In this document: positions 1 through 64,000 of the stretch, piece by piece
How the letters are laid out: every line of letters starts with the position of its first letter
Numbering within the stretch: the stretch's first letter is position 1
Assembly (NCBI GenBank): GCA_027459625.1
Contig: DAIDHP010000003.1
Location: 1-64,000, forward strand
Length of the DNA stretch: 64,000 bases
Origin: Chthonomonadales bacterium
GTDB lineage: Bacteria; Armatimonadota; Chthonomonadetes; Chthonomonadales; CAJBBX01
Direction of reading: 5' to 3'
Made by a program: the position numbers and the translations under genes
Notes under the pieces: model-generated
Databases searched by the model: none
The model's input: only the letters and a program-made list of their open reading frames with translations
What the model was told of the DNA's origin: nothing

Positions 1-1579
1 GTAATACCAAGTTCCATTCCTTATTGGGAAATATCACAGGTTTTCAATATGACGCATTGGGAACGAGGATAGCCAAAACCGACGCCATGGGTAACACCGT
101 AACCTACTCCCTTGACAACTGGGAGCGGGTGATATCCGACAACTATCCCGGAGGAGGCGCGCACACGTTCGGATACGATGCGGACTCCTACCTGACCGGT
201 TTCACTGACGGAACCGGAGCCACGACCAGAGCCTACGACGCGGACAACCGGATGACGAGAGAGACCAGGAACGTGGCGACAATCAGTTACACTTACGATG
301 GAACGGGTCAAATCGGCTTGCTCTCCTCGGAGACGGACCAGAGCGGAAGGGTGATTTCCTACTCCTACACTCCACGAAACGCGATCAGCCAGGTGACCGA
401 TAACGCAGGATCGACGACCTACTCGTATGACGGCGACGGGCATGTTACAGGCGAGACCCTTCCGAACGGCTGCGCGGTGACGAACTCTTACAACTCTGAC
501 GGCGAACTGACAAGCGTGATAAACAAGTCGCCCGGCGGAACGGTTCTAAGTTCGTTCGCATACGCATACAACGCGGACGAGATGCGCACCGGAGTTACGG
601 AGGCTAACGGTGTCACGGTCGGCTACACTTACGACGCCGACGGGGACAGGGTTTCGGAGACGATCAACGGAGTTACAACGGCCTTCAGGTACGATTACGA
701 CAACTAGCTTGTCTCGATAACCACCGGATCGAACGTTGTCGGCTACGCCTACGACGCCCTCGGAAGACGAGTGAGCCGAACGGCGGGCGGGGTGACCACA
801 ACCTCCCTCTACGACGGCGGAAGGGTTATTCTTGAAGAGCAGGGCGGAACGTTCACCGGAACCTACACCCACGGCGTATCCCTCATCCGCAGGAACGGGG
901 AGTTCTTCCAGTATGACGGGTTCGGCTCCGCGAGAACCTTCACGAACGCTTCCGGGGTTGTGACCGCAGCCGCAACATACGACGGGTACGGGAACACCGT
1001 CGCCTCATCGGGCTCCACCTCCTCGCCATATCAGTTCGGAGCCACGTCGGGCTACCGCAACGACGGGGACGCGGGGATCATGCAGGTTGGCGCGAAGTAT
1101 TAACGACCCTGGCGGCTGGAAGCATCCTGACGAGGGATACGGACCCAATCCATATAGCTTATGTGTATTGCGGGGATGACCCTGCAAATGAGGTTGATCC
1201 GAGCGGGCATTGGCCTCATTGGATGATTGTAACGGGTGATTGGATAAGGAAAAAATGGGAAGACAATTGGGATTATATAGAAGGTGAGTTCGATCAATTA
1301 TCGTTATTGATCGATAAATGGGGCGGCGGTGAGTTTGAGGGAGCAGGCGGAGCAAGCGGAGTGGCATTTGAAGGAGCAGGTGCCATATATAATATTCGGC
1401 ACTAAGGATACGGGTCTTTGCATCATTTTCATAAACAACACCAGGTACCATATTCATGGGGGCGTGAATCATATCTAAATTCAGATCAACAAAACCTTCT
1501 GGAGATACTGCTGTCGTTCCATGATTACCTTGATATAGCATATACATTTGAATGGTATTATTTATCTGGTTTATTTTAA
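1..1579 (+). pseudogene. RHS/YD-repeat protein, 3' part, multiply broken
   Basis: The start lies outside the window. The translation is a run of YD repeats (for example FQYDALGTRI, YTYDADGDRVSET) followed by a typical RHS core end (YDGFGSARTF, then DPSGHWPHW). RHS proteins are large secreted or surface proteins that carry a variable C-terminal toxin. Here the frame is broken by TAG at 705-707, where the context YDYDN-stop-LVSI would expect Gln. The frame is lost again near 1101-1111, where the expected YYDP...LTRDTDPI can only be read by dropping about two bases. It resumes in another frame as YVYCGDDPANEVDPSGH. A further TAA at 1403-1405 separates a 57-codon tail that stays open to 1579. The nonsense codon and frame shifts are seen directly; loss of function is inferred. 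Confidence 0.85.
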
Positions 1580-1630
1580 TATCAGAATTATGTTTAAATG
1601 AACCAGATAGAATGTTTAAGGGCAAATGAA

Positions 1631-2559
1631 ATGAAATCTCAAAGAAGAGTGAGAATCTGTATTTTTTTATTATATTTATTTGTTTCACAACTCTTAATAT
1701 TGATTGTTCCTTCCATAATGGAGTTATAAAACATTTAACCATTTCACGTAAAGGCAAAAGTAATAAAATTATAATCAATCATATTCAAATGAAATATTTA
1801 CAAAAAGCAAGATATTTAACTTCAAAATATCCCAATAATTATAAATTTTATCAACGACTCGGGCAAGTTTTAGTTAGGCTGAAATTATACAATGATGCGG
1901 TTTCGGAATTCTAAACCGCTATTTATTTATCACCTAAAGATTCGGAATCTTATATCGATATCGGTATTGCATATTTTAAAGAAAGTAAATTTGGGGATGC
2001 AATTATAAATTTTAGAAAATCAATATTATTGGAATCTAAGTATAAGAATCATAAGTGGCTTCTTCCCTCAGCTTATTATTGGCTCGGTCTTTGTTATGGT
2101 ATTCAGAAAAAATATCATGAAAAGTATAATGCCTGGAGGATTATGACAACTTTGAATTTGTCACATCGACAAAAATGCATTGCATGTAATGATATGGGGA
2201 ACCTGTGCTTTGAGCTTAAAAAATTCAAAGAATCCAAATTATGGTACATGAAAAGCATAAGTATATATTCACATCAATGGTTTGCATATATTCAAATTGG
2301 TATAATTCTATGCATTAATCATGAATTGATTCAAGGTAATCAATATTTTGAAATGGCATCTAAAAACGCTAAAACACATACTGAACATATGAGAGCATTA
2401 TTTTTTGAAGGTAATGTTGCTCAAGATATGAATAATCAACACAAATCTTTAAAATTGTATAATTTAGCTCTTAAGCATAACGCTAATAATGATACAAAAT
2501 TCTACATGCAAATACAAAATGAAATTAAAATAATAAATTCGAAGGTGGTTGCAAAATAA
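1631..2559 (+). pseudogene. AT-rich TPR-like exported protein, broken
   Basis: An ATG at 1631 opens a basic then hydrophobic N-terminus (KSQRRVRICIFLLYLF) that looks like a signal peptide but stops near 1730. The TPR-like reading continues in another frame. From about 1740 one frame carries repeats such as YIDIGIAYFKESKFGDAI and NLCFELKKFKESKLWYMKSI, interrupted by TAA at 1912-1914 and ending at 2559. The longest open piece (about 2029-2559) has no good ATG. The sequence is strongly AT-rich, unlike the GC-balanced genes around it, which suggests recent acquisition. It follows the RHS toxin-like tail directly, the place where immunity or accessory genes usually lie. That role is only a positional guess. 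Confidence 0.6.
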
Positions 2560-3012
2560 AATGATGAAGGAATTCCGCAGGTAACCTGTGAATATAATAG
2601 TAAAAACTGAAATCATTCAGGGAGAACCCGCGAATGGTTATTTTATCGGATTACTGGAGCATATTATAAGCATTGCTAATTCCTATCATCGTGCAAGTGG
2701 TTGAGCCCCGTTTACGGAGAAGGATCACCGTTTAGTCGCCATAGTGGATATAATCTTCGAGGTAAACATTTGGATCATGCCCACCATTACGGTCGCGGAC
2801 GCAAGCCCTACGATCTTCGCTCCATGTCCAGGGCGTTTATTGCGAAAGCCGCTTTAAACCTTTCTCAAACGAAAATGCTTCGCGAGATGTGACTTGGCAG
2901 CTCTGCGAGGAGCAGGGCGAAAGGTATATTGAAACCTACACTTACGGTGTTTCGCTCATCCGAAGGAACGGGGCGTCTTGGATAAATATCCATTCGCTGA
3001 GTCATCGGGGCG
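2560..3012 (+). pseudogene. Relic region with second RHS fragment
   Basis: This 450-bp stretch has no intact gene. At about 2889-2984 the plus strand encodes EEQGERYIETYTYGVSLIRRNG, which matches EEQGGTFTGTYTHGVSLIRRNG of the RHS gene at about 836-898. It is therefore a degraded copy of the RHS core. A short open frame at 2701-2892 precedes it in another frame and matches nothing I recognise. The pattern fits the orphan-cassette debris that accumulates behind RHS loci. Confidence 0.6.
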
Positions 3013-4053
3013 TTATTGCCGGGTTTCCTGAAGAGCCTCAAGCACAACCGGAATCGATTCGCGCCAGTTGTCGGGATATTGTTCCGAAACCTCAAAGGCG
3101 AACAGCCTGCCGTTATCACTGCCCCGTTGCGCCATGTCCAGAACCTTGTCGTGCAGTTTTTTAGACGGAAGCTTGTAATCCCCGACGCGAATATTGCACC
3201 AGAACAGCTTATCGCGCCAAGCTGCGCGCGCCTCCCCCAATGTCATATCCCCCTCATTAGGCTCTGTGAGAGACTCTATGAGATCAATCGGGGCTTGGTC
3301 GATCAGACTCTTGCAGGATACCGTTCGGCCATCGTAATGGGATCCGACAATCTTGCCCGCTTGGCGGAGGATCGGGAAACACTCCTTGTAAACCGGCAGA
3401 AGATACTTTTCATACCTTTTGGGACCTAATGACTCCGCTGTGAAATTCTCAAGGTTGGAAACGAAAATGCCCGGGCCTTCCGCTGCGATCTGAACCCTCT
3501 TTCTAAAGCTCGCCAGCAGTGCTTCATATAGTTCCTGTATTTCATCTTTCAAATCCAGCAAGTGGAGAGAGAAGTTTTCCAGTCCCACGAAATCCACGAG
3601 GATTGTTTGTAGAGGTGTGCGACCTATGGAGGAGAGAGCCACTCCGTACGGGGAGATTTTTCTCTCCATCTCCAGAAAATCATCGTATCGTGTGGAGTAA
3701 TCCGTGTGGCGCACGATCCAAATCATCACCCTGTAATCCTCCGCCACTTCCAATAGGTGTTTTCTCGCCCAGCCGTTCAACCATGTCTGATGAAGGCACC
3801 CGACGGGCGTTTTTATGGTTTGGCGATGATACAACTCTCCGTTTTCGGAGTATTCATCGTGCAAGTATTCCACATCCTTCGTTTTCGCGTGGAACGGGCA
3901 CACGTGCCATGTCACTCCGAGCCCGGCTTCAAACATGGGTTGCCACTCCGGCTCGTTTTGAGTATGTCTCCATTCATTTTGATAGATGGTGTAGGGAATG
4001 ATATCCGGTCGTTCCCCCGCCCAGAAGAGTTCCAATCGTTCCCTTATATTCAT
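3013..4053 (-). CDS. Uroporphyrinogen decarboxylase (URO-D) family protein
   Basis: A 346-residue cytoplasmic protein. Its URO-D-like features are the opening RERLELFWAGERPD, a central segment ENFTAESLGPKRYEKYLLPVYKE and the later GKIVGSHYDGRT. In true heme-pathway HemE the N-terminus carries a conserved PxWxMRQAGR motif, which is absent here. The protein therefore more likely belongs to the paralogous URO-D/methyltransferase group common in Armatimonadota and Planctomycetes, whose substrates are mostly unknown. The ATG at 4053 is chosen because it has a GGGTGGG stretch just upstream and starts the conserved block. A longer reading to 4110 adds residues that look non-coding. The gene stands alone, divergent from the MarR gene. 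Confidence 0.8.
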   Translation of the reverse strand: MNIRERLELFWAGERPDIIPYTIYQNEWRHTQNEPEWQPMFEAGLGVTWHVCPFHAKTKDVEYLHDEYSENGELYHRQTIKTPVGCLHQTWLNGWARKHLLEVAEDYRVMIWIVRHTDYSTRYDDFLEMERKISPYGVALSSIGRTPLQTILVDFVGLENFSLHLLDLKDEIQELYEALLASFRKRVQIAAEGPGIFVSNLENFTAESLGPKRYEKYLLPVYKECFPILRQAGKIVGSHYDGRTVSCKSLIDQAPIDLIESLTEPNEGDMTLGEARAAWRDKLFWCNIRVGDYKLPSKKLHDKVLDMAQRGSDNGRLFAFEVSEQYPDNWRESIPVVLEALQETRQ

Positions 4054-4171
4054 TGACCCACCCTTGCTTGAAACGTGATAACGGATTATACCCCAACCGA
4101 TCAAATTCAAACGAACACTGCAACTTTGAGCAAAGGATGAGAAAATGAGTTGAAAATAACATCACGGACTC

Positions 4172-4201
4172 TTGACAGTTACAGGTTCCGAGCCGTATAA
4201 T
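4172..4201 (+). promoter_or_regulatory. Near-consensus sigma-70 promoter of MarR-ABC operon
   Basis: A perfect -35 TTGACA (4172-4177) is followed by 18 nt and a perfect -10 TATAAT (4196-4201). The predicted start of transcription falls at about 4208, the A of the ATG codon of the MarR gene, so the mRNA would have almost no leader. Confidence 0.8.
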
Positions 4202-4207
4202 TTAATT

Positions 4208-4702
4208 ATGAAACAGTTGCAACATGAAAATATTTACTCTGATGAAATCGACGAGTGTGCGGCGATGATTCTGGAAACGGTGCCGTTTATCATGCGCGTG
4301 ATACGCGAGGAACGTCGGGAATTGGGAGGAGATATCTTGCCCTTGCCTCATTTCCGCGTTCTGGCGCATTTAAATCGCAATCCGGAATCCTCGTTATCCT
4401 CTCTTGCCGAGGAGATCGGATTAACGCTTCCATCCATTTCAAAAATCGTGGAGGCGTTGCACGAGAAAGGTTTGGTGTTCAGGCGGGAATCGGAACATGA
4501 TCGACGTTATATTCGCCTATCCGTCACGACTGAAGGTATGCATGCGTTGCAGGTTGCAAGGCTTGAAACCCAATGCAAGTTGGCTAAAAGGCTTCGGCGG
4601 GCGTCACCGGAGCAATGCGCGCTGATTAGTGAAGGACTTCGTTCGCTGCGGGATGTTTTCACACAGCGAAATAATATCGGCGTCGATAAAAGCGGGGAAT
4701 AA
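4208..4702 (+). CDS. MarR family transcriptional regulator
   Basis: A 164-residue winged-helix regulator. The DNA-binding core reads LSSLAEEIGLTLPSISKIVEALHEKGLVFRRESEHDRRYIRLSVT: recognition helix, then the wing with the conserved DRR. MarR proteins are dimeric repressors that often respond to small aromatic ligands. The start is set at ATG 4208 because an upstream TTG in frame lies inside the -35 box of the promoter. No ribosome-binding site precedes 4208, consistent with leaderless translation. The gene is followed after 1 nt by a DrrA-type ATPase and probably regulates its own efflux operon, as is common for MarR-ABC pairs. Confidence 0.88.
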   Translation: MKQLQHENIYSDEIDECAAMILETVPFIMRVIREERRELGGDILPLPHFRVLAHLNRNPESSLSSLAEEIGLTLPSISKIVEALHEKGLVFRRESEHDRRYIRLSVTTEGMHALQVARLETQCKLAKRLRRASPEQCALISEGLRSLRDVFTQRNNIGVDKSGE

Positions 4703-4703
4703 T

Positions 4704-5510
4704 ATGGAAATTCTTCGAACCGAATCCTTGACACGACGTTTTAGCGCTTTCACGGCGGTGGATGGGGTTACATTCACCATGATCAAGGGGGAGGTGTTCG
4801 GACTTCTCGGCCCTAACGGGGCGGGTAAAAGCACCACTCTTAAAATGCTGACCACTCTGCTTCCACCCACATCAGGCAATGCGTACATTCAGGATTTTGA
4901 TCTAATCCATCATGCAGGAGATGTTCGCAGATTGATAGGGTATGTTCCCCAAGCGTTATCCGCCGATGGAGCGCTGACCGGATACGAGAACCTGCTCATA
5001 TTCGCCAAACTCTATGATCTGCCGCGCAAGGAGCGAGAGACGCGGATTCAAAGATCCCTGGCATTCATGGGTTTGGAGGAAGCCGCCGGCAAGCTTGTGA
5101 GGGATTATTCCGGCGGAATGATACGTCGGTTGGAGATCGCCCAATCGGTACTGCATCACCCACCGGTTCTCTTTCTCGATGAGCCTACGGTCGGATTGGA
5201 CCCTTTGGCTAGGAATGCGGTGTGGGATAATTTGGAACAATTGCAAGAGGAATACGACACAACAATCCTGTTAACCACGCATCACATGGAGGAGGCGGAT
5301 TACCTTTGCGACAGAATAGCGATCATGCATCACGCGAAGCTTGTCGCCATTGGCGCACCCGATAAATTGAAGGCTTCCTTGGACAAGCAAGACGCAACAT
5401 TGGATGATGTCTTCATCCATTACACCGGCGATCAGATGGATGAAAACGAATTAGGAGGGAATTTCCGTGATACCACAAGAGCGCGGAGAAATGCGCGGCG
5501 CATCGGGTAG
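4704..5510 (+). CDS. ABC transporter ATP-binding protein, DrrA type
   Basis: A 268-residue ATPase with Walker A GPNGAGKST at residues 36-44, the signature YSGGM, Walker B VLFLDEPTVGLDP and the switch His in LTTHHMEEAD. This arrangement matches the daunorubicin-resistance (DrrA/CcmA) subfamily that powers ABC-2 exporters. ATG 4704 has GGGGAA upstream and lies 1 nt after the MarR stop; earlier in-frame codons lie inside MarR. The 3' end overlaps the permease gene by 44 bp, so the two are translationally coupled. Substrate unknown; export of a drug-like or lipid-like molecule is likely. Confidence 0.9.
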   Translation: MEILRTESLTRRFSAFTAVDGVTFTMIKGEVFGLLGPNGAGKSTTLKMLTTLLPPTSGNAYIQDFDLIHHAGDVRRLIGYVPQALSADGALTGYENLLIFAKLYDLPRKERETRIQRSLAFMGLEEAAGKLVRDYSGGMIRRLEIAQSVLHHPPVLFLDEPTVGLDPLARNAVWDNLEQLQEEYDTTILLTTHHMEEADYLCDRIAIMHHAKLVAIGAPDKLKASLDKQDATLDDVFIHYTGDQMDENELGGNFRDTTRARRNARRIG

Positions 5511-6324
5511 CGAATCATCCGGAATTGCCGTCCGAACCGGAGCCCTATCGTCTGCATGGGCGTTTTTAACCAAAACGGCGGTTATAGCGGAACTGGAGGT
5601 GCGAAAGCTCCGCCACGATCCCACGGAGGTGCTCACACGCGCCGTGCAACCGGCGCTATGGTTATTAATCTTCGGGGAGGTATTCACGCGCGCCCGAGCC
5701 ATTCCAACCGGCGGCATTCGTTATTTGGATTTCATGGCTCCGGGTATTTTGGCTCAGAGCGTGCTCTTCATAGCGATCTTTTACGGGATCGCCATTATTT
5801 GGGAGAGGGATTTGGGCATCGTTCACAAGTTTCTAGCCAGTCCCACTCCGCGTCCCGCAATCGTCCTGGGCAAAGCGGTATCGGCGGGGATCAGAGGGCT
5901 CATGCAGGCGGTTGTGATCTATCTTCTGGCATTGCTTGTGCACGTGAAATTGAACTGGAACCCCTTTGCGCTCTTGGGCGTCGCGCTAACCGTCATTCTG
6001 GGTGCCGCGCTTTTCTCCACTCTATCCCTAATCATTGCGTGCATCGTGAAAACGCGTGAGCGATTCATGGGAATAGGACAGGTGATTACGATGCCCCTTT
6101 TCTTCGCCAGCAATGCGATTTATCCAATTGCGATGATGCCTGACTGGCTGAAGGTGGTATCGCGTGCAAACCCTCTCACCTACGAAGTGGATGCCTTGCG
6201 CTCCCTCATGCTGCAACATGGGGTCGGAGTGTATGGGTGCTGGTTCGATTTCGCCGTGCTCATTGTCTCGGTAGTTATTTTGGTGTCGATCGGTGCGAAG
6301 CTTTATCCGCGAGTTGTGAACTGA
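5467..6324 (+). CDS. ABC-2 type permease, DrrB type
   Basis: A 285-residue membrane protein with about six hydrophobic segments. It has the ABC-2 hallmarks: an N-terminal amphipathic stretch (EVLTRAVQPALWLLIFGEVF), SPTPRPAIVLGKAVSAGIRGLMQ in the cytoplasmic loop and the late segment PLFFASNAIYPIAMMPDWLKVVSRANPLTYEVDALR. GTG at 5467 is chosen because AGGAGGGA lies 6 nt upstream, inside the end of the ATPase gene. With the ATPase it forms an inner-membrane exporter. An intergenic stretch of 186 bp follows, to a convergent gene. Confidence 0.9.
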   Translation: MIPQERGEMRGASGSESSGIAVRTGALSSAWAFLTKTAVIAELEVRKLRHDPTEVLTRAVQPALWLLIFGEVFTRARAIPTGGIRYLDFMAPGILAQSVLFIAIFYGIAIIWERDLGIVHKFLASPTPRPAIVLGKAVSAGIRGLMQAVVIYLLALLVHVKLNWNPFALLGVALTVILGAALFSTLSLIIACIVKTRERFMGIGQVITMPLFFASNAIYPIAMMPDWLKVVSRANPLTYEVDALRSLMLQHGVGVYGCWFDFAVLIVSVVILVSIGAKLYPRVVN

Positions 6325-6510
6325 AAAGGACGATGAATGCGCTAAGTGAGTGAGAATAATGAATTAGGGAGGAATTTGCGTCTTCCTTGATTCCTGGGTA
6401 ATGGCAAAGTTCGTGAAAAAGGAGCTTGTATCGCACATTTCATGCGTTGAAATATTCCTTAAAGACGAATTTTGCAATTACCTGTTTTTTTTGTTTAAGG
6501 TGGAAGCCTT

Positions 6511-7653
6511 TTAGGGATCTATCCTGTAGATATGCACCTGATAGGGAGTGAAGCTATCCTGGAAAGTTCCTTGCCGGACCTCAATGGTTCGGTTTTCGTT
6601 TAATACGGTCAACTGAGTACTTGAGAGGGGCGCCGGGATATGGAACGTTGCGGTCGTGTCACCATCCCTCATTCCAATGGCGAACAGATAAATGGCTCCC
6701 TTGTACTCACGCACAAGCATGGAGATGGGAACTCCTTCGTTTGAGGTGGACACCGTGACATTCCTCCTGGATGATGGGCTTTGAAGGATGGGGTTCATGG
6801 CTTGAATTTCCGAGTTCAGCTTGGTAACCGTCTTCAGCATCTCCGGTTCATCAAGCAAAGCGTGTTCATCGAATTTAGGCTTGAACTGGTGCACGAAATA
6901 GATCAGCCCTTTCGCCCCGTGGGTGATTGCCATCCAAACCTCGGAACGCACCTCATCGGGGGTCGCCATGCCGTTTCCGTCGATATTCGTGCACTCGATG
7001 CAGCACCAAAGAGGTTTTTTCCCTGCTGTCCACTCCTTTAACCGTTCCAAGCCCTTCGCTATCAGCCACATTTTTTTCAATCCCTCTGACGGTCCGAATT
7101 GGGCGATTGGGTAGATGTCAAAGGAGATGATGTCGCCTCCCTTCACATAGGTGAGATAGTCTGAGAGTTTTGCCCCCGTGCCTCTTCCCACCCATTGATC
7201 GTTCGCCACCCCCTGCCCGAGATTGAGCATGCTGGGACGGGAGGGATCGTTGGAATGGATTTTCCTGTAAATATCCACCACTTTTTCCGGGGGAACGCAA
7301 GGACCGTATTCCCCTTGCGGCAATGGTTGTGCGTTATCAGGTTCGTCTTGCTGCATCCAACCGAAGATGGTGGGGTCTTGCAAATGCTTCAATGCGATAT
7401 CATTTTGCTCGCAAATAACCCTCATTCCCGCCTTCTTCACAGCTGAAAGCTGCGCTTCCGTTGGGCCTTGCCACAAACCTACATACAGGTTAAATCCGGC
7501 TTGTTGATATTCGGGAGCCAAGACTGGGTTTTGAAGCCATACGGCGATGGGGAAGGGGGTTGTGGCAAGGGATTGTTCGGACATGGCAAAGGCGTTACCC
7601 ATTGCGCAGGCGATAAGGACAGGGGCTAAAAGCAGGATTGCGCGATGCATCAT
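6511..7653 (-). CDS. Secreted TIM-barrel (glycoside-hydrolase-like) protein
   Basis: A 380-residue protein with a signal peptide (AILLLAPVLIACAMGNAFA) and a body resembling clan GH-A barrels: FNLYVGLWQGPTEAQL, GWMQQDEPDNAQP (an acid-rich motif at the place of a catalytic acid), DIYPIAQ and the late GAKGLIYFVHQF. A short beta-domain follows (about residues 300-380). I do not recognise an exact CAZy family. The start at 7653 has GGAGG about 10 nt upstream; a second ATG follows at once. It probably acts on a plant or microbial polysaccharide outside the inner membrane. It stands alone and converges with the ABC permease gene. Confidence 0.7.
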   Translation of the reverse strand: MMHRAILLLAPVLIACAMGNAFAMSEQSLATTPFPIAVWLQNPVLAPEYQQAGFNLYVGLWQGPTEAQLSAVKKAGMRVICEQNDIALKHLQDPTIFGWMQQDEPDNAQPLPQGEYGPCVPPEKVVDIYRKIHSNDPSRPSMLNLGQGVANDQWVGRGTGAKLSDYLTYVKGGDIISFDIYPIAQFGPSEGLKKMWLIAKGLERLKEWTAGKKPLWCCIECTNIDGNGMATPDEVRSEVWMAITHGAKGLIYFVHQFKPKFDEHALLDEPEMLKTVTKLNSEIQAMNPILQSPSSRRNVTVSTSNEGVPISMLVREYKGAIYLFAIGMRDGDTTATFHIPAPLSSTQLTVLNENRTIEVRQGTFQDSFTPYQVHIYRIDP

Positions 7654-7781
7654 ATCGATTGCCCTCCGAAACTATCGTTGTAAAAAGGCGCAAATCACCC
7701 TCTTTGAATGATTCGCGCCCAATAAAACCGATTCAAGGAAGCATATGATCGGAATTTAAAAAGCCGATCCCCTCACAGAGA

Positions 7782-8306
7782 TTACTGATGCACGATGGTG
7801 TTTTCCGAAGAGAGACGGTCCACATTAAGACCGATTGGAAGAATCGGATATGTCTCCTCGTCAGGCAAATGCAATTGATTGGAGGTCGCCGCTAAAACAT
7901 CCAACGCTTCAATAATCTTGTTCAACAATTCGGGATCCATCTCCTTGATGCAATCCGAGAGGTGCGCCAGGCGTTCCGAATGAAGTTGGGACGCCGCCTC
8001 TCTGGATCGTTCCGTTAGCGTCAGGCGGACCGCTCTTCTGTCGTAAGGATCCGGTTTTCTCTCGACCAAACCCTGTCTAACCAGTCGTTCGACTAATCGA
8101 GACGCGCTCGGCAGAGCTACGCCCAAGGCTTGGGAGATGTCAACTAACTTACTTCCCTCTCTTTCAATGACAAGCTGCAGGCATTTGAACTGCATCATTG
8201 GAAGCTTTGCCATGGATGGAGGGGGGGGCACACTGGTGATCACGTTTCTCATGACCAGTGTGAGGGATCGTCTTAAATGCTCGATTTGTTCTTGTGATGG
8301 TTTCAT
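7782..8306 (-). CDS. MarR family transcriptional regulator
   Basis: A regulator of about 174 residues. Its winged helix reads LVDISQALGVALPSASRLVERLVRQGLVERKPDPYDRRAVRLTLTERSREAA, with the DRR wing. ATG 8306 is preferred because AAGAG precedes it, but ATG 8324 is also possible and adds six residues. The gene is divergent from the His-rich protein gene at 8531. The 200-bp gap between them contains two inverted repeats that could be its operators. The effector and regulon are unknown. Confidence 0.85.
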   Translation of the reverse strand: MKPSQEQIEHLRRSLTLVMRNVITSVPPPPSMAKLPMMQFKCLQLVIEREGSKLVDISQALGVALPSASRLVERLVRQGLVERKPDPYDRRAVRLTLTERSREAASQLHSERLAHLSDCIKEMDPELLNKIIEALDVLAATSNQLHLPDEETYPILPIGLNVDRLSSENTIVHQ

Positions 8307-8343
8307 AGTGGCAGCTCTTTTCATGAAAATAGGATGAAAGAAG

Positions 8344-8358
8344 AGTAGGAAAACTACT
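8344..8358. promoter_or_regulatory. Possible MarR operator palindrome
   Basis: AGTAG, 5 nt, CTACT forms a small palindrome about 20-40 nt upstream of the MarR start codons. Its position suits autoregulation. Such short palindromes also arise by chance. Confidence 0.3.
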
Positions 8359-8476
8359 ATCCCTCATTAATATAATACAATGAATTAATACATACTTGCA
8401 TGCTTTTTTTTACGAGATCGAAAAATATTTTCAAAATACTCTATGGAAAACGGGTTTTACATCCGATACTACGACA

Positions 8477-8515
8477 ATAGTTGCATGTAGACAACAATAA
8501 CACGGATGCAACTAT
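8477..8515. promoter_or_regulatory. 10-bp perfect inverted repeat upstream of 8531 gene
   Basis: ATAGTTGCAT (8477-8486) and ATGCAACTAT (8506-8515) are perfect inverted copies separated by 19 nt, ending 5 nt before the GGGAGGA ribosome site of the next gene. They could be paired operator half-sites or an RNA hairpin controlling translation. A related TTGCATGC occurs at 8397-8404. Confidence 0.5.
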
Positions 8516-8530
8516 CAGGGAGGAACTCCA

Positions 8531-9124
8531 ATGACCATTTCAGGGATTGGTCTGCAGGACGTCAACGGATTACAGTCCATTGGATCTCTTCTGCAGATTC
8601 AACAGAACACAACAAGCTCCACCAACCCAACCTTGACGACATCGTCGTCCTCCGCTCCTGCAAGTGATGTGCAGATATCCGGGCCGGGACAGTTCATGAG
8701 CAACCTTCAAAGCCTTCTATCCCAGGACCCCAGCCAGTTCCAACAGGTGGTTTCACAGATGGCGACACAGGTTCAGCAAACGGCTCAACAGGTGGGCGGC
8801 GCACAGGGGCAGCAAGTGGACGAATTCGCCTCGAAACTGCAACAAGCGGCGAAATCGGACAGCTTGGCTCCGCTTCAACCTTCGCAAAGCGCTAACAGCG
8901 GAGTTCATGGCGCCTACGGTCAAAACAACTCCGTGAGCCAATTGATGGGAGCCATGCATGGCGCGCACCATGGGCATCATCACGGCGGATTGGTCTCCGC
9001 CTCGGACGGATCCCAATCATCCGGGATTACACAGAACTCGTCAGGTTCGCAAAGCCCGATCGATTCTCTTTTCCAATCATTGAACACTGAATTGACTCAG
9101 GCTCTTTCAGGATCAAGTAGTTAA
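8531..9124 (+). CDS. Low-complexity protein with His-rich segment, function unknown
   Basis: A 197-residue protein rich in Ser, Gln and Gly, with no signal peptide or membrane segment. A central helical stretch (PSQFQQVVSQMATQVQQTAQQ) is followed by a His cluster, GAMHGAHHGHHHGG, that could bind metal. The C-terminus is Ser/Gln/Leu-rich. Similar Ser/Gln-rich proteins in soil bacteria are uncharacterised. ATG 8531 has a strong GGGAGGA site 8 nt upstream. The gene is monocistronic, between a divergent MarR gene and a strong terminator, so it is likely a regulated single-gene unit. Function not assigned. Confidence 0.75.
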   Translation: MTISGIGLQDVNGLQSIGSLLQIQQNTTSSTNPTLTTSSSSAPASDVQISGPGQFMSNLQSLLSQDPSQFQQVVSQMATQVQQTAQQVGGAQGQQVDEFASKLQQAAKSDSLAPLQPSQSANSGVHGAYGQNNSVSQLMGAMHGAHHGHHHGGLVSASDGSQSSGITQNSSGSQSPIDSLFQSLNTELTQALSGSSS

Positions 9125-9147
9125 CGCCTTCATACGCGTGCCCATGG

Positions 9148-9188
9148 AAGCGACGCATCGAGTGCATCTCGACGATGCGTCGCTTTTT
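9148..9188 (+). terminator. Strong intrinsic terminator
   Basis: Perfect 13-bp stem AAGCGACGCATCG / CGATGCGTCGCTT (9148-9160 and 9173-9185) with a 12-nt loop and a run of T to 9188. It ends the 8531 gene. Confidence 0.9.
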
Positions 9189-9266
9189 CATTCATCCGAT
9201 AAGAAAAAAGAAATCAGGGTTTACGACGGGGTAAAACATTACTAATTATCTTTTGGGAGAAATGTC

Positions 9267-10289
9267 ATGTCAACTTTCGCCAAACCCCGCGCATTATATG
9301 TATTGTCATCCGATTCCTTCAATAAGATATACGGCGTTGAGGAGAGATGGGATATTTCGAAGTTGGTGGACATTTCCGCTGTTTCCTATTCCCCAAAAGA
9401 TGTTGCATCCGATCCCTCACTTATGGAGGATGTCGAGATCATCCTTTCAGGTTGGGGAGGCCCGATATTGGATGCCACCTTCTTAAGCCTCGCTCCAAAA
9501 CTAAAAGTTTTCCTCTATGGTGCCGGGGCGACGGGAGGGATGATCCATCGGGAGGCGTGGGAGCAAGGCATTCGTGTCACCAGCGCCGCGGAGATCAATG
9601 GAATTCCAGTGGCGGAGTACACACTTGCAGCCATACTCTTTTCCCTAAAGCACGCACTTAGGTTTATACGACTTATGCATGGCGCACCATTCTATCCGAG
9701 CAAGCATGAAACTCTGCCTGGAGGGTATGGCTCCATGGTGGGGTTGGTGTCGCTCGGAGCGATAGGAAGGGCGGTTGCACGCCGACTGAAGGCATTCGAT
9801 CTAGAGATCATCGCCTACGACCCATTCCTATCCGACGGAGAGATGCTGAATCTCGGCGTCCGTAGAGTAAGCTTGGAGGACGCTTTCTTTCGTTCGGATG
9901 TCGTATCCATTCACACCCCTTGGCTTCCCGAGACGGAAGGCATGATCACAGGAGCGCATATCTCCTCCATGAAACCTGGGGCGACGCTTATCAACACATC
10001 CCGGGGAGCTGTCATCGAAGAGCGTGAGATGATCGAGGTTTTAAGCGAGCGCGTGGATTTAGCGGCCATTCTGGATGTGACCTATCCCGAGCCTCCGGAG
10101 AACGAATCCCCGTTGTGGTCTCTGCCGAACGTCTTCCTGACGCCTCATATCGCAGGCTCCGTGGATGGCGAGTGCAGGCGGATGGGCGCGTTTATCGTGG
10201 AGGAATTGAAACGATACTTGCGGGGGGAGGAGATGGAGGGGGAGATCCATCCCGAGAGCGCAATGCACACTTCGCACCGAACCCCATGA
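9267..10289 (+). CDS. D-isomer-specific 2-hydroxyacid dehydrogenase family protein
   Basis: A 340-residue NAD(P)-dependent enzyme that should interconvert a 2-keto acid and a D-2-hydroxy acid. The nucleotide-binding turn is GLVSLGAIGRAVARRL; the catalytic Arg lies in NTSRGAVIEE, the Glu in VTYPEPPENESPLW and the His in FLTPHIAGS. All three catalytic residues are present. ATG 9267 has TGGGAGA upstream. It precedes a secreted pectinase after 39 bp, so the two may be co-transcribed and the enzyme may act in uronic-acid use. The exact substrate cannot be read. Confidence 0.88.
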   Translation: MSTFAKPRALYVLSSDSFNKIYGVEERWDISKLVDISAVSYSPKDVASDPSLMEDVEIILSGWGGPILDATFLSLAPKLKVFLYGAGATGGMIHREAWEQGIRVTSAAEINGIPVAEYTLAAILFSLKHALRFIRLMHGAPFYPSKHETLPGGYGSMVGLVSLGAIGRAVARRLKAFDLEIIAYDPFLSDGEMLNLGVRRVSLEDAFFRSDVVSIHTPWLPETEGMITGAHISSMKPGATLINTSRGAVIEEREMIEVLSERVDLAAILDVTYPEPPENESPLWSLPNVFLTPHIAGSVDGECRRMGAFIVEELKRYLRGEEMEGEIHPESAMHTSHRTP

Positions 10290-10328
10290 TACTTGGGCTT
10301 TACATCGTATTATTTGAAGGAGATAGCC

Positions 10329-11642
10329 ATGATCCGTCATAGTTCGTTCGGCAGGAACGTTTTGTGTGTGTTGTTGCCCCTTGGATGCCTCTTTTTTTCG
10401 CTATCCACATTCGCAAACGCAGCACCATTGAAAATCCCCAATCGCATCTTCAACATTCAAAGTTATGGCGCGAAACCCGACGGAAAAACGGATGACACAG
10501 ATGCATTCCGGAGCACCATGCAAGCATGTGAAAAGGCGGGCGGTGGAACCATCGAGGTTCCCAATGGCAGGTATCTTACCGGGCCTATCGATCTTAAGAG
10601 CCATACGAACCTGCACCTATCCTCCGGAGCGACGATTCTCTTCACGGATCGGGAAGAGGCGTATGCTCTCCCGAATGGAGGGTATCATCCGCTCCTGCTG
10701 GCGAGGAATGGATCCGCTGTCGCGATTACCGGCAAGGGAACCATGGATGGCCAGGGCGCTCCATGGTGGAAGGCATTCCTTGAAGCGAAAAAGAGAGGCG
10801 AAATCATGAGGCGACCTTCGATGGTGGTGTTCGATCATTGTAACCACATCCTCGTTCAAGGGGTCACCTTGCTAAACTCCCCGAATATCCATCTGAACCC
10901 GGAGTATTGCACGGATCTGCGGGTTGATGGTGTAATTATTCGCGCCCCTATGAATTCGCCGAACACCGACGGCATTGATCCAACGCACTGCAAGGACGTG
11001 TCGATAACCCGATGCACCATCGATACCGGGGATGACTGCATCGCGATTGGGTCAGGAATGGATCATAGCAGGAAGCCCTTCGGTCCTTGTAAACATATTC
11101 GCATCTCGGATTGCGTTTTTCTGCACGGGCACGGCTTGTCCATAGGAAGCTTCACCGAGTCGGGGGTGAGGAATGTGGTTGTGGAGAATTGCATCTTTGA
11201 TGGCACTGATAACGGCATCCGTCTGAAATCCGAAAGGGGCAGAGGAGGGGTGGTGGAGAATCTGACCTATCGGAATATCACCATGAAAAACGTCAAAAGA
11301 GTGATCGATATTATGAGCTATTATCCCCATTCGCCGAAGTTCGGTCAGCTGGACCCACCGCAACCCGTCACCGCAAGCACTCCCGTTTGGCGCGACATCA
11401 CCATCCGAAATCTCCACGCCACCAATTGCCAGGAGGTGGGGATCATTGTGGGATTGCCGGAGGAGCCAGTTGCTCGTCTTGTATTGAGGCATGTCTTTAT
11501 TTCCGCCAAGAAAGGGTTGCGAATCAGTTACGCAAAACGTATACGGTTGATCGATACGACGATCCTGACCGCACCCAATACCAAGCCGATCCGCATGGAG
11601 GCCGTCACCAATTTCAAGCAAGCGGGGAAACTGAAGTCCTAG
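10329..11642 (+). CDS. GH28 polygalacturonase-like pectinase, secreted
   Basis: A 437-residue protein with a signal peptide (residues 1-31, ending FANAA) and a parallel beta-helix. The GH28 signatures occur in order: NTDG at 212-215, DD at 235-236 within DTGDDCIAIGSG, GHG at 267-269 and RLK at 298-300 (normally RIK). All expected catalytic acids are present. GH28 enzymes cleave alpha-1,4-galacturonosyl bonds of pectin or rhamnogalacturonan. ATG 10329 has GAAGGAG upstream; an earlier TTG reading is unlikely. The 238-bp gap after it shows no clear feature. Confidence 0.93.
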   Translation: MIRHSSFGRNVLCVLLPLGCLFFSLSTFANAAPLKIPNRIFNIQSYGAKPDGKTDDTDAFRSTMQACEKAGGGTIEVPNGRYLTGPIDLKSHTNLHLSSGATILFTDREEAYALPNGGYHPLLLARNGSAVAITGKGTMDGQGAPWWKAFLEAKKRGEIMRRPSMVVFDHCNHILVQGVTLLNSPNIHLNPEYCTDLRVDGVIIRAPMNSPNTDGIDPTHCKDVSITRCTIDTGDDCIAIGSGMDHSRKPFGPCKHIRISDCVFLHGHGLSIGSFTESGVRNVVVENCIFDGTDNGIRLKSERGRGGVVENLTYRNITMKNVKRVIDIMSYYPHSPKFGQLDPPQPVTASTPVWRDITIRNLHATNCQEVGIIVGLPEEPVARLVLRHVFISAKKGLRISYAKRIRLIDTTILTAPNTKPIRMEAVTNFKQAGKLKS

Positions 11643-11880
11643 GCTATGACTGCAGTGCTGCTGAGATAAATCCGAGGCTTTCACGCGATTCATGATTGCA
11701 ACCGTGTATTTACCAACTCGCGATTATTGGATTAGCCAATTTTGAATCCGTGCTTTTCCACCCAGTGAGACCCATGTGCGAATAAATTGGGTGGAAGGCG
11801 CTGTTTACTTTTAAACAAAATCGTTCCATGGCGTCCGTCTTCAACATCTATCATGCGAAACCCGCAAGGGGGGAATCAAA

Positions 11881-14658
11881 ATGCCATCCCGACGTAAATT
11901 TATCTCGCAAGCCGCTCGGATGTTCGCCCTCGCGGCGGCTGGAGGGAGTCTGCCAATTTATGACAAAGCGGCACCTGTTGTTTCAAACTTGAAACGGCAT
12001 GTATCGTCGGTGGACGCCGACCGCTGGCTGGAGATAGATCTCTATTGGTTCGACAAGGATCATATCCGCGAATCCGCATCTGAATTTCTTCGGCGCGTAT
12101 CCCCGCTATTCGCAGGACTGAGTGGCTGGCGCGGCGTCATCCTGAACGTGGGATGGCTTATCGATTACATCGCCGAATGGAACGGAGACCTTAATCAACG
12201 GATACCGCTGCTTCGGGGCGCATCCCAGCAACCTTGGTCCAAAGTGGAGGGCTTGCTCACGGGGGATACGACGGAGCGAATGCGTCAGTGGCGAGAGCGA
12301 TTTGCGCATCCCGTTGAAGAGTGGAAGAGGGATTATCAGGCTTGGACCTACGGCGACTTAAAGACATTGGCGAACGAACTGCGCACCATCGCCGAGCGGC
12401 GATACGGCATCAAGGAACTTCGCGTCGGTACTTTAGTGCTGGATTGGAGGAGCATATACGGCAGTCAGCCTCACATCTTCGGAACGGAGCATCCGGAGGC
12501 GTATCGCACCGGCACGATCGATTACACTGCAGCGTTGCATTCCGATACCCGCCGTTACGCCGCTTTTCCGACCGGCATACCGGAGGGAGTTCCTATAGGG
12601 GATTTCTTCGGAAGGCAATGGGGTCATTTATCGAAGTCGGTGGGGTTATACGCCATCGTGCTGAGGGACAGCTTTCTTTTCAAAGGAGTTTACACACGGG
12701 GATATGGCCCCCAGGGCGCGGTTCCATCCGATCCCGTCGCCGCAGCGCGATGGAGCAAAGCGGTGGCGACTTTCGTGCGAGCCACCAAATTGGGGAACCC
12801 AAAGGCTTTGGTCATCGCTTATTCCAATGCCGCCAGTGCGATATCGGATTGGAGAGTGAACTGCGTGGACTTCGAGGCATTGGCGAGCGAGGGGTATCTT
12901 GACGCCTTCATCGATCAGACGTGGGCGGGGGCGTGGAACGAGGTGGGGGTGCGGGATGGCGACTTTTGGAATTTGCCGATATTGGGATGGACATATCAAC
13001 TCGCAACGGTTTTGCTTCATGCGGCGATCTTGGCGAAGACAAAGGTGCGTCACTACGTTCTCACGGAGACTTTCGACGCCTGGGAATCCTGGGATATCAT
13101 CCATACTGCGCCGGAAAGGCTAAGGTGGGGAATTTGGGCGTACCATCACGCCACTGTCAAAACGCCTTCCGGATTGAAAATGCCGAGAGGCACGTATGTT
13201 TCCTGGATGAACCAAGGGAAAAGATTACTATCGGACAAGGATGTCGCATGGTTGGCGGGGAATATTAACGATGCCATTATGGATGCGCGTAAGACATCCG
13301 AGGTTTACGGACCGACTTTAGTATATTGTCGCGATGCAATCAAGTGGGAGATTGAGCATGCGCCTTCCGTGTTCGAGAAGGAATGGATTGACGAGCAGGC
13401 GGGATGCCTCATCAAGTGGGGGGGTCCGATTCTTTCCGTGACCCGATCGGAGTGGCTGGGTGAGATTAAAACGGACATGCCTGTTCTATCCATCCCGGAT
13501 CATTTGCCAGAGGAGCAGGTGCGGGTTATCGAGCGGATCATTCATGAGGGACGTCCGCTCGCCATCTTTGGAAGTCCCGCAGGCGGAGTTGACCCGAGGC
13601 TGTCTACACTCTGCGGAATTGCCACCTCCGATTCCCATCCATTGGGAGCCATGCCAGTGGAAGCGAGGTGGTGCGCCGCAAATGAGTCAGTCCCTCAATG
13701 GTGGCAAGTGGATTTGGGGAAACCCATTCTCGTCAATCGTATCGTAGTTCGTTGGGAGTTTGACGGTAAGACATATGACTACCGCATAGATGGTTCCCTT
13801 GATGGCGCTACTTGGAGACTACTGGCTGACCGGACGAATAACTCCGACCTATCGCAAATTCAATCAATGATTGTTCAAGCTGAGCCGGTGAGATATATAC
13901 GAATCACCATAACCCGATTGCCCGATCCTGGGGTTTGGGCGAGCATCCGAGCGGTGCATGTGTATGGCGAAGGCGTTGGCAATGAAGATTTGGTGTTGCA
14001 TCGCCCCGCCACGGCGTCATCCAGCCAAACACAGCTTGGATACACGCCTAATCAGCCTGTAAGCGGCGGGGGGGACGGATTACTCGGTCATCCAGCCGGC
14101 GCCGAGGTCGGATTGACCGATGGGGTTCCCAAGTCGTTTCCGGTCTTTCAGGAGTTTAGCCGCAACCGTGCATTGCCTGGCGCACAGGTGATCTATACGG
14201 TGAATGACAGCCCTTGCCTCGTCATGAAGAGAAGCATGCGGCAACGAACGCTCTTCTGGGATCCTGCGGAATTGAGGATCGGCGCCGGGGGGCCACTTAT
14301 CAACTACCTTGTGAGCGTTTACCCTTACGTGATCACGGCGAGAGCTTTGAGCGTTTTACTCGAAGGCAGCGAGTGTCCGTATGTCCGGGAGATTCCTCCC
14401 TACGACACCGTCGCATTAGGGGCTTGGCGTTTGAAGGATGGAACACGCACCATTCTCGCCGGGAACACTGAGGAGGGCTTGAAAAAGATCGAGGGACCGG
14501 ATTATACGCGTAGGGTGACGTTAACTCTGCAGGCAAACTGGTTCGAAGGAATTGGCAAGGTCTTGAACGAATGGTCGGGAAGTAAAACCACCTTGCAGAA
14601 AAAAGGTTTGCTCATTAAATTGGGACAAGAAGCGTCGGGGTTGTATAGGATTCCTTGA
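11881..14658 (+). CDS. Tat-exported protein with discoidin (F5/8 C) domain
   Basis: A 925-residue protein opening SRRKFISQAARMFALAAAGG, a twin-arginine signal. Residues about 40-590 form a domain I cannot name; the segments YAIVLRDSF, GWTYQLATVLLHAA and YVLTETFDAWESWD suggest a TIM-barrel hydrolase. Residues about 594-698 are a discoidin-like sugar-binding domain (WWQVDLGKPILVNRIVVRWEF, then VRYIRITITRL). A third part includes ATASSSQTQLGYTPNQ, which resembles the start of another such domain. Probably a periplasmic or surface glycan-active enzyme. ATG 11881 has AAGGGGGGA upstream. Confidence 0.75.
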   Translation: MPSRRKFISQAARMFALAAAGGSLPIYDKAAPVVSNLKRHVSSVDADRWLEIDLYWFDKDHIRESASEFLRRVSPLFAGLSGWRGVILNVGWLIDYIAEWNGDLNQRIPLLRGASQQPWSKVEGLLTGDTTERMRQWRERFAHPVEEWKRDYQAWTYGDLKTLANELRTIAERRYGIKELRVGTLVLDWRSIYGSQPHIFGTEHPEAYRTGTIDYTAALHSDTRRYAAFPTGIPEGVPIGDFFGRQWGHLSKSVGLYAIVLRDSFLFKGVYTRGYGPQGAVPSDPVAAARWSKAVATFVRATKLGNPKALVIAYSNAASAISDWRVNCVDFEALASEGYLDAFIDQTWAGAWNEVGVRDGDFWNLPILGWTYQLATVLLHAAILAKTKVRHYVLTETFDAWESWDIIHTAPERLRWGIWAYHHATVKTPSGLKMPRGTYVSWMNQGKRLLSDKDVAWLAGNINDAIMDARKTSEVYGPTLVYCRDAIKWEIEHAPSVFEKEWIDEQAGCLIKWGGPILSVTRSEWLGEIKTDMPVLSIPDHLPEEQVRVIERIIHEGRPLAIFGSPAGGVDPRLSTLCGIATSDSHPLGAMPVEARWCAANESVPQWWQVDLGKPILVNRIVVRWEFDGKTYDYRIDGSLDGATWRLLADRTNNSDLSQIQSMIVQAEPVRYIRITITRLPDPGVWASIRAVHVYGEGVGNEDLVLHRPATASSSQTQLGYTPNQPVSGGGDGLLGHPAGAEVGLTDGVPKSFPVFQEFSRNRALPGAQVIYTVNDSPCLVMKRSMRQRTLFWDPAELRIGAGGPLINYLVSVYPYVITARALSVLLEGSECPYVREIPPYDTVALGAWRLKDGTRTILAGNTEEGLKKIEGPDYTRRVTLTLQANWFEGIGKVLNEWSGSKTTLQKKGLLIKLGQEASGLYRIP

Positions 14659-14893
14659 CGACGCTCAGGTTAATCTTGGCGTGGGAGAGGCGATTTGGAA
14701 CCGTGATGAGGATGGGATCGAAATGCTGATTGAAACACCTGATTATTCTATAATAGTAGGCACTTGAAAACGCTAATTACAGATTGTCTCGTGCGTAAGT
14801 AGAGCGATATTAGTCTCATTTATTGGATTCCATGGTGACCTTATTATCTGTGTTTTGCATATTCCGCATATCAATCATAAGAACGGATCAAAA

Positions 14894-15541
14894 ATGGAAA
14901 ATGAGCTTAATCAGCGTCAAAAAAGAATTCGAGTGGCGATTCGTTTGGAAATCATCACAATAGCCTGGATGCTCATGGAGACGGCTGGTTCGATTATTTC
15001 GGGCGTAGTGGCGAATAGTATGCTCCTTATGGCATTTGGTATGGATAGTGTCATTGAACTAGCATCCGCCTTGCTTCTATATTGGAGACTTGCAAAAGAA
15101 GCTAATGTTGAACCAGTTGAGCTTGAGCATATGGAGGCGATAGAAACCAAAGCATCCCGTATAAGCGGTTACATGCTACTTTGTTTGTCTGTCTATGTCG
15201 TTTTGCAGTCCTGTGCAGGGTTGATTTATCATCACAAGGCGGAACCATCCTACATAGGCTTAACCATTGCTGTCATCGCCGCGCTGGGTATGCCGGTTCT
15301 GGCAAAAGCGAAAATTCGTATTGCTGAGAAGATCGGAAGCAAGGCGCTTCGCGCGGACGCCATGGAAACAATCACTTGCGGGTATCTCTCATGGGTGTTA
15401 CTTACCGGGTTGCTATTCAATATTTTATTTCATTTGTGGTGGTTGGACAACGTGGCAGCTTTGGTTTTGGTTCCGTTTCTCATAAATGAGGGGCGCGATG
15501 CTATTAATGGGGAATGCTCCTGCCATGCCGATGAATCATAG
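14894..15541 (+). CDS. Cation efflux (CDF-like) membrane protein
   Basis: A 215-residue inner-membrane protein with about five or six hydrophobic segments. Segments LMAFGMDSVIELASALLLYWRL, ALRADAMETITCGYLSW and LDNVAALVLVPFLINEGRDA correspond to the CDF motifs in which Asp residues of membrane helices 2 and 5 bind the metal. It lacks the C-terminal cytoplasmic domain of full-length CDF pumps (about 300 residues), so it is a short form. It ends CSCHADES, a possible soft-metal site. ATG 14894 is chosen over an upstream TTG. The neighbours give no metal clue. Confidence 0.75.
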   Translation: MENELNQRQKRIRVAIRLEIITIAWMLMETAGSIISGVVANSMLLMAFGMDSVIELASALLLYWRLAKEANVEPVELEHMEAIETKASRISGYMLLCLSVYVVLQSCAGLIYHHKAEPSYIGLTIAVIAALGMPVLAKAKIRIAEKIGSKALRADAMETITCGYLSWVLLTGLLFNILFHLWWLDNVAALVLVPFLINEGRDAINGECSCHADES

Positions 15542-16144
15542 ATTTTTCAAGCAGGTCATACCCTAAGGTAATTTCAGGATTCTGATAATTACGCTAATAT
15601 CACTCATTGAACGCTTGGTGACACACCTTAAATACGATCTTGAAATTATCTCCCGTGTGAATATTACTGATACCGCGTGCATGCAAACTATTAGTCTTAT
15701 CCAGATACCATCAAGGACAACTCAAAGCCGGATAAGATGTCCAATGGAGTGTGGCGATACGCTTGCAAATCCCAAAGGAGGCTGTGTTGCGGGCGAACCG
15801 AGCTATTAATATTCAACCCCTACGGGGTTAGCGGATGGCTTTCAAGCCATTTGGGATACGCACCTCGGGATTCATCCCGATGGGAATACGGAGCGGAACC
15901 ATAATAAACGCCGTCTTATTCCATGTCGCCGCTTACTCATCCATTCATCACCCACAGGAAACATCGAAGAACCAGAAAATATTGGCATTCAGGAGAAAAT
16001 TGCGTAAATAGAAATGGTCGCCAGCCACTTCTCACTTTAGCTGAGACAAGCTCCGGAAATCGATAGCTGTTTGGATTGATGTTATTGGAACGGATTATGC
16101 ATTAACGATGTTTGCAGCCGATCAATAATCAGAGAGGATTATCA
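15542..16144. other. 603-bp intergenic region with hairpin cluster
   Basis: No convincing gene. A 65-codon frame at 15615-15809 has no ribosome site and no recognisable sequence. The only clear structure is the set of three hairpins at 15815-15880, listed separately. Confidence 0.6.
15815..15880. repeat. REP-like triplet of short hairpins
   Basis: Three adjacent perfect small palindromes: AACCCC-TAC-GGGGTT (15815-15829), ATGGCT-TTCA-AGCCAT (15835-15850) and TCGGGA-TTCA-TCCCGA (15865-15880). Two share the loop TTCA. Such compact GC-rich palindrome trains resemble dispersed repetitive extragenic elements. Only this copy was noticed in the window. Confidence 0.55.
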
Positions 16145-17341
16145 ATGCTATCGCAATCCATAGGTCAAGCAAGGGTTCGTTATGATACTATCCACATCGT
16201 TTCGGTATTGGCTTACGCCATGATATGCGGTCTTGGCTCCCTCTGCCCACCCATAGGGGTCGCCTTTATCGCTTTATTCGCTCTTGTTGGCACATTCATT
16301 GCGATCATACGTAATATTCAAATTCTCATGCTCGTGCTGTTCATTGGAGGCTTATCGGTTGCAATACCACCGATCGGTATTGTGGCTTTCCTCATCATGG
16401 TCTATCTCTTCATCCGAAGAGTGGGCTTTCTAATACATCATTGGAAACTTATTCTTCTCGGCATCGTTGCATACTCCATGGCGATGGGAGTGATGTATCT
16501 TGGTTCTCTCTTCAACGGAAATGTGTTGGCGATCTGTGCGATGGGCGTAATAGGGGGGCTGATTTTTCACTCGGTTCTCCATTGGGCGAATACGAACGGC
16601 TATTCTGCGGAAAAAGCGATAGAGATCATGTCCATTATTCCGCTTTTATTGATATCGTTTATTCTTCCGTTTTTGAAACTGCATTTCGGCGCGGATCATC
16701 TCAATCCGGATATGAACGTCGCTCATGGCATTGACACCCCCGTGGCGCCCTCAGCGGTTATGGACACCGCTGCGTTAAATTCCGCCATGCTTCAGCACCA
16801 CAATATCGATCCCACTCCAATCGTGCTTGACGGCTCGCACTTTCAGCCTGTCTCCTCCGCCGCTTTTGGTTCGGATGGCGTCATAGAGACGATGCAGCCT
16901 CATCATTTTACGGGCATTGAGAACAACGGTTCCTCCAGCGGAGCCATCCACCCCGTATTCGATCACATCCTTGGGCGATCCAGTGTGATTGACAATCAAT
17001 TAGGACAGCTTACGGCCCGTATCATACATAATGGAAACACGGATATTCTGCAAAACCAGGCGGGTCAGAATATCGGCGGATTGGTTCATCAGGGCGATAC
17101 GACTATTGTCCAAAACTCCATGACGCAAACGGTCGGGCTAATCATTCACCATGGCAATATGGATACTTTACAAGACATGAATGGCATGATGGTTGGAAAA
17201 ATCACTCACACTGGGAATGCGGATGTAATTCAAGCTCCATCCGGATTGCAGATGGGTAGGATCGTCCACAATGGTGATCTTGATGTCGTGCAGAATGTAA
17301 ACGGTCAAGCCCTTTACACCATCCATCATCTGGATAAATAA
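16145..17341 (+). CDS. Multi-pass membrane protein with five 20-residue C-terminal repeats
   Basis: A 398-residue protein. Residues about 15-190 contain several hydrophobic segments. A polar, Ser/His-rich linker spans about 195-285. From about residue 290 come five repeats of 20 residues with the pattern G-x-I-x-H-x-G-N/D-x-D-x-I/L/V-Q-x-x-x-G; examples are GGLVHQGDTTIVQNSMTQTV and GRIVHNGDLDVVQNVNGQAL. The regular Gly, His and Gln positions suggest a beta-hairpin or solenoid stack. I do not recognise the family. ATG 16145 has AGAGGA upstream. Probably an envelope protein that displays the repeats on one membrane face. Confidence 0.8.
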   Translation: MLSQSIGQARVRYDTIHIVSVLAYAMICGLGSLCPPIGVAFIALFALVGTFIAIIRNIQILMLVLFIGGLSVAIPPIGIVAFLIMVYLFIRRVGFLIHHWKLILLGIVAYSMAMGVMYLGSLFNGNVLAICAMGVIGGLIFHSVLHWANTNGYSAEKAIEIMSIIPLLLISFILPFLKLHFGADHLNPDMNVAHGIDTPVAPSAVMDTAALNSAMLQHHNIDPTPIVLDGSHFQPVSSAAFGSDGVIETMQPHHFTGIENNGSSSGAIHPVFDHILGRSSVIDNQLGQLTARIIHNGNTDILQNQAGQNIGGLVHQGDTTIVQNSMTQTVGLIIHHGNMDTLQDMNGMMVGKITHTGNADVIQAPSGLQMGRIVHNGDLDVVQNVNGQALYTIHHLDK

Positions 17342-17520
17342 CTCATGCGCTCTGAATGGATATTTTATTAGTCATGTGATTTTTCTTTCCCATCCCCCTG
17401 AAAATCTTCGGGGCAATCCTTGACTTTATTGGAGATTTGCGAGCATTAATATTTGATGTTACGGAAGGTTGATCCTGATGGATCATCCCATAATAATCCT
17501 GTCTAAGGAGCGCATTCACC

Positions 17521-19308
17521 ATGATACGTTTCATTCCACCCCTTCTTTTGATCGCCTTGTCCATACCCATCATGTCAAAAGCCGAATTGACACTCGCAAA
17601 AAACGGGAAAACCTCCTATTCCATCGTCATCTCGCCGGACGCCTCTCCAACCGTGTCTCACGCGGCGAACGAGCTTGCCGCCGATCTGCAAACGATGTCC
17701 AACACTGATTTCCCCGTGGTGACCCATGCCGTGGACGGTCCTGAGATATACGTCGGACCGAGTGATTTCCTCCAGGAGAAATACCCCTCAATAAAACTCA
17801 GAGACTTGGCAGACGAGGGATTCGTCATACGAACCGAGGGAGCCAATCTCGTGTTGGCTGGCAAGGATGATCGAGGGACACTCTACTCTGTCTATACTTT
17901 TTTGGAGGAGCACCTTGGAGTGAGATGGTTCTCGCCAAACGACACCGTATTGCCCAATCACAACCCCATGACAATCCCTTCAATTGACGAGAAGCAGGCG
18001 CCGGCATTCATGTATCGTGATACGGATAATCATATCGTGCTGGGGAACGCCGCTTGGGACGCACATCTTAAGTTGAATGGGGTGAGCGATCCGGATCAGG
18101 AGGACTTAGGCGGGATCAATCGTCTCTTCAACGGAGCCGAGAACTTCTATCAGTTGGTGCCGCCGTCAACGTATTTCGCAGATCATCCCGAATATTTCAG
18201 TTTGATCAACGGGCAGCGACGGGATACCGGGGATTCGCAGCTATGCCTCACAAACCCCGACGTATTCAACATTATCGTGAACGAACTCACGGCGCAGGCG
18301 AAAGCCGATCCCAAGCTACTGACGCTCGGTCTGTCGCCCAATGACGCAGGGGATGGGGAATGCCAGTGTCCGAACTGCAAGGCGGATGATGCAAAGTACG
18401 GCGCTCCTTCCGGCACCCTGCTTAACTTTGTGAACAAGGTTGCCGCCGCGGTTCAAGCGAACCTCCCAGGCAGGAAAATATGGGTGGAGACACTGGCGTA
18501 TCAGTACACTGAAAAGCCGCCCACTCCCGGAACGATCTCGCCTGCGTCAAACGTTTTGGTCTGTCTCGCCCCGATTCACATGTGCGACGCCCATGCCATC
18601 GACAAAGACCCCGTGAATAAAGCCTCTTTGGATAACCTGCTTGGATGGGGGAAGGTCGCTCCAGGGCATCTGCAGGTGTGGCATTATGTGACGAATTACG
18701 CTAATTACATGCAGCCTTTCCCGGACTGGGACGAGATCGGTGCGGATATGAAGTTTTATCATGATCACGGCGTATCCGGAATGTTCTGCGAGGGCAATTA
18801 CAACTCCAACGGCGAGATGATGGCGATGCGCACTTGGGTGCTGGCGCATCTCTTCTGGAACCCCAATCAGGATGTTTGGAGTTTGGTGAAGGAGTATTGC
18901 AACGGCTATTACGGGCATGGCGGTAAATATATCTATCAATATCTAAGGCTGATGCATGACCAATTCCTGAAGCCAAACATCCATCTCTTCATCTATGATT
19001 CACCGCACGCCGCATACCTGTCTCCGGAAGTGCTGAAGGAGGCGAACAGGCTTTTCGACGAAGCGGAATCCGCCACCGTTTACTACCCTGATGAGCTCAA
19101 TCGAGTGAGAGAGGCTAGAATAAGCATACGCTATGTGGACCTTATGGATGAAATCCCCAACGCACAGTCCACCGTCCAGCAGAAAGAGGCGTTTCTTAAC
19201 AAACTGAACCAGTTTGCCGAGGACATAAATTATTATAAGTTTGACTATGTCTCAGAGGGGAGACCGGTATCCTCCTGGATATCGCAAATGGAAAACGCCG
19301 CCAAATAG
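17521..19308 (+). CDS. DUF4838 family secreted glycoside-hydrolase-like protein
   Basis: A 595-residue protein with a signal peptide (RFIPPLLLIALSIPIMSKA). The N-terminal part (about 25-150) resembles the alpha-glucuronidase-type accessory domain (AANELAADLQTM, then FVIRTEGANLVLAGKDDRGTLYSVYTFLEEHLGVRWFSP). The central part (about 200-450) contains LGLSPNDAGDGECQCPNCKADD, with a Cys pair, and WHYVTNYANYMQPFPD. This order is that of DUF4838 proteins found near polysaccharide-use genes. ATG 17521 has AAGGAG upstream. It lies 21 bp before the sulfatase-like gene and is very probably co-transcribed with it. Substrate unknown. Confidence 0.85.
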   Translation: MIRFIPPLLLIALSIPIMSKAELTLAKNGKTSYSIVISPDASPTVSHAANELAADLQTMSNTDFPVVTHAVDGPEIYVGPSDFLQEKYPSIKLRDLADEGFVIRTEGANLVLAGKDDRGTLYSVYTFLEEHLGVRWFSPNDTVLPNHNPMTIPSIDEKQAPAFMYRDTDNHIVLGNAAWDAHLKLNGVSDPDQEDLGGINRLFNGAENFYQLVPPSTYFADHPEYFSLINGQRRDTGDSQLCLTNPDVFNIIVNELTAQAKADPKLLTLGLSPNDAGDGECQCPNCKADDAKYGAPSGTLLNFVNKVAAAVQANLPGRKIWVETLAYQYTEKPPTPGTISPASNVLVCLAPIHMCDAHAIDKDPVNKASLDNLLGWGKVAPGHLQVWHYVTNYANYMQPFPDWDEIGADMKFYHDHGVSGMFCEGNYNSNGEMMAMRTWVLAHLFWNPNQDVWSLVKEYCNGYYGHGGKYIYQYLRLMHDQFLKPNIHLFIYDSPHAAYLSPEVLKEANRLFDEAESATVYYPDELNRVREARISIRYVDLMDEIPNAQSTVQQKEAFLNKLNQFAEDINYYKFDYVSEGRPVSSWISQMENAAK

Positions 19309-19329
19309 AACAGAAAGAAGATTTTGCGC

Positions 19330-20745
19330 ATGCCTTACAATTTCATTGTAATCGTTAGTGACACTTTGCGCCGGGATTTTCTCGGCTGTTATGGAGGAAC
19401 GGAGGCTGATACGCGTAACATGGACGCTTTCGCGGGGCGGTCGATGATATTTGATCGCGCCTACTCCGCAAGCTTTCCCACCGTGCCGCATCGCAGGGAT
19501 GTGATGACGGGAAGGTACACTTTCACCTACACCCCATGGGCGCCGCTCACTCGGGAGGAGCCGGTTCTATCCGAGATGCTTCGCCGCCAAGGCTACATGA
19601 GCATGATGATCTCCGATACGCCGCACACCCTCGAAAACGGCTACGGTTTTGATAGGGGGTTCGACGGTTTTGAATGGATTCGGGGGCAGGAGTCGGATCG
19701 CTGGAAAACAAGTCCCCTCAGTCCGCCTTTAAAGTGCGATCCATCCAAGATCCGAAATCCTCGTTCCATGACATCGGCGCACTACAAGATATCCTCCGCA
19801 TGGAAATACGAGGAGGATAGGTTCGCTGCGCGCACGATGTCCACAGCCTGCAAGTGGCTTGAGGATAACCGAGGGATTGAACCGTTTTTCCTCTATGTGG
19901 ATACGTTCGATCCCCATGAGCCATGGGACGCCCCTCAGTGGCTAGTCGACAAGTTCGATCCGGGGTACGCGGGAGAAGTGGTGGACTACCCTCGATATGA
20001 ATACGTCAAGGAGTTCCTCACCCCCGAGGAGTTACGCCATTGCCGGGCTTTGTACGCGGCTGAGGTGACGCTCGTGGATCGCTGGGTGGGAAGGCTTTTG
20101 GAGCGGATAGAGGACATGGGGCTGTTCGATAACACCATCGTGATCCTGACTACGGATCACGGCTTCCTGCACGGGGAGCATGGCTTGATAGGCAAGTCTC
20201 TTATTCGCGAAAACCGATTCAGTTATGTGCCTCTTTTTGAGGAGATAACTCATATCCCATGGATTGTACACTATCCCTTCTGCGCTCCGAGGAGAACGGA
20301 CGCAATCGTTCAACCGCCGGACATCCCGCTCACGCTTCTGGATTTCGCCGGCGCCGAGGTGGACGGACTGGACGGCGTCTCCTTCCGCAAGGCGCTGGAG
20401 GAAAAGGGAGGGGGACGCGAGTTCGCCGTGGCGTCTCCCTACGCCGTGGAGGGCGGGGCTGCGGCGGTGCAGGCGACGGTCACCTTCGATCATTGGTCCG
20501 CGATACTTTCCGGCAAACTTCCACAAAGAGTGCGGGAGAGCGATTCCGCCGTGGACGGTTCCTCCAAGCGGATAGGGGAGAGCGAGCCGCCTTCGGATAT
20601 GCTCTTCGATCTCTCTGCGGATCCAAAACAGGAGAAGAATCTCGCCTCCGATCATCCCGACCTCATAAGGGAGGCGCGAAAAATGCTTGTCAAACTACTT
20701 AAGGATTCCAACATGAAGGATGAAGCTATCAGTCTGTGGCTGTAA
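19330..20745 (+). CDS. Sulfatase-like hydrolase with Thr at the nucleophile position
   Basis: A 471-residue member of the alkaline phosphatase/sulfatase superfamily. It opens FIVIVSDTLRRDFLGCYGG and has the metal-ligand motif VILTTDHGFLHGEHG. The sulfatase signature C/S-x-P-x-R reads T-V-P-H-R (Thr51) inside ASFPTVPHRRDVMTGR. Thr cannot become formylglycine, so the enzyme may act as a phosphatase or phosphodiesterase, as other Thr-nucleophile members do. There is no signal peptide, so it is probably cytoplasmic. The start could be TTG 19324 or ATG 19330; both follow AGAAAGAAG. It is coupled with the DUF4838 gene upstream. Confidence 0.85.
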   Translation: MPYNFIVIVSDTLRRDFLGCYGGTEADTRNMDAFAGRSMIFDRAYSASFPTVPHRRDVMTGRYTFTYTPWAPLTREEPVLSEMLRRQGYMSMMISDTPHTLENGYGFDRGFDGFEWIRGQESDRWKTSPLSPPLKCDPSKIRNPRSMTSAHYKISSAWKYEEDRFAARTMSTACKWLEDNRGIEPFFLYVDTFDPHEPWDAPQWLVDKFDPGYAGEVVDYPRYEYVKEFLTPEELRHCRALYAAEVTLVDRWVGRLLERIEDMGLFDNTIVILTTDHGFLHGEHGLIGKSLIRENRFSYVPLFEEITHIPWIVHYPFCAPRRTDAIVQPPDIPLTLLDFAGAEVDGLDGVSFRKALEEKGGGREFAVASPYAVEGGAAAVQATVTFDHWSAILSGKLPQRVRESDSAVDGSSKRIGESEPPSDMLFDLSADPKQEKNLASDHPDLIREARKMLVKLLKDSNMKDEAISLWL

Positions 20746-20771
20746 TTACAGTGATTGAGTGAGTTGCAAAA

Positions 20772-20812
20772 GAGAAGGACGTTGCGGGTTTCATCGCGAT
20801 ATCCTTCTCCTT
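20772..20812. terminator. Possible bidirectional terminator
   Basis: GAGAAGGA and TCCTTCTC (20772-20779 and 20802-20809) pair across a 22-nt loop and are followed by CTTTCATTTT. The element lies between convergent gene ends. The U tract is poor. Confidence 0.45.
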
Positions 20813-20878
20813 TCATTTTGAATCCGATAAAGCTTTTAGCTCCGGGAACGCTTGAGGGCTATTGAAGAGATGGCTGGT

Positions 20879-22072
20879 TTAAAATTTCGCACCATGAGGG
20901 GGAACATTCCAATACTTGATGGTGGAATTCACCCCTTCGATTACGCTGTGATGCTCACCGTCGTTAAAATTAACGACATACGCCGCATAGTGGTCGTTCC
21001 GCAGGCCGCTGATGAGAAGGTCACCGTATCCGATAGGCGTGGAACGCAGATACTTGAAATTTGGTATGATCACCTTTGTTTGCACATCGCCGGTAAACCA
21101 CACTCGTGAAACAACCGTGTTCGTCTTACCATCATTCACTTCATTCCCCACGCCGACGCTCTCGCTCTTGTTCAGCATGAATCCGCCTTCCGGTGGAATG
21201 GGGCTGTCAAACTCATACACGCTCTCGAGTTTGTTTTGTTCGGTGAGATGATATGTTTTCGCTACGCCGTATAAAATGTATCTCACGTAGAACCCTTTTT
21301 GTGTCCAGGCGGCGCCTGCGGGTTTCGCCCCGTCCGGAATCTCGATTGCCTGGTCATCCTTCGATGCCGGTCCAACTTTGCCTCGGATTATATTCCAGTT
21401 AAACGAGAGCGTGTTTTTGTGAAAGGCGATCCATTCGGTTCCCTTCTCATTAACGGCTGCGTCCCCGAAGGCGAAGCCTCCTGAGATCACAACCGGTTTG
21501 TTTTTTTTACCGGGAGCGAGGTAGAGTAGATCAAAGCCCGATCGGGAGGTTCGGCGAGTGGCGATAACTCCACCGTTGCTCTGAGGATAGAAATCGGTCA
21601 CGCCTTTCATAATCGTTCGAGGATGCGTTCCCATCAGCGATATCTGAATCAAATCTCCGTTGAGGTTAGGATCGTTTTGACTTGGCTCCACGTACAACGC
21701 TGAACCGGACCATAAATTGAGCGGTCCGCCGTATCGGAAAAAGTCATCGCTTGCGGTGTATAGGTACTTAACGTTATGCGTTTCAAGGATGAATTTCCAT
21801 CCGGGCGTCATCATCATCGCGTACATTTTGTCCGGTTGCTCCAATCCCAGGGCGGTGTTCGGCCATGTGACCTTCGTCGACTGATCGCATACGATCTCAT
21901 CGACGGGAACGTTCAGTCTGGAGGCAAGATCGGCGATGCATCTCTTCTCGATGTTCGGGACTGCGGCGGGTGATTTGACTGAATTCGCTCGCGCAGAATT
22001 CGGGGTTAAACACATTAAAAGCAACGCGGCGAGGGAGAGGATGGCGGATTTTGAGAAACAATATCGAAACAT
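20879..22072 (-). CDS. Secreted protein of unknown function, propeller-like
   Basis: A 397-residue protein with a signal peptide (ILSLAALLLMCLTPNSARA). The body has repeated short beta-strand blocks such as FDLLYLAPGKKNKPVVISGG, WIAFHKNTLSFNWNIIRG and YLRSTPIGYGDLLISGLRND, which suggest a beta-propeller. There is no catalytic motif I can name. ATG 22072 has AGGAGGAG 7 nt upstream. It is divergent from acylphosphatase with a 244-bp shared upstream region. Probably periplasmic; function not assigned. Confidence 0.7.
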   Translation of the reverse strand: MFRYCFSKSAILSLAALLLMCLTPNSARANSVKSPAAVPNIEKRCIADLASRLNVPVDEIVCDQSTKVTWPNTALGLEQPDKMYAMMMTPGWKFILETHNVKYLYTASDDFFRYGGPLNLWSGSALYVEPSQNDPNLNGDLIQISLMGTHPRTIMKGVTDFYPQSNGGVIATRRTSRSGFDLLYLAPGKKNKPVVISGGFAFGDAAVNEKGTEWIAFHKNTLSFNWNIIRGKVGPASKDDQAIEIPDGAKPAGAAWTQKGFYVRYILYGVAKTYHLTEQNKLESVYEFDSPIPPEGGFMLNKSESVGVGNEVNDGKTNTVVSRVWFTGDVQTKVIIPNFKYLRSTPIGYGDLLISGLRNDHYAAYVVNFNDGEHHSVIEGVNSTIKYWNVPPHGAKF

Positions 22073-22316
22073 TTTTTATCTCCTCCTAAAGAGATTTCAC
22101 AAAGGGTCTTTGGCTATTGACGGATCGCTTTTTACAGATAGGTCGAACGGGTCGTTTTTTCGACATCGCCTACCGATTTTGGATTTTGTTCAATCGCCTG
22201 TATATTCGGTCTATAGACGTTTTCGCTTGAGATATGGTTACAATGAAATATCATTTTTATATTTCACTCGGAGTGCATGCAGGAAAAACAGGTGATTCGG
22301 GAAGGGTCTTACGGGA

Positions 22317-22592
22317 ATGGTTGAACAGGTTCAATTGATCATCTCGGGTGAGGTGCAAGGGGTCTCCTATCGCTGGTGCGCCGTAAGGAAGGCTAAGGAG
22401 TTAGGGTTAAAAGGGTATGTTCGCAACATCTCAAGCGGCGAGGTGGAGATCGTGGCGGAGGGGGAGCGTTCCCTGCTCATGGAGTTGGCTTATTGGGCGT
22501 GGGAGGGATCGCCGGCGGCGGAGGTCCGCGACGTAAAAGAGAGATGGTCCGAAGCGACCCACCGCTGGCAATCCTTTCATATAGCCCCGTGA
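22317..22592 (+). CDS. acyP: Acylphosphatase
   Basis: A 91-residue protein with both signature motifs: LIISGEVQGVSYRWCAVRKA (catalytic Arg in GVSYRW) and LKGYVRNISSGEVEIVAEG (catalytic Asn in VRN). Length and fold match the family. It hydrolyses carboxyl-phosphate bonds of small acyl phosphates in the cytoplasm. ATG 22317 is preceded by GGGAAGGG further up. It is convergent with the O-methyltransferase gene, only 13 bp apart. Confidence 0.93.
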   Translation: MVEQVQLIISGEVQGVSYRWCAVRKAKELGLKGYVRNISSGEVEIVAEGERSLLMELAYWAWEGSPAAEVRDVKERWSEATHRWQSFHIAP

Positions 22593-22605
22593 CACAGCAC
22601 GGCGA

Positions 22606-23262
22606 TCACCCTATTTTTACCGACACCGTCAATCCGTCCAGATGACCCCTCAATACGGGGATGACAGAGGAGACGAGATTTGGATTGGCTGCCACATCCG
22701 CGTTGTAGCGAATTGCCCCGCCATCCTTCGAAGAATCCAGGACGCTTGGCGGCAGGGTGTTGTCAGCCAAAATCAGACCCCCTATTCGCACCATGGGGAG
22801 CGTCATTCGCAGATAATCCGGGTAGGTCTCCTTGTCCGCGTCTATGAAGACGAGGTCGAACCCTCCTTCGCCATTGACTTGCATCTCCTCCAGCGTCTTC
22901 ATGGCGGGACCCACTCGAATTTCGACCTTCCCCGATAGCCCAGCCTTTTCCAAATTGGCTCGGCTCACCTTCGCGTGATGGGGGTCAAGTTCCAGGGATA
23001 TCATGTTGCCATCCTCCGGCAACGCCCTCGCAAGCCATGTGGCGCTGTATCCGCCCAATGTGCCGATCTCCAGTATCTTTTTTGCGTTGATGATTCGAAC
23101 GAAGAGGTGCAACAGACCACCTTCGCTTGCCGAGACGTTTATGGGAGGGAGATTCCCTTTGTTCATCTCCTCGCGAGTCGCTTCAAGAACTGTGTCCTCT
23201 TTGGCGAAAAGATGGGTGATGTAACGATCATAGTCGGATAACATCGTGTTTTGATCTGGCAT
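22606..23262 (-). CDS. Class I SAM-dependent O-methyltransferase (family 3, CCoAOMT-like)
   Basis: A 218-residue cytoplasmic enzyme. The SAM-binding motif I is KKILEIGTLGGYSATWLARALP, followed by MISLELDPHHAKVSRANLEKAG. The metal-binding acidic motif is FDLVFIDADKETYPDYLRMTLPMVRIGGLILADN. These match caffeoyl-CoA-type O-methyltransferases, which methylate catechol-like hydroxyls with a divalent metal. The bacterial substrate is unknown. A 120-bp tandem repeat array begins 84 bp upstream of its start codon, so it could lie in its control region. Confidence 0.9.
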   Translation of the reverse strand: MPDQNTMLSDYDRYITHLFAKEDTVLEATREEMNKGNLPPINVSASEGGLLHLFVRIINAKKILEIGTLGGYSATWLARALPEDGNMISLELDPHHAKVSRANLEKAGLSGKVEIRVGPAMKTLEEMQVNGEGGFDLVFIDADKETYPDYLRMTLPMVRIGGLILADNTLPPSVLDSSKDGGAIRYNADVAANPNLVSSVIPVLRGHLDGLTVSVKIG

Positions 23263-23345
23263 GTGTCAATTTTCCTTCAATAAATGAGATGAAAGCAAGT
23301 TTATCTCAAGGGTTGTCGGAATGTCAATTAAGTCGGAATATATTT

Positions 23346-23802
23346 GGCATGGATGAGCAGGATACATAGGATGGTGCGTGAAGGGATGCATTCACCTGTA
23401 AATTCAGTCTATCGATGCCATCATGCCTTCCCGAAGGACCGGAGCGAAACCATCCGGTCATGCTTGGCATGGATGAGCAGGATACATAGGATGGTGCGTG
23501 AAGGGATGCATTCTCCTGTAAATTCAGTTTATCGATGCCGTTTTTCCTTCTTGAAGAGGCGGTGCGAAACCATCCGGTCTTGCTTGGCATGGATGAGCAG
23601 GATACATAGGATGGTGCGTGAAGGCATGCATTCTCCTGTAAATTCAGTTTATCGATGCCATCATGCCTTCCCGAAGGACCGGAGCGAAACCATCCGGTCA
23701 TGCTTGGCATGGATGAGCAGGATACATAGGATGGTGCGTGAAGGGATGCATTCTCCTGTAAATTCAGTCTATCGATGCCGTTTTTCCTTCTTGAAGAGGC
23801 GT
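23346..23802. repeat. Four-copy 120-bp tandem repeat with alternating A/B tails
   Basis: Units begin at 23346, 23466, 23586 and 23706, exactly 120 bp apart. The first 75 bp or so are nearly identical in all copies (GGCATGGATGAGCAGG at each start). The last 45 bp alternate: type A (CATCATGCCTTCCCGAAGG) in copies 1 and 3, type B (GTTTTTCCTTCTTGAAG) in copies 2 and 4. The array is thus two copies of a 240-bp unit. The A tail can form a 7-bp hairpin, GACCGGA/TCCGGTC. Because 120 is a multiple of 3, both strands stay open through it, but the encoded peptides look non-biological. The last copy decays after about 23802. Confidence 0.95.
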
Positions 23803-23982
23803 CGGCGAATACGTCCGGGGTTGCTGAGCATGGAAGTGAGATACCAGCCTACCAAGCTCATCCCTAAACGCATGAAATGTGGTAAATAGTGAGAAATATT
23901 TCATCGTATCCATTCCAAACTTAATGATTTTGGAGTAGACTTATCTAAAGAAGCCCTATCATCAAGAAACAATTCCAGAGGA

Positions 23983-24557
23983 CGCTTCATGGAATCTCAC
24001 ACTCAATACTGATCTGCTTCAATTGCCTAACCGACTTCATCCTCAAAACGATAAGGAACACCGACCTCTCGCCGGAGGAGAGGGAGGATTGCATGTCGGC
24101 ATTTATCGCTAAATATCTCACATGGGATGGATGCGTCTTGGCGATACGCTATGGAGGCTGCGACCAGTGCCGACATGTTCTCCCCGCATGTGCGCATAAC
24201 TTCCGCCTCTCACATCAAATTTATCTCTCCATTAGAACCACACACGAGATTCCCATGTCCGTGTTGCAGCGTGATGAGGAAACGATGAATATTCCGGAGA
24301 ATCCAGTATTCACACAGGATCCCTATAAGATTACTGTGCGCAAGGAAATCTGGGACCTTGTCCATGAGGTTATGAAACCGATGACGCCCGATCAACAGGA
24401 TTTGGTGACACGTTATTACGAATACGAGGAATCCTTGTAGGAGATATCCCGGACGACGGGGCGAAACAAACATGCATTGAGCCAGGCTCTGTACGCCGCA
24501 ATAAAGCATCTGCGGAAATTGCTGGAGGAGAAAGGGATCGGAAAAGGGGATTTTTGA
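23983..24557 (+). pseudogene. Sigma-70-like factor, interrupted by amber codon
   Basis: From ATG 24093 the frame runs to TAG at 24438-24440. The same frame continues open to TGA at 24555-24557. Read through, the end is MTPDQQDLVTRYYEYEESL-stop-EISRTTGRNKHALSQALYAAIKHLRKLL, which fits sigma region 4, where a -35-binding helix-turn-helix follows an E-S-L-x-E-I segment. The stop splits this helix-turn-helix. Upstream, FRLSHQIYLSIRT resembles sigma region 3.0. The frame is also open upstream to about 23983 (ICFNCLTDFILKTIRNTDLSPEERED), so the true start is unclear. No other sigma factor is in the window. Probably a dead or dying alternative sigma gene. Confidence 0.6.
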
Positions 24558-24710
24558 CTGACAGCGGCGTGAGTGAATATTCGGTCGCCGGCGTGGATGA
24601 AAGAATTCGCCGGCAGGATAAAAGGAGCGCCGAATAAAAATTTTGGAAAATATTCAGGTACCCCCTGATTTTACGGAGAGCTGAATTGTTTTATTATATG
24701 AGGGATAAAA

Positions 24711-25232
24711 GTGCATAAACCGAGGGAAAATGTGAGGGATAGGAATCCAATAGTATTAAAGATAGGAAAGCAAAAAGTTGCGAAAACACCTAGGGAGAGG
24801 ATTTGGTGGAATCCCTATGCTTTGTCACTTTTCCTGCTTGCTTGCGTCTTCCTCCTGGCTTCCGCGGAAATACTCTTACGGTTTGGAGAGTTTGAACAGG
24901 TACTGACTTTAAGCGACATCATTCCGAATGTGGTTGTGAGTGCGGTTGGAATCGTGATCACGGTTCTTGTTACGATTACAGGGCTTTGCCTTCTGTTTCC
25001 CATACTGCGAGAACGTGCCGTACGAATGGCGCAAATGGAGGGTTGTCTCTTTTTGAGTTACGCGATCTGGGAGTGGGTGAACGCCGTTCCTCGCCCCGCG
25101 AATGGGTTCGGGGCGATATTCAACCTGTTTCCATGGCAGACGATACTGATAAATCTTTTTATCATTTCGCTGTCAATGCTTTTGATTTTTCGTTATGGTA
25201 ACCAATCTTCGATGAAAGGGGAAATGAAATGA
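24711..25232 (+). CDS. Small membrane protein of unknown function
   Basis: A 173-residue protein with a basic N-terminus (residues 1-30) and about four hydrophobic segments, for example YALSLFLLACVFLLASAEILL, NVVVSAVGIVITVLVTITGLCLL and WQTILINLFIISLSMLLIF. No family recognised. GTG 24711 has GAGGGAT just upstream. Its TGA stop overlaps the ATG of the next Cys-rich exported protein (ATGA), so the two are translationally coupled and probably work together. Confidence 0.7.
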   Translation: MHKPRENVRDRNPIVLKIGKQKVAKTPRERIWWNPYALSLFLLACVFLLASAEILLRFGEFEQVLTLSDIIPNVVVSAVGIVITVLVTITGLCLLFPILRERAVRMAQMEGCLFLSYAIWEWVNAVPRPANGFGAIFNLFPWQTILINLFIISLSMLLIFRYGNQSSMKGEMK

Positions 25233-25633
25233 AAAAAGCGGCGTTTGTGATGATTGCTTTGTTGTTCGTTTGTTCGGCGGTTGCTATGTCTAAACAAACA
25301 ATAATTTGGTATGTGCCATAAGGTCATGGAACCTATGTTCTTACAAAAGCGGAGATGAATTGCTCTGCAGGGAAGGGGTATGTTTGTACATTAGCGGTAT
25401 GTAATAGCCAAGATTATTGTCGAGGTATTGGTAATCAGCGATACAATTATTTTCAGTATTCTCCACATACGCAATGCCAATGGACTGAATGGCCTGGATC
25501 ATGTACTAATTTTACGCAGCTGCTTTGTTATACGGAAACTACGTTTGTTAATCCACCCGATCCAACTCAATGTTGGAAAGGTGGAATAAATCAAGGCTCC
25601 CAATCGACCAATTCTCCCGCTTGTGGTACTTAA
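25229..25633 (+). pseudogene. Cys-rich exported protein interrupted by in-frame TAA
   Basis: ATG 25229 opens a clear signal peptide (MKKAAFVMIALLFVCSAVAM). After 30 codons TAA occurs at 25319-25321. The same frame then runs on to 25633 and encodes a Cys-rich body: NCSAGKGYVCTLAVCNSQDYC, later QCQWTEWPGSCTNF, LLCYTE, TQCWKGG and PACGT, nine Cys in about 95 residues. Nothing suggests a new start after the stop; an ATG at 25355 lacks a ribosome site. The protein would be a small disulfide-rich secreted peptide. Either it is newly broken or TAA is read through. The start overlaps the upstream membrane protein gene. Confidence 0.65.
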
Positions 25634-25667
25634 TTATTATTCGGATGGGAAGTAACTTTATTATCAT

Positions 25668-25743
25668 ATTGCGGGTATCATACTAAAAGCTATATATAGG
25701 TTATCGGTTTAATCTATGGCAAAGGAAGTATGATACTCGCAAT
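25668..25743. promoter_or_regulatory. 17-bp inverted repeat containing two 11-bp palindromes
   Basis: Arms ATTGCGGGTATCATACT (25668-25684) and AGTATGATACTCGCAAT (25727-25743) match at 16 of 17 positions with a 42-nt spacer. Each arm itself contains a palindrome, RGTAT-S-ATACT (25674-25684 and 25727-25737). Two palindromes 53 bp apart look like tandem operators of a dimeric repressor upstream of the gene at 25823. Confidence 0.6.
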
Positions 25744-25822
25744 GCATACACCCAAGCGCATGTCATAAGATATTCGCTTGAAAATATTTCAATCATGTTT
25801 TTTGAGGAGTTTATTTATAGAA

Positions 25823-26902
25823 ATGAATAAATTATATTGTGCTTTTATATTTATTTCTTTATTTATATTACATCCTATTAATTCAAATGCGAATGAAGGT
25901 GATATCCCAACAAATATTTATATCACATTAAATAAAAATGCGTCTCAAATGAATAATATATATATGAATTACATTCAAATTTCAAAATTTACTGATTATT
26001 ATTATACGTCAATGAATGAAAATTCAAATAATCATCCTAAAAATAAGATATTTCATTGGATATATTCTGTAAAAAATAATAAATCATTCTCCAGTGATAC
26101 GAGCTCGGTTCAACTCAATAATATTGAAAGGGTTTGGGTTGTAAAACATAAGGCGTATTTCCAATTTCAACAACAATTTGCTAAACATAGGTATTTTATT
26201 GAGACGAATCTTGTAAGTAATCCATCGAATGGTGGAACAGTTAATTTTCCTCCATTATTACTGTCAATGAAACCAGATATGTCGAAATGGTTGATAAATA
26301 CATTGCAATCTGAAAAAACTACGTTATCAAAAATTATATTTTCCCCCCCATTCGGCCGAGTGTATATTGTAAATGTGAATTACCGGACTCAAGCACATCG
26401 TTTCATAAAAAAATTTGCTCAATTTTGGTTGGCCGAAAAATATAATTATATGATAGTAAAAAGTAGAATTGACACTCAATCTTCATATAATAACAAAACT
26501 ATAGAAATTGATGATTATACAAATTGGAATAAACACGATAATTTTTGGTTTCCAAACGATTCCTCTCAAAAGATATGGATACAAGATAATGGATCAAAGC
26601 ATTATTTAATAAATCTGCTGTGTCATCTCAATGAGATTAAAATTAATAATATTCCATCGAATATTTTTAATGTTGATTTGCCACCTAATTCCATACTTAA
26701 TGATGAGATAAATCATATAATTTACAGGATCGGCTCTGATGGAAAATGGATTCCAATGCGAATGAACACACCTCCTCCTCAACCATCATTATTACAGAGA
26801 ATGCCGCACTGGCTTTTCATACTTACCCTATTTGGGATATTACTCATCGTATTGGACACTTTGCAGCGATGGATAAAAAGAAGAACTTATTTATCCTCAT
26901 AG
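25823..26902 (+). CDS. AT-rich exported protein with C-terminal membrane anchor, unknown function
   Basis: A 359-residue protein. The signal peptide is NKLYCAFIFISLFILHPINSNA. The long extracytoplasmic part is rich in Asn, Ile and Lys. Near the C-terminus one membrane helix (HWLFILTLFGILLIVLDTL) is followed by a basic tail, RWIKRR. This is a type I, tail-anchored layout. Codon use is markedly AT-rich compared with neighbours, suggesting transfer. ATG 25823 is preferred; GAGGAG lies about 13 nt upstream, and an earlier TTG gives no signal peptide. The end overlaps the C39-like peptidase gene by 34 bp, so the two are coupled. No family recognised. Confidence 0.75.
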   Translation: MNKLYCAFIFISLFILHPINSNANEGDIPTNIYITLNKNASQMNNIYMNYIQISKFTDYYYTSMNENSNNHPKNKIFHWIYSVKNNKSFSSDTSSVQLNNIERVWVVKHKAYFQFQQQFAKHRYFIETNLVSNPSNGGTVNFPPLLLSMKPDMSKWLINTLQSEKTTLSKIIFSPPFGRVYIVNVNYRTQAHRFIKKFAQFWLAEKYNYMIVKSRIDTQSSYNNKTIEIDDYTNWNKHDNFWFPNDSSQKIWIQDNGSKHYLINLLCHLNEIKINNIPSNIFNVDLPPNSILNDEINHIIYRIGSDGKWIPMRMNTPPPQPSLLQRMPHWLFILTLFGILLIVLDTLQRWIKRRTYLSS

Positions 26903-27384
26903 CAATCTTTTCCCTATTCGTAACGCTTATTGCATTACATGAGGTAAAGCCCGAATTGGATGAGGGCGTTATGTGCGGTCCTACCAGCCTTTACGCATTG
27001 TGCGAACATCTGTATCCAAACATCAGGTGGAAGCTGGTATATTATAGTTTTGGAGCTTCATCGGAGCTAACGGAGGTGAATCTATCCGATATACGGAGAG
27101 TTGCGTCAAAAATAGGATTATCCGCGCGGGGAGAGAGAATGGGTATATCCAGTTTACGTAGAATGAAACCGAAAGGCATTCTCCACATCGATAACACCCA
27201 TTTCGTGGCGCTGTACGGATATTACTCCAATGGAGTTTGCGTGGCCGATCCGGTTGGTATCGGCAAATATCGTGACGAACTATGGCCGTATCGTTATCTC
27301 GGCGCTCACTGGGATGGGAGAATATTAATTATCTCGAACGGAAGCGCATCCGCTAGTTCTGGGACTTCAAATAAAGCAAAATGA
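26869..27384 (+). CDS. C39-like cysteine peptidase, membrane anchored
   Basis: A 171-residue protein with one N-terminal membrane helix (NLFILIAIFSLFVTLIAL). The catalytic Cys lies in GVMCGPTSLYALCEHLYP, the His in IDNTHFVALYGYYSNGVCVADP, and the Asp follows in VADP. This is the peptidase C39 arrangement. C39 enzymes cleave double-Gly leaders of secreted peptides or act as protein-maturation proteases. The active site would face outside. ATG 26869 overlaps the end of the upstream exported protein. It sits close to a Cys-rich exported peptide gene, which could be a substrate; this is inference. Confidence 0.8.
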   Translation: MDKKKNLFILIAIFSLFVTLIALHEVKPELDEGVMCGPTSLYALCEHLYPNIRWKLVYYSFGASSELTEVNLSDIRRVASKIGLSARGERMGISSLRRMKPKGILHIDNTHFVALYGYYSNGVCVADPVGIGKYRDELWPYRYLGAHWDGRILIISNGSASASSGTSNKAK

Positions 27385-27413
27385 TGTCATAATCCGATCA
27401 AGGTTGGAAACGA

Positions 27414-29030
27414 ATGAGGAATTATTGCGAGAGAACCATAAGTTTGTTTGAAAAAGCTTGTTTTCCCTCTCTTTGGATTGCGATATCAATTTACTCTTAT
27501 TTATTTATCCATCAATCCTTTTTCCTCTATAAACGATTCGCCTTGACAGCGTATGATCTTGGAATTTACGATCAGGCGGTCTGGCTGATAAGCCGATTTC
27601 ACAATCCTTTCATCACCGTAAGAGGGTTGCCGTTATTAGCCGATCATTTTGATCCCATTCTATTCCTTTTGGCCCCCTTGTACTGGATATGGGCGAGTCC
27701 GAAAACGCTTCTTGTCGCACAAACCCTGGCTTTGGGAATTGGAGCTTGGCCGGTATATTTGATAGCCATGCGTCGATTGGGAAAGGCTCCCGAAGCTTTG
27801 CTGTTATCTGTGGCGTATCTTCTCTATCCCGCACTTCACTGGAACAACACCTTCGATTTTCATCCGGAAATATTCGCCGTGCCATTCCTCCTATGGGCGT
27901 TCTATTTCCTGGATTGCAAGCGATGGCGTCCCTACCTCGTCTTTCTCGCGCTGATCGCTTTAACCAAGGAAACGGCGGGCTTATCCGTTATCATGTTGGG
28001 ACTCTACGCATTCAAATATGATCGGCGAATGGCGTGGACGACTATAGGAATGGGTTTAGCCTCGCTATTTATAGCATTGGGGGTTTTGCAACTCTATCAC
28101 AAGGGAGAACCATCGCCCTATTTTTCCCTCTATTCTCATTACGGTAATTCCCTGTCATCGGTAATGACCTATATGATATCTCATCCAATCGTGATATTCC
28201 GCGAGATAAACACGCCGGTAAACCGGACATATCTGTTTGAATTGCTGCAACCGATTCTGTTTTTGGCGTTACTGGCGCCGGAAGTCCTCGCCCTCGCCTT
28301 TCCAAATCTACTATCGAATCTTTTGAGCAATCGTATTTTCATGCATATGATCTTTTTTCAGTACAACGTCTTTATAATTCCTTTTCTATTTATTGCTTCC
28401 GTAATAGGTTATGATCGGCTGAAGCGACGAATCGGAGTATTTTCCTTGCGGCTCTTTGCGATTTGTTTGATGGTTAATATGGCTTGGGGACTGAATAACA
28501 GTCCTTTGCTGATCGCATCCTGGCCTCTCACCTCTCCCGTATCCTCCTATCAAGCCATTCAGTCGGAAAACATATTGAAGTTAATCCCGCCAAACACAGT
28601 AGTATCCGCTCAATCAGGAATACTACCGCATTTAACTCATCGTAAGAAAATCTACCTCTTTCCAAACCCCTTTTATCCGGTTGCTAACGGAGATAGCGTT
28701 CCCGCCTTGCAGCAGCAGTTGGGCGAAGATTTTCCCTTGTTTAATTCCAAGCAGGTATCTCAAAATATCGTTGATTCCAAAGTGGATTACATAATCCTTC
28801 AACCCAAGGGATGTCTCTTTCCATTACTGGATTACAATTTGTGGCCGTCATTGCTGGCGGTTTTCAAAAGCAAGGCGTACGGAATCGTTGCAATTGCCGG
28901 CGATACATTTCTTTTGAAACGGGGAGCGGACCACAGAAAAGGGATCCAACTATTAGCAAGAGTCTGTGAAGAAAAAATATCGAATGAAGTTGACATCGAA
29001 AAGGCTTTGAAAGCATACTTGAATATATAA
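27414..29030 (+). CDS. DUF2079 multi-pass membrane protein
   Basis: A 538-residue protein with about 9-11 hydrophobic segments. Near the start is YDLGIYDQAVWLISRFHNPFITVRG, then HFDPILFLLAPLYWIW and FDFHPEIFAVPFLLWAFYFL, which are DUF2079 features. This family resembles GT-C glycosyltransferases that use lipid-linked sugars; the acidic DLGIYDQ motif may be catalytic. A soluble C-terminal part (about 390-538) lies outside the membrane. ATG 27414 follows the peptidase by 29 bp, with AAGG upstream, so it may belong to the same operon. It has a paralogue directly downstream. Confidence 0.85.
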   Translation: MRNYCERTISLFEKACFPSLWIAISIYSYLFIHQSFFLYKRFALTAYDLGIYDQAVWLISRFHNPFITVRGLPLLADHFDPILFLLAPLYWIWASPKTLLVAQTLALGIGAWPVYLIAMRRLGKAPEALLLSVAYLLYPALHWNNTFDFHPEIFAVPFLLWAFYFLDCKRWRPYLVFLALIALTKETAGLSVIMLGLYAFKYDRRMAWTTIGMGLASLFIALGVLQLYHKGEPSPYFSLYSHYGNSLSSVMTYMISHPIVIFREINTPVNRTYLFELLQPILFLALLAPEVLALAFPNLLSNLLSNRIFMHMIFFQYNVFIIPFLFIASVIGYDRLKRRIGVFSLRLFAICLMVNMAWGLNNSPLLIASWPLTSPVSSYQAIQSENILKLIPPNTVVSAQSGILPHLTHRKKIYLFPNPFYPVANGDSVPALQQQLGEDFPLFNSKQVSQNIVDSKVDYIILQPKGCLFPLLDYNLWPSLLAVFKSKAYGIVAIAGDTFLLKRGADHRKGIQLLARVCEEKISNEVDIEKALKAYLNI

Positions 29031-29151
29031 TGTTAAGTAAAATTCAGGAAATAAAGAAATGAAAGACGTATGTGGATAACGTTAAATATAAAACTTACTA
29101 ACAAATCATACATGGACTATTCGAGTTGATTTAAAATAAACATTTTTCAAG

Positions 29152-30804
29152 ATGAAACAAAGTACATTCAATCATCATAATAATAAGCCTAACAAACTTG
29201 CTTTTCTCTCATTCCTTCGCAAGTTCCAATTCGATTCCCCGATCCCAATTGTTCTTCTTTGGGCGTCGATGATTGGTTACGCTCTCCTTTTCTCCCTGCG
29301 CACCATCTCTCATTATCGCAACTTTTCTTCAGTTTCCTTCGATCTCGGAATATTCGATCAAGCCGTCTGGCTTATAAGTCACGGACATTCGCCCTTCGTT
29401 ACGGTTCGCGGAGTGCATATCCTCGGGGATCACTTCAGTTTCATCCTCTACCTCATCGCTCCGATCTACCGAATTTGGGATAGCCCCGAGGCCCTCCTCA
29501 CCCTGCAATCGGTGGCTTTGGCGTTGGGAGCCTTGCCGGTTTACGGGCTGGTCAAAAAACTCGGCGGTTCTGGCTGGCTGGGATTGCTCTTCGGGCTGGC
29601 TTATTTGCTCTATCCCCCCACGCAATTCTGCAACGACTTCGATTTTCACCCGGACACCCTGGCGACCCCCCTGCTCCTCGCCGCCGTCTATTTTCTGCAT
29701 GGTAAAAAATGGGGCGGGTATTTCCTCATGCTCGCTTTGGCTGCGATGTGCAAGGAGACCGTGGGGGTCACCATCCTCTTTCTCGGGGTCTACGCCTTAT
29801 TCCATAACCGACGCATCGGTCTGATTACCATGGGGTTCGGAGTCGTCTGCACAATCATAGCGATGAGCGTCATTCGACATTTCAACAATGGCGCTCCGTC
29901 CGCGTATGTCGTCTATTACGCACGGTACGGTTCGAGCCTAATTGGGGTGGCGTGGAATATCCTTACGCACCCTTGGGTATTGATCGCCCCGCTTACCACG
30001 CTCGGAAGCCGCATGTATTATCTAAATCTCCTAGTATCACTCTCCTTCCTGCCGCTGGCTGCTCCGGAACTGCTCATCCCAGTGATTCCGGCTGTTCTCA
30101 TCAATATCCTTAGCGTCAAGATGTCAATGCATGGCCTTCCCGGATATTACACCGCTCTGATCATTCCATTCATCGTTCCGGCGGCGGTCACGGGAATGGA
30201 CCGAATAAGGCGATGGGGAAGCAGACCCGCATTCGTCGCGATGATCGGATTGCAAATTATTTTCAGCGTCTATGGTCTGTTTTCCGGGCCAGTCTATACG
30301 GAGAACTCTTCGGGATTCCTTTTTACGAACGATGTAAAATTGCAGCATGAGATTCCCCCCGACGCTTCGATCTCCTCGCAGATAAGCATGATTAAGCATT
30401 TCACGCATAGAAAGGATATCTACATCTTCCCCAATCCGTTTTACAAGGCGGCATGGGGGAATAACGTTCAGGCTTTGAATCAGGAGTATTTGCCTGACTA
30501 CCCCGCCTATTCCGAAAAGGGGTTTCAGGCTAGCGTCTCTCAATCGAACGTGGAATACATCCTCCTGACTCCTACGGGAGTCGTTTTTCCCATATCGAGG
30601 GCGCTTTATGGAAAAATGGCGGTGGATATTCTTCGGAACCCTGATTACGGGATCATTGATTGCGAGTACAGCGCTATATTGCTGAAGAGGGGGGCGAACC
30701 ATACGCGAGGGCTATCGCTCATGGCGCGAGCGATTGGCGTTCCCAAAATTACCGAACGCAATGTTGCCGCGATTTTCCGCAAGTATCTCCTGCATCCCCT
30801 CTAA
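29152..30804 (+). CDS. DUF2079 multi-pass membrane protein, paralogue
   Basis: A 550-residue protein clearly homologous to its upstream neighbour: FDLGIFDQAVWLISHGHSPFVTVRG aligns with YDLGIYDQAVWLISRFHNPFITVRG, and both share IAPIYRIWDSP and FDFHP. GC content is higher than in the first copy. It follows 121 bp after the first copy, with no clear terminator between. ATG 29152 lacks a strong ribosome site. The pair probably arose by tandem duplication. GT-C-like activity is inferred from the family. Confidence 0.85.
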   Translation: MKQSTFNHHNNKPNKLAFLSFLRKFQFDSPIPIVLLWASMIGYALLFSLRTISHYRNFSSVSFDLGIFDQAVWLISHGHSPFVTVRGVHILGDHFSFILYLIAPIYRIWDSPEALLTLQSVALALGALPVYGLVKKLGGSGWLGLLFGLAYLLYPPTQFCNDFDFHPDTLATPLLLAAVYFLHGKKWGGYFLMLALAAMCKETVGVTILFLGVYALFHNRRIGLITMGFGVVCTIIAMSVIRHFNNGAPSAYVVYYARYGSSLIGVAWNILTHPWVLIAPLTTLGSRMYYLNLLVSLSFLPLAAPELLIPVIPAVLINILSVKMSMHGLPGYYTALIIPFIVPAAVTGMDRIRRWGSRPAFVAMIGLQIIFSVYGLFSGPVYTENSSGFLFTNDVKLQHEIPPDASISSQISMIKHFTHRKDIYIFPNPFYKAAWGNNVQALNQEYLPDYPAYSEKGFQASVSQSNVEYILLTPTGVVFPISRALYGKMAVDILRNPDYGIIDCEYSAILLKRGANHTRGLSLMARAIGVPKITERNVAAIFRKYLLHPL

Positions 30805-31100
30805 GGGATCAATAACCATGCGAATACGGACCATTAGACATTTGTTGGCGGATATTTCTTCAGGGAGTCCCCGTTTACGCGATAATCAACACAATCCGAG
30901 GTAATTGCAAAATCCCTCCAAACGCGGGTTTGGAATGGCGTTTCATGCTTGCGTGATGATCGCCGAAGAGAATTATGCACTTTTCCGTAACAGAGAAAAA
31001 AGGAAGGATTCTCTGCATATTATGTGTAAATGACAAAAGTGGGATTTACATAGTACAATGGCTTACAGTATTCAGGATCATACGAGGAGGGATTGTCAAG

Positions 31101-32447
31101 ATGACTGATGATATTTCCAGACGTGATTTTTTGAAAGCGACCGGCGCTGTGGCGGTTGCCGCAGGCATAGGCATGGACGGAGTTACCTCGGCGAGCGGGG
31201 CGCCCACGAAGAAACGCATTTCTCCGAATGAAAAAGTGGTGGTGGGGTTTATCGGCGTGGCGGGGAGAGGGTTCGGCGCCCATATGCACGCCTTCAAGGA
31301 TTTTGCGGATGTGGAGATGGCGGCGGTTTGCGATGTCTACGACGAGCATCTGAACACCGCCGTCGCCTTTACCGAAGGCAAAGCGAAGGGATACAAGGAT
31401 TTTCGGAAGTTGCTGGAACAGAAGGACCTGGATGCGGTGGTGATCGCCACGCCTCCTCACTGGCATCCTTTGATCGCGATAGCGGCGTGCGAAGCGGGAA
31501 AGGACGTGTACTGCGAAAAGCCCATGTCCCGATATCCCATGGAGGCGAAGCTGATGGCGGAAGCGGCCAAGCGCAACGGTTGCGTGACCCAGGTGGGAAC
31601 GCAAATTCACTCCACTCCCAACTATCATCTCTGCGTGGATATCGTTCGGTCCGGCGCCTTGGGAAAAATCACTAGCGTCACAAACTTCTGCACGATGAAT
31701 GATAACTCGGAGGGGCTGGACCACCCTGCGGATAGCGAACCCATGGAAGGCTTGGATTGGAACACCTGGCTGGGACCGGCGCCCAAGGTTCCGTTCAATA
31801 TCGGTCGCTTCCGCGACGGCATGCATCGGTATTTCAAGGATTACGTGGATAGCTGGCTCCACGAACTGGGACCGCACATCGTGGATTTGCCGGTTTGGGC
31901 GTTAGACCTGAAGCAACCGCTCTCCGCCTCCGGATGCGGCGGAAGGTTCGCCACGGACAGCATTGCCGACGTGCCGGACACCTTCCAGGTGGTTTGGGAG
32001 TATCCGGAGATGACGATGACGTGGAACCTTATGCAGGCGAACGCCTTTAACTTCGGGGTGGGAGGTCCTGGTCCAGGCAGGCATAACGGGATCGTTTTCC
32101 ATGGAAAAAATGGCACATTGACCATCGTTAATTACGGAACCCCTCAGGTGCTAGACAATGACGGCAAAGTGGTGGAGGGAGCAACCTATCCCAAATCCGT
32201 TCCCGATGCACCCGTTAGCTCCAACCCGCATCAAAGAGAGTTCGTGGATAAAATTAAGACTCGCGAGGAGTGCACCTGCAGTTTTGAGAATGACTTGCCG
32301 TTGCATGTGGCGTTGAACCTCGCTCATGTCTCCCTTAGGGCCAACAAAAAGATCCATTGGGACGAGGGCAAGTTCGAAGTGATCGGGGAGAGGGATTCCA
32401 AATCGTTGATCACCCCGAAATATCGTGCTCCTTGGAAATTATCGTAG
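31101..32447 (+). CDS. Gfo/Idh/MocA oxidoreductase, Tat-exported
   Basis: A 448-residue protein. SRRDFLKATGAVAVAAGIG is a twin-arginine signal. The Rossmann motif is VVVGFIGVAGRGFGAHMHAF and the catalytic Lys lies in DVYCEKPMSRYP. A later active-site His is in SWLHELGPHIVDLPVWAL. The family oxidises or reduces sugars with a tightly bound NAD(P), and exported members act in the periplasm. ATG 31101 has GAGGAGG 10 nt upstream; an earlier in-frame start gives no Tat signal. The gene is paired with a Tat-exported isomerase-like protein, so the two may act on one sugar. Confidence 0.92.
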   Translation: MTDDISRRDFLKATGAVAVAAGIGMDGVTSASGAPTKKRISPNEKVVVGFIGVAGRGFGAHMHAFKDFADVEMAAVCDVYDEHLNTAVAFTEGKAKGYKDFRKLLEQKDLDAVVIATPPHWHPLIAIAACEAGKDVYCEKPMSRYPMEAKLMAEAAKRNGCVTQVGTQIHSTPNYHLCVDIVRSGALGKITSVTNFCTMNDNSEGLDHPADSEPMEGLDWNTWLGPAPKVPFNIGRFRDGMHRYFKDYVDSWLHELGPHIVDLPVWALDLKQPLSASGCGGRFATDSIADVPDTFQVVWEYPEMTMTWNLMQANAFNFGVGGPGPGRHNGIVFHGKNGTLTIVNYGTPQVLDNDGKVVEGATYPKSVPDAPVSSNPHQREFVDKIKTREECTCSFENDLPLHVALNLAHVSLRANKKIHWDEGKFEVIGERDSKSLITPKYRAPWKLS

Positions 32448-32464
32448 TATTTCCCATTGATTCG

Positions 32465-32547
32465 GTGATTGCAAAACTTGATTTCAAGGCGCTTCATATT
32501 GCTTAAGAAGAGCGATGACAACTCGAATGCAAAGGTTTTGCAATCAC
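32465..32547. repeat. Inverted-repeat element GTGATTGCAAAAC
   Basis: GTGATTGCAAAAC (32465-32477) and its exact inverse GTTTTGCAATCAC (32535-32547) bound an 83-nt palindromic element between two genes. The same core recurs at 6469-6484, 30898-30913 and 51145-51158, and more weakly at 42318-42329 and 59059-59069. Confidence 0.7.
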
Positions 32548-32573
32548 TCTGATTGAATGACTGGAGACGCGCC

Positions 32574-33518
32574 ATGTCTGCGGATAATAACTCGTCAAGC
32601 GACGGATCGATCTCACGTTTGACACGACGTGAGTTTCTTCAGGAGGTTTCCAGCACGGCTTTAGCGCTTGGCGCAGTCGGACTGGCGGGAACCTCCGCCT
32701 TTGGCAAGGAGAATAAGATGGCAAACGACGGACCGAAAAAAGGCGTGCTTTACGATATGCTTCCCTCCAAACTCAGCATGGAGGATCGCTTCAAGTTGGC
32801 GAAGGATGTGGGGTTTGACGGGGTGGAGGCTCCTCCCATATCGGACCCAAATGACGCGGAGAAAATGCGCACTGCGGCGGAGACTGCGGGAATCCCAATT
32901 CACTCCGTGATTTACGGAGGATGGGATCCAACCTTGTCCGATCCGGACCCCGCGAAGGCGGAGCAGAGCCTGAAAAACGCCGAAGCGGCTTTGAACGGCG
33001 CCAAAATCATGGGCGCGGAGACAATGCTATTGGTTCCCGGGGTGGTGAACGCTCAGACCAGATACGTGGACTGTTACAATCGGACGCAGAAGCATGTGCA
33101 TAAGCTCATCCCGTTGGCGGAAAAACTCGGAATCGTTATCTGCATCGAAGAGGTATGGAACAATTTCCTTATGAGTCCGTTGGAATATTGCAGGTATATC
33201 GATGAGTTCAAAAGCCCGTGGGTTCAGGCTTACTTCGATGTGGGGAATGTGGTGCGTTTTGCTTGGCCTCAGGACTGGATTCTCACCGTGGCAAAGCGGA
33301 TTAAGAAGGTTCACCTTAAGGACTTCAAGGGCGGCCCCGGGTTGTGGGGCGACGGGCACTTCTGCCCCCTCTTGGAGGGAAGTATCGACTGGCACGCAGT
33401 TCGCGAGGCTTTCCATACGATTGGCTATAATAGTTTCATGACGACGGAGTTGCAGGGCGGCGATGAAGCCTATCTGCGTGATGTGAGTTCGCGGGTTGAT
33501 AAAATCCTGGCTTCTTAG
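32574..33518 (+). CDS. Sugar phosphate isomerase/epimerase-like TIM barrel, Tat-exported
   Basis: A 314-residue protein. RLTRREFLQEVSSTALALGAVGLAG is a Tat signal. The rest is an AP-endonuclease-2/xylose-isomerase-like barrel: KLAKDVGFDGVEAPP, LGIVICIEEVWNNF (metal-binding Glu), SPWVQAYFDVGNV, RIKKVHLKDF (His metal ligand) and a late FMTTELQGGDE. ATG 32574 has GGAG upstream. It lies 126 bp after the Gfo/Idh gene, and the gap holds the palindromic element. A joint role in periplasmic sugar conversion is inferred; the substrate is unknown. Confidence 0.88.
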   Translation: MSADNNSSSDGSISRLTRREFLQEVSSTALALGAVGLAGTSAFGKENKMANDGPKKGVLYDMLPSKLSMEDRFKLAKDVGFDGVEAPPISDPNDAEKMRTAAETAGIPIHSVIYGGWDPTLSDPDPAKAEQSLKNAEAALNGAKIMGAETMLLVPGVVNAQTRYVDCYNRTQKHVHKLIPLAEKLGIVICIEEVWNNFLMSPLEYCRYIDEFKSPWVQAYFDVGNVVRFAWPQDWILTVAKRIKKVHLKDFKGGPGLWGDGHFCPLLEGSIDWHAVREAFHTIGYNSFMTTELQGGDEAYLRDVSSRVDKILAS

Positions 33519-33544
33519 CGATTTTTCGGAGGAGTGGGGAACGC

Positions 33545-34684
33545 CTATTCCTCCGACGCCACAATGAGGATGTCAATTTTCCGTAATTGGCGCGCCACCT
33601 CATGGATGATGGAGCCGTGCAGGAACTCCTGCCATCTCGTGCTGCGCGAATGTCCCATCACCATTTGAGTGATCTCCTTCTCCTTTGCATAACGGATCAG
33701 TTCCTCCGCCACATCCCCATGCAAGTTAACCACGGGAATGTTCAGACGGTTCGCCAGTTCGAGGTCATTGGATAGAATATTCCGCTCCTCTGTGCCAGGG
33801 GGGCGGCATTCCACATACACCGCCACGATATCCCCTTTGAGCCGCTGAGCTATTCTCCAGCCGCGTCTTATAAGGCGCATGGAGGATCTTGACGGGCTGA
33901 TGCACACCATAATGCGATCATGCGCCGCCCAAGTCTCCTCGATCCTATTGTCTTTACGATACGTGGATAACTGAGTGTCAACTTCATGCGCCGTCTCTCG
34001 AAGCGCAATCTCCCTCAGCGCGTTGAGGTTTCCCTCCCTGAAGAAGTTACGCATCGCGTGATTCACTTTTTCCGCAGGATAAACATCACCTCTTTCCAAG
34101 CGATTGATCAAGGCTTGCGGCGGGATGTCTATCATCATCACCTCGTTCGCCTCTTGAAGAATGCGATCCGGAACGGTCTCCCTTACCCAAACTCCCGTGA
34201 TATCGTGGATCGTGTCGTTAAGGCTTTCAAGATGCTGCACATTCAGTGTGGATAGGACGCTGATTCCCGCATCAAGGAGAACCTCCACATCCTTCCACCT
34301 TTTAGCTCTTTCGGACCCAGGGACGTTTGTATGGGCGAGTTCATCCACGATAACGAGTTGAGGATGCCGAGCCAATATCGCGTCCGTGTCCATCTCCTCG
34401 AAGGTGGTTCCTCGGTATTCCACGACCTTTCTCGGGATGATCTCCAAATCACCGATCTGCTTCTGTGTGCCTTCTCTGCCGTGTGTCTCCACATAACCGA
34501 TCACAACCTCCTCGCCTCGGCTTCGTCTGCGGTTTGCCTCCGCAAGCATTTCGTAGGTTTTGCCAACTCCCGCCGCGAATCCGAGAAATATCTTGTGGTA
34601 GCCGTGGCGTGACTTGCGTTCCGCCTTCATAACCTTGGCGAGTAACTCCTCAGGATCCGGACGTTTTATCTCCTCTTGGCTCAT
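33545..34684 (-). CDS. kdpD: KdpD N-terminal domain as a separate protein (KdpD + USP)
   Basis: A 379-residue protein corresponding only to the cytoplasmic N-terminal half of the KdpD sensor kinase. It has the P-loop GFAAGVGKTYEML, the KdpD blocks VVIGYVETHGR, PQLVIVDELAHTNVPGS and VLSTLNVQHLESLND, then a universal-stress-like domain (DRIMVCISPSRSSMRLIRRGWRIA, later MVMGHSRSTRWQEFLHGSIIHEVARQ). In other bacteria the USP domain of KdpD binds c-di-AMP. No membrane segments or kinase domain follow. Its start overlaps the stop of the response regulator (ATGA), so the two are coupled. It is the last gene of the kdp operon. Confidence 0.92.
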   Translation of the reverse strand: MSQEEIKRPDPEELLAKVMKAERKSRHGYHKIFLGFAAGVGKTYEMLAEANRRRSRGEEVVIGYVETHGREGTQKQIGDLEIIPRKVVEYRGTTFEEMDTDAILARHPQLVIVDELAHTNVPGSERAKRWKDVEVLLDAGISVLSTLNVQHLESLNDTIHDITGVWVRETVPDRILQEANEVMMIDIPPQALINRLERGDVYPAEKVNHAMRNFFREGNLNALREIALRETAHEVDTQLSTYRKDNRIEETWAAHDRIMVCISPSRSSMRLIRRGWRIAQRLKGDIVAVYVECRPPGTEERNILSNDLELANRLNIPVVNLHGDVAEELIRYAKEKEITQMVMGHSRSTRWQEFLHGSIIHEVARQLRKIDILIVASEE

Positions 34685-35454
34685 GGATTTTTCTCAACTC
34701 CCTGACCAGTGGTCGCCGATAGCACCGCATCCACCCATTTGTGCAAATTGGTTGTGAGTTCCGTTACAGTGAGTGTGTCATCGGGGGGGAAAGAGGCGTT
34801 TTGCCAAAGGTAATTCGCCAAAGCCTCCTCCGCCAATCCCTGCCAAAAACGATCCTCGCCAGGCATGTTCTCTCGATCCGAAAGCGCCTTTACAAGCTCG
34901 ATTATGTAATTCGGCAGAATCACTTTGCTTATAATGCTCTCGCCTGCGGGATTGCGTACGATGAATTCGTGTATTAATTGATCGGGTCCACGATTGCACT
35001 CGTTCGGATGCGACAGAATTCTAAAACCGTTAATCGTGGTCATGCCGTATGTTACAGGGGAGTCCAATCCATAGGGTTGATTGCTATCGCCTTGCTGGGT
35101 GATGGATTGCACGGTTTCCCTTAGGGTTTCCATCGTGAAGGGTTTTCGCAGGAAATCCGTTGCGCCCGATTTCATCGCCTCCACAACCAAGTCAATCGTG
35201 CCGAACGCAGTGATCATCACCACTTTTGCGTCCGATTTGCGATCTTTCATCTCTTTAAGCACGGCAAGCCCTTCCAATACCGGCATTCGCTGATCAAGCA
35301 AAACCAGGTCGTAACCGGCGCCGTTTGCGAATTTCTTTAACCCTTCCACCCCGTCCGCTGCGGTATCCACTTCATGACCGACGTGTTGTAACGCCAGCCG
35401 GATTGTCATCCGTATGTTCGTTTCATCATCAATGACCAGTATCCGCGACATCAT
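34681..35454 (-). CDS. Response regulator with unknown C-terminal domain
   Basis: A 257-residue protein. The receiver domain spans residues 3-120: ILVIDDETNIR (acidic pocket), the phosphorylated Asp54 in LVLLDQRMP, ITAFG (Thr) and FLRKPFT (Lys). It resembles NtrC-type receivers. The C-terminal 125 residues (YGMTTINGFRILSHPNECN through LHKWVDAVLSAT) show no OmpR-type winged helix as in KdpE, and no other output domain that I recognise. The start is ATG 35454 or 35451, overlapping the kinase gene end by about 25 bp. Its position between kinase and KdpD fragment marks it as the kdp regulator, though DNA binding is not evident. Confidence 0.85.
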   Translation of the reverse strand: MMSRILVIDDETNIRMTIRLALQHVGHEVDTAADGVEGLKKFANGAGYDLVLLDQRMPVLEGLAVLKEMKDRKSDAKVVMITAFGTIDLVVEAMKSGATDFLRKPFTMETLRETVQSITQQGDSNQPYGLDSPVTYGMTTINGFRILSHPNECNRGPDQLIHEFIVRNPAGESIISKVILPNYIIELVKALSDRENMPGEDRFWQGLAEEALANYLWQNASFPPDDTLTVTELTTNLHKWVDAVLSATTGQGVEKNP

Positions 35455-37300
35455 CCATATCCTTTCTGTCCGCAAGGAGGGGGAGCGATATTTCGAAAAC
35501 ACTGCCCTTGCCTAATTCGCTTTTGACCGTTATTTCCCCGTTGTGCGCCATTACTATCGTCTTAACAATTGACAATCCAAGCCCCGCTCCTCCCTTGGTG
35601 GCGCTTGGCACTTGTACAAATCGATCGAAAATCCTCGAAAGATACTCTTTTGGAATGCCGCACCCGTTATCCGTCACCATTAATGACATATGCGAGTTTC
35701 GCCTGTACGCCTCGACTTTGACGACGCTGTTGGCGGGGGAGTAGCGTATGGCGTTTGTTAATAAGTTCACGAGAGCTCTCGATATCTGCGTTCGATCCGC
35801 ACGGACATATGTCAAATCATTGTCATAATGCAATTCCAAATGAATGTTTTTCATATCCGCCTGGGTGCGTACCGAATCGATGGCTGAGGTTGCAATTTCA
35901 GAGGGGGAAACAATCTCGAATCTTGGCGGGGTGATTCCGGATTCGAGCCGTGAAAGATCAAGCAACTCTTTCATCATCCGGTCCAGTCTGTCCAAATCCT
36001 CTCGCTGAGCGCGAATGAGTTGTTGCTGTTCCGAATTCAATTCACCCACCGCTCCCTCCTGAAGCAGTTGAACTGAAAGCAATAAAGAAGTAACCGGAGT
36101 GCGTAATTCATGCGAAGCCACTCCGATGAACTCCGTTTTCAATTTGTCCAGTTCCCTTAGATGGGTGACATCCTCCAAGACAGCCGCCGCTCCAAGCAGA
36201 ATTCCCGTCTCATCTCTCATCGGCGTGGCACGCAGACGATAGGTTCTTCGAGTGTTTGAGACTTGTAGAGGAATGTACGCCTCCTCCCCCTCCGGAGCCG
36301 AAATCCGTTGATTATGTATCACTCCATCGATGGCATCGGATATCCGCACATCCATTGTTAAGCCCTTTACGGATAAACCGACGGCATGCTGCGCTGGACC
36401 GAATAGTCCCTCCGCCGCATGATTCAAATGAACGATATGCCCCGTTGAATCGGTGACGATCACCGGGTCATATAGACTATCAATTGCGGCGTCCGACATT
36501 CTTTCCGCTCGGCGTAGTTTCTCCGTATCCACCTGTTTCGCCTGCCGTAATTGCAACGCCATTGTGTTGAAGGAGTTTGCAAGGACGCCGATTTCATCTT
36601 TTCTACGCAACTCAATCCTTTGGTTCAGATGTCCACGCCCGATCTCCTCCGCCTGACGCGCCAAAGTGTGCAAAGGCATAAGGGTCAGGTTAATGATTTT
36701 TATTGCAAAAAGAATGGAGATTAAAAATGCTAAAAGAGTGACTCCCGCCCCGGTCCACGATGTCCATTCGGCTTGCCGTTCAGCTTCCTTATCGGCTCGG
36801 AGAATTGCACGTTGGTTCAGATCGAGAATGGCTTGAGCAAGCTGCTTAATACCGATGAATTCCGGCTCGAGTACCCCAAAATAGTATCTCTTGGCATTTA
36901 ATCCAGTCATGCGAGAGGAGGAGAAAAGAAGCTTACGGATATTTTGCGTGTAAGTCGTGAATTGTGAGTGTATCGATGAAGCCAATCTCCCTTCGCCTTT
37001 TTCCGTGATGTTATGGGCCTCAATATCATAGGCTTTTTCAAAAAGAGGATAGTTCACCTGATATTGATTCTTCGCCATTTGCACCTTCCCTGCAAGATAG
37101 AAAGCGGCGGCGCTATCCTGTCGTTCCAATGTTTCCTTCATGTTTTGCGCGGCGATGACACTTTTGTAATTATTCTTCAAGATTCTATCTATGGAGTGAC
37201 CGAGATAAAACAAACTGATCACCCCTCCCGTCATCACGACGAGCATGAGAAATGCCAATATAAGATGACTTCCTAATAATTCCGTCCGGATGCTACGCAT
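35429..37300 (-). CDS. Membrane sensor histidine kinase (HAMP-PAS-HisKA-HATPase)
   Basis: A 623-residue kinase. One membrane helix is at about 10-35. A periplasmic helical sensor of about 140 residues follows, then a second helix at about 185-207. HAMP covers about 208-260 (LARQAEEIGRGHLNQRIELRRKDEIGVLANSFNTMA) and PAS about 268-385. The phospho-His lies in GVASHELRTPVTSLLLS. ATPase boxes are N (LLTNAIRYSP), G1 (VTDNGCGIP), F (FDRFVQV) and G2 (GGAGLGLSIV). It replaces the kinase half of KdpD but has its own sensor. It follows kdpC by 12 bp and is co-transcribed. Confidence 0.93.
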   Translation of the reverse strand: MRSIRTELLGSHLILAFLMLVVMTGGVISLFYLGHSIDRILKNNYKSVIAAQNMKETLERQDSAAAFYLAGKVQMAKNQYQVNYPLFEKAYDIEAHNITEKGEGRLASSIHSQFTTYTQNIRKLLFSSSRMTGLNAKRYYFGVLEPEFIGIKQLAQAILDLNQRAILRADKEAERQAEWTSWTGAGVTLLAFLISILFAIKIINLTLMPLHTLARQAEEIGRGHLNQRIELRRKDEIGVLANSFNTMALQLRQAKQVDTEKLRRAERMSDAAIDSLYDPVIVTDSTGHIVHLNHAAEGLFGPAQHAVGLSVKGLTMDVRISDAIDGVIHNQRISAPEGEEAYIPLQVSNTRRTYRLRATPMRDETGILLGAAAVLEDVTHLRELDKLKTEFIGVASHELRTPVTSLLLSVQLLQEGAVGELNSEQQQLIRAQREDLDRLDRMMKELLDLSRLESGITPPRFEIVSPSEIATSAIDSVRTQADMKNIHLELHYDNDLTYVRADRTQISRALVNLLTNAIRYSPANSVVKVEAYRRNSHMSLMVTDNGCGIPKEYLSRIFDRFVQVPSATKGGAGLGLSIVKTIVMAHNGEITVKSELGKGSVFEISLPLLADRKDMDDVADTGH

Positions 37301-37312
37301 GGAAACCTCGTT

Positions 37313-37900
37313 TTATTTATGCGTATTGGCGGTGAGTTCATCCAACGCCATATTAAGCCTGACAACATTCACCCTAGGCTCCCCAAGAATTCCAAACTGC
37401 CTTCCATCAGTATACCGCTTCACCAGGTTGAGAACCTTTTGAGCAGGCAGGGAACGCGCCTGCGCCACTCTCCCGGCCTGCAATAGCGCGTTTTCAGGGC
37501 TTATGTCCGGATCGAGTCCGCTTGCGGATGCGGTGACGGCATCCGGCGGTACGAGGGTGTGGGGGGGAAGTCCATTCTCCTGGCGATATTCCACCACTCT
37601 TCGCGCCACATTTGCGACAAACAATTTATTTGTTGGTCCCAGATTTGATCCTCCGGATTGCATGGGATCATAACCATTCCCCGCCGCAGACGGGCGCGGA
37701 TGGAAGTATTTAGCGGATTTGAAATCCTGTCCGATAAGATAGGACCCCCTGACCACACCGTTTTGACGTATTAGACTGCCATTCGCCTGTTTGGGGAATA
37801 GCAACTGCGCGATTCCAGTGATCGCCGTTGGGTACGCCAGTCCAGTGATGATGAAGAACGCCAGGGTTATAATCAATGCGGGTCTTAGCTGTCTAATCAT
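37313..37900 (-). CDS. kdpC: K+-transporting ATPase subunit KdpC
   Basis: A 195-residue protein with one N-terminal membrane helix (ALIITLAFFIITGLAYPTAITGIAQLLFP). Conserved blocks are SYLIGQDFKSAKYFHPRPSA, then VTASASGLDPDISPENALLQAGRVAQARSLP. This is the standard KdpC length and order. KdpC stabilises nucleotide binding in the KdpFABC complex of the inner membrane. The gap to kdpB is 15 bp, within the operon. Confidence 0.97.
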   Translation of the reverse strand: MIRQLRPALIITLAFFIITGLAYPTAITGIAQLLFPKQANGSLIRQNGVVRGSYLIGQDFKSAKYFHPRPSAAGNGYDPMQSGGSNLGPTNKLFVANVARRVVEYRQENGLPPHTLVPPDAVTASASGLDPDISPENALLQAGRVAQARSLPAQKVLNLVKRYTDGRQFGILGEPRVNVVRLNMALDELTANTHK

Positions 37901-37915
37901 TTTGATTGCCTCCGT

Positions 37916-40036
37916 CTATACCAAGTGTAAAGCGGTTATGATACGGTCTATAATCCAGATTCCGGGAAACGGCGCGATTAATCCGCCAACCCCGTAGATG
38001 AGCAGATTGCGTCTCAGGGACGCCGTCGCGCTCATGGGTTTGTAGGCGACACCTCTTAACGCCAGAGGAATGAGCATGATGATGATAAGCGCATTGAATA
38101 TCACCGCTGAAAGTATCGCGGAGTCCGGGCTGTGCAGATGCATTACATTCAACGCCCCCAGAGCCGGATAGGTTACCGCGAACATTGCCGGAATGATCGC
38201 AAAATACTTCGCTACGTCATTCGCGATGCTAAAAGTCGTTAGTGCGCCGCGAGTCATGAGCAATTGTTTGCCGATCTCCACGATTTCAATGAGTTTGGTG
38301 GGATTGCTGTCCAAATCCACCATGTTGCCAGCTTCTTTCGCCGCCTGAGTTCCCGTATTCATGGCGACACCTACATCCGCCTGCGCCAGCGCCGGAGCGT
38401 CATTCGTGCCGTCCCCTGTCATTGCGACTAATTTGCCGCCGGCTTGCTCCGCCTTGATGAGCCTCATTTTGGCTTCCGGAGTCGCCTCTGCGAGAAAGTC
38501 ATCCACTCCCGCCTCCTCGGCAATGCTCGCGGCGGTTAGGGGATTGTCGCCTGTGATCATAACCGTTTTAATGCCCATGCTTCGCAATTGATCGAATCTC
38601 TGTTTTATCCCTCCTTTGACGATATCCTTTAAGTATATGACTCCCAAGGGCTGACAGTTAAGAGACACGGCTAGAGGGGTTCCGCCGGCGGATGATATCT
38701 TCCTTATGATTTCATCCAACTCACTCGGCACGGCGCCACCGGCTTCAAGGATGTATTTTTTGATTGACTCGCCGGATCCCTTTCGGATTTGCATTCCATT
38801 CAAATTCACTCCGCTCATGCGCGTCTGTGCGGTGAAGGGAATGAACTCCGCATCCCTGTCATGTAGTTCACGCCCTCGCAACCCGTATTTCTCCTTTGCC
38901 AGCACCACGATGCTCCTGCCCTCTGGTGTTTCGTCTGCGAGAGAGGAGAGTTGCGCCGCATTCGCGAGTTCATTCACCTCCACGCCCTGCAAGGGGATGA
39001 ACTCCACGGCTTGCCTGTTGCCGAGGGTGATGGTTCCCGTTTTATCCAAAAGTAGGGTGTTGACATCGCCCGCCGCCTCGACAGCTTTCCCGGACATGGC
39101 TAAAACGTTATGCTGCATCACCCGATCCATCCCGGCTATTCCTATTGCGGATAGTAATCCTCCAATGGTGGTGGGAATTAAACAAACCAGCAATGCAACC
39201 AAAACGGTGATGGACGGTGGCGAACCGGCGTTCGCCGATCGCACGCTATACACCGCAAACGGATAGAGCGTGAAAACGGCGAGTAGGAAGATGATGGTCA
39301 AGCCGGCCAACAGGATGCTCAGGGCGATTTCATTCGGGGTTTTTTGACGCTGCGCTCCTTCCACCAAGGCGATCATGCGATCGATAAATGTCTCCCCCGG
39401 ATTCGCGGTGATACGTATGATGATGCGATCCGAGAGCACCTTGGTGCCGCCTGTCACAGCGCTGCGATCTCCACCGCTCTCTCGAATAACCGGGGCGGAT
39501 TCCCCTGTGATCGCCGACTCATCCACGGAGGCGATTCCTTCGATCACTTCTCCATCGCATGGAATGATGTCATTCGCTTCGCATACCACGGTGTCACCTT
39601 TACGAAGACTGGTTGCGGGAATGATCTCTTCCCGTTTTCCGTCGATTAACTTTCTCGCATGGGTTTCGGTCTTGCTCTTACGGAGAGAATCCGCCTGGGC
39701 TTTGCCTCTTCCCTCCGCCATCGCCTCCGCGAAATTCGCAAACAGGCAGGTAAACCACAACCAAAGCGTCACCTGACCGCTGAAAAGCGTATTGTGATTG
39801 TGAGTGACAGCCTCCTTTAGGAAGAGATAAGTGGTAAGTGCGCTGCCGATCTCGACTACGAACATCACCGGATTTCGAGCCATTATGCGCGGATCCAATT
39901 TCCGCACCGACTCCATTAATGCACTCTTCAAGATAACGGGATCAAAAAGCGACTTGGGAGCGTTTTTTGGTCTTTTGTACCCGCTGGATTTTTCGGGTGT
40001 ATGTTCAGTCTCGGTCAGAGATGTCGTTGTTGTCAT
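37916..40036 (-). CDS. kdpB: K+-transporting P-type ATPase subunit KdpB
   Basis: A 706-residue P-type ATPase. The actuator motif is [10 protein letters not shown]. The phosphorylation site is [14 protein letters not shown], and the hinge is [33 protein letters not shown]. The nucleotide-binding region has [13 protein letters not shown]-like residues. These are the KdpB hallmarks; the subunit hydrolyses ATP to drive K+ uptake through KdpA. ATG 40036 has CAGGGAGA upstream and lies 14 bp after kdpA. Length is normal. Confidence 0.98.
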
Positions 40037-40050
40037 CTATATTCTCCCTG

Positions 40051-41838
40051 TTATATCAATTTGCCCAAGATCATATGAAACTGTTCAACGATGGGTCCGA
40101 GAGCCAATGCCGGAATGAAAGTCAACGCTCCGACGATCACTACAACCCCAACCAAGAGGTAAGCGAACGTGGCGGAGTCCGTCGGAAAAGTTCCAAGGGA
40201 TAGAGGCGTGTATCTTTTTTTCACCAAGCTTCCAGCCAGAGCTAGGAGCGGTATGATCATGAAAAACCGCCCTATGAGCATTGCCAATCCGATCGTGAAA
40301 TTGTAATATGGTGTGTTGGCGTCCAGCCCTGCGAAAGCGGAGCCATTATTGCCCGTGGCGGAGGAGTAGGCGTACAGTATCTCCGTGAAGCCGTGAGGAC
40401 CGGCGTTTTCCACGTTTTTGTAAGTAGCGCCAATGTATTGATGATTAACGTTATTCCTGTTCCATTCGTTTTCTCGAGATAGATTCAGATTGGCTCCAAT
40501 GGACGTGAAAATGAGAATGTTCGCAGCGAGTATCAAAACCGCAAGCATCGCCATCTTGACTTCATACTGTTCAATTTTCTTTCCGAGATACTCCGGCGTT
40601 CTGCCCACCATTAACCCGGCAATAAACACGGCGATGATGGCGTACATCAGCATTCCGTACAATCCCGACCCCACGCCTCCGAAAATCACTTCGCCTGAGA
40701 GAATATCGAGCAGGGGAACCATTCCTCCTATGGGGGTGTAACTGTCGTGCATGGAGTTCACCGCGCCGCAGGATGTGTCGGTGGTGGCGGTGGCGAATAG
40801 TGCGCTGTTCACGATGCCGAAACGCACCTCCTTGCCCTCCATGTTTCCGCCGGGTTGAAGAGCGGATGCTTGTAGCATCACCCCCAAACGCGTGATGTTC
40901 GGGTTGCCTTTCATCTCGGAATGATAGCAAACGAAGACTCCGCATAAAAACAGTATGCTCATAGCGGCGAAAATCGCCCATCCTTGGCGCGTATTTCCCG
41001 CCATCTTACCGAACGTATACGTCAACGCCGCCGCGATGAGAAGAATGGCAAGGATTTCCAAGAAGTTTGAAAGCGGGGTTGGATTTTCATAGGGATGAGA
41101 GGAATTCGCATTGAAGAACCCACCTCCGTTTGTGCCCAACTCCTTGATCGCCTCCTGAGACGCCACGGGACCCTGGGGAATCGTTTGAGTCTGTCCGCTA
41201 ATTGTTTGTGCGTGAACGTAGGGATTGAAATTCTGAGGAACCCCTTGCCAGACTAAAATCAGACTAAAGATGATACTTATGGGTAAAAGTATGTAGAGAA
41301 TCCCTCGGGTCATGTCCACCCAGAAATTACCCAGTCCACTGGCGTTATGCCTGACGATCCCTCTAATGAAGGCTATGGCGATAGCCATCCCAGTGGCGGC
41401 CGACATGAAATTATGACCCGCCAGCGCGAACATATTGGTGAAGTAGCTCAAAGTGGCTTCAGGTATATAGCTTTGCCAGTTCGTATTGGTTGCAAAGGAT
41501 GTCGCCGTGTTGAACGCCAGATCCGGCGGAACCCGCCTGCCAGTGAAGTGCTGCGGGTTCCATGGTGTAATTCCTTGGATTCGCATGAGCATGTAGGTGA
41601 TAAGGGCTCCGACAACTGTGAACGCCAGCGTGGCGAATAGATAGTTCATCCACCGCATATCCTCATTTTCGTTCACTCCGCTAATGCGATACAGAAACTT
41701 TTCAACTGGTTTGAGGATTGGATCCAAAAACGTCCTATCTCCCGCATATACTCGCGCCATATAACCGCCGATCGGTTTTACGAGCGCAAGCAGAACGCCG
41801 AACAAGAGAAGGATTTGTATTACTCCATTGAGAGTCAT
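40051..41838 (-). CDS. kdpA: K+-transporting ATPase subunit KdpA
   Basis: A 595-residue channel-like subunit with about ten membrane helices. Selectivity-filter-like segments include FNTATSFATNTNWQSY, ELGTNGGGFFNANSSHPYENPTPLSNF, TDTSCGAVNSMHDSYTPIGG and YAYSSATGNNGSAFAGL. It selects and conducts K+ in KdpFABC. ATG 41838 has AAAGGAT upstream; upstream codons in the open frame are not conserved. Somewhat longer than the E. coli protein (557 residues). Confidence 0.97.
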   Translation of the reverse strand: MTLNGVIQILLLFGVLLALVKPIGGYMARVYAGDRTFLDPILKPVEKFLYRISGVNENEDMRWMNYLFATLAFTVVGALITYMLMRIQGITPWNPQHFTGRRVPPDLAFNTATSFATNTNWQSYIPEATLSYFTNMFALAGHNFMSAATGMAIAIAFIRGIVRHNASGLGNFWVDMTRGILYILLPISIIFSLILVWQGVPQNFNPYVHAQTISGQTQTIPQGPVASQEAIKELGTNGGGFFNANSSHPYENPTPLSNFLEILAILLIAAALTYTFGKMAGNTRQGWAIFAAMSILFLCGVFVCYHSEMKGNPNITRLGVMLQASALQPGGNMEGKEVRFGIVNSALFATATTDTSCGAVNSMHDSYTPIGGMVPLLDILSGEVIFGGVGSGLYGMLMYAIIAVFIAGLMVGRTPEYLGKKIEQYEVKMAMLAVLILAANILIFTSIGANLNLSRENEWNRNNVNHQYIGATYKNVENAGPHGFTEILYAYSSATGNNGSAFAGLDANTPYYNFTIGLAMLIGRFFMIIPLLALAGSLVKKRYTPLSLGTFPTDSATFAYLLVGVVVIVGALTFIPALALGPIVEQFHMILGKLI

Positions 41839-41928
41839 TGGCTTATCCTTTATGGAAACTGTAATGATATCTTGAGAATGGTATGTATCGAATAATATCG
41901 TTAACCATTTCATCCTTGAACATCAATT

Positions 41929-42012
41929 TTAGAACTTCTCCGGTTTTAACAGGGCGTAAAGCAAATATCCTAAAAGTCCCATGGATATCACCGCCGATAA
42001 TAAAATGTCCAT
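41929..42012 (-). CDS. kdpF: KdpF small membrane subunit
   Basis: A 27-residue single-helix peptide: MDILLSAVISMGLL then GYLLYALLKPEKF. The end LLYALLKPEKF is the KdpF hallmark. KdpF stabilises the KdpABC complex between KdpA and KdpB. ATG 42012 has AAAGGA upstream. It sits directly before kdpA, as usual. Confidence 0.92.
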   Translation of the reverse strand: MDILLSAVISMGLLGYLLYALLKPEKF

Positions 42013-42029
42013 ATTACCGTCCTTTTCTC

Positions 42030-42110
42030 TTAGAGCTTGTCGCATCCGCGAATGAATAACACGCAAATAGCAAAGAAGACAATCAATACTGCAACATAGA
42101 AGATATCCAT
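42030..42110 (-). CDS. 26-residue membrane peptide at head of kdp operon
   Basis: ATG 42110 opens a single-helix peptide of 26 residues (MDIFYVAV, a hydrophobic core, and the end FIRGCDKL). GCAGGGGG lies 6 nt upstream, an excellent ribosome site. It ends 17 bp before kdpF. The shape, a short helix with a basic, Cys-containing C-terminus, differs from KdpF, which is also present. Similar tiny ORFs upstream of kdp genes are known to me only as hypothetical proteins. It is probably a Kdp-associated small protein. Alternatively it is a leader peptide, since it follows an intrinsic terminator. Confidence 0.65.
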   Translation of the reverse strand: MDIFYVAVLIVFFAICVLFIRGCDKL

Positions 42111-42127
42111 GGTTTTCCCCCTGCGAC

Positions 42128-42181
42128 AAAAAAAGGAGCTGCAACACAAGAGATTCGTCGAACCCCTTCAGTTGCAGCCCC
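42128..42181 (-). terminator. Intrinsic terminator (attenuator) in kdp leader
   Basis: On the minus strand GGGGCTGCAAC (42181-42171) pairs with GTTGCAGCTCC (42145-42135), with one G-U pair and a 25-nt loop. Seven U follow (42134-42128). It lies only about 20 nt before the first kdp start codon and downstream of the kdp promoter. Confidence 0.8.
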
Positions 42182-42340
42182 CTTTACGACCTGTCTCGGT
42201 TTATGTCAAGCCGACACCTTTCGTCCTGGTAACTGACGCCATTTATTTAAAGTTATATCAATCGATTGTAATGTAAGGTAATCGCACTTTCCGATTTCGG
42301 ATGTCGATTTTGAACGCTGCAATCACCTCGTTTTACCAGC
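42182..42340 (-). ncRNA. kdp mRNA leader, candidate cis-regulatory RNA
   Basis: The sequence between the predicted transcription start (about 42340) and the terminator is about 160 nt with no ORF of note. It contains local stems such as CGUC-AGUUACCAG-GACG and UGUC-GGCU-UGACA. No known riboswitch consensus was matched by eye. Confidence 0.4.
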
Positions 42341-42346
42341 GAATAT

Positions 42347-42375
42347 ATACTATCGCAAACCTGAGAGTTTGTCAA
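42347..42375 (-). promoter_or_regulatory. Predicted kdp promoter
   Basis: On the minus strand TTGACA (42375-42370), 17 nt and TAGTAT (42352-42347). The -35 box lies inside the last codons of the DUF2294 gene. Spacing is ideal. Confidence 0.65.
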
Positions 42376-42748
42376 TATCTCCACGCAACATTTTTTTCTC
42401 CACATCCTTTTCGAATATGAATATCTCTACCTGTTCGGCTCTCTCCACATCGACGTCGTAGTAACTGCAGATGACTTTGACTTGCACAATATCGGCTATG
42501 ATCCCTTCGATCTCCGTGTGGTTAATGGATCTTAGCTCTCTTCTGGAGCTTTGGATGAGTTTGAGACCATCCTGGGTTGCAGCGAGTCTCTTTTCGATAG
42601 GGGTGAATATTTCCGACGAACGAACTATAGCCATGTCGCCGAGAATGAAGGCGCGCACCTGCCCCGCGCCGCGACCCATCTGCTCCCGCTGGAACTTGAC
42701 CGCTGCGTTTGCAATCTCAGCTTCCAACGCCCCTTTCGTGATTTGCAT
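42350..42748 (-). CDS. DUF2294 family protein
   Basis: A 132-residue protein matching DUF2294: it opens TKGALEAEIANAAVKFQREQMGRGAGQVRAFILGDMAIVRS, then FTPIEKRLAATQDGLKLIQSSRRELR, and later a strand block VQVKVICSYYDVDVERAEQVEIFIFEKD. The family is common in bacteria and uncharacterised; some members lie next to ion transporters. ATG 42748 has GGAG upstream. It directly precedes the kdp operon on the same strand, and the kdp promoter overlaps its end. Confidence 0.85.
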   Translation of the reverse strand: MQITKGALEAEIANAAVKFQREQMGRGAGQVRAFILGDMAIVRSSEIFTPIEKRLAATQDGLKLIQSSRRELRSINHTEIEGIIADIVQVKVICSYYDVDVERAEQVEIFIFEKDVEKKMLRGDIDKLSGLR

Positions 42749-42820
42749 GAAACAAACTCCAACCCGATTTTTTGTAGTATACCTTTGCAGAGGGTATTAT
42801 GATCAAAAAGGGGATATGAG

Positions 42821-45800
42821 ATGAAAACCAAAGGAATCAGCCGCCGGGAATTTGTGGAGTTGATGGCGGGTTTGATTGCCATGAATATGGTCACTGAATC
42901 CGATGCAATGCAAAGGACATTTGGCACGGTTCGTTCTCATTTTGATGATAGCGATATTGCGGCTCGATTACGGCGTCGTTACAGCACCGAGCCAGCTATG
43001 CTACATTTTACCTCTGATGGTTTGATCCTTTCCAATCAAACCAGCGATACGATTTTAACACTCGCAGCCTCCATGCCGGTATTCGATTTCGGCGATTTCA
43101 CAATTGGAGGTGCGAGCACCTCCCGGATCAAATGGAAAGAGCGGGAGATTGGCGACACGGTTCGTTGGACAAGAGAGCTTCATGCATCCCCCCCTCATCC
43201 CGCGATTATTCACGAAATCCTGGAGTATCACCGCGATTCGTCATTGATTTACAGATGCGCCGAGATACAACTCGAAGGGGAGCGCGCACTTCTTCATACT
43301 GTTACGATAGATGAAGTAATCGCCAAGGACGCCTCTCTGACCCATAATCCAGGCATTCAGAGCCATCCTATATTAGGGGATTCTTTTTTTTGCGGCGTGG
43401 AGTATCCCGTCGCCCCCACAACTCAGGTGAACGCTAACCATGTCACGCTTAGCAATGCACCAGGCATTTGGCTGGAGCCGGGGCGGGTGTATCGAACCCG
43501 ATCGGCAGTCTATGGGGTGACGCAGCCCGGGAATTCCCGCCAAGCATTCGAAGAGTACATCTCCGCTCTGCGCCCCGACCCGATTAATATCCATTGGAAC
43601 TATAATAGCTGGTGGACCTCGCCTGTGCCCTATACGGAATCCGATATCCTGAAAATCATAAAGGAGTTCAAAGAGAACCTGTACATTCCTTATCACGAAA
43701 TGACGGATACTTTTTGCATTGATATGGGCTGGACCAATAGCGAATCCATATGGCAAATCAATCCATCCTTGTTTCCCAAGGGTTTCACCGGTTTGGAGAA
43801 GGCGTTGAAGGAAATCCATTCAAAGTTGGGCTTATGGATATCGCCAAGCGCTGTTTACGGTCAGGCTCTAAATCTCGTATGGGCGAAGCAAGCCGGTTAC
43901 GAAGCGGATCAACAAAAATGCTGTCTCGGCGGACCGCGTTATCAGGCGGCGTTTAAAATGGCGCTGACTTACATCGTCGGAAACTTCGATCTTGGGCATG
44001 TGAAGTTTGACGGATATGTCGAGACTTGCAACGATACAAATCATGGTCATCAACCCGGCTTGATGTCGGCGGAACCGATCGCCGAAGGAATCATTGACGT
44101 CTTCCTCACTCTGCACGTTATGAAGCATGATAGTATCTGGATGGAGCCAACCTGTTTCGGATTTGATCCCAGTCCGTGGTGGGTGATGTATTGTAACTCC
44201 GTTATAGGATGTTTTGGAGCGGATTCGCCATATGGTCAGTCGCCATGTCCGAATTATCGTGAAAGTTATACAACTGCTCGCGATAACTACAACCTGAAGG
44301 GCGATGCGCATATTCAGATTCCCATCGCCGCAATCGACGATCTCGGGATTGACCATCAAACGGAGGAGCCCTTCCAAAACGATGCGGTGACCACCGTCCT
44401 GCGCGGCAACCAGTTTCTTCCTCTCTATGTCAATCCCTCTTTTATGTCGCCAAGGAGATGGGAGTTTCTCGCCGCTTTGTTGAAGTGGGCGAGACGTAAT
44501 ACGAGGGTTTTGAGCGAAACAAAGCCGATCTATCCCGCTTCCTGGAAAGGCGGCGAGTTGGCTCCATGGGTCTTTTCCTCTTCGGTATTCCCAAGGGAAC
44601 CTTATGGTTACGCGCATTGGAAGGGGGATAAAGGGTTGCTATGTCTTCGAAATCCATGGATTGACTCCGTCACGTTGAGCCTTTCTCCGAGCAAGGATAT
44701 GGGAGCGCAGAACGGTTTGGAGGATCTAACCGTCTCCCTTATCTATCCGGAAACGCGAATCGTAGCCACCGGTGTTAAATCGGAAACCCCGTTGGACCTG
44801 ACTGTCGCACCTTATGAAACGGCTCTGTATGAGATTAAGCGACAATCGCACAAATCCAAAGTGACACGTCCGGCATGGATCGCCCCGCAAATGGAGGTGA
44901 AAGTGAATGCGGTTCATCTTCAAATCAGCAATAAGGGCGAGGAATATGGAGCGGATTACACGCGACTGCTGCCCGATAAAGGCGATCATTTGAAGGTAGC
45001 GATGAATGGAATTATCCGATTAGCCGATTCCGGAAGTTACGAACTCTTGGCGCTGGCGGAAGACAGTAAGCCAGTGGAAATCCCCGTCTATGATTTTCAA
45101 GTCAATGGCGCATCCGTGGAACCCACCATTATTAGTTCGGAGACAGGATGGTCCGCCGGGGGCGGAGCGGACCAGGAGCACTGGGTTTGGCTAATCCTCC
45201 CCCTTGAATTACACGTTAGTGATATCAACGCATCCGTTATCCTCGCCGGGGCGACCGGCAGGCTTTCAATCTGGGTGGTGAGGCGTGACAAGATTCCTTG
45301 GGAGCCGTTGAAAAAAGTGACCGGCTCCATCATCCCACCACCCGAAGAGAGATATATAGGCGCTGTCAATCTATGCCGGTACTTATCACTGAATGATAAT
45401 CTCCCCGTCGTGCAGGGAGAATCACCGATAAAGCGTATCAACGGAATCTATTTGGACACCCTGAAACCTGTCTCCGCCACTCAAGGGTGGGGAACTCTGC
45501 ATTTCAATCAAAGCGTGACCGGCAGCCCGCTATGCATCGACGGTGTGATCCACCTCAGAGGCTTGGGCACACACGCCCTCTCAAGAATCATCTACGATCT
45601 TGACGGGAAATACTCCAAGTTTGAAACTTGGGCGGGTCCCGATCAAGCCACAATGGCGACAATCACCATGGAGGTGCGTGTGGATGGAGAAGTCGCATGG
45701 AAATCCGGTTTGCTAAGCCATGACAGCCCGGCTCAAAGGGTTGTTGTGGATGTGCGAGGAGCCAGGAGATTGGAGTTATTCGTGGGGGATGGCGGTGACG

Positions 45801-45850
45801 GCATAGACGGGGATCATGCCGACTGGGCGGATGCGATACTTGTGAAATAG
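42821..45850 (+). CDS. Tat-exported GH36-like alpha-galactosidase with NPCBM domain
   Basis: A 1009-residue protein opening ISRREFVELMAGLIAMN (Tat signal). A beta-sandwich (about 40-240) precedes a barrel of alpha-galactosidase type: DTFCIDMGW, LGLWISPSAVYG and VKFDGYVETCND, in which the Asp after KF is the expected nucleophile. An additional beta-domain follows. Residues about 870-1009 are an NPCBM sugar-binding domain (LRGLGTHALSRIIYDL through RLELFVGDGGDG). It probably releases alpha-galactose from extracellular glycans. ATG 42821 has AAAAGGGGAT upstream. It is divergent from DUF2294 and monocistronic. Confidence 0.85.
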   Translation: MKTKGISRREFVELMAGLIAMNMVTESDAMQRTFGTVRSHFDDSDIAARLRRRYSTEPAMLHFTSDGLILSNQTSDTILTLAASMPVFDFGDFTIGGASTSRIKWKEREIGDTVRWTRELHASPPHPAIIHEILEYHRDSSLIYRCAEIQLEGERALLHTVTIDEVIAKDASLTHNPGIQSHPILGDSFFCGVEYPVAPTTQVNANHVTLSNAPGIWLEPGRVYRTRSAVYGVTQPGNSRQAFEEYISALRPDPINIHWNYNSWWTSPVPYTESDILKIIKEFKENLYIPYHEMTDTFCIDMGWTNSESIWQINPSLFPKGFTGLEKALKEIHSKLGLWISPSAVYGQALNLVWAKQAGYEADQQKCCLGGPRYQAAFKMALTYIVGNFDLGHVKFDGYVETCNDTNHGHQPGLMSAEPIAEGIIDVFLTLHVMKHDSIWMEPTCFGFDPSPWWVMYCNSVIGCFGADSPYGQSPCPNYRESYTTARDNYNLKGDAHIQIPIAAIDDLGIDHQTEEPFQNDAVTTVLRGNQFLPLYVNPSFMSPRRWEFLAALLKWARRNTRVLSETKPIYPASWKGGELAPWVFSSSVFPREPYGYAHWKGDKGLLCLRNPWIDSVTLSLSPSKDMGAQNGLEDLTVSLIYPETRIVATGVKSETPLDLTVAPYETALYEIKRQSHKSKVTRPAWIAPQMEVKVNAVHLQISNKGEEYGADYTRLLPDKGDHLKVAMNGIIRLADSGSYELLALAEDSKPVEIPVYDFQVNGASVEPTIISSETGWSAGGGADQEHWVWLILPLELHVSDINASVILAGATGRLSIWVVRRDKIPWEPLKKVTGSIIPPPEERYIGAVNLCRYLSLNDNLPVVQGESPIKRINGIYLDTLKPVSATQGWGTLHFNQSVTGSPLCIDGVIHLRGLGTHALSRIIYDLDGKYSKFETWAGPDQATMATITMEVRVDGEVAWKSGLLSHDSPAQRVVVDVRGARRLELFVGDGGDGIDGDHADWADAILVK

Positions 45851-46259
45851 ATACACTCCCGCCATATCACTCCTCGAGGTAACGAACGGGGAAACGGTTC
45901 CAAACATCCTCCATCACAGCTCTTCGATATGGAAGTGCTCGTTTCATCGCTGTAACAATTATATTTATAGTTGCGTATACGATATGTGTTTGAAGGAGAT
46001 CATCTCCGGAAATAACATCCGGAGATGATGTTTACAGTCTTCTTTTTCAATGACATTTACGGGAACAGGGCGGTTCAATCATGGATGTGATCAATCCTTT
46101 GTTATGATATCCTTGAAGTATCCACTTTCTATTTCCTAATCATTGCATTCCCCCTCATGGGAATTGAATGGCTGCAAGCGAAGATCGAATGACACGACAG
46201 TCGAAACGAAAATAGGAACGCCAAAAGCGCATTCGATCATTATAGGAAAGGGGAAGCAA
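45851..46259. other. 409-bp intergenic region
   Basis: It holds the terminator at 45999-46029 and otherwise shows no gene. The last 120 bp precede the pilin-like gene at 46260 and contain AT-rich promoter-like stretches, but not the TTGACW/TTWAAT form seen at the minus-strand pilin genes. Confidence 0.5.
45999..46040 (+). terminator. Intrinsic terminator after GH36-like gene
   Basis: ATCATCTCCGGA and TCCGGAGATGAT form a perfect 12-bp stem (45999-46010 and 46018-46029) with a 7-nt loop, followed by a T-rich stretch to about 46047. Confidence 0.7.
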
Positions 46260-47045
46260 ATGAGAGTAAAACGCGGGTTCACACTAATCGAATTACTCGT
46301 GGTTATCGCAATAATAGCGATACTAGCGGCAATTCTTTTTCCTGTGTTTGCAAGGGCGAGGGTGCAGGCGGAATCGATCACCAGTATTTCAAACCTCAAT
46401 CAAATAGGGATGGCTTTACAGATGTATACTCAGGATTATGATGACACATATCCAACGGTACCGACACCGGAGGCGTCAAGCGTTGGGGATGGATGCGGGG
46501 TGTTGTACGGTGGGCAGCAATCCATTGGAAATCAGCAACAGCTTATCTACTCCCAGCTCAATAGTTTCGAATCACAACTATATCCCTACACAAAGAGCAG
46601 CCAAGTATTCATATGTCCTGGTGATAACGGTGCGGTGCCACTGGGAAATATCGGCTCGTCCATTCCGGATACGGCGTTTCCCATCGGGAATCGCTTCAGT
46701 TCCTATGGATATCGATTTTTCCTGTATTCCCCGATGGCTCCTAACCCATGCGGCTATGATGCCAATTTCAGTTCAGGAATGGGAACGGTGTTGAAGGAAT
46801 CGTCGCTGCCATATCCGTCCCAGACATTTGTTTATAATGAGTTATGGGTTTGGTTTGACAACCAGATGACGTATTTGCCTTGGCTCAAAGGAAACGGATG
46901 GGCTCCAGCCGATCGCATGAACTTTGAATTCGCCGACGGGCATGCGAAATCCTATCCAGTCGGGCAGATATTGCTCCAAGCGCCATACGCCACCGGTGTT
47001 GGGTACGACTTCAATTGGCCGCGCCTTGGCACAAGTGATCTATAG
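46260..47045 (+). CDS. DUF1559-type prepilin-like protein
   Basis: A 261-residue protein with a class III/type IV prepilin leader: MRVKRG then [20 protein letters not shown], with cleavage expected between G and F by a prepilin peptidase. The helix ends [13 protein letters not shown], followed by [20 protein letters not shown] and, near the end, [13 protein letters not shown], the DGH motif of this family. It is anchored by the N-terminal helix and exported as a pseudopilin or surface protein. ATG 46260 has AGGAAAGGGG upstream. It is followed by a small membrane protein gene in the same operon. Confidence 0.92.
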
Positions 47046-47068
47046 GCGATTTCAGAGGAGGTGGAGAG

Positions 47069-47293
47069 TTGAAACAAGCGATCTCACGAAGGACTCTATG
47101 GGGCGTGTTGGCGTTGGTGGTGATTGTCATTGGCTTGATTGTCTGGGTGTTTGGCGAACATCCTTTTCAATTCACAAGCGACGGCGCCGCCAACGCAAGG
47201 ATTCAGGCGAACTTGCCGCGTCCAAAGGCGATGAGTTCCCCATTGCGAAAGGGACAGATTCCTTTTGCAAGAAATGAAAAACGGCCCTCATGA
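47069..47293 (+). CDS. Small single-pass membrane protein, pilin partner
   Basis: A 74-residue protein with one helix (LWGVLALVVIVIGLIVWVFG) and a basic, Pro-rich tail. TTG 47069 is the start: AGGAGGTGGAGAG lies just upstream. It follows the prepilin-like gene by 23 bp. Similar small proteins often follow pilin-like genes in this phylum; function unknown. It converges with the next pilin-like gene over a shared terminator. Confidence 0.7.
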   Translation: MKQAISRRTLWGVLALVVIVIGLIVWVFGEHPFQFTSDGAANARIQANLPRPKAMSSPLRKGQIPFARNEKRPS

Positions 47294-47311
47294 CCCACAA
47301 GAAGAATAATA

Positions 47312-47336
47312 GTGTTCCGGGAGATTCCCGGAACAC
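47312..47336. terminator. Bidirectional terminator between convergent pilin genes
   Basis: Perfect 11-bp stem GTGTTCCGGGA / TCCCGGAACAC with a 3-nt loop. On the minus strand it is followed by TATTATTCTTCTT. Confidence 0.75.
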
Positions 47337-47361
47337 CATTTGCTATGCCCCATCCCTGTGA

Positions 47362-48075
47362 CTATCGGCACTGCGAACTGATTGTTCGCTGATCGTTGTT
47401 GCAGGAGGAAGTGGGGTCGAAGTTCCACATGCAAGAGGGGGCGTAGGCTTGGATCCACTTCATGGCTTTGGTGTGTCCGTCGCAGAAGAGGAAGTTCGCC
47501 ATGCCGCTGTGAATGCACATGTTGGGACCGCACCACCGGCACAAGTCAGCGCAACCGCCTCCGTTTTGCTCGATGATGATAATTTTTTGGGCAGGTTGGA
47601 GAACAATGGACTCGTTTGCGGACGAATTTTGTGCATAGGAGAACCCCCATGAAGGTGGCGTGTCGCCGTTATTAGTTGCGTAATAATATGAACGCGACCA
47701 ATTGTTGGGCTCTATGTTTCCACCAACGCAATCACCGTTCCAATAGTTAATCGCGGATGGATTTGAGGGGCATGCGAAGACCTGATAGCTCTTCACATAC
47801 GGGAAAATGGAATAACGCCATTCCCATGCATGTTGCCCGTCCCACATTCTGACGCAAGGATAGTGTTCGTCGTAATCCTGGGTGTATTGCATGATCGCCA
47901 AGCCAATCTGGTTTTCATTGCTCAGACACGCGGCCGAACGTGCCTTCTCTCTGGCCTGTGCAAACACTGGGAACAGGATTGCGGCTAAGATAGCAATAAT
48001 TGCTATTACTACAAGCAGTTCGATCAAGGTGAAAGCATTTTTCCTTGAAATTACAGAACAATCAGCACGTTTCAT
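47362..48075 (-). CDS. DUF1559-type prepilin-like protein
   Basis: A 237-residue protein: basic leader [13 protein letters not shown], then [20 protein letters not shown] and [39 protein letters not shown]. The mature part has conserved Cys: [33 protein letters not shown] and a final SSQCR. It ends with [14 protein letters not shown] and SCMWNFDP. The processing site residue before F is Ala rather than Gly, as in its sisters here. It shares promoter type and Cys pattern with the genes at 49193 and 53488, so the three are recent paralogues. Confidence 0.92.
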
Positions 48076-48159
48076 TTCTTTTCGCCTTTCGTTAATATAT
48101 ATAGTGCCAATGGGGATGTTCCGAAAATGGAATAATAGCAGCTCTCCATTTGATGAATT

Positions 48160-48188
48160 ATTAAATCATATTTAATCAAAATTGTCAA
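48160..48188 (-). promoter_or_regulatory. Promoter of 48075 prepilin gene
   Basis: Minus strand TTGACA (48188-48183), 17-nt spacer ending TGA, TTTAAT (48165-48160). The start codon is about 80 nt downstream. Confidence 0.8.
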
Positions 48189-48476
48189 GAGAAAATATTT
48201 GTTCGCCGTAATCGAAATTCACTATGGCAAAACTTGATTGTGGTGAATGGTGATGCGATGATAACCGGGCGTTCCGACAGTCGAGAAATCTCTTTCACAG
48301 ATTTGAATTGCGTCATACAGGTGGGGACTCTTCCAATCTTACAATAATCATGGGACTTCTACACGGAGAGCTAGCGTGGAATGGCGTGATTGCGTTTCAT
48401 AGACGATGGGCATGGAGGTAAAAAAAGAGCCGCCTCGAATTCAATTTCGAAGCGGCGTGAAATACTCCGGGTCAAT
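48189..48476. other. Intergenic stretch between prepilin genes
   Basis: It contains the terminator of the next gene at 48419-48456. No gene seen. GCGTGATTGC at 48384-48393 weakly resembles the dispersed GTGATTGC element. Confidence 0.4.
48419..48456 (-). terminator. Intrinsic terminator of 48477-49193 gene
   Basis: GCCGCTTCGAA pairs with TTCGAGGCGGC (minus strand, 48456-48429, one G-U pair), followed by CTCTTTTTT. Confidence 0.85.
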
Positions 48477-49193
48477 TTACTGGCATTGCTGCGCGATAGT
48501 TCGCTGGTCGCCGTAGCAGTTACCGTTGGGGTCGAAATTCCACATGCAGTTTGGCGTGTAGGTTTGAACCCATTTCATGGACTTGACATGTCCATCCACG
48601 AAGAGGAAGTTTGCCATTCCGTTATGGACGCACACATTCGGGCCGCACCACTCGCACAGGTCCGCACAGCCCCCGTTGCCCTCAATGATGATGATTTTCT
48701 GCGCTGGAGCCATCACTACGGAGAGTTTCGAGGTGGAATTGTCCGCATACGAAAACCCTCGGGTGGGTGACATGTTCCAATCACAGGTTGCGTAATAGTA
48801 GGAATGAGGCCATACATTTCCCTCTATCATATTCCCCGCACAATCACCGGGCCAGTAATTTGATGCCGCTTGATTGGATGGGCAGGCGAAAACCTGGTGA
48901 CTTTTAATATATGGGTAAATCTCATACTTCCACTCGTATTGCTGCGTTCCGTTTGGCGCCTGCATCCGAACGGAAGGGAATGCTTCATCAAAATCCTGCG
49001 TGTACTGCATGATAGCAAGACCGATTTGATTTTCGTTGCTCATACATGTGGCGGCCCGAGCCTTCTCACGCGCTTGGGCGAAAACAGGGAAAAGAATTGC
49101 TGCGAGAATCGCTATTATGGCTATAACGACGAGCAGTTCAATCAGGGTGAACCCCGGTTTTCTAGATGATCCGATGCAATTTGCACTTCTCAT
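48477..49193 (-). CDS. DUF1559-type prepilin-like protein
   Basis: A 238-residue paralogue of the 48075 gene: leader ending RKPG, then [20 protein letters not shown] and [24 protein letters not shown]. It has the same Cys set ([33 protein letters not shown], final AQQCQ) and [14 protein letters not shown]. Here the leader keeps the classical Gly before F. The gene has its own promoter and terminator, so it is a separate unit, not part of an operon with its neighbours. Confidence 0.92.
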
Positions 49194-49284
49194 GCTTGTC
49201 TCCGTTCCTTTTGTTGAAAAGTGATTCGACTAGAACAATTTGTTGGTAAGTGTACAATCAAGAATACAATTAATTGCCTCAGTA

Positions 49285-49313
49285 ATTAAATCATACTTCC
49301 GAGAAAAAGTCAA
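49285..49313 (-). promoter_or_regulatory. Promoter of 49193 prepilin gene
   Basis: Minus strand TTGACT (49313-49308), 17-nt spacer ending TGA, TTTAAT (49290-49285). Confidence 0.8.
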
Positions 49314-49459
49314 GTGGTAATGGAGAGTGTTTTTCATTCCCTCCCTATGTATTTGCTTTAATTAATGATCCATCCGTTGTGTTTCTTATCTTAGAGCGAT
49401 GACGGTAACATTGATACTGGTGAAAAATAGACTTCAGTGTGGGAATTATACAAATATCA

Positions 49460-50200
49460 TTACATATCATCCAGGGGGATTCCGATGATCGCCCCGGATG
49501 TGAAAAAGGATGGTCTGTTACTGATTCGTGGACGCGCAATCCTGCATCCGGCGTTGTAATCCACTTGGGTCCTTCCCAAACCTTGGCCAGAGTAGTCCAC
49601 CACAGTGTTGTCATTCACATGGTCCCACATGTTGAACCCGTTTGCGACGGAGGCGGTTGGTCTCATCGTTTTGGCGTGACCATCGCATAAAAGAAGCTTG
49701 AACTGACCCTCATGCCCTATGAAGCAGGATTGCCAGTTGTATCCGCCGGGGTACCCCACCAAGGCGAAGCCCAGTAGTCCCAAGGTTGCAGGCGAAGATA
49801 CGAGACAAATATCTTCTGAGCGTGCTCCTGCACCACTGCAAGTTTCATGAGTCGGTTCGCCTAGTTATAGCCTCCGTCAAAATGTCCGCCTGCGTCGTTT
49901 ATGGCAAAATCGGATATCAAATTGTTTGAACCTGACATGTTTTGGCTGCTGGCTGACGGACAAACCCATATCCGCTTGCTTATGAAATAGGGCATGCAGG
50001 TGTCTCTCCGACTCCACCACATCAGGTAGTTGGCGAAATCCCATCCGAAGTAGGTGTCATCATAATCCTGTGTGTATTGAATGATCGCGCGACCGATTTG
50101 CTTTTCATTGCTTAAGCAGGAGATGTGGCGTTCCTTCTCCCGCGCAGCACGAAAACCGGAAACAGAGTTGCAACGAGAATCGCTCCATGGAATTTCTCCA
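49460..50200 (-). pseudogene. Decayed prepilin-like gene
   Basis: Pieces of the family survive in two frames. About 49861-50165 encodes [38 protein letters not shown] and WVCPSASSQN; 49460-49783 encodes FKLLLCDGHAKTM and related text. Just upstream, ATLFPVF can be read in another frame, but the FTLIELLVV helix is gone. At least one frameshift and an N-terminal deletion have occurred. Its promoter (50204-50232) is still intact, so the copy may have died recently. Confidence 0.8.
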
Positions 50201-50203
50201 TAT

Positions 50204-50232
50204 ATTAAATCACACATATCAATAATTGTCAA
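50204..50232 (-). promoter_or_regulatory. Promoter of the dead prepilin copy
   Basis: Minus strand TTGACA (50232-50227), 17-nt spacer ending TGA, TTTAAT (50209-50204). Confidence 0.75.
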
Positions 50233-50265
50233 GAGATAATAATAAAATTTCTCATCCCTGAGCAC

Positions 50266-50575
50266 AAATATTTACATTCCGGAATTGATGTCATGTTGAA
50301 GTGAATACCGCAGCTATCATCTGCTTGCGTGGATTCGGGTGTATGTGCGTACTGAATCGAGAAGTATGTAAATGAAACCAAATTCAACAAAAAGCCGGCG
50401 AGCCATTCATATTTTACAATGACATGGCTTGCCGGATTGTTTTCCGTGCGGGGTCGTTAAGTGCGGTCGGATATGGCCATTGGGATGTTTTATGACGATG
50501 ATGTGCTATCTATCATTCCCTCAGAGCGAACATTGATGAACATCCCGCTCTACGCGAACGCGTTCGGTGAATCCT
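50266..50575. other. Intergenic stretch, nothing recognised
   Basis: About 310 bp with no ORF, repeat or clear hairpin noted. Confidence 0.5.
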
Positions 50576-50974
50576 TCAAGGTTTTTGGTAGATGATGTTG
50601 CCTTGGGCGTCGTACGCCATCATGCCAAGATTGCCAGTGCCATCCAAACCCACCACAAGTCTCCTCTTGCCTTGAGAGTCCGATAGAGCAAAACCGGACG
50701 ATCCGTCATTCAGGACACCCATGCCGATCCGTCTAACTCCCTGGGAGTCATAAAAGGCGATGCCGTTGCCGCTCATCCCGTTATCCTGAAGTGCGCCTAA
50801 TGCGGCTACGGTTTTGCCGTTTGAGTCCACGAGCAGGAATTTTTGAGCCTTGATCACTTGAGGAATTGCCGGTGCCTGAGCGTTCACTCTGCTAGCGCCG
50901 TGCATGAGTGCAACAGCCCACAATCCCGTGCCAACAAAAACCAACAGTACTTTCGTAATCCAATCCGATTTCAC
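50576..50974 (-). CDS. Small exported protein with beta-repeat body
   Basis: A 132-residue protein with an N-terminal helix or signal (VLLVFVGTGLWAVALMHGASRVNAQA). The rest consists of about four strand repeats of the form F-x-L-x-D-S-x-G-K-x-x-x-x-L-G, for example FLLVDSNGKTVAALGAL, FYDSQGVRRIGMGVL and LSDSQGKRRLVVGLDG. Such repeats occur in short exported proteins of unknown function. ATG 50974 has AGGAGAC upstream. It shares the prepilin-type promoter, so it may be co-regulated with the pilin-like genes. Confidence 0.75.
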   Translation of the reverse strand: MKSDWITKVLLVFVGTGLWAVALMHGASRVNAQAPAIPQVIKAQKFLLVDSNGKTVAALGALQDNGMSGNGIAFYDSQGVRRIGMGVLNDGSSGFALSDSQGKRRLVVGLDGTGNLGMMAYDAQGNIIYQKP

Positions 50975-51017
50975 CTTAGTCTCCTTTCCGCAGACAATAT
51001 GCTTGGATATGTTGTGA

Positions 51018-51046
51018 ATTAAATCATGTTATGGATATTTTGTCAA
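51018..51046 (-). promoter_or_regulatory. Promoter of 50974 gene
   Basis: Minus strand TTGACA (51046-51041), 17-nt spacer ending TGA, TTTAAT (51023-51018). Same form as at the prepilin genes. Confidence 0.8.
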
Positions 51047-51179
51047 TGGTTGCCATGATGATTTTATGGAAGTCGCAATCACGGAACGCAAAGGAAACGA
51101 TTGACATCTTTGATGAGTCCCTTGATAAGACGCATGCAATGGATTTTTGCAATCACCTCAGGCGACAGTTACGAATCAT

Positions 51180-52625
51180 TCATAAGGTCCATGGCTTACG
51201 CATGGGACGGCGAAGGAACATGTTCGCCACATGATCGTTAACAAACTCCTCCTTTTTCGGATCCCAATGCAATTTTCGTCCAAGCAACATGGAGATGTTT
51301 CCCAAATGACAAACTGTGGCGGAACGATGACCAATCTCTGCGTCGCATTCCGTTTTTGAACCGGTGCGTATGGAATCCAGAAAATTCTGCATATGGTTCG
51401 TGTCATCCTGCAATATGAAGTTTCCCTTGTAATCCAACGGAACTTTCATCTCCTTGTCTCGAATCGTTATCGGCTCTTGCAGGAGGCTGTCATCGCTCGC
51501 GCTGATGGAGTTTAGAGTGACGGAGACCCAACCTGCGGATCCTCTGAAGGTGAGCCCGTAGTCGTTTAGGTAGTTGGATGTGACGAGTGACACTCCATTC
51601 TCATAGGCGTAAGTGACGCGGAAGATCGGAACGGTGTCATACCAATTGTTATGATCACCGGGCAATGGGATATTCTTTCCCCGGATGCGGCTTTCCACCC
51701 ACACTTTTTGATAATTGGAATAGTCTTCAAACGGAGGTTTCAGGATTTCACCTTCCACTTCAACCGGACCGGAACGATCGAAGCCCAATCCCCATTGGGC
51801 GATATCGTTCATATGCGTCCCGAAATCCGTAAGATTGCCCCCCGAATAGTCCATGAAGTACCGAAAGCTGCCAAAACATCTCCGCTGATTGTAATCCGCC
51901 AGGGGACGAGGGCCAAGCCACATCTCGAAATCAAAATCAGCGGGGATTGGCTCCGCGTTGAAGGGGCCTCCGGTAGGTCCGGTAGGCAAATGCGCCTCCA
52001 CCATAGTAATACCACCCAATTTGCCGCTCTGAGCGAGTTTGACAGCAAGGAGATATCGAGGATCGGAACGTAGTTGGCTGCCCACCTGAAAGGATAATCC
52101 CGATTTTTTCCATGCACTTACAAGCCTCTTCCCTTCATCAATTGTCAATGTCAGCGGCTTTTCGCAGTAAACGTGTTTTCCCGCATTTAGTGCGGCTAAT
52201 GCCACAAGAACATGCCAATGGTCCGGAGTGCCAACGACAACTGCATCGATATCTCTTCGCTCCAATACCTCTCGGAAGTCCCGATATTTGGATATATCCT
52301 TATCAAAAGCGGATGCGGCGGAGTCCAAGTTTTGTCCGTATAAGTCGCATAACGCTACGATCTTAGTGCCAGGTAAGCTCACCGCAGTATGAAGATCCGT
52401 CAGTCCTCTCGCACTTCCTCCTTGCTCTCCGCCAAGACCTATGCCAGCAATCTGTAACGTATTGTTCGGACTTCGGTATCGTGGGCTTTTTGCTTTGGAG
52501 TCCATTTTACCCATGCTTATCCCCTCCGAAGCTAAGAGAAATCCCCCCATGCTTGCACTAACGGAGGTCGAGATGAAATCCTTGCGAGATATCTGTGTGA
52601 TTCCTAAATTGTTCATGGTATTCAT
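51180..52625 (-). CDS. Gfo/Idh/MocA family oxidoreductase, exported
   Basis: A 481-residue protein. The N-terminus ISRKDFISTSVSASMGGFLLAS is Tat-like but with RK in place of RR. The Rossmann motif is LQIAGIGLGGEQGGSARG and the catalytic Lys is in HVYCEKPLTLTIDEG. A later block MDYSGGNLTDFGTHMNDIAQWGLG carries the expected His. It is related to the 31101 protein but divergent. Substrate unknown; periplasmic sugar oxidation or reduction is likely. It lies among prepilin-like genes but has no sequence link to them. Confidence 0.9.
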   Translation of the reverse strand: MNTMNNLGITQISRKDFISTSVSASMGGFLLASEGISMGKMDSKAKSPRYRSPNNTLQIAGIGLGGEQGGSARGLTDLHTAVSLPGTKIVALCDLYGQNLDSAASAFDKDISKYRDFREVLERRDIDAVVVGTPDHWHVLVALAALNAGKHVYCEKPLTLTIDEGKRLVSAWKKSGLSFQVGSQLRSDPRYLLAVKLAQSGKLGGITMVEAHLPTGPTGGPFNAEPIPADFDFEMWLGPRPLADYNQRRCFGSFRYFMDYSGGNLTDFGTHMNDIAQWGLGFDRSGPVEVEGEILKPPFEDYSNYQKVWVESRIRGKNIPLPGDHNNWYDTVPIFRVTYAYENGVSLVTSNYLNDYGLTFRGSAGWVSVTLNSISASDDSLLQEPITIRDKEMKVPLDYKGNFILQDDTNHMQNFLDSIRTGSKTECDAEIGHRSATVCHLGNISMLLGRKLHWDPKKEEFVNDHVANMFLRRPMRKPWTL

Positions 52626-52733
52626 CCAAAAATAGTAGTGGTAAAGTCGTGCACTGACTTATCAAATCAGGATGGATTGGAGCAGCAAAAGCTCGGTTCG
52701 TACAATGAGTATACCGGGGTGAGGGGTAAAATT

Positions 52734-52766
52734 AAAAAAGCCGACCCATGATTAATATGGATCGGC
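52734..52766 (-). terminator. Intrinsic terminator of 52784-53488 gene
   Basis: Minus strand GCCGATCCA pairs with TGGGTCGGC (52766-52740, one G-U pair), followed by six T. Confidence 0.8.
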
Positions 52767-52783
52767 CTTTGATGAATAAAGAT

Positions 52784-53488
52784 TTACTGGCAGTTCTGCG
52801 GGATCTGTCTCGTTAACCAATAGCATTGGTTATTCGTATCGAAATTCCACATACAGGTTGGAGCGTAGGTTTGCGCCCATTTAAGAGACTTAACGTGACC
52901 GTCAGCGAAAAGCCAGTTGGACATGCCGTTATGCACACACTGTATGGCGCCGAAACACTGTTGGCACATATCCGCCCATTGCCAGTTGTGCGAGTCCACG
53001 ATCACGTTTTTCTGCGCGGGTTCAAGGATCTGAGCCATTGTGAAGGATGCCCCGTCATTCCATGAAAATCCCCAGTAATACGGATTTCCCTCGGTGGTGC
53101 ACCAAGCGTAGGATTCCGGCCATTGAGCCGGCTCAAGCATTCCACAGCAGTCACCCGGAAAGTACGTGCTGCTATTGGGGTTCGAAGGGCAAGCGTAGAC
53201 TTGAGTGCTCTTAACATAGGGGTTCAATTCAAATCGCCATTCGTAACCCCCTTGTGAATTTCTCGCCCTTACCATAGGATAGGTTTCGTCATAATCCTGT
53301 GTGTACTGCATTACAGCCAAACCCATCTGATTCAGATTGCTAAGGCAGGTGGCGGAACGAGCCTTTTCCCTTGCTTGTGCAAAAACAGGAAATAGAATTG
53401 CGGCGAGTATGGCTATAATGGCTATAACCACAAGCAGTTCGATAAGGGTGAATGCCGCAGAATGCTTTGATGCTTTACGAATCAACAT
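52784..53488 (-). CDS. DUF1559-type prepilin-like protein
   Basis: A 234-residue paralogue: leader RKASKHSAA, then [20 protein letters not shown] and [24 protein letters not shown]. The Cys pattern matches the others ([35 protein letters not shown], final PQNCQ) and the end has [13 protein letters not shown]. Own promoter and terminator. Confidence 0.92.
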
Positions 53489-54017
53489 CTACCTTTCCTT
53501 TCTCCTAAATTTATTAGGGTTATAAGTTGGACTATGAAAATCACTCACATCAGTAAAAAAAGGATACAGAACCTTGTGTATCAGTTCATATTTAATCATA
53601 ATCTCATAAAGAAGTCAAGAGCAAGCTCTAAATTTTTTATCTGTGTTATATAAACCTCCTTTAGCGTTATCCACTGTCACACAATTTAATCACATTCGCG
53701 ATGATATTTGCTTGACTATCATAAGGACAAGAATGTTTCACTAATGTGGATTGCGGACAGGAACGGATGACGATGAAGGGGGAAACGCTCGGTCGCGGCT
53801 ATTTAGCATGCGTGAATATGAATATAAAAATGGATAAATTACCTTGTTGCGGGATTATCGTGTATAATCCTAAACATAAGCATGGGAAATACGTTTTACC
53901 TCTCTGCGGAGAAGGGGTTGCTGACACCACATCACACTTGGGATATTCCGTTCTGAAATATCATATACGCATCCGTTCGTTGCAAGCGGCGCAGGCATGA
54001 TGGGTTGAGCAACCGAT
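53489..54017. other. 529-bp intergenic region
   Basis: It holds the promoter of the prepilin gene (53590-53618). An 84-codon frame at 53746-54000 has no ribosome site or recognisable sequence and is probably not a gene. Nothing else seen. Confidence 0.45.
53590..53618 (-). promoter_or_regulatory. Promoter of 53488 prepilin gene
   Basis: Minus strand TTGACT (53618-53613), 17-nt spacer ending TGA, TTAAAT (53595-53590). A slightly divergent -10 box compared with the other four. Confidence 0.75.
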
Positions 54018-55766
54018 ATGGAGTGCCAACAATTGAAATCCAAGTCACCATCGGTTTTTTGGCGTCTTATGCCATACCTTTTGCCGTACTGGCGTACCAT
54101 TGCCTTGGGACTCTTGTGTCTTCTGTTCTCCATTCCCGCCGCCAATTTTCATCCCCTCGTTTGGGGGTATATCGTGGATCATGTAATTTTGAAGCATAAT
54201 TTCAAGATGCTGATCCCTGCAGTCATTTTGATGTTCTCGGTCCAGCTTGTTGGCACGATCCTTGAAGCGTTTCGCAGTAATCTTCTGGAAAAAGTGGGGC
54301 AGAGGCTCATATTTCGCTTGCGCAATGAAGTGTATCAAAAACTTCAACGCCAGTCCATATCCTATCTTCACGATAATCGAATTGGCGATCTGATCTCACG
54401 AGCCATGGGTGACGTCGATGTGCTCCAAAACGTGGCAGTGCAGGGATCGGACTCCATTATCTCAAACTTTTTCACATTTATTTTCATATCCTTCATACTC
54501 ATACGTATGAACTGGAAGCTAGGGCTTGTCGCGCTTTTCCCGATAGGGCTCGTTTTTCTGCTCACAAAGCAATTCAGTATTCGAGTGAAAAAATTGTATC
54601 GATCGGCGCGTGACAAACTGGGAGTGGTGAACGCAAGACTTCAGGAAAACCTATCCGGGATGCTGGTGATCAAGGGTTTCGCTCAGGAACCATACGAAAC
54701 TCAACGGTTCGAGGATGTGACGGAGGATTACTTGCAGACGAACTTTCGCGCCATCAACGCGCGTTCGATATTCTTTCCCTCCGTGAGGGTGGTGGGATTC
54801 GTCTCGAATGTGTTATCCTTGGCGTATGGGTCCTATCTGGTGATGATCGGTCAATTCACCTTAGGCGGACTTGTAACGTATCGGGGATACTGGGCGCCTC
54901 TCTTTTTCCCAATCAGCCAGTTGGCTCAGATTAATGAGATGCTTCAACGAGCTCAGGCGGCGGGAAGCCGCGTTTTTGAGCTTTTAGATCAGGAGGAACT
55001 TATCCAGGACGCCCCGGACGCCAAACCGCTTCAGTTGACCCGCGGAAAGGTGGAGTTTTGTAATGTGAACTTTTCCTACGGGGTGAAACCTGCACTACAG
55101 GATGTATCCTTTGTTACCGAGCCAGGACAGATGGTCGCGCTGGTGGGTCCCAGCGGCGCCGGCAAAACCACGGTGTTAAATCTACTTCCTCGCTATTACG
55201 ATCCACAGGAAGGGGAGGTGTTGATTGACGGTCAGAGCGTTCGCTGCGTGACCCAAGCCAGTCTTCGCAACCATTACGCCATCGTACAACAGGAAACATT
55301 TCTATTCAACGGAACCGTGGTGGAAAACATCCGTTATGGGCGTCCTGACGCCACTTTCGAAGAGGTGGAGGAGGCGGCGCGTGCCGCAAATGCTGCGGAT
55401 TTTATCCAGGAGATGCCAAACGGATACGATACGGAGATCGGAGAACGCGGCGTCAAACTGTCAGGAGGACAAAAACAACGACTATCCATCGCTCGCGCCT
55501 TCCTTGCGGATCCGAAAATACTCATCCTTGATGAGCCCACCTCCAGTGTCGAACCGGAATCCGAGTGGATTATCATACAGGCGTTGGAAAGGCTCATGAA
55601 AGGCAGAACCACTTTTGTTACTAGCCATCGTTTTTCCCTCGTTCGCGGTGCGGACAAGATCATCGTTTTCGAGCAAGGAAGAATCGTCGAGGAGGGAAAT
55701 CACAAGCAGTTGATGGCGGCCAAGGGGTTATACTCCACGATGTATCGTCAGCAGATGGCTGGGTGA
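54018..55766 (+). CDS. ABC exporter, fused membrane and ATPase domains (MsbA type)
   Basis: A 582-residue half-transporter. Residues about 15-320 hold six membrane helices with the coupling-helix text GDLISRAMGDVDVLQNV. The ATPase part has Walker A VALVGPSGAGKTTVLNL, the Q loop in IVQQETFLFNGTVVENIRYG, signature KLSGGQKQRLSIARAFL, Walker B ILILDEPTSSVEPES and the switch His in FVTSHRFSLV. In the D-loop the usual SALD reads SSVE. It would work as a homodimer exporting lipids, peptides or drugs. The start ATG 54018 lacks a strong ribosome site. Confidence 0.92.
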   Translation: MECQQLKSKSPSVFWRLMPYLLPYWRTIALGLLCLLFSIPAANFHPLVWGYIVDHVILKHNFKMLIPAVILMFSVQLVGTILEAFRSNLLEKVGQRLIFRLRNEVYQKLQRQSISYLHDNRIGDLISRAMGDVDVLQNVAVQGSDSIISNFFTFIFISFILIRMNWKLGLVALFPIGLVFLLTKQFSIRVKKLYRSARDKLGVVNARLQENLSGMLVIKGFAQEPYETQRFEDVTEDYLQTNFRAINARSIFFPSVRVVGFVSNVLSLAYGSYLVMIGQFTLGGLVTYRGYWAPLFFPISQLAQINEMLQRAQAAGSRVFELLDQEELIQDAPDAKPLQLTRGKVEFCNVNFSYGVKPALQDVSFVTEPGQMVALVGPSGAGKTTVLNLLPRYYDPQEGEVLIDGQSVRCVTQASLRNHYAIVQQETFLFNGTVVENIRYGRPDATFEEVEEAARAANAADFIQEMPNGYDTEIGERGVKLSGGQKQRLSIARAFLADPKILILDEPTSSVEPESEWIIIQALERLMKGRTTFVTSHRFSLVRGADKIIVFEQGRIVEEGNHKQLMAAKGLYSTMYRQQMAG

Positions 55767-56018
55767 ACCTCCTGAATATCGGACTATAATATAGTCGAAT
55801 GCCAATTGATAAACGGGCTTCGCTAATGACATGCCGAACAAGCGGCGAGAGAATAATCCGATCTCGATATGATTCAAGTCCTGATGTCATCACAGAGGAA
55901 TGCGATATTCATGGCATGACACGCATATCTCTCTTTTGATGTTTCATGAAATTTCCGGATCGGGAAATTTGCAAAATCCTTCATTTTATACAGTTCAATC
56001 ATGCGAGGATGCAGCCTT

Positions 56019-56936
56019 ATGGAGATGACTCATTTCATTCTGATGCTTTGCGAAACGCCTGGCGTTGGTCCCAAGACGATCGCCGCCATTCTGCACCGCA
56101 ACGCAGCATTGAGACGATCTCCCGAGGAGTTTCTGGATCTCACGCCGGATCAGATGCATCGACAATATGATATCCGATATGAAATCGCTCAGGATTTGGG
56201 ATCGAATTGGACCACGCGCTATCCCGCAGCAACGGAGATGGCGCAATACCTGCGTCGCAATGGCATCACGCTCATCAACTACCTTGAGGCGATGTATCCC
56301 CAAAAGCTGATTCAACACTTGGTAGACCCGCCGCCCGCCCTTTTCGCTTATGGCAACATGGCGATTTTCTCGCTTCCTCTTTTTGCGTTGGCGAATTCCA
56401 ATGGCGCCTCGGAAGGCGCGCTTGCAAGTTCGGATGCGGCTGCGGCGGTCGCCATGGATTGCGGTTGGCTGCCAGTGACCGGCCATAACCGCTATGCCTA
56501 CCAAAGGACAGCCCTTGTGGCTCGGAGAACGGGCGGAAGGGTGTTATACGTTTTGGATCGAGGCTTGTTCAGCGCTTTCGGTAAGAACCTCGATCAGGAT
56601 CTTTTCCCCGCCGCAAGGATATGGAGCCCCTCCTACGATCCCTCCAAGGATCTCACTTTGACTCAGTTCTCACTGCATTCCCATGAGATAGGGGACAACA
56701 ATCGCAAAAGGGATAATCTGATATTCGCCTTGGCGGATGTAATTATGGTCGGGCAGACTAGGCCGCGCGGGCGAATGGAGGCGGTATGTCGTGCTGCATT
56801 GGCAAGGGGGCAAAAGGTTCTTTTGGTGGGACCGGAGAGTCCCGAGGATTCAAGGCTTCAGGACGCCGGAGCGGAGAGAGTGCGCGACGATGCGGATTTG
56901 GCTGAGAAATTGAACACGCTTAACTCCGCAACATAG
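56019..56936 (+). CDS. Divergent DprA/Smf-like protein
   Basis: A 305-residue protein. The N-terminal part (FILMLCETPGVGPKTIAAIL) is like the helix-hairpin region of DprA. The Rossmann part begins YPQKLIQHLVDPPPALFAYGN, continues VTGHNRYAYQRTALVARRTGGRVLYVLDRGL and ends RDNLIFALADVIMVGQTRPRGRMEAVCRAALARGQKVLLVG. The order fits DprA, which loads RecA on incoming DNA during transformation. The usual GSR/SGxAxGID nucleotide-site residues are replaced. It may be a nucleotide-binding paralogue rather than true DprA. Starts at 56001 or 56019; GAGGAT precedes 56019. Confidence 0.65.
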   Translation: MEMTHFILMLCETPGVGPKTIAAILHRNAALRRSPEEFLDLTPDQMHRQYDIRYEIAQDLGSNWTTRYPAATEMAQYLRRNGITLINYLEAMYPQKLIQHLVDPPPALFAYGNMAIFSLPLFALANSNGASEGALASSDAAAAVAMDCGWLPVTGHNRYAYQRTALVARRTGGRVLYVLDRGLFSAFGKNLDQDLFPAARIWSPSYDPSKDLTLTQFSLHSHEIGDNNRKRDNLIFALADVIMVGQTRPRGRMEAVCRAALARGQKVLLVGPESPEDSRLQDAGAERVRDDADLAEKLNTLNSAT

Positions 56937-56984
56937 AGAAAAAACCCTTGCCCCATATCGTTAAGATTTCATCGAAGTCAAATA

Positions 56985-58991
56985 TCAGATGGGAAATACT
57001 CGATAAGTTGTGATTCCTGTAATGGAGCCGAAAATCGACCAAAGGCTTCCCGTGAGGTAATCCCCGATTATTAATCCGATAAAAAACGGAATGCCTTTAC
57101 GGAAATTCTTCATACCCCCGTAACGGATGATCAACAATTTTAGAAGCCATCCTATGAGTGTGGCGCACCACAGCCAGTGCATCGTTTCGGTGCCGGAAAC
57201 CGCATATCCTATGGGATGGAATGGCCACCAAGTGAACCTTGTGCGCATAAACATAAGGAACGCGCAAACCACAATGCCTATGCCCACCCCCTCCATCCTC
57301 GAAAGTTCCTGCTTGGCAGGCGAATTCAACCACGTGCTTACCGTTTGCCATGGCACCAATCCCATGCTAGTGCGCCAGCTATTCACCTGCGCCGTTGCCG
57401 CGCCGTATTGATAATAGCAGGTCAACACCGCCCACCAGGATGCGAACGCGCCCACCACCGTGGCGATAATGATGGCCAACGCGATATGCTTGTTGTTCAT
57501 TTTGGCGCTCTCGCTGATTTTCATCGCCTCCAACTGCGCGGGCATTGCATTGCAGCGATAGTCCAAGTCAAACCAGAGAATGGAGGCGAACCCCAACAGC
57601 GTCTGTTTGTTGTAGGCGCTTACTCCGGTTGCGCTCATCATCATCGAGTGGGGATCAAGATAAGGACCGTAACCCCAAGCCAAGCCCGCCTCCGCGCGAA
57701 TTCTTGTGAATGTGATGATAAATAGATAATACAGGAAGAAGAATATCAGTGGCACATACCAAGTCATGCCGATCGCCATGGCGAAACCGGTCAACGCCAA
57801 ATATCCGCCGATGGTTCCCAGCACCGCCCACCTATAGGAGAACGGTTCGTTCATATCCCTCACGTCCGGGGTGTGTTTGAAAGTTTTTCGCAAGGCGTCC
57901 ATGATATTCCCTCTCATCGTATAGAGAGTGAACAGGGCGATGGCGATAAAAGCGCCTGCGGATTGTTCGCCGATGTATGGCATTCTCGACGCTGCCAGAC
58001 TCGCTCCGGGGTCGTGATATCCCAAAGCAGTTGCGACAACGTTCTCCGCCTTGGTGAAGAGATAAAAAAACCATAACGAGAAACCCACGTCCAGCGGAAT
58101 GAAGTATGTGAGACCTATCACCATGGGGTAGAAAGAGAGGACGGTATCCCCCATGCCGGTCCATGGGGAGGTTGTGAAGAGTGAGTTTAGGATCAAACGC
58201 GGGTCGCTCGGTTTGATGGGAATGAATGGCACCGAAGGATACAGGTAATTCAAACTCGCCAAGGTTTCCAGAATGACGGGAATGGTGAATCCGATCCACA
58301 ATAGTTTGTTGGATAACAGCGATTTCAAGCTGTCATCCCGTGTGAGTTCCAAGGGTATCGCGGTGATCGGGAAGGAAAGTCTTTCCTGATCTATCCATTG
58401 ACGACGGATGATGACGTTCAGGCACAGCATAACCCCCAAGGCTATTATGATAAACGCACTCCATACGAGAATCGGTGTAATCCATCCGCGCAGGATGGAA
58501 AGCGTCATGAACCGCTCTCCACCGGCGAAATATCCATGTAACACTCGCTTGTCGGGAAGAAGCCAAGGTTTAATGAATGGAAGTATCTGCGTGCCCCATT
58601 TGTTTTCAGGGGTGGAGTAGTAAAATATGTCCGCTACTTCGGTGTTGAGAAACTGCATCATGCCGATTCCGCATATGCCGATGCTCACTGTCTGCATGAT
58701 GAAAATGTACAAAATCTCCGCTTGGGAGAACGCATATCGTGGCAGATATTTTCTTAGAAAAAGATTGGCGCAAATAACAAGAACAAGTACGAACACAACG
58801 GCAATGGGGAGGGACATCGCTGCCAAATCGGTCGCTTGAGCCACAATTTCCGTATACTCGACCCACAAACAGACAATTGGAATGAAGATGATTCCTATGA
58901 TGATCGCACGAAGGGTGATCGGATGCTTGACCGGCGTGGGATTCTTGAAAGGGGAATTTCCCCTAGGATCGGATGTGCTTGGCTGTGTCAA
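56985..58991 (-). CDS. DUF6785-type large membrane protein
   Basis: A 668-residue protein with about 14 hydrophobic segments. Distinctive text includes LRKYLPRYAFSQAEILYIFIMQTVSIGICGIGMMQ, WIDQERLSFPITAIPLEL, IRAEAGLAWGYGPYLDPHSMM and PIGYAVSGTETMHWLWCATLIGWLLKLLIIRYGGMK. This resembles oligopeptide-transporter-like proteins annotated DUF6785/DUF6784 in Armatimonadota and Planctomycetes; function unknown. It follows the PIG-L gene on the same strand after 300 bp with a partial inverted repeat between, so it is probably its own unit. Confidence 0.8.
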   Translation of the reverse strand: MTQPSTSDPRGNSPFKNPTPVKHPITLRAIIIGIIFIPIVCLWVEYTEIVAQATDLAAMSLPIAVVFVLVLVICANLFLRKYLPRYAFSQAEILYIFIMQTVSIGICGIGMMQFLNTEVADIFYYSTPENKWGTQILPFIKPWLLPDKRVLHGYFAGGERFMTLSILRGWITPILVWSAFIIIALGVMLCLNVIIRRQWIDQERLSFPITAIPLELTRDDSLKSLLSNKLLWIGFTIPVILETLASLNYLYPSVPFIPIKPSDPRLILNSLFTTSPWTGMGDTVLSFYPMVIGLTYFIPLDVGFSLWFFYLFTKAENVVATALGYHDPGASLAASRMPYIGEQSAGAFIAIALFTLYTMRGNIMDALRKTFKHTPDVRDMNEPFSYRWAVLGTIGGYLALTGFAMAIGMTWYVPLIFFFLYYLFIITFTRIRAEAGLAWGYGPYLDPHSMMMSATGVSAYNKQTLLGFASILWFDLDYRCNAMPAQLEAMKISESAKMNNKHIALAIIIATVVGAFASWWAVLTCYYQYGAATAQVNSWRTSMGLVPWQTVSTWLNSPAKQELSRMEGVGIGIVVCAFLMFMRTRFTWWPFHPIGYAVSGTETMHWLWCATLIGWLLKLLIIRYGGMKNFRKGIPFFIGLIIGDYLTGSLWSIFGSITGITTYRVFPI

Positions 58992-59063
58992 TGCCGTCCT
59001 CCCAAAAATGAAATATTGAACCGGGTGCGATTTAAGGATAAATCAAAGGGTAAGAAACGATTG

Positions 59064-59125
59064 CAAAATACGAACATGAGGGATTTCGGCGAGCATGACA
59101 GGTATGATCTTTGCTTCGTATTTTG
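59064..59125. repeat. 11-bp inverted repeat upstream of 58991 gene
   Basis: CAAAATACGAA (59064-59074) and TTCGTATTTTG (59115-59125) pair across 40 nt. The left arm is preceded by GATTG, giving the GATTGCAAAA core of the dispersed element. The rest of the 58992-59291 gap shows nothing else. Confidence 0.55.
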
Positions 59126-59291
59126 AATCATGCAGTTAGCTCGACTGGCGATCCGCTGAAATTTGAACGATGCAATTATCTGACTTTACAATGAACTAAA
59201 AGAGAATGGTTTGTAAGAAGACAAATTGACATCTTTCATCATGATAGCAGAAAAAAAAGAGGTGTGTAAATTCCCTTGGCGCGAAGAAAAC

Positions 59292-60122
59292 CTAAGATTG
59301 AAACGATTTAAGGGACGAATGGACATTCTCCTCAAATCGTTTGATAAATCCGAGAGTGTAGTTTGTGATATCAAGGGTGTCATCCTGGATGAGAGGGGTC
59401 AGGTCCATGGCGTAACTCATCCGTTCGGTCTGATCGGTATGGTGGCTTTGGAAGTATGTGGCGTTGGCCATCCACCTGCCGATGGTTGCGAGGTCATATC
59501 TCTTTCCGCCCGCTATTTGGGAATCGAAAACTCCCGCCAAAGCAGCCGCAAGATTCTCATGCCCGTCAAGATTCAATAAAATCTTTTCGTCATCCTGCAT
59601 CCAATCCAGATTCCTCCACCCTTCGCAGCCGTACACTTTGGAAGGTCGACTTTCCGCAGGCAACGAGCGTATGGCGAGGATGGTGTGCATTGCCGTGGCG
59701 ATATGGGTGGCGTGCTTGTCCGCAGGATTATGGGTGTAGAGGATTGTTGGCTTCAATTCAGCGATGATTGAGGCGATGTCGTTCCGTGGGCCGAGGTTGG
59801 CGGGGGATTTGATATCCGCGCTCGGGTAATCGAGAAAACAGACGGATCGGTACTCTCCGATAATCGCCGCCTTCTTTTGCTCTTGACGTCGAATGGTTCG
59901 CATCTCTTCGTCGGTGTAATTTCTGTACGCCCCATCCCGTGCGCTCCCGGATCCATTGGTGACCACAACTCCGACAAATCCTTTGTCCGCTTGCTGGAAA
60001 CACTCCAATATACCATGCAGAGCCATGAACTCAATGTCGTCAGGATGAGCGCCGATCGCCATATGCGTTACCGGGCGGTTGTCCAATTCATATATTTCCG
60101 CGGATGGTAGTGTAAGTTTCAT
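59292..60122 (-). CDS. PIG-L family deacetylase
   Basis: A 276-residue cytoplasmic enzyme with the zinc motif AIGAHPDDIEFMALHG (AHPDD) and the second motif YTHNPADKHATHIATAMHT. These match LmbE/PIG-L N-acetylglucosamine-type deacetylases such as MshB and BshB. The family removes acetyl groups from N-acetylated sugars or conjugates. It follows the ROK gene by 9 bp on the same strand, so sugar phosphorylation and deacetylation may be linked. Exact substrate unknown. Confidence 0.92.
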   Translation of the reverse strand: MKLTLPSAEIYELDNRPVTHMAIGAHPDDIEFMALHGILECFQQADKGFVGVVVTNGSGSARDGAYRNYTDEEMRTIRRQEQKKAAIIGEYRSVCFLDYPSADIKSPANLGPRNDIASIIAELKPTILYTHNPADKHATHIATAMHTILAIRSLPAESRPSKVYGCEGWRNLDWMQDDEKILLNLDGHENLAAALAGVFDSQIAGGKRYDLATIGRWMANATYFQSHHTDQTERMSYAMDLTPLIQDDTLDITNYTLGFIKRFEENVHSSLKSFQS

Positions 60123-60131
60123 AAATCCACC

Positions 60132-61484
60132 TCAATTGTCGATGGAGGGAAGGGTCCCAGCCGCAAATGCCTGGCTGCTCGATATTTCCTGGTTCTCGGT
60201 GATTTGAAGATTTAAGTGTGGACCAAGGCGGGGGAATGTTTCCCGAAGTGTGTCTTTCGCCTTCTGAAGAATAAGCCGTCCCGCCTTGCCCGCACAGACT
60301 CCACCCGCAAGCAATACGTGTTTCAGATCGTAGAAATTGGAGAAGTGAGCCACTGCATGAGCGAGATAAAATCCAATCGTGCGGAAAACCTGTTCCGCAT
60401 TTGCATCCCCGCCCTCCGCCGCGATGCGAACTGAATTAAACCGCCCACCCAGGGTCTCCTCCTTGTTGACGCTTATTCCCAGTTCATCGGCAAGCCTAAG
60501 CGCACCCTGCTGTGATAGGTATTGCACGCAACACCCGTCATCCCCGGACCATTCATCCATGGGCGCATCGGTGCGATAATCTATCGGAACGAATGCCAGT
60601 TCATTGAGCCAACTGGTGATATTGCCATCAGAGGTGACGTATCCCCCTCCCAAGCTGGAGCCCATCGCCAATCCCAGCACGGGGTGACCTCCCACCATCT
60701 GAGCGCCCGCCAGAGCGGCAACCTCGCCATCGTTCGCCACCGTGACGGGGACGTGCATCGCATCCTGGATCCTGATGAAAAGATCGCCTATTTGCTCGTC
60801 GAAAGTGGCTTCGTCAATGCCTCGGAATATTGAAGCCACTCGAACACGGTTGTTTACATACACTCCTGCGGCGCTGACGCCTATGGCGTCGATATGATCG
60901 ATGTTTTTTGCAGCTTGTCGAATGGCGGAGAGTATCGCATCGTAGTGATACTTTGGATCCGTTTGATGTGCGGGGTCCCAGTGTGTCCTATCGCTAAGAA
61001 TGGATTTGCCATTTTGCAGCACGCATACGGTTATGCTACTGGCGCCGAGATCCACACCTATCCTGTTTCCATTCAGATGACCACCGATGATAGATCCGCT
61101 TTCGCAAGGTTTGGGAAATTTGGATTCGGATACCTGGGAGACTTTGATATCCTCCCGATAGATGCGCTGCATCATCCTGACATCAAACGCTCTCTCTCCG
61201 GCGGGGGACCAGATGCTTGCCAAAGCCGTCGCGATGAAGTCGGGTGCGTTTATGTCGATTTTCACTCCGCCCTGCTGCCACATCAGGAATTTAAGGATTC
61301 TTTCGGCGTAGTAGATAGCCTGATCTTTCCGGGCTATCACCTCGTCGGGCAGAGCCGTTTTAAAGGTCGAAACGGATCCACCGGGGCGTGTCAAGGCGAT
61401 ACCCAAGTGTTCCTTCGCTGGCTCGGATGCGTAGCGAGCCATCACCAAAGCAGCGGAATTGAATCGATTATCCAGTAGGTTCAT
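60132..61484 (-). CDS. ROK family protein with N-terminal extension
   Basis: A 450-residue protein. The first 135 residues show no clear helix-turn-helix and precede the ROK core. The core opens NRIGVDLGASSITVCVLQNG (phosphate-binding loop), has VTVANDGEVAALAGAQMVGG and LGLAMGSSLGGGYV, and then DEWSGDDGCCVQYLS where ROK proteins usually carry the zinc motif CxCGxxGCxE. Only GCC remains, so the zinc site looks lost. ROK members are sugar kinases or repressors. ATG 61484 has AAGG 4 nt upstream. It lies between TolC and PIG-L genes on one strand. Confidence 0.8.
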   Translation of the reverse strand: MNLLDNRFNSAALVMARYASEPAKEHLGIALTRPGGSVSTFKTALPDEVIARKDQAIYYAERILKFLMWQQGGVKIDINAPDFIATALASIWSPAGERAFDVRMMQRIYREDIKVSQVSESKFPKPCESGSIIGGHLNGNRIGVDLGASSITVCVLQNGKSILSDRTHWDPAHQTDPKYHYDAILSAIRQAAKNIDHIDAIGVSAAGVYVNNRVRVASIFRGIDEATFDEQIGDLFIRIQDAMHVPVTVANDGEVAALAGAQMVGGHPVLGLAMGSSLGGGYVTSDGNITSWLNELAFVPIDYRTDAPMDEWSGDDGCCVQYLSQQGALRLADELGISVNKEETLGGRFNSVRIAAEGGDANAEQVFRTIGFYLAHAVAHFSNFYDLKHVLLAGGVCAGKAGRLILQKAKDTLRETFPRLGPHLNLQITENQEISSSQAFAAGTLPSIDN

Positions 61485-61497
61485 ATGCCTTCGTTTC

Positions 61498-62898
61498 TTA
61501 TTTGACGAGTGCTTGCACCGATTCACCAATCGCATGAGATAGTGCGGAGCGCGCCAAGTCTACGGCGGTACGAGCGTTCACAAGATTGGTTTGCGCTGTC
61601 AACAGGGATGTTTGGGCGTCGGTGACCTCAAGAAATATCCCCACACCTGAGCGATATCTACCATCCGCCAATTTAAGGTTCTCTTCGGCGTTTGCAACCT
61701 CGATGTTCGCGGTCGAGACCGATTGCTCTGCGGTTTTTAGATTGAGATAGGCTTGCGACACATCGGAGACAACGCTCAGCTTTTGAGATTCCAATTGCGC
61801 TGCAGCGCTTTGTAAATTCCCCTCCGCTTGCTTAATTTTACCGTATGTGTAACCGGAATCAAATGGATTCCACGACACTGACGCTCCGATAGTCCAAGTG
61901 TCATTCCCTGGGGGGAAGTTATTACTGGCTGCGTTGGCGCTCATGTCTGCGGAAATGGAAGGGGCGTTGGATGTTTTCGCCGCATCCAAACCAAGTTTGG
62001 CTGCGTTTAAATTCGCCTGTGAAGAGAGAATTTCCGGGCGTTGTTGCAACGCTGTTTTGACAAGCGTGGCGACATCCAGTGCGTTCATGGCGGGTTCCCC
62101 CGTATCCGTTGCGATGTTCAAAGGAGTGCGAGGGTCGATGCCAAGCAGCAATGTAAGGTTTACCTTCGCCACGGAGGCGTTATTTTCCGCCTGGCTTAAT
62201 GTCAGTATCGCGGATGAAACGGAAGCCTCGGCATTTGTGACATCCGATAACAATCCGACGCCGGCATTTAATTGAGCTTTGGTTTCAGCCAAATGCTGCT
62301 GCAGGCTGGCCACGTTGCTCTGATTCACAGCCACTAGACGTTCATCCTGCACGTAAGTGTAAAACGCTTGTTTTACCTGATAGGCGAGGTCGTTTTGTGC
62401 GACAGTCAAATTCGCCTTTGTGGCGTTTTCATTCTGTTCCGCTTCCGCAACAATATCTCGTGTGTGATTGAAGTCGAAGAGCAGTTGTCGAATGGTCGCG
62501 GTTGCGCTCATTGAGCCGCCGGTGGATAATTGATATTTTCCCTCCGATGCAAGCACCCCGCTTTGATTTACCCCTGCGGATATTGAAAGAAGGGGATAGA
62601 GATTGGATCTTGCCTGCATCGTCGCCCCCGCCGCCGCATAAACGTTGTCCATCGCCGAGAATATTGACGGCTGATGATGCAGAGCGATACGCACCGCCTC
62701 CTCAGCTGAAAGCGGTTTGTTCGGGATGTCTTTTGGCAGAGGAGCGTTTGGCGCCTCCAAAGTGATCGTCGGTGGGAGTGGTGTTTCCTCGATTTTAGGC
62801 ATTACGGGCTGGGTTTCCTGAGCGAACCCCAATACGGGAAAGACAACGAGACTGGTAATCAACAACGTTTGGGTGATTGACTTTTTTATTCGATTCAT
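61498..62898 (-). CDS. TolC family outer-membrane efflux protein
   Basis: A 466-residue protein with a signal peptide (ITQTLLITSLVVFPVLGFA) and two related outer-membrane-efflux repeats. The first begins LSAEEAVRIALHHQPSIFSAMDNVYAAAGATMQARSNLYP; the second has LVKTALQQRPEILSSQANLNAAKLGLDAAKTSNAPSISADMS. Long coiled-coil text (AQTNLVNARTAVDLARSAL) forms the periplasmic tunnel. It works with an RND or ABC pump across a diderm envelope. ATG 62898 has GGAGATT upstream. It lies next to MarR and RND genes on the same strand. Confidence 0.93.
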   Translation of the reverse strand: MNRIKKSITQTLLITSLVVFPVLGFAQETQPVMPKIEETPLPPTITLEAPNAPLPKDIPNKPLSAEEAVRIALHHQPSIFSAMDNVYAAAGATMQARSNLYPLLSISAGVNQSGVLASEGKYQLSTGGSMSATATIRQLLFDFNHTRDIVAEAEQNENATKANLTVAQNDLAYQVKQAFYTYVQDERLVAVNQSNVASLQQHLAETKAQLNAGVGLLSDVTNAEASVSSAILTLSQAENNASVAKVNLTLLLGIDPRTPLNIATDTGEPAMNALDVATLVKTALQQRPEILSSQANLNAAKLGLDAAKTSNAPSISADMSANAASNNFPPGNDTWTIGASVSWNPFDSGYTYGKIKQAEGNLQSAAAQLESQKLSVVSDVSQAYLNLKTAEQSVSTANIEVANAEENLKLADGRYRSGVGIFLEVTDAQTSLLTAQTNLVNARTAVDLARSALSHAIGESVQALVK

Positions 62899-63031
62899 TT
62901 TAATCTCCAACGGATGCATTACAAAATCGGCGCACTGATACTATTATGATCGATTGCAGAGAAATAGTGTCCGTTGTGCGGCGATTGAACAATGACCTCG
63001 CCAATGTGATGTAAAAATCGTTATTTCTTTT

Positions 63032-63523
63032 TTAGGAAAGCGCCAGAAATTCAGCAACGGTAACATCGTTTTGAATGTTGTCACAAGTTGACAGTAAAAT
63101 CCTGAGCGCTTGCATAACGATATCGATATCCCTCTCGGGCATTTTCCGAAGGGTATCATAAACGCGCTGTATCCGCAAGTCCTTCCGCTCCTTCATAATT
63201 TCGCGCCCGTGTTCGGTGAGGCTTAATTCCTTGGATCTTCGATCATCCGTGTGTAAGGTGCGTTCCACCATCCCCATATGCTCCAACCTGTCCGCCAATT
63301 GAGTTACTGCGCTGATGGATATCCCGAGTTCCTCGCTCACGGATGACATGGATTTGGAGTGGGATTGGAGGAGGATGCAAAGGCGCAATTGCGCCAATGT
63401 TAAATCCCCAACGGTCAATCCAAGTTCCAAACGATAAATGCCTCGAAGTATTTTGGGCAGCAAATCCTCGAAAAAAACGGATTTTCGTAATAGATCACTT
63501 CGTGCGGTTGTTTGCTTTTGCAT
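63032..63523 (-). CDS. MarR family transcriptional regulator
   Basis: A 163-residue winged-helix protein: MSSVSEELGISISAVTQLADRLEHMGMVERTLHTDDRRSKELSLTEHGREIM, with the usual wing DDRR. It lies between the RND pump end and TolC, all on the minus strand, so it very probably controls this efflux system. ATG 63523 has AGAGAGA upstream. Confidence 0.9.
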   Translation of the reverse strand: MQKQTTARSDLLRKSVFFEDLLPKILRGIYRLELGLTVGDLTLAQLRLCILLQSHSKSMSSVSEELGISISAVTQLADRLEHMGMVERTLHTDDRRSKELSLTEHGREIMKERKDLRIQRVYDTLRKMPERDIDIVMQALRILLSTCDNIQNDVTVAEFLALS

Positions 63524-63575
63524 GTCTCTCTCTTTTAATTTGATTGAGTCCTGACGGTTAATGCGCCAATGGCTC

Positions 63576-64000
63576 TTAGTCCGACGGTTCCGGCGGTTGG
63601 ATCGCCGACGTTTCGGTCTGATACTTGCGGAACTTCAGCGCCAAATCATCGAACAAGGTGTAAACCACGGGAATAATGAAGAGTGTCAATATGGTCGATG
63701 TCAGCAACCCCCCCGTTACGGCGGTAGCCATGGGAGCATTGGTTTCGGATCCCTTTCCAAGCCCGATCACCAAAGGCATCATGCCCAAAATGGCGGCGGA
63801 TGCGGTCATGAGGATCGGTCGCAAACGAGTTGGTCCTGCGGTTAAAACGGCTTCATCGCGCTCGAACCCCCGAGTTCTTAAAAGATTGGTGTAGTCAATT
63901 AAAAGGATCCCGTTTTTGACCACAATCCCTACTAGCATCAATATCCCGATAAAGGCGGTCAAGCCGAATGTGCGCCCGGTTAGGAACAAGGCTAATATTA
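63576..64000 (-). CDS. RND efflux pump permease, C-terminal part (runs off window)
   Basis: The open frame reaches the window edge. It contains the C-terminal membrane part of an AcrB-type permease: LFLTGRTFGLTAFIGILMLVGIVVKNGILLIDYTN, then AVLTAGPTRLRPILMTASAAILGMMPLVIG and TSTILTLFIIPVVYTLFDD. These are family hallmarks. RND pumps export drugs or metabolites with a periplasmic adaptor and TolC. The adaptor gene is not in the window and may lie beyond 64000. The gene is followed after 52 bp by the MarR gene. Confidence 0.93.
   Translation of the reverse strand, partial: ILALFLTGRTFGLTAFIGILMLVGIVVKNGILLIDYTNLLRTRGFERDEAVLTAGPTRLRPILMTASAAILGMMPLVIGLGKGSETNAPMATAVTGGLLTSTILTLFIIPVVYTLFDDLALKFRKYQTETSAIQPPEPSD

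What the first reader, a model, noticed from the sequence alone, without database searches (positions are those of the whole stretch)
33545..37300. Split KdpD sensor: kinase, regulator and KdpD N-domain as three proteins
Normally KdpD is one protein with the N-terminal KdpD/USP part, four membrane helices and the kinase. Here the N-terminal part (33545-34684) is free, and the kinase (35429-37300) has its own HAMP-PAS sensor. Overlapping starts (about 25 bp, then ATGA) imply tight coupling. The free KdpD-N could act as a soluble nucleotide or c-di-AMP sensor that docks on the kinase.
Basis: partly seen in the sequence, partly recalled or inferred. Interest (0 to 1): 0.65.

Follow-up and report, generated by a model that had tools for sequence, protein, structure and literature searches.

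The report
New potassium-uptake control gene cassette
A bacterial potassium-pump operon carries a free potassium-sensor fragment beside a separate kinase and a regulator with an undescribed output domain, and begins with a folded RNA leader seen only alongside that regulator family, which points to a new way of controlling potassium uptake.

Summary
The three genes are real and the order kinase–regulator–KdpD-N is conserved in Armatimonadota, but "split KdpD" is the wrong picture. The free KdpD-N belongs to a lineage apart from full-length KdpD. Short KdpD is already published: in Deinococcus geothermalis it is a c-di-AMP-stimulated serine kinase that switches off KdpB, and the window's copy keeps the catalytic residues except W39 (here Y). 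The kinase is PnpS/WalK-like, not the missing half of KdpD.

What is new: the regulator has no DNA-binding domain but a conserved acidic C-terminal domain of unknown family (47 of 251 relatives). It travels with KdpFABC, KimA or a Na+/H+-type antiporter. In front of kdpF lies a covarying RNA hairpin whose 3' strand is also the 5' arm of an intrinsic terminator. Of 18 genomes (of 291) with this leader, 17 have the regulator; in the last the contig ends inside the kinase gene. All 20 copies precede such operons.

Most likely KdpD-N brakes the pump, while kinase and regulator act at the leader terminator rather than on DNA. The second step is inferred. Against it: Fimbriimonadia keep the regulator without the leader, and the output domain is acidic.

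The parts
33545..34684 (-). KdpD-N: free KdpD + Usp protein, 379 aa; probable serine kinase acting on KdpB
   Evidence: PF02702 and Usp, NF038185 over its length, catalytic residues
34681..35454 (-). response regulator: receiver domain + RRct output domain (start codon inferred)
   Evidence: PF00072 only; start read from the sequence; conserved in 15 aligned relatives
34684..35052 (-). RRct, C-terminal output domain of the regulator, no known family
35429..37300 (-). membrane histidine kinase, HAMP-PAS-HisKA-HATPase_c, PnpS/WalK-like
37313..37900 (-). kdpC
37916..40036 (-). kdpB, with the TGES motif that carries the regulatory serine
40051..41913 (-). kdpA
41929..42012 (-). kdpF, 27 aa
   Evidence: PF09604 E 4e-10
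42030..42110 (-). 26-codon hydrophobic ORF of unknown function
   Evidence: read; no Pfam family
42128..42186 (-). intrinsic terminator overlapping the 3' strand of the leader hairpin
42176..42234 (-). conserved leader hairpin (putative antiterminator)
   Evidence: models R1 and R2, covariation
42350..42748 (-). MpsC-family gene upstream of the leader, a recurrent neighbour
   Evidence: PF10057 E 1e-29, neighbours

Best explanation
A potassium-uptake control cassette with two arms. (1) Brake on the pump: KdpD-N is a soluble atypical serine kinase that phosphorylates KdpB at the TGES serine when potassium is plentiful, probably signalled by c-di-AMP. (2) Supply of the pump: the membrane kinase passes phosphate to the response regulator, whose unusual output domain does not bind a promoter but acts on the leader RNA, stabilising the antiterminator hairpin so that transcription runs past the terminator into kdpF. 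Shown here by computation: gene order, domains, catalytic residues, lack of a recognised DNA-binding domain, a covarying leader that overlaps a terminator, and its restriction to genomes with this system. Shown by others in a homologue: c-di-AMP-stimulated serine kinase activity of short KdpD. Inferred: phosphotransfer from this kinase to this regulator, c-di-AMP as the signal in this organism, and direct contact between regulator and RNA.
For: KdpD-N: 24 of 24 rows of the mostly kdp-linked group keep D109 and E110; of 22 Fimbriimonadia rows, where the cassette is not next to kdp, 5 keep E110, and 7 of these 22 also lost T38. KdpB has TGES; one diadenylate cyclase in the genome; published mechanism in E. 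coli and D. geothermalis (PMC11018627). Regulator: no output family. Leader: 16 of 20 pairs change on both sides, 0 of 500 shuffles as high in covariation score, slid structures far lower; a terminator that uses the hairpin's 3' strand follows the 11 seeds and the 8 copies printed (one of them a seed). Association: 17 of 18 leader genomes have the regulator, the 18th contig ends inside the kinase gene; of 34 genomes with KdpA and no detected regulator only that one has a leader; Fisher p about 1e-10 counts. All 20 copies precede kdp, kimA, kinase-regulator-kimA or antiporter-kinase-regulator-KdpD-N operons.
Against: None of 21 regulator-bearing Fimbriimonadia genomes has a strong leader match, so the regulator must do something without it. 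RRct is acidic (pI under 6 in 47 of 48, median 4.67), unlike the DNA-binding part of E. coli KdpE (pI 8.7). Leader and kinase-regulator mostly share one operon, so common descent explains part of the association. A divergent leader-like hairpin stands before kdp in G024, which has no detected regulator (87% complete). The SxS-x20-xxAxY motif is complete in only 2 of 24 rows of the kdp-linked group.
Confidence: 0.4

Rival explanations
1. The leader is a riboswitch that senses a small ligand or ion itself, and the regulator works by protein contact, most simply on its gene neighbour KdpD-N or on the transporter.
For: RRct is acidic; regulator and KdpD-N stay paired in six genomes without an adjacent kinase; Fimbriimonadia lack the leader but keep the regulator; c-di-AMP riboswitches control kdp in Bacillus thuringiensis (PMC6488665, seen as a search listing with start of abstract).
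Against: The leader is a single imperfect hairpin without junction; no Rfam family matches; it is not found in genomes that have KdpA but lack the regulator, apart from a broken assembly.
Confidence: 0.35
2. Ordinary two-component control: RRct is an unrecognised DNA-binding domain and the regulator activates the kdp promoter; the leader only sets a basal level.
For: In D. radiodurans the separate regulator binds the kdp promoter (PMC5716572).
Against: No helix-turn-helix or other DNA-binding family in RRct; predicted fold is a sheet followed by helices, nearest to DUF1488; acidic. Membership of an unlisted fold is not excluded.
Confidence: 0.15
3. One reading: KdpD-N is a soluble c-di-AMP sensor that docks on this kinase and modulates it.
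For: Tight gene coupling; Usp domain with the c-di-AMP motif in this copy.
Against: KdpD-N is kept without an adjacent kinase in six genomes, and the kinase is kept without KdpD-N in its operon in five (G007's KimA operon, G008, G011, G032, G034). Published partner of short KdpD is KdpB.
Confidence: 0.1

Closest known systems
Short KdpD (KdpD + Usp) as c-di-AMP-stimulated serine kinase of KdpB, Deinococcus geothermalis (PMC11018627)
   Same: same two domains, Walker motifs, R190, KdpB with TGES, gene in the pump operon, diadenylate cyclase in the genome
   Different: W39 is Y here; here it is preceded by a kinase and a regulator with a new output domain; in Fimbriimonadia the same lineage sits with KimA and mostly loses the catalytic glutamate
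Split KdpD of Acidobacteriota and Chloroflexota: KdpD/Usp chain plus TM/GAF/kinase chain (PMC11018627)
   Same: serine-kinase part and histidine kinase on separate chains
   Different: the kinase here has HAMP and PAS and scores as PnpS/WalK, not as the KdpD C-terminal half
Deinococcus radiodurans kdp operon with KdpD-N, sensor kinase and regulator (PMC5716572)
   Same: free KdpD-N plus separate kinase and regulator
   Different: there kinase and regulator form a divergent operon and the regulator binds DNA
ANTAR response regulators and BglG/SacY-type antiterminators (recalled; ANTAR papers seen only as a search listing)
   Same: regulator without DNA-binding domain; leader hairpin that competes with an intrinsic terminator
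   Different: no ANTAR match; different predicted fold; one long imperfect hairpin with a variable loop
DUF1488 (structure 2gpi)
   Same: similar predicted fold to RRct, Z 6.2 over 84 residues, rmsd 3.5
   Different: 8% identity, no sequence-profile match; no function for it was found

Membership tests
Full-length KdpD | N-terminal KdpD domain followed by Usp | tested here: met
Full-length KdpD | transmembrane part and histidine kinase on the same chain | tested here: not met
   protein ends after the Usp domain
Short non-kinase KdpD (NF038185) | KdpD + Usp only, whole-length profile match | tested here: met
   residues 7-377 match 2-372 of 373, E 1.7e-125
Short non-kinase KdpD (NF038185) | NCBI's curated score cut-off (550 bits) | tested here: not met
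   419 bits; so not filed as a member of this NCBI family
KdpD-type atypical serine kinase | Walker A G-x5-GKT, Walker B DE, R190; KdpB with TGES | tested here: met
KdpD-type atypical serine kinase | W39 of the adenine-binding pair | tested here: not met
   Y here; also not W in 9 of 10 full-length KdpD rows, so not a strict marker
KdpD-type atypical serine kinase | phosphorylates KdpB; stimulated by c-di-AMP | not testable with these tools
   needs purified proteins
Split KdpD (separate serine-kinase and KdpD-type histidine-kinase chains) | kinase chain is the KdpD C-terminal half | tested here: not met
   PnpS 266 and WalK 262 bits versus KdpD 118 bits, core only; HAMP and PAS present
KdpE (OmpR-type regulator) | winged-helix DNA-binding domain | tested here: not met
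   no such Pfam match in the regulator or in any of 15 C-terminal domains
ANTAR regulator | ANTAR RNA-binding domain | tested here: not met
   no ANTAR match
ANTAR regulator | target leader with two conserved hexaloop hairpins (recalled) | tested here: inconclusive
   one modelled hairpin with a loop of variable length; a second hairpin was not searched for
DUF1488 | fold and sequence profile | tested here: inconclusive
   fold Z 6.2; no profile match
c-di-AMP (ydaO) riboswitch or another Rfam family | Rfam covariance-model match | tested here: not met
KimA (the transporter after the cassette in L037) | sequence match to solved KimA | tested here: met
   6s3k E 7e-122 over residues 11-621

The most novel reading that the evidence does not exclude
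RRct is the first member of a new class of RNA-binding response-regulator output domains. Phosphorylated regulator binds a dedicated antiterminator hairpin in front of the potassium-transport units it controls (KdpFABC, KimA, an antiporter, and its own kinase gene): a potassium regulon run by two-component antitermination. In Fimbriimonadia the system has moved to KimA and lost the leader, and its KdpD-N has in part become a pseudo-kinase with a purely regulatory role.
Probability: 0.3. Interest if true: 0.85.

Novelty: new variant of a known kind. Interest (0 to 1): 0.66.

Why it matters
Potassium control in bacteria is usually described as KdpDE acting on DNA, or c-di-AMP acting on riboswitches and transporters. 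This cassette has neither a recognisable KdpE nor a known riboswitch. It links one kinase-regulator module to three unrelated cation transporters, and offers a natural experiment on the KdpD domain: catalytic residues kept beside KdpB, mostly lost where the module serves KimA or stands alone. It would add a new regulator output domain and a new leader RNA, both small enough to test in vitro.

Tried and rejected
"Split KdpD by gene fission": rejected because the kinase is not KdpD-like and short KdpD-N lies apart from full-length KdpD (10 full-length rows including E. coli form one clade, 100/100). Only Armatimonadota and E. coli were on that tree, so which form is older is open.

Kinase-regulator fusion: a single 870-residue frame in L040, seen also in L111 and L163, reads through an ambiguous position, shown as X, so it is not used as evidence.

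Known riboswitch: Rfam at gathering level on the window and 8 relatives and at permissive level on the window leader and 12 leader loci gave nothing credible.

Fold of RRct: Foldseek against PDB gave no match with E below 0.001. Of the 1000 chains ranked highest by Foldseek one row passed Z 5 (DUF1488). A fold that Foldseek missed is not excluded. The full-length model was matched mainly over its receiver domain.

c-di-AMP motif as a family trait: complete SxS-x20-xxAxY in 2 of 24 rows of the kdp-linked group, 0 of 15 Fimbriimonadia triad rows and 0 of 7 regulator-pair rows, so c-di-AMP control is plausible only for this copy and some relatives. The looser pattern keeping the serine and tyrosine tested in S. 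aureus: 11 of 21, 1 of 15 and 3 of 7 (three cut rows left out of the 24).

Literature: six searches listed no paper on this regulator domain, this leader or a KdpD-N/KimA operon; the library holds open-access papers only. PMC11018627: outline, Results parts 1-2 and Discussion part 1 read. PMC5716572: outline, Introduction and Results part 1 read. PMC4686210: passages. All others were seen as listings only.
Full report
OBSERVATION. The minus-strand operon reads small ORF, kdpF, kdpA, kdpB, kdpC, kinase, regulator, KdpD-N. Kinase and regulator overlap by 26 bp (regulator ATG at 35454, kinase stop ending at 35429) and regulator and KdpD-N share ATGA. A simple scan of 33300-42900 found only two weak five-pair terminator-like stems on this strand, and fewer sites overall than in shuffles. 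KdpD-N is the only PF02702 protein found in the genome (96.55% complete).

WHAT EACH PROTEIN IS. KdpD-N carries the KdpD and Usp domains in full and matches the short non-kinase profile NF038185 over its length, but below that family's cut-off. It has Walker A, the Walker B aspartate-glutamate pair and R190 of the E. coli serine kinase; W39 is tyrosine. Published work shows that this domain phosphorylates KdpB S162 and that a short KdpD from D. geothermalis is stimulated by c-di-AMP; [quoted passage not shown] A free KdpD-N is therefore not new. The window has KdpB with TGES, and the genome has one diadenylate cyclase. The kinase is HAMP-PAS-HisKA-HATPase_c and scores best as PnpS (266 bits) and WalK (262), with KdpD at 118 over the core only. 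The regulator has a complete receiver domain (D8, D9, D53, T81 and K103 invariant in 15 aligned sequences) followed by a domain, RRct, without any Pfam family or PDB sequence match (best E 0.87).

THE NEW OUTPUT DOMAIN. AlphaFold2 predicts RRct as a sheet followed by helices (mean pLDDT 87). Foldseek gives nothing with E below 0.001. Among the 1000 chains compared by VIA-align only DUF1488 2gpi passes Z 5 (Z 6.2, 84 residues, rmsd 3.5, 8% identity; next 3.5); by the tool's own warning this is a hint, not a family. RRct is acidic: pI below 6 in 47 of 48 distinct domains, median 4.67. A search of 251 genomes (own and relatives) found it in 47.

NEIGHBOURHOODS. For the 47 genomes I combined. The regulator is directly followed by KdpD-N in 42 of 47 (not in G007, G008, G011, G032, G034). 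kdp genes are in the same cluster in 14, KimA in 17 (two of them have both), a PF00999 antiporter in 1 (G022); in 17 no transporter was seen, at least 3 of these cut by contig ends. The KimA of L037 matches solved KimA 6s3k at E 7e-122; the others were called by similarity to it. Orders include kinase-regulator-KdpD-N-KimA, kdpABC-KimA-kinase-regulator-KdpD-N, kdpABC-kinase-regulator-KdpD-N-MpsC-KimA, kinase-KimA-regulator-KdpD-N and kinase-regulator-KimA. Nine of the 47 genomes have no KdpA match (G008, G011, G032, G041, G101, G147, G178, G193, G241), and six of these still carry KdpD-N. In six genomes (G041, G101, G178, G193, G215, G221) regulator and KdpD-N stand without a kinase beside them. 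In G007 the kdp operon has a diverged regulator whose C-terminal part I read by eye as RRct-like; it has no Pfam match beyond the receiver.

CATALYTIC RESIDUES FOLLOW THE PUMP. Rows are distinct KdpD-N sequences (exact duplicates dropped; a few are the same gene cut differently); group labels are mine. The Walker B glutamate (E110) is kept in 24 of 24 rows of the mostly kdp-linked group, 5 of 5 short KdpD without the regulator and 10 of 10 full-length KdpD. It is kept in 5 of 15 Fimbriimonadia triad rows (9 D, 1 P) and in none of 7 regulator-pair rows (all N, with T38 changed to A). This fits a kinase whose substrate is KdpB, and a second role for KdpD-N where KdpB is not its partner. The 22 Fimbriimonadia rows form one branch of the tree (100/100), so this may be one or few evolutionary events. 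Full-length KdpD forms one clade with E. coli, apart from most short ones, so the window protein is not a fresh truncation.

THE LEADER. Upstream of kdpF a 59-nt imperfect hairpin (42234-42176) is followed by a strong terminator (42186-42128) that uses the hairpin's 3' strand, the layout of an antiterminator. Eleven seeds were found by eye and by patterns (the pattern gave 10 matches, three of them one coding-region sequence seen in three loci, against about 1 in shuffled sequence). Model R2 from 20 copies has 16 of 20 pairs with changes on both sides, covariation score 0.46 against 0.14 in shuffles (0 of 500 as high) and at most 0.11 when slid; that alignment was fitted to the structure, while the first one (A3, by MAFFT) gives 0.435 against 0.14. 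No Rfam family matches.

WHERE THE LEADER OCCURS. R2 over the 291 genomes of the phylum that are held: 18 genomes with E at most 0.01, 20 copies, many of them model members. Fourteen copies precede kdp, two KimA, three a kinase-regulator-KimA operon (in G008 joined only by inference across a contig end), one the antiporter-kinase-regulator-KdpD-N operon. Seventeen of 18 genomes have RRct; the other, G014, is 64% complete and its kdp contig ends inside the kinase gene. Among 34 genomes with KdpA but no detected RRct only G014 has it. G034 carries a kdp operon with full-length KdpD and no leader match, and a KimA-kinase-regulator operon with one. In G114 the leader stands before a kdp operon without kinase-regulator in the 3.7 kb seen after kdpC, while the system lies on another contig. 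Against a strict rule: of 33 other RRct genomes searched with R2, only G002, G011 and G022 had strong matches, with weak ones in G025, G143 and G215, and none of the 21 Fimbriimonadia had a strong one. Divergent leader-like hairpins with terminators are visible by eye in G016, G021 and G028 (RRct present; there also a weak match before the MpsC gene) and in G024 (RRct not detected, 87% complete). The Fisher p of about 1e-10 (counts) ignores shared descent.

MECHANISM. KdpD-N as a KdpB kinase rests on intact residues and published biochemistry (I would give it 0.7). That the leader is a transcription attenuator rests on covariation and the terminator overlap (0.85). That the regulator acts on this leader rests on the missing DNA-binding domain and the co-occurrence (0.4). 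The main rival is a riboswitch plus a regulator that acts by protein contact. The acidic domain and the leaderless Fimbriimonadia favour the rival; the plain-hairpin design and the restriction to genomes with the system favour the regulator.

NOVELTY. Free KdpD-N: known. Separate kinase: known in another form. A response regulator with this output domain, its sharing among KdpFABC, KimA and an antiporter, and the leader RNA: not found in print in the searches listed, which cover open-access papers only.

Noticed in passing
window 42748-42350; also L031, L119, L120, L122, L123, L145, L146, L160, L233, L234, L236 and several Fimbriimonadia loci: An MpsC-family (PF10057) gene recurs beside the cassette; in genus g12 a weak leader match with a terminator stands before it. 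Its role in potassium control is unknown.
   Followed up: partly
window 42110-42030: A 26-codon hydrophobic ORF precedes kdpF; relatives L145, L146, L160 and L184 seem to have a similar small ORF there. No Pfam family.
   Followed up: partly
L233 (G114 contig C31), 6127-7902: kdpA-kdpB-kdpC is followed directly by a second kdpA.
   Followed up: no
L121 (G032 contig C53): Two RRct regulators flank one kinase gene in a genome with no KdpD-N and no KdpA match.
   Followed up: no
L126, L127, L134, L135, L137, L138: KdpD-N with GKA and DN instead of GKT and DE: probable pseudo-kinases paired with a diverged RRct regulator, no kinase gene beside them.
   Followed up: partly
L150:3328-4905 (G022): A PF00999 Na+/H+-exchanger family gene lies between a leader copy and the kinase gene.
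   Followed up: partly

Follow-up and report, generated by a model that had tools for sequence, protein, structure and literature searches.

Transcription of kdp operons is usually described as being controlled at the promoter by KdpD/KdpE, or as being shut off by c-di-AMP riboswitches. In B. subtilis, kimA is a further gene under c-di-AMP riboswitch control. In members of the Bacillus cereus group, kdpFABC is under the control of the c-di-AMP (ydaO/yuaA) riboswitch RF00379, an OFF switch (PMC6488665). The leader described here, found in a window of 64,000 nucleotides (the whole stretch of DNA analysed) from an uncultivated Chthonomonadales bacterium of the phylum Armatimonadota, resembles that system in that an intrinsic terminator lies in a kdp leader and the subject is K+ homeostasis. 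It differs in sequence and structure, which give no match, in size (about 60 nt, compared to about 134 nt for RF00379) and in sign, since c-di-AMP binding promotes termination whereas the conserved fold reported here would prevent it. A preliminary description of the leader had seen by eye no likeness to the ydaO consensus, and this agrees with the covariance model, which gave no RF00379 match in the leader at strict or permissive settings. Identity as a c-di-AMP riboswitch was rejected on the absence of a match in both the leader and its relatives, with a positive control in the same genome. That control is a canonical RF00379 copy (L209, C52:10588-10722, minus strand) preceding a dapB-like gene; the organism thus has c-di-AMP signalling, though not at kdp.

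LicT and SacY act on the RAT hairpin, which is interrupted by two internal loops, shares its 3' strand with a terminator as the 5' arm of the latter, and is off by default. The present leader has the first two properties and probably the third, but the RAT is 30 nt long, compared to about 60 nt here, and has another sequence. No BglG-type protein was found among the operon genes examined. Response regulators of the ANTAR type (EutV, NasR, AmiR) can also act by antitermination (PMC3369931). Likeness to these lies in a two-component system, a receiver protein without a DNA-binding domain and probable antitermination; the difference is that ANTAR targets are dual hairpins with conserved hexaloops, whereas one long irregular hairpin is found here. 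Two tandem hexaloop hairpins (A1, G4) were not seen in the consensus, which is a single hairpin of three helices (P1-P2-P3) with a variable loop, and the ANTAR domain (PF03861) is absent from the response regulator of the operon, in which Pfam finds a receiver only. The Na+-I (DUF1646) and Li+ (nhaA) riboswitches likewise serve ion-linked transporter regulons, and one target of the present RNA is a Na+/H+ antiporter, but no Rfam match to them was obtained.

The kdp locus and its leader

The locus is read from the minus strand in the order mpsC, promoter, leader of about 230 nt, terminator, a 26-aa ORF, kdpFABC, sensor kinase, response regulator and KdpD-Usp. The features are as follows.

42350-42748, minus strand: mpsC (DUF2294), the gene 5' of the leader (Pfam PF10057, MpsC, E=1.2e-29)
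42347-42375, minus strand: promoter TTGACA-N17-TAGTAT (TTGACA 42375-42370, TAGTAT 42352-42347)
42135-42185, minus strand: intrinsic terminator hairpin, predicted fold, dG about -31 to -33 kcal/mol
42128-42134, minus strand: U7 tract, read from the sequence
42030-42110, minus strand: small ORF for a 26-aa membrane peptide, the first ORF after the leader, conserved before kdpF, no Pfam family
41929-42012, minus strand: kdpF (Pfam PF09604)
40051-41913, minus strand: kdpA (Pfam E=1.7e-239)
37916-40036, minus strand: kdpB, from Pfam E1-E2 ATPase and hydrolase domains and operon position
37313-37900, minus strand: kdpC (Pfam E=2.3e-72)
35429-37300, minus strand: sensor histidine kinase, from domain content (HAMP, PAS, HisKA, HATPase)
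34681-35502, minus strand: response regulator, a receiver joined to a C-terminal domain (about 115 aa) that matches no family
33545-34684, minus strand: KdpD sensor domain and Usp domain, no kinase

The KdpD protein (33545-34684, minus strand) thus consists of sensor and Usp domains only, and a separate gene of the same operon encodes the HAMP-PAS kinase. The 26-aa membrane peptide has the sequence MDIFYVAVLIVFFAICVLFIRGCDKL, and peptides related to it are encoded before kdpF at no fewer than 18 of the kdp loci read, whether or not the RNA is present. Further along the window, several adjoining pilin-like genes with a prepilin N-terminus are located at 46143-50265.

The promoter, which had been placed at the end of the DUF2294 gene, was confirmed. 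It is the only match with 10 of 12 positions within 41500-43500, it overlaps the 3' end of the DUF2294/MpsC gene (42748-42350) and it is kept in the sister genome as TTGACA-N17-TAGCAT. No promoter was found 3' of the terminator; one at that place would have spoken against regulated read-through. The leader of about 230 nt with its strong terminator and seven U was present as first described, and the terminator was the main hairpin of the predicted leader fold, for which the MFE was -80 kcal/mol (z -5.0 against dinucleotide shuffles). The arms of the hairpin are at 42182-42171 (5', with pairing reaching 42185) and 42145-42135 (3'). The strength of the hairpin had been judged correctly, but its stem is at least 12 bp rather than 11 bp and closes a 25-nt loop that is itself folded; because of this loop the hairpin was missed by a simple terminator scan. 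Its closeness to the operon also held, with a gap of 17 nt rather than 20 nt between the U7 tract and the first ORF (start 42110), which encodes the 26-aa peptide and not KdpF. A 12-bp hairpin on the 5' side of the leader was shared with the sister genome only and was therefore not counted as part of the element.

No family of Rfam 15 reached its gathering score anywhere in the window, the leader included; a match there would have spoken against the preliminary reading. Permissive settings near the leader gave no plausible match, and the same was true of the leaders of relatives. The permissive matches (psbA 3'UTR at E=1; microRNAs) were rejected as chance. The RNA element is without a counterpart in Rfam 15, in the window as well as in its relatives.

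The conserved RNA and its distribution

A search of 61 relatives gave KdpA homologues in 29, and the regions upstream of these were compared. The comparison of kdp leaders, proposed in the preliminary description, yielded both covarying stems and an alternative antiterminator pairing. The shared upstream pattern is GGUUGCC-N3-NCGA-AAGG-(stem)-AG-UCGN-N3-GGAGGCC, followed by a hairpin from GGAGGCC to GGCC-UUUU and then by the 26-aa ORF, KdpF and KdpA. It defines a conserved RNA of about 60 nt with three helices, P1, P2 and P3, located in the window as follows.

42228-42235, minus strand: P1 5' strand CAGUUACC, putative antiterminator, from comparative structure
42221-42224, minus strand: P2 5' strand ACGA, from covariation (A-U, C-G, G-C and U-A types across relatives)
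42192-42216, minus strand: P3 stem-loop, variable in length and sequence (UGUCGG ... CCGAGACA), from single-sequence fold and covariation
42186-42189, minus strand: P2 3' strand UCGU, from covariation
42175-42182, minus strand: P1 3' strand GGGGGCUG, which is also the terminator 5' arm and the predicted switching sequence, from comparative structure and fold

P1 is formed by GGUUGCC and GGAGGCC with G-U wobbles (alignment columns 1-5 and 7-8 with 96-97 and 99-103). Position 6 of P1 is a mismatch, G.A in relatives and A.G in the genus of the window, so that a non-canonical pair is kept by a swap. P2 has 4 bp, and two internal loops, one 3x3 and one AAG/AG, part the helices. A pairing of P1a with an upstream GGUA, seen in the MFE fold of the window, was rejected as it is absent in the sister genome.

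Covariation was scored in a MAFFT alignment of 17 sequences that was not fitted to the structure and reached 0.361, against 0.205 (sd 0.023) for shuffles. This score was reached by none of 500 shuffles, and structures slid along the alignment gave at most 0.154. In the fitted alignment of 27 sequences the values were 0.383 against 0.177, P1 was paired in 94%, and two-sided changes were present at every P2 and P3 pair, these counts being taken over copies that are related by descent and hence are not independent events. Unaided, RNAalifold gave the same P1, P2 and P3, and nearly all single sequences folded alone into P1-P2-P3. The register of P3 is variable, and P2 pairing is poor in three distant copies (L080, L081 and L087).

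Attenuation through translation of a leader peptide is most improbable. Both genomes of the genus have an open TTG frame of 38 codons, but the peptides are only 71% identical, compared to 96% for the neighbouring MpsC, the changes fall at codon positions 2 and 3 (6 and 9 of 16), and most of the remaining leaders lack the length for the frame. For these reasons it was rejected.

The covariance model R2, with E-values from a short calibration, was used for a search of 291 Armatimonadota genomes and gave 27 copies of the RNA in 23 genomes. Nearly all 27 were recovered by model R3 with stricter whole-phylum filters; all further R3 matches had E > 1e-3 and, where checked, came from genomes without these operons. 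Weak matches in other genomes were, in those checked, located in unrelated and partly coding sequence; the matches in G091, G241, G259, G264, G286 and G231 had no adjoining K+ genes, lay partly in coding repeats and were rejected. No RNA was found by R3 in the leaderless relatives and Fimbriimonadaceae. All 27 copies precede K+ genes: 21 precede kdp, two kimA, three a sensor-kinase operon and one a CPA1 antiporter-HK-RR-KdpD operon. For the kimA target, B. subtilis KimA was obtained as a PDB match with E=1e-135, and two of the three sensor-kinase operons have kimA downstream. In several genomes the RNA occurs twice, at loci apart from each other. One such second copy (L168, G025:C40, about 10388-12286), counted among the 21 at kdp, is located before a degraded, solitary kdpA.

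The putative antiterminator and the terminator

In all 27 copies the 3' strand of P1 lies inside the 5' arm of a hairpin with a U tract. P1 is assigned as an antiterminator because its 3' strand doubles as that arm. Every one of the 27 homologous leaders has an equally good hairpin at P1b, the 3' strand of P1, compared to only 26 of 2000 random positions from the same loci (1.3%), so this feature is not due to chance. The conserved structure and the intrinsic terminator are mutually exclusive in every copy, as expected of an attenuator of the ON type. The dG of the terminator, a thermodynamic and not a co-transcriptional value, is lower than that of P1-P2-P3 in all 27 copies, although nearly equal in one. 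With the terminator as the more stable fold, termination would be the default, and read-through would need P1 to be stabilised.

From these sequence comparisons, the leader is probably a transcription attenuator of the ON type (probability about 0.8), and the RNA very probably acts as a switch that governs K+ uptake genes. The proposal that something regulates read-through, as an attenuator or a riboswitch, is thereby supported by comparative data on the conserved RNA and the terminator. The anatomy implies that the switch is OFF by default and ON when P1 is stabilised, and we infer that induction takes place when K+ is needed. Were P1 instead the default fold, to be broken by the effector, the switch would have the opposite sign.

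The following mechanism is proposed. RNA polymerase starting at the promoter would transcribe the P1-P2-P3 hairpin of about 60 nt. With nothing bound, P1, which contains two U-G wobbles and the G.A mismatch, would be displaced, the terminator would form and kdp would be off. An effector recognising conserved P1 together with the AAG/AG internal loops would hold P1 in place and block the terminator, and kdpFABC, the sensor kinase, the response regulator and the KdpD domain would then be transcribed. A sigma-70 promoter (at least 9 of 12 positions) was found within 170 nt upstream of only 9 of the 27 copies, against a background of 7%.

It is very unlikely that the hairpin is simply the terminator of mpsC, with kdp served by another promoter. 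Although mpsC is just upstream in many genomes, no promoter fits into the 17 nt between the U tract and the first ORF, and mpsC is not the adjoining upstream gene at six copies (G012, G014, G007:C160, G022:C82, G025:C40 and the first copy of G042). The conserved P1-P2-P3 would also be left unexplained.

Candidate effectors of the proposed switch

The effector of the proposed ON switch may be a small ligand or ion, which would make the RNA a riboswitch, or a protein of the K+ module, and the two are about evenly weighted. The best protein candidate is MpsC/DUF2294. It is fairly likely that the system is either a new class of riboswitch, sensing an ion or metabolite of K+ shortage and turning importers on, or a case in which MpsC/DUF2294 is a new RNA-binding antiterminator protein.

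A true riboswitch, in which P1-P2-P3 directly binds a molecule or ion of K+ shortage (e.g. Na+ or a nucleotide signal) and P1 is thereby stabilised, is a plausible reading, at somewhat less than even odds. ON transcriptional riboswitches are classically built in this way, with P1 overlapping the arm of the terminator, and a covarying structure across diverse genomes, as expected of an aptamer, was found. Unpaired purines are conserved in the two internal loops, some copies have no regulator gene nearby (G022, G025 and G007), the targets span unrelated importer families and the CPA1 antiporter, and the RNA is retained in G024, which is without the response regulator. On the other hand, P1, usually variable in aptamers, is here the helix most conserved in sequence, and the aptamer would be a simple irregular hairpin with no junction and no visible pseudoknot. 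c-di-AMP could still be the ligand, but would have to act with a sign opposite to that of RF00379, which is also in the genome.

Alternatively, MpsC/DUF2294, usually encoded directly upstream, might bind the hairpin as an antiterminator, by analogy with LicT/SacY on the RAT; this is possible, but rather unlikely. In a co-occurrence census of the 291 genomes, in which shared ancestry and neighbouring genes make all figures suggestive only, MpsC was found in 22 of the 23 genomes with the RNA (the remaining one is 64% complete), an association not expected of a pure riboswitch, and in 37 of the 291 altogether. In G012 the gene is kept elsewhere, though not adjacent, and the two conserved internal loops of the hairpin also fit an RNA-binding protein of this kind. 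A search of the MpsC model (pLDDT 92) against the PDB gave no significant match; the weak fold matches (E above 0.07) were mostly to ribosomal proteins, many of the L23 type. The association may, however, reflect operon co-inheritance. MpsC is present without the RNA in 15 genomes, six of which (Fimbriimonadaceae) also have the response regulator and show no leader at the loci read, and DUF2294 occurs elsewhere without kdp. The protein has a near-neutral pI. No role is known for mpsC, and its deletion in S. aureus was without growth phenotype (PMC6689103).

It is improbable that the operon's response regulator uses its new C-terminal domain to bind the hairpin as ANTAR regulators do. The regulator is found in 21 of the 23 RNA-bearing genomes by the same census. 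It lacks a DNA-binding domain, in contrast to the OmpR-type KdpE encoded immediately 5' of kdp at four leaderless loci of the phylum. The C-terminal domain (34684-35052, minus strand; AlphaFold pLDDT 89) is present in 53 of the 291 Armatimonadota genomes, and scanning 84,980 species for it gave only records named Armatimonadota (or its lineages) or unnamed bacteria. Against families and PDB folds the domain gave no significant match, and it resembles no known fold; it is also acidic (pI 4.3-6.1) and kept in about 30 genomes where no leader was found. The regulator occurs in Fimbriimonadaceae, in some of them together with MpsC, and no leader was found there. In G024, furthermore, the RNA and MpsC are present, but the kdp operon is without kinase and regulator, and the regulator domain has no match elsewhere in the genome.

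Among the papers searched, none joins 'riboswitch' with Armatimonadetes or Armatimonadota, and in the titles and abstracts of those on kdp, antitermination and leader, antitermination at kdp was not described. The RNA is a previously undescribed element shared by a set of K+ transport operons of one phylum, and its inferred wiring is reversed, with the bound state on. Most genomes that bear it have a kdp response regulator without a DNA-binding domain. Once found, the effector would reveal a new RNA that senses a ligand in K+ homeostasis, or else the first molecular function for DUF2294, a widespread family of unknown function.
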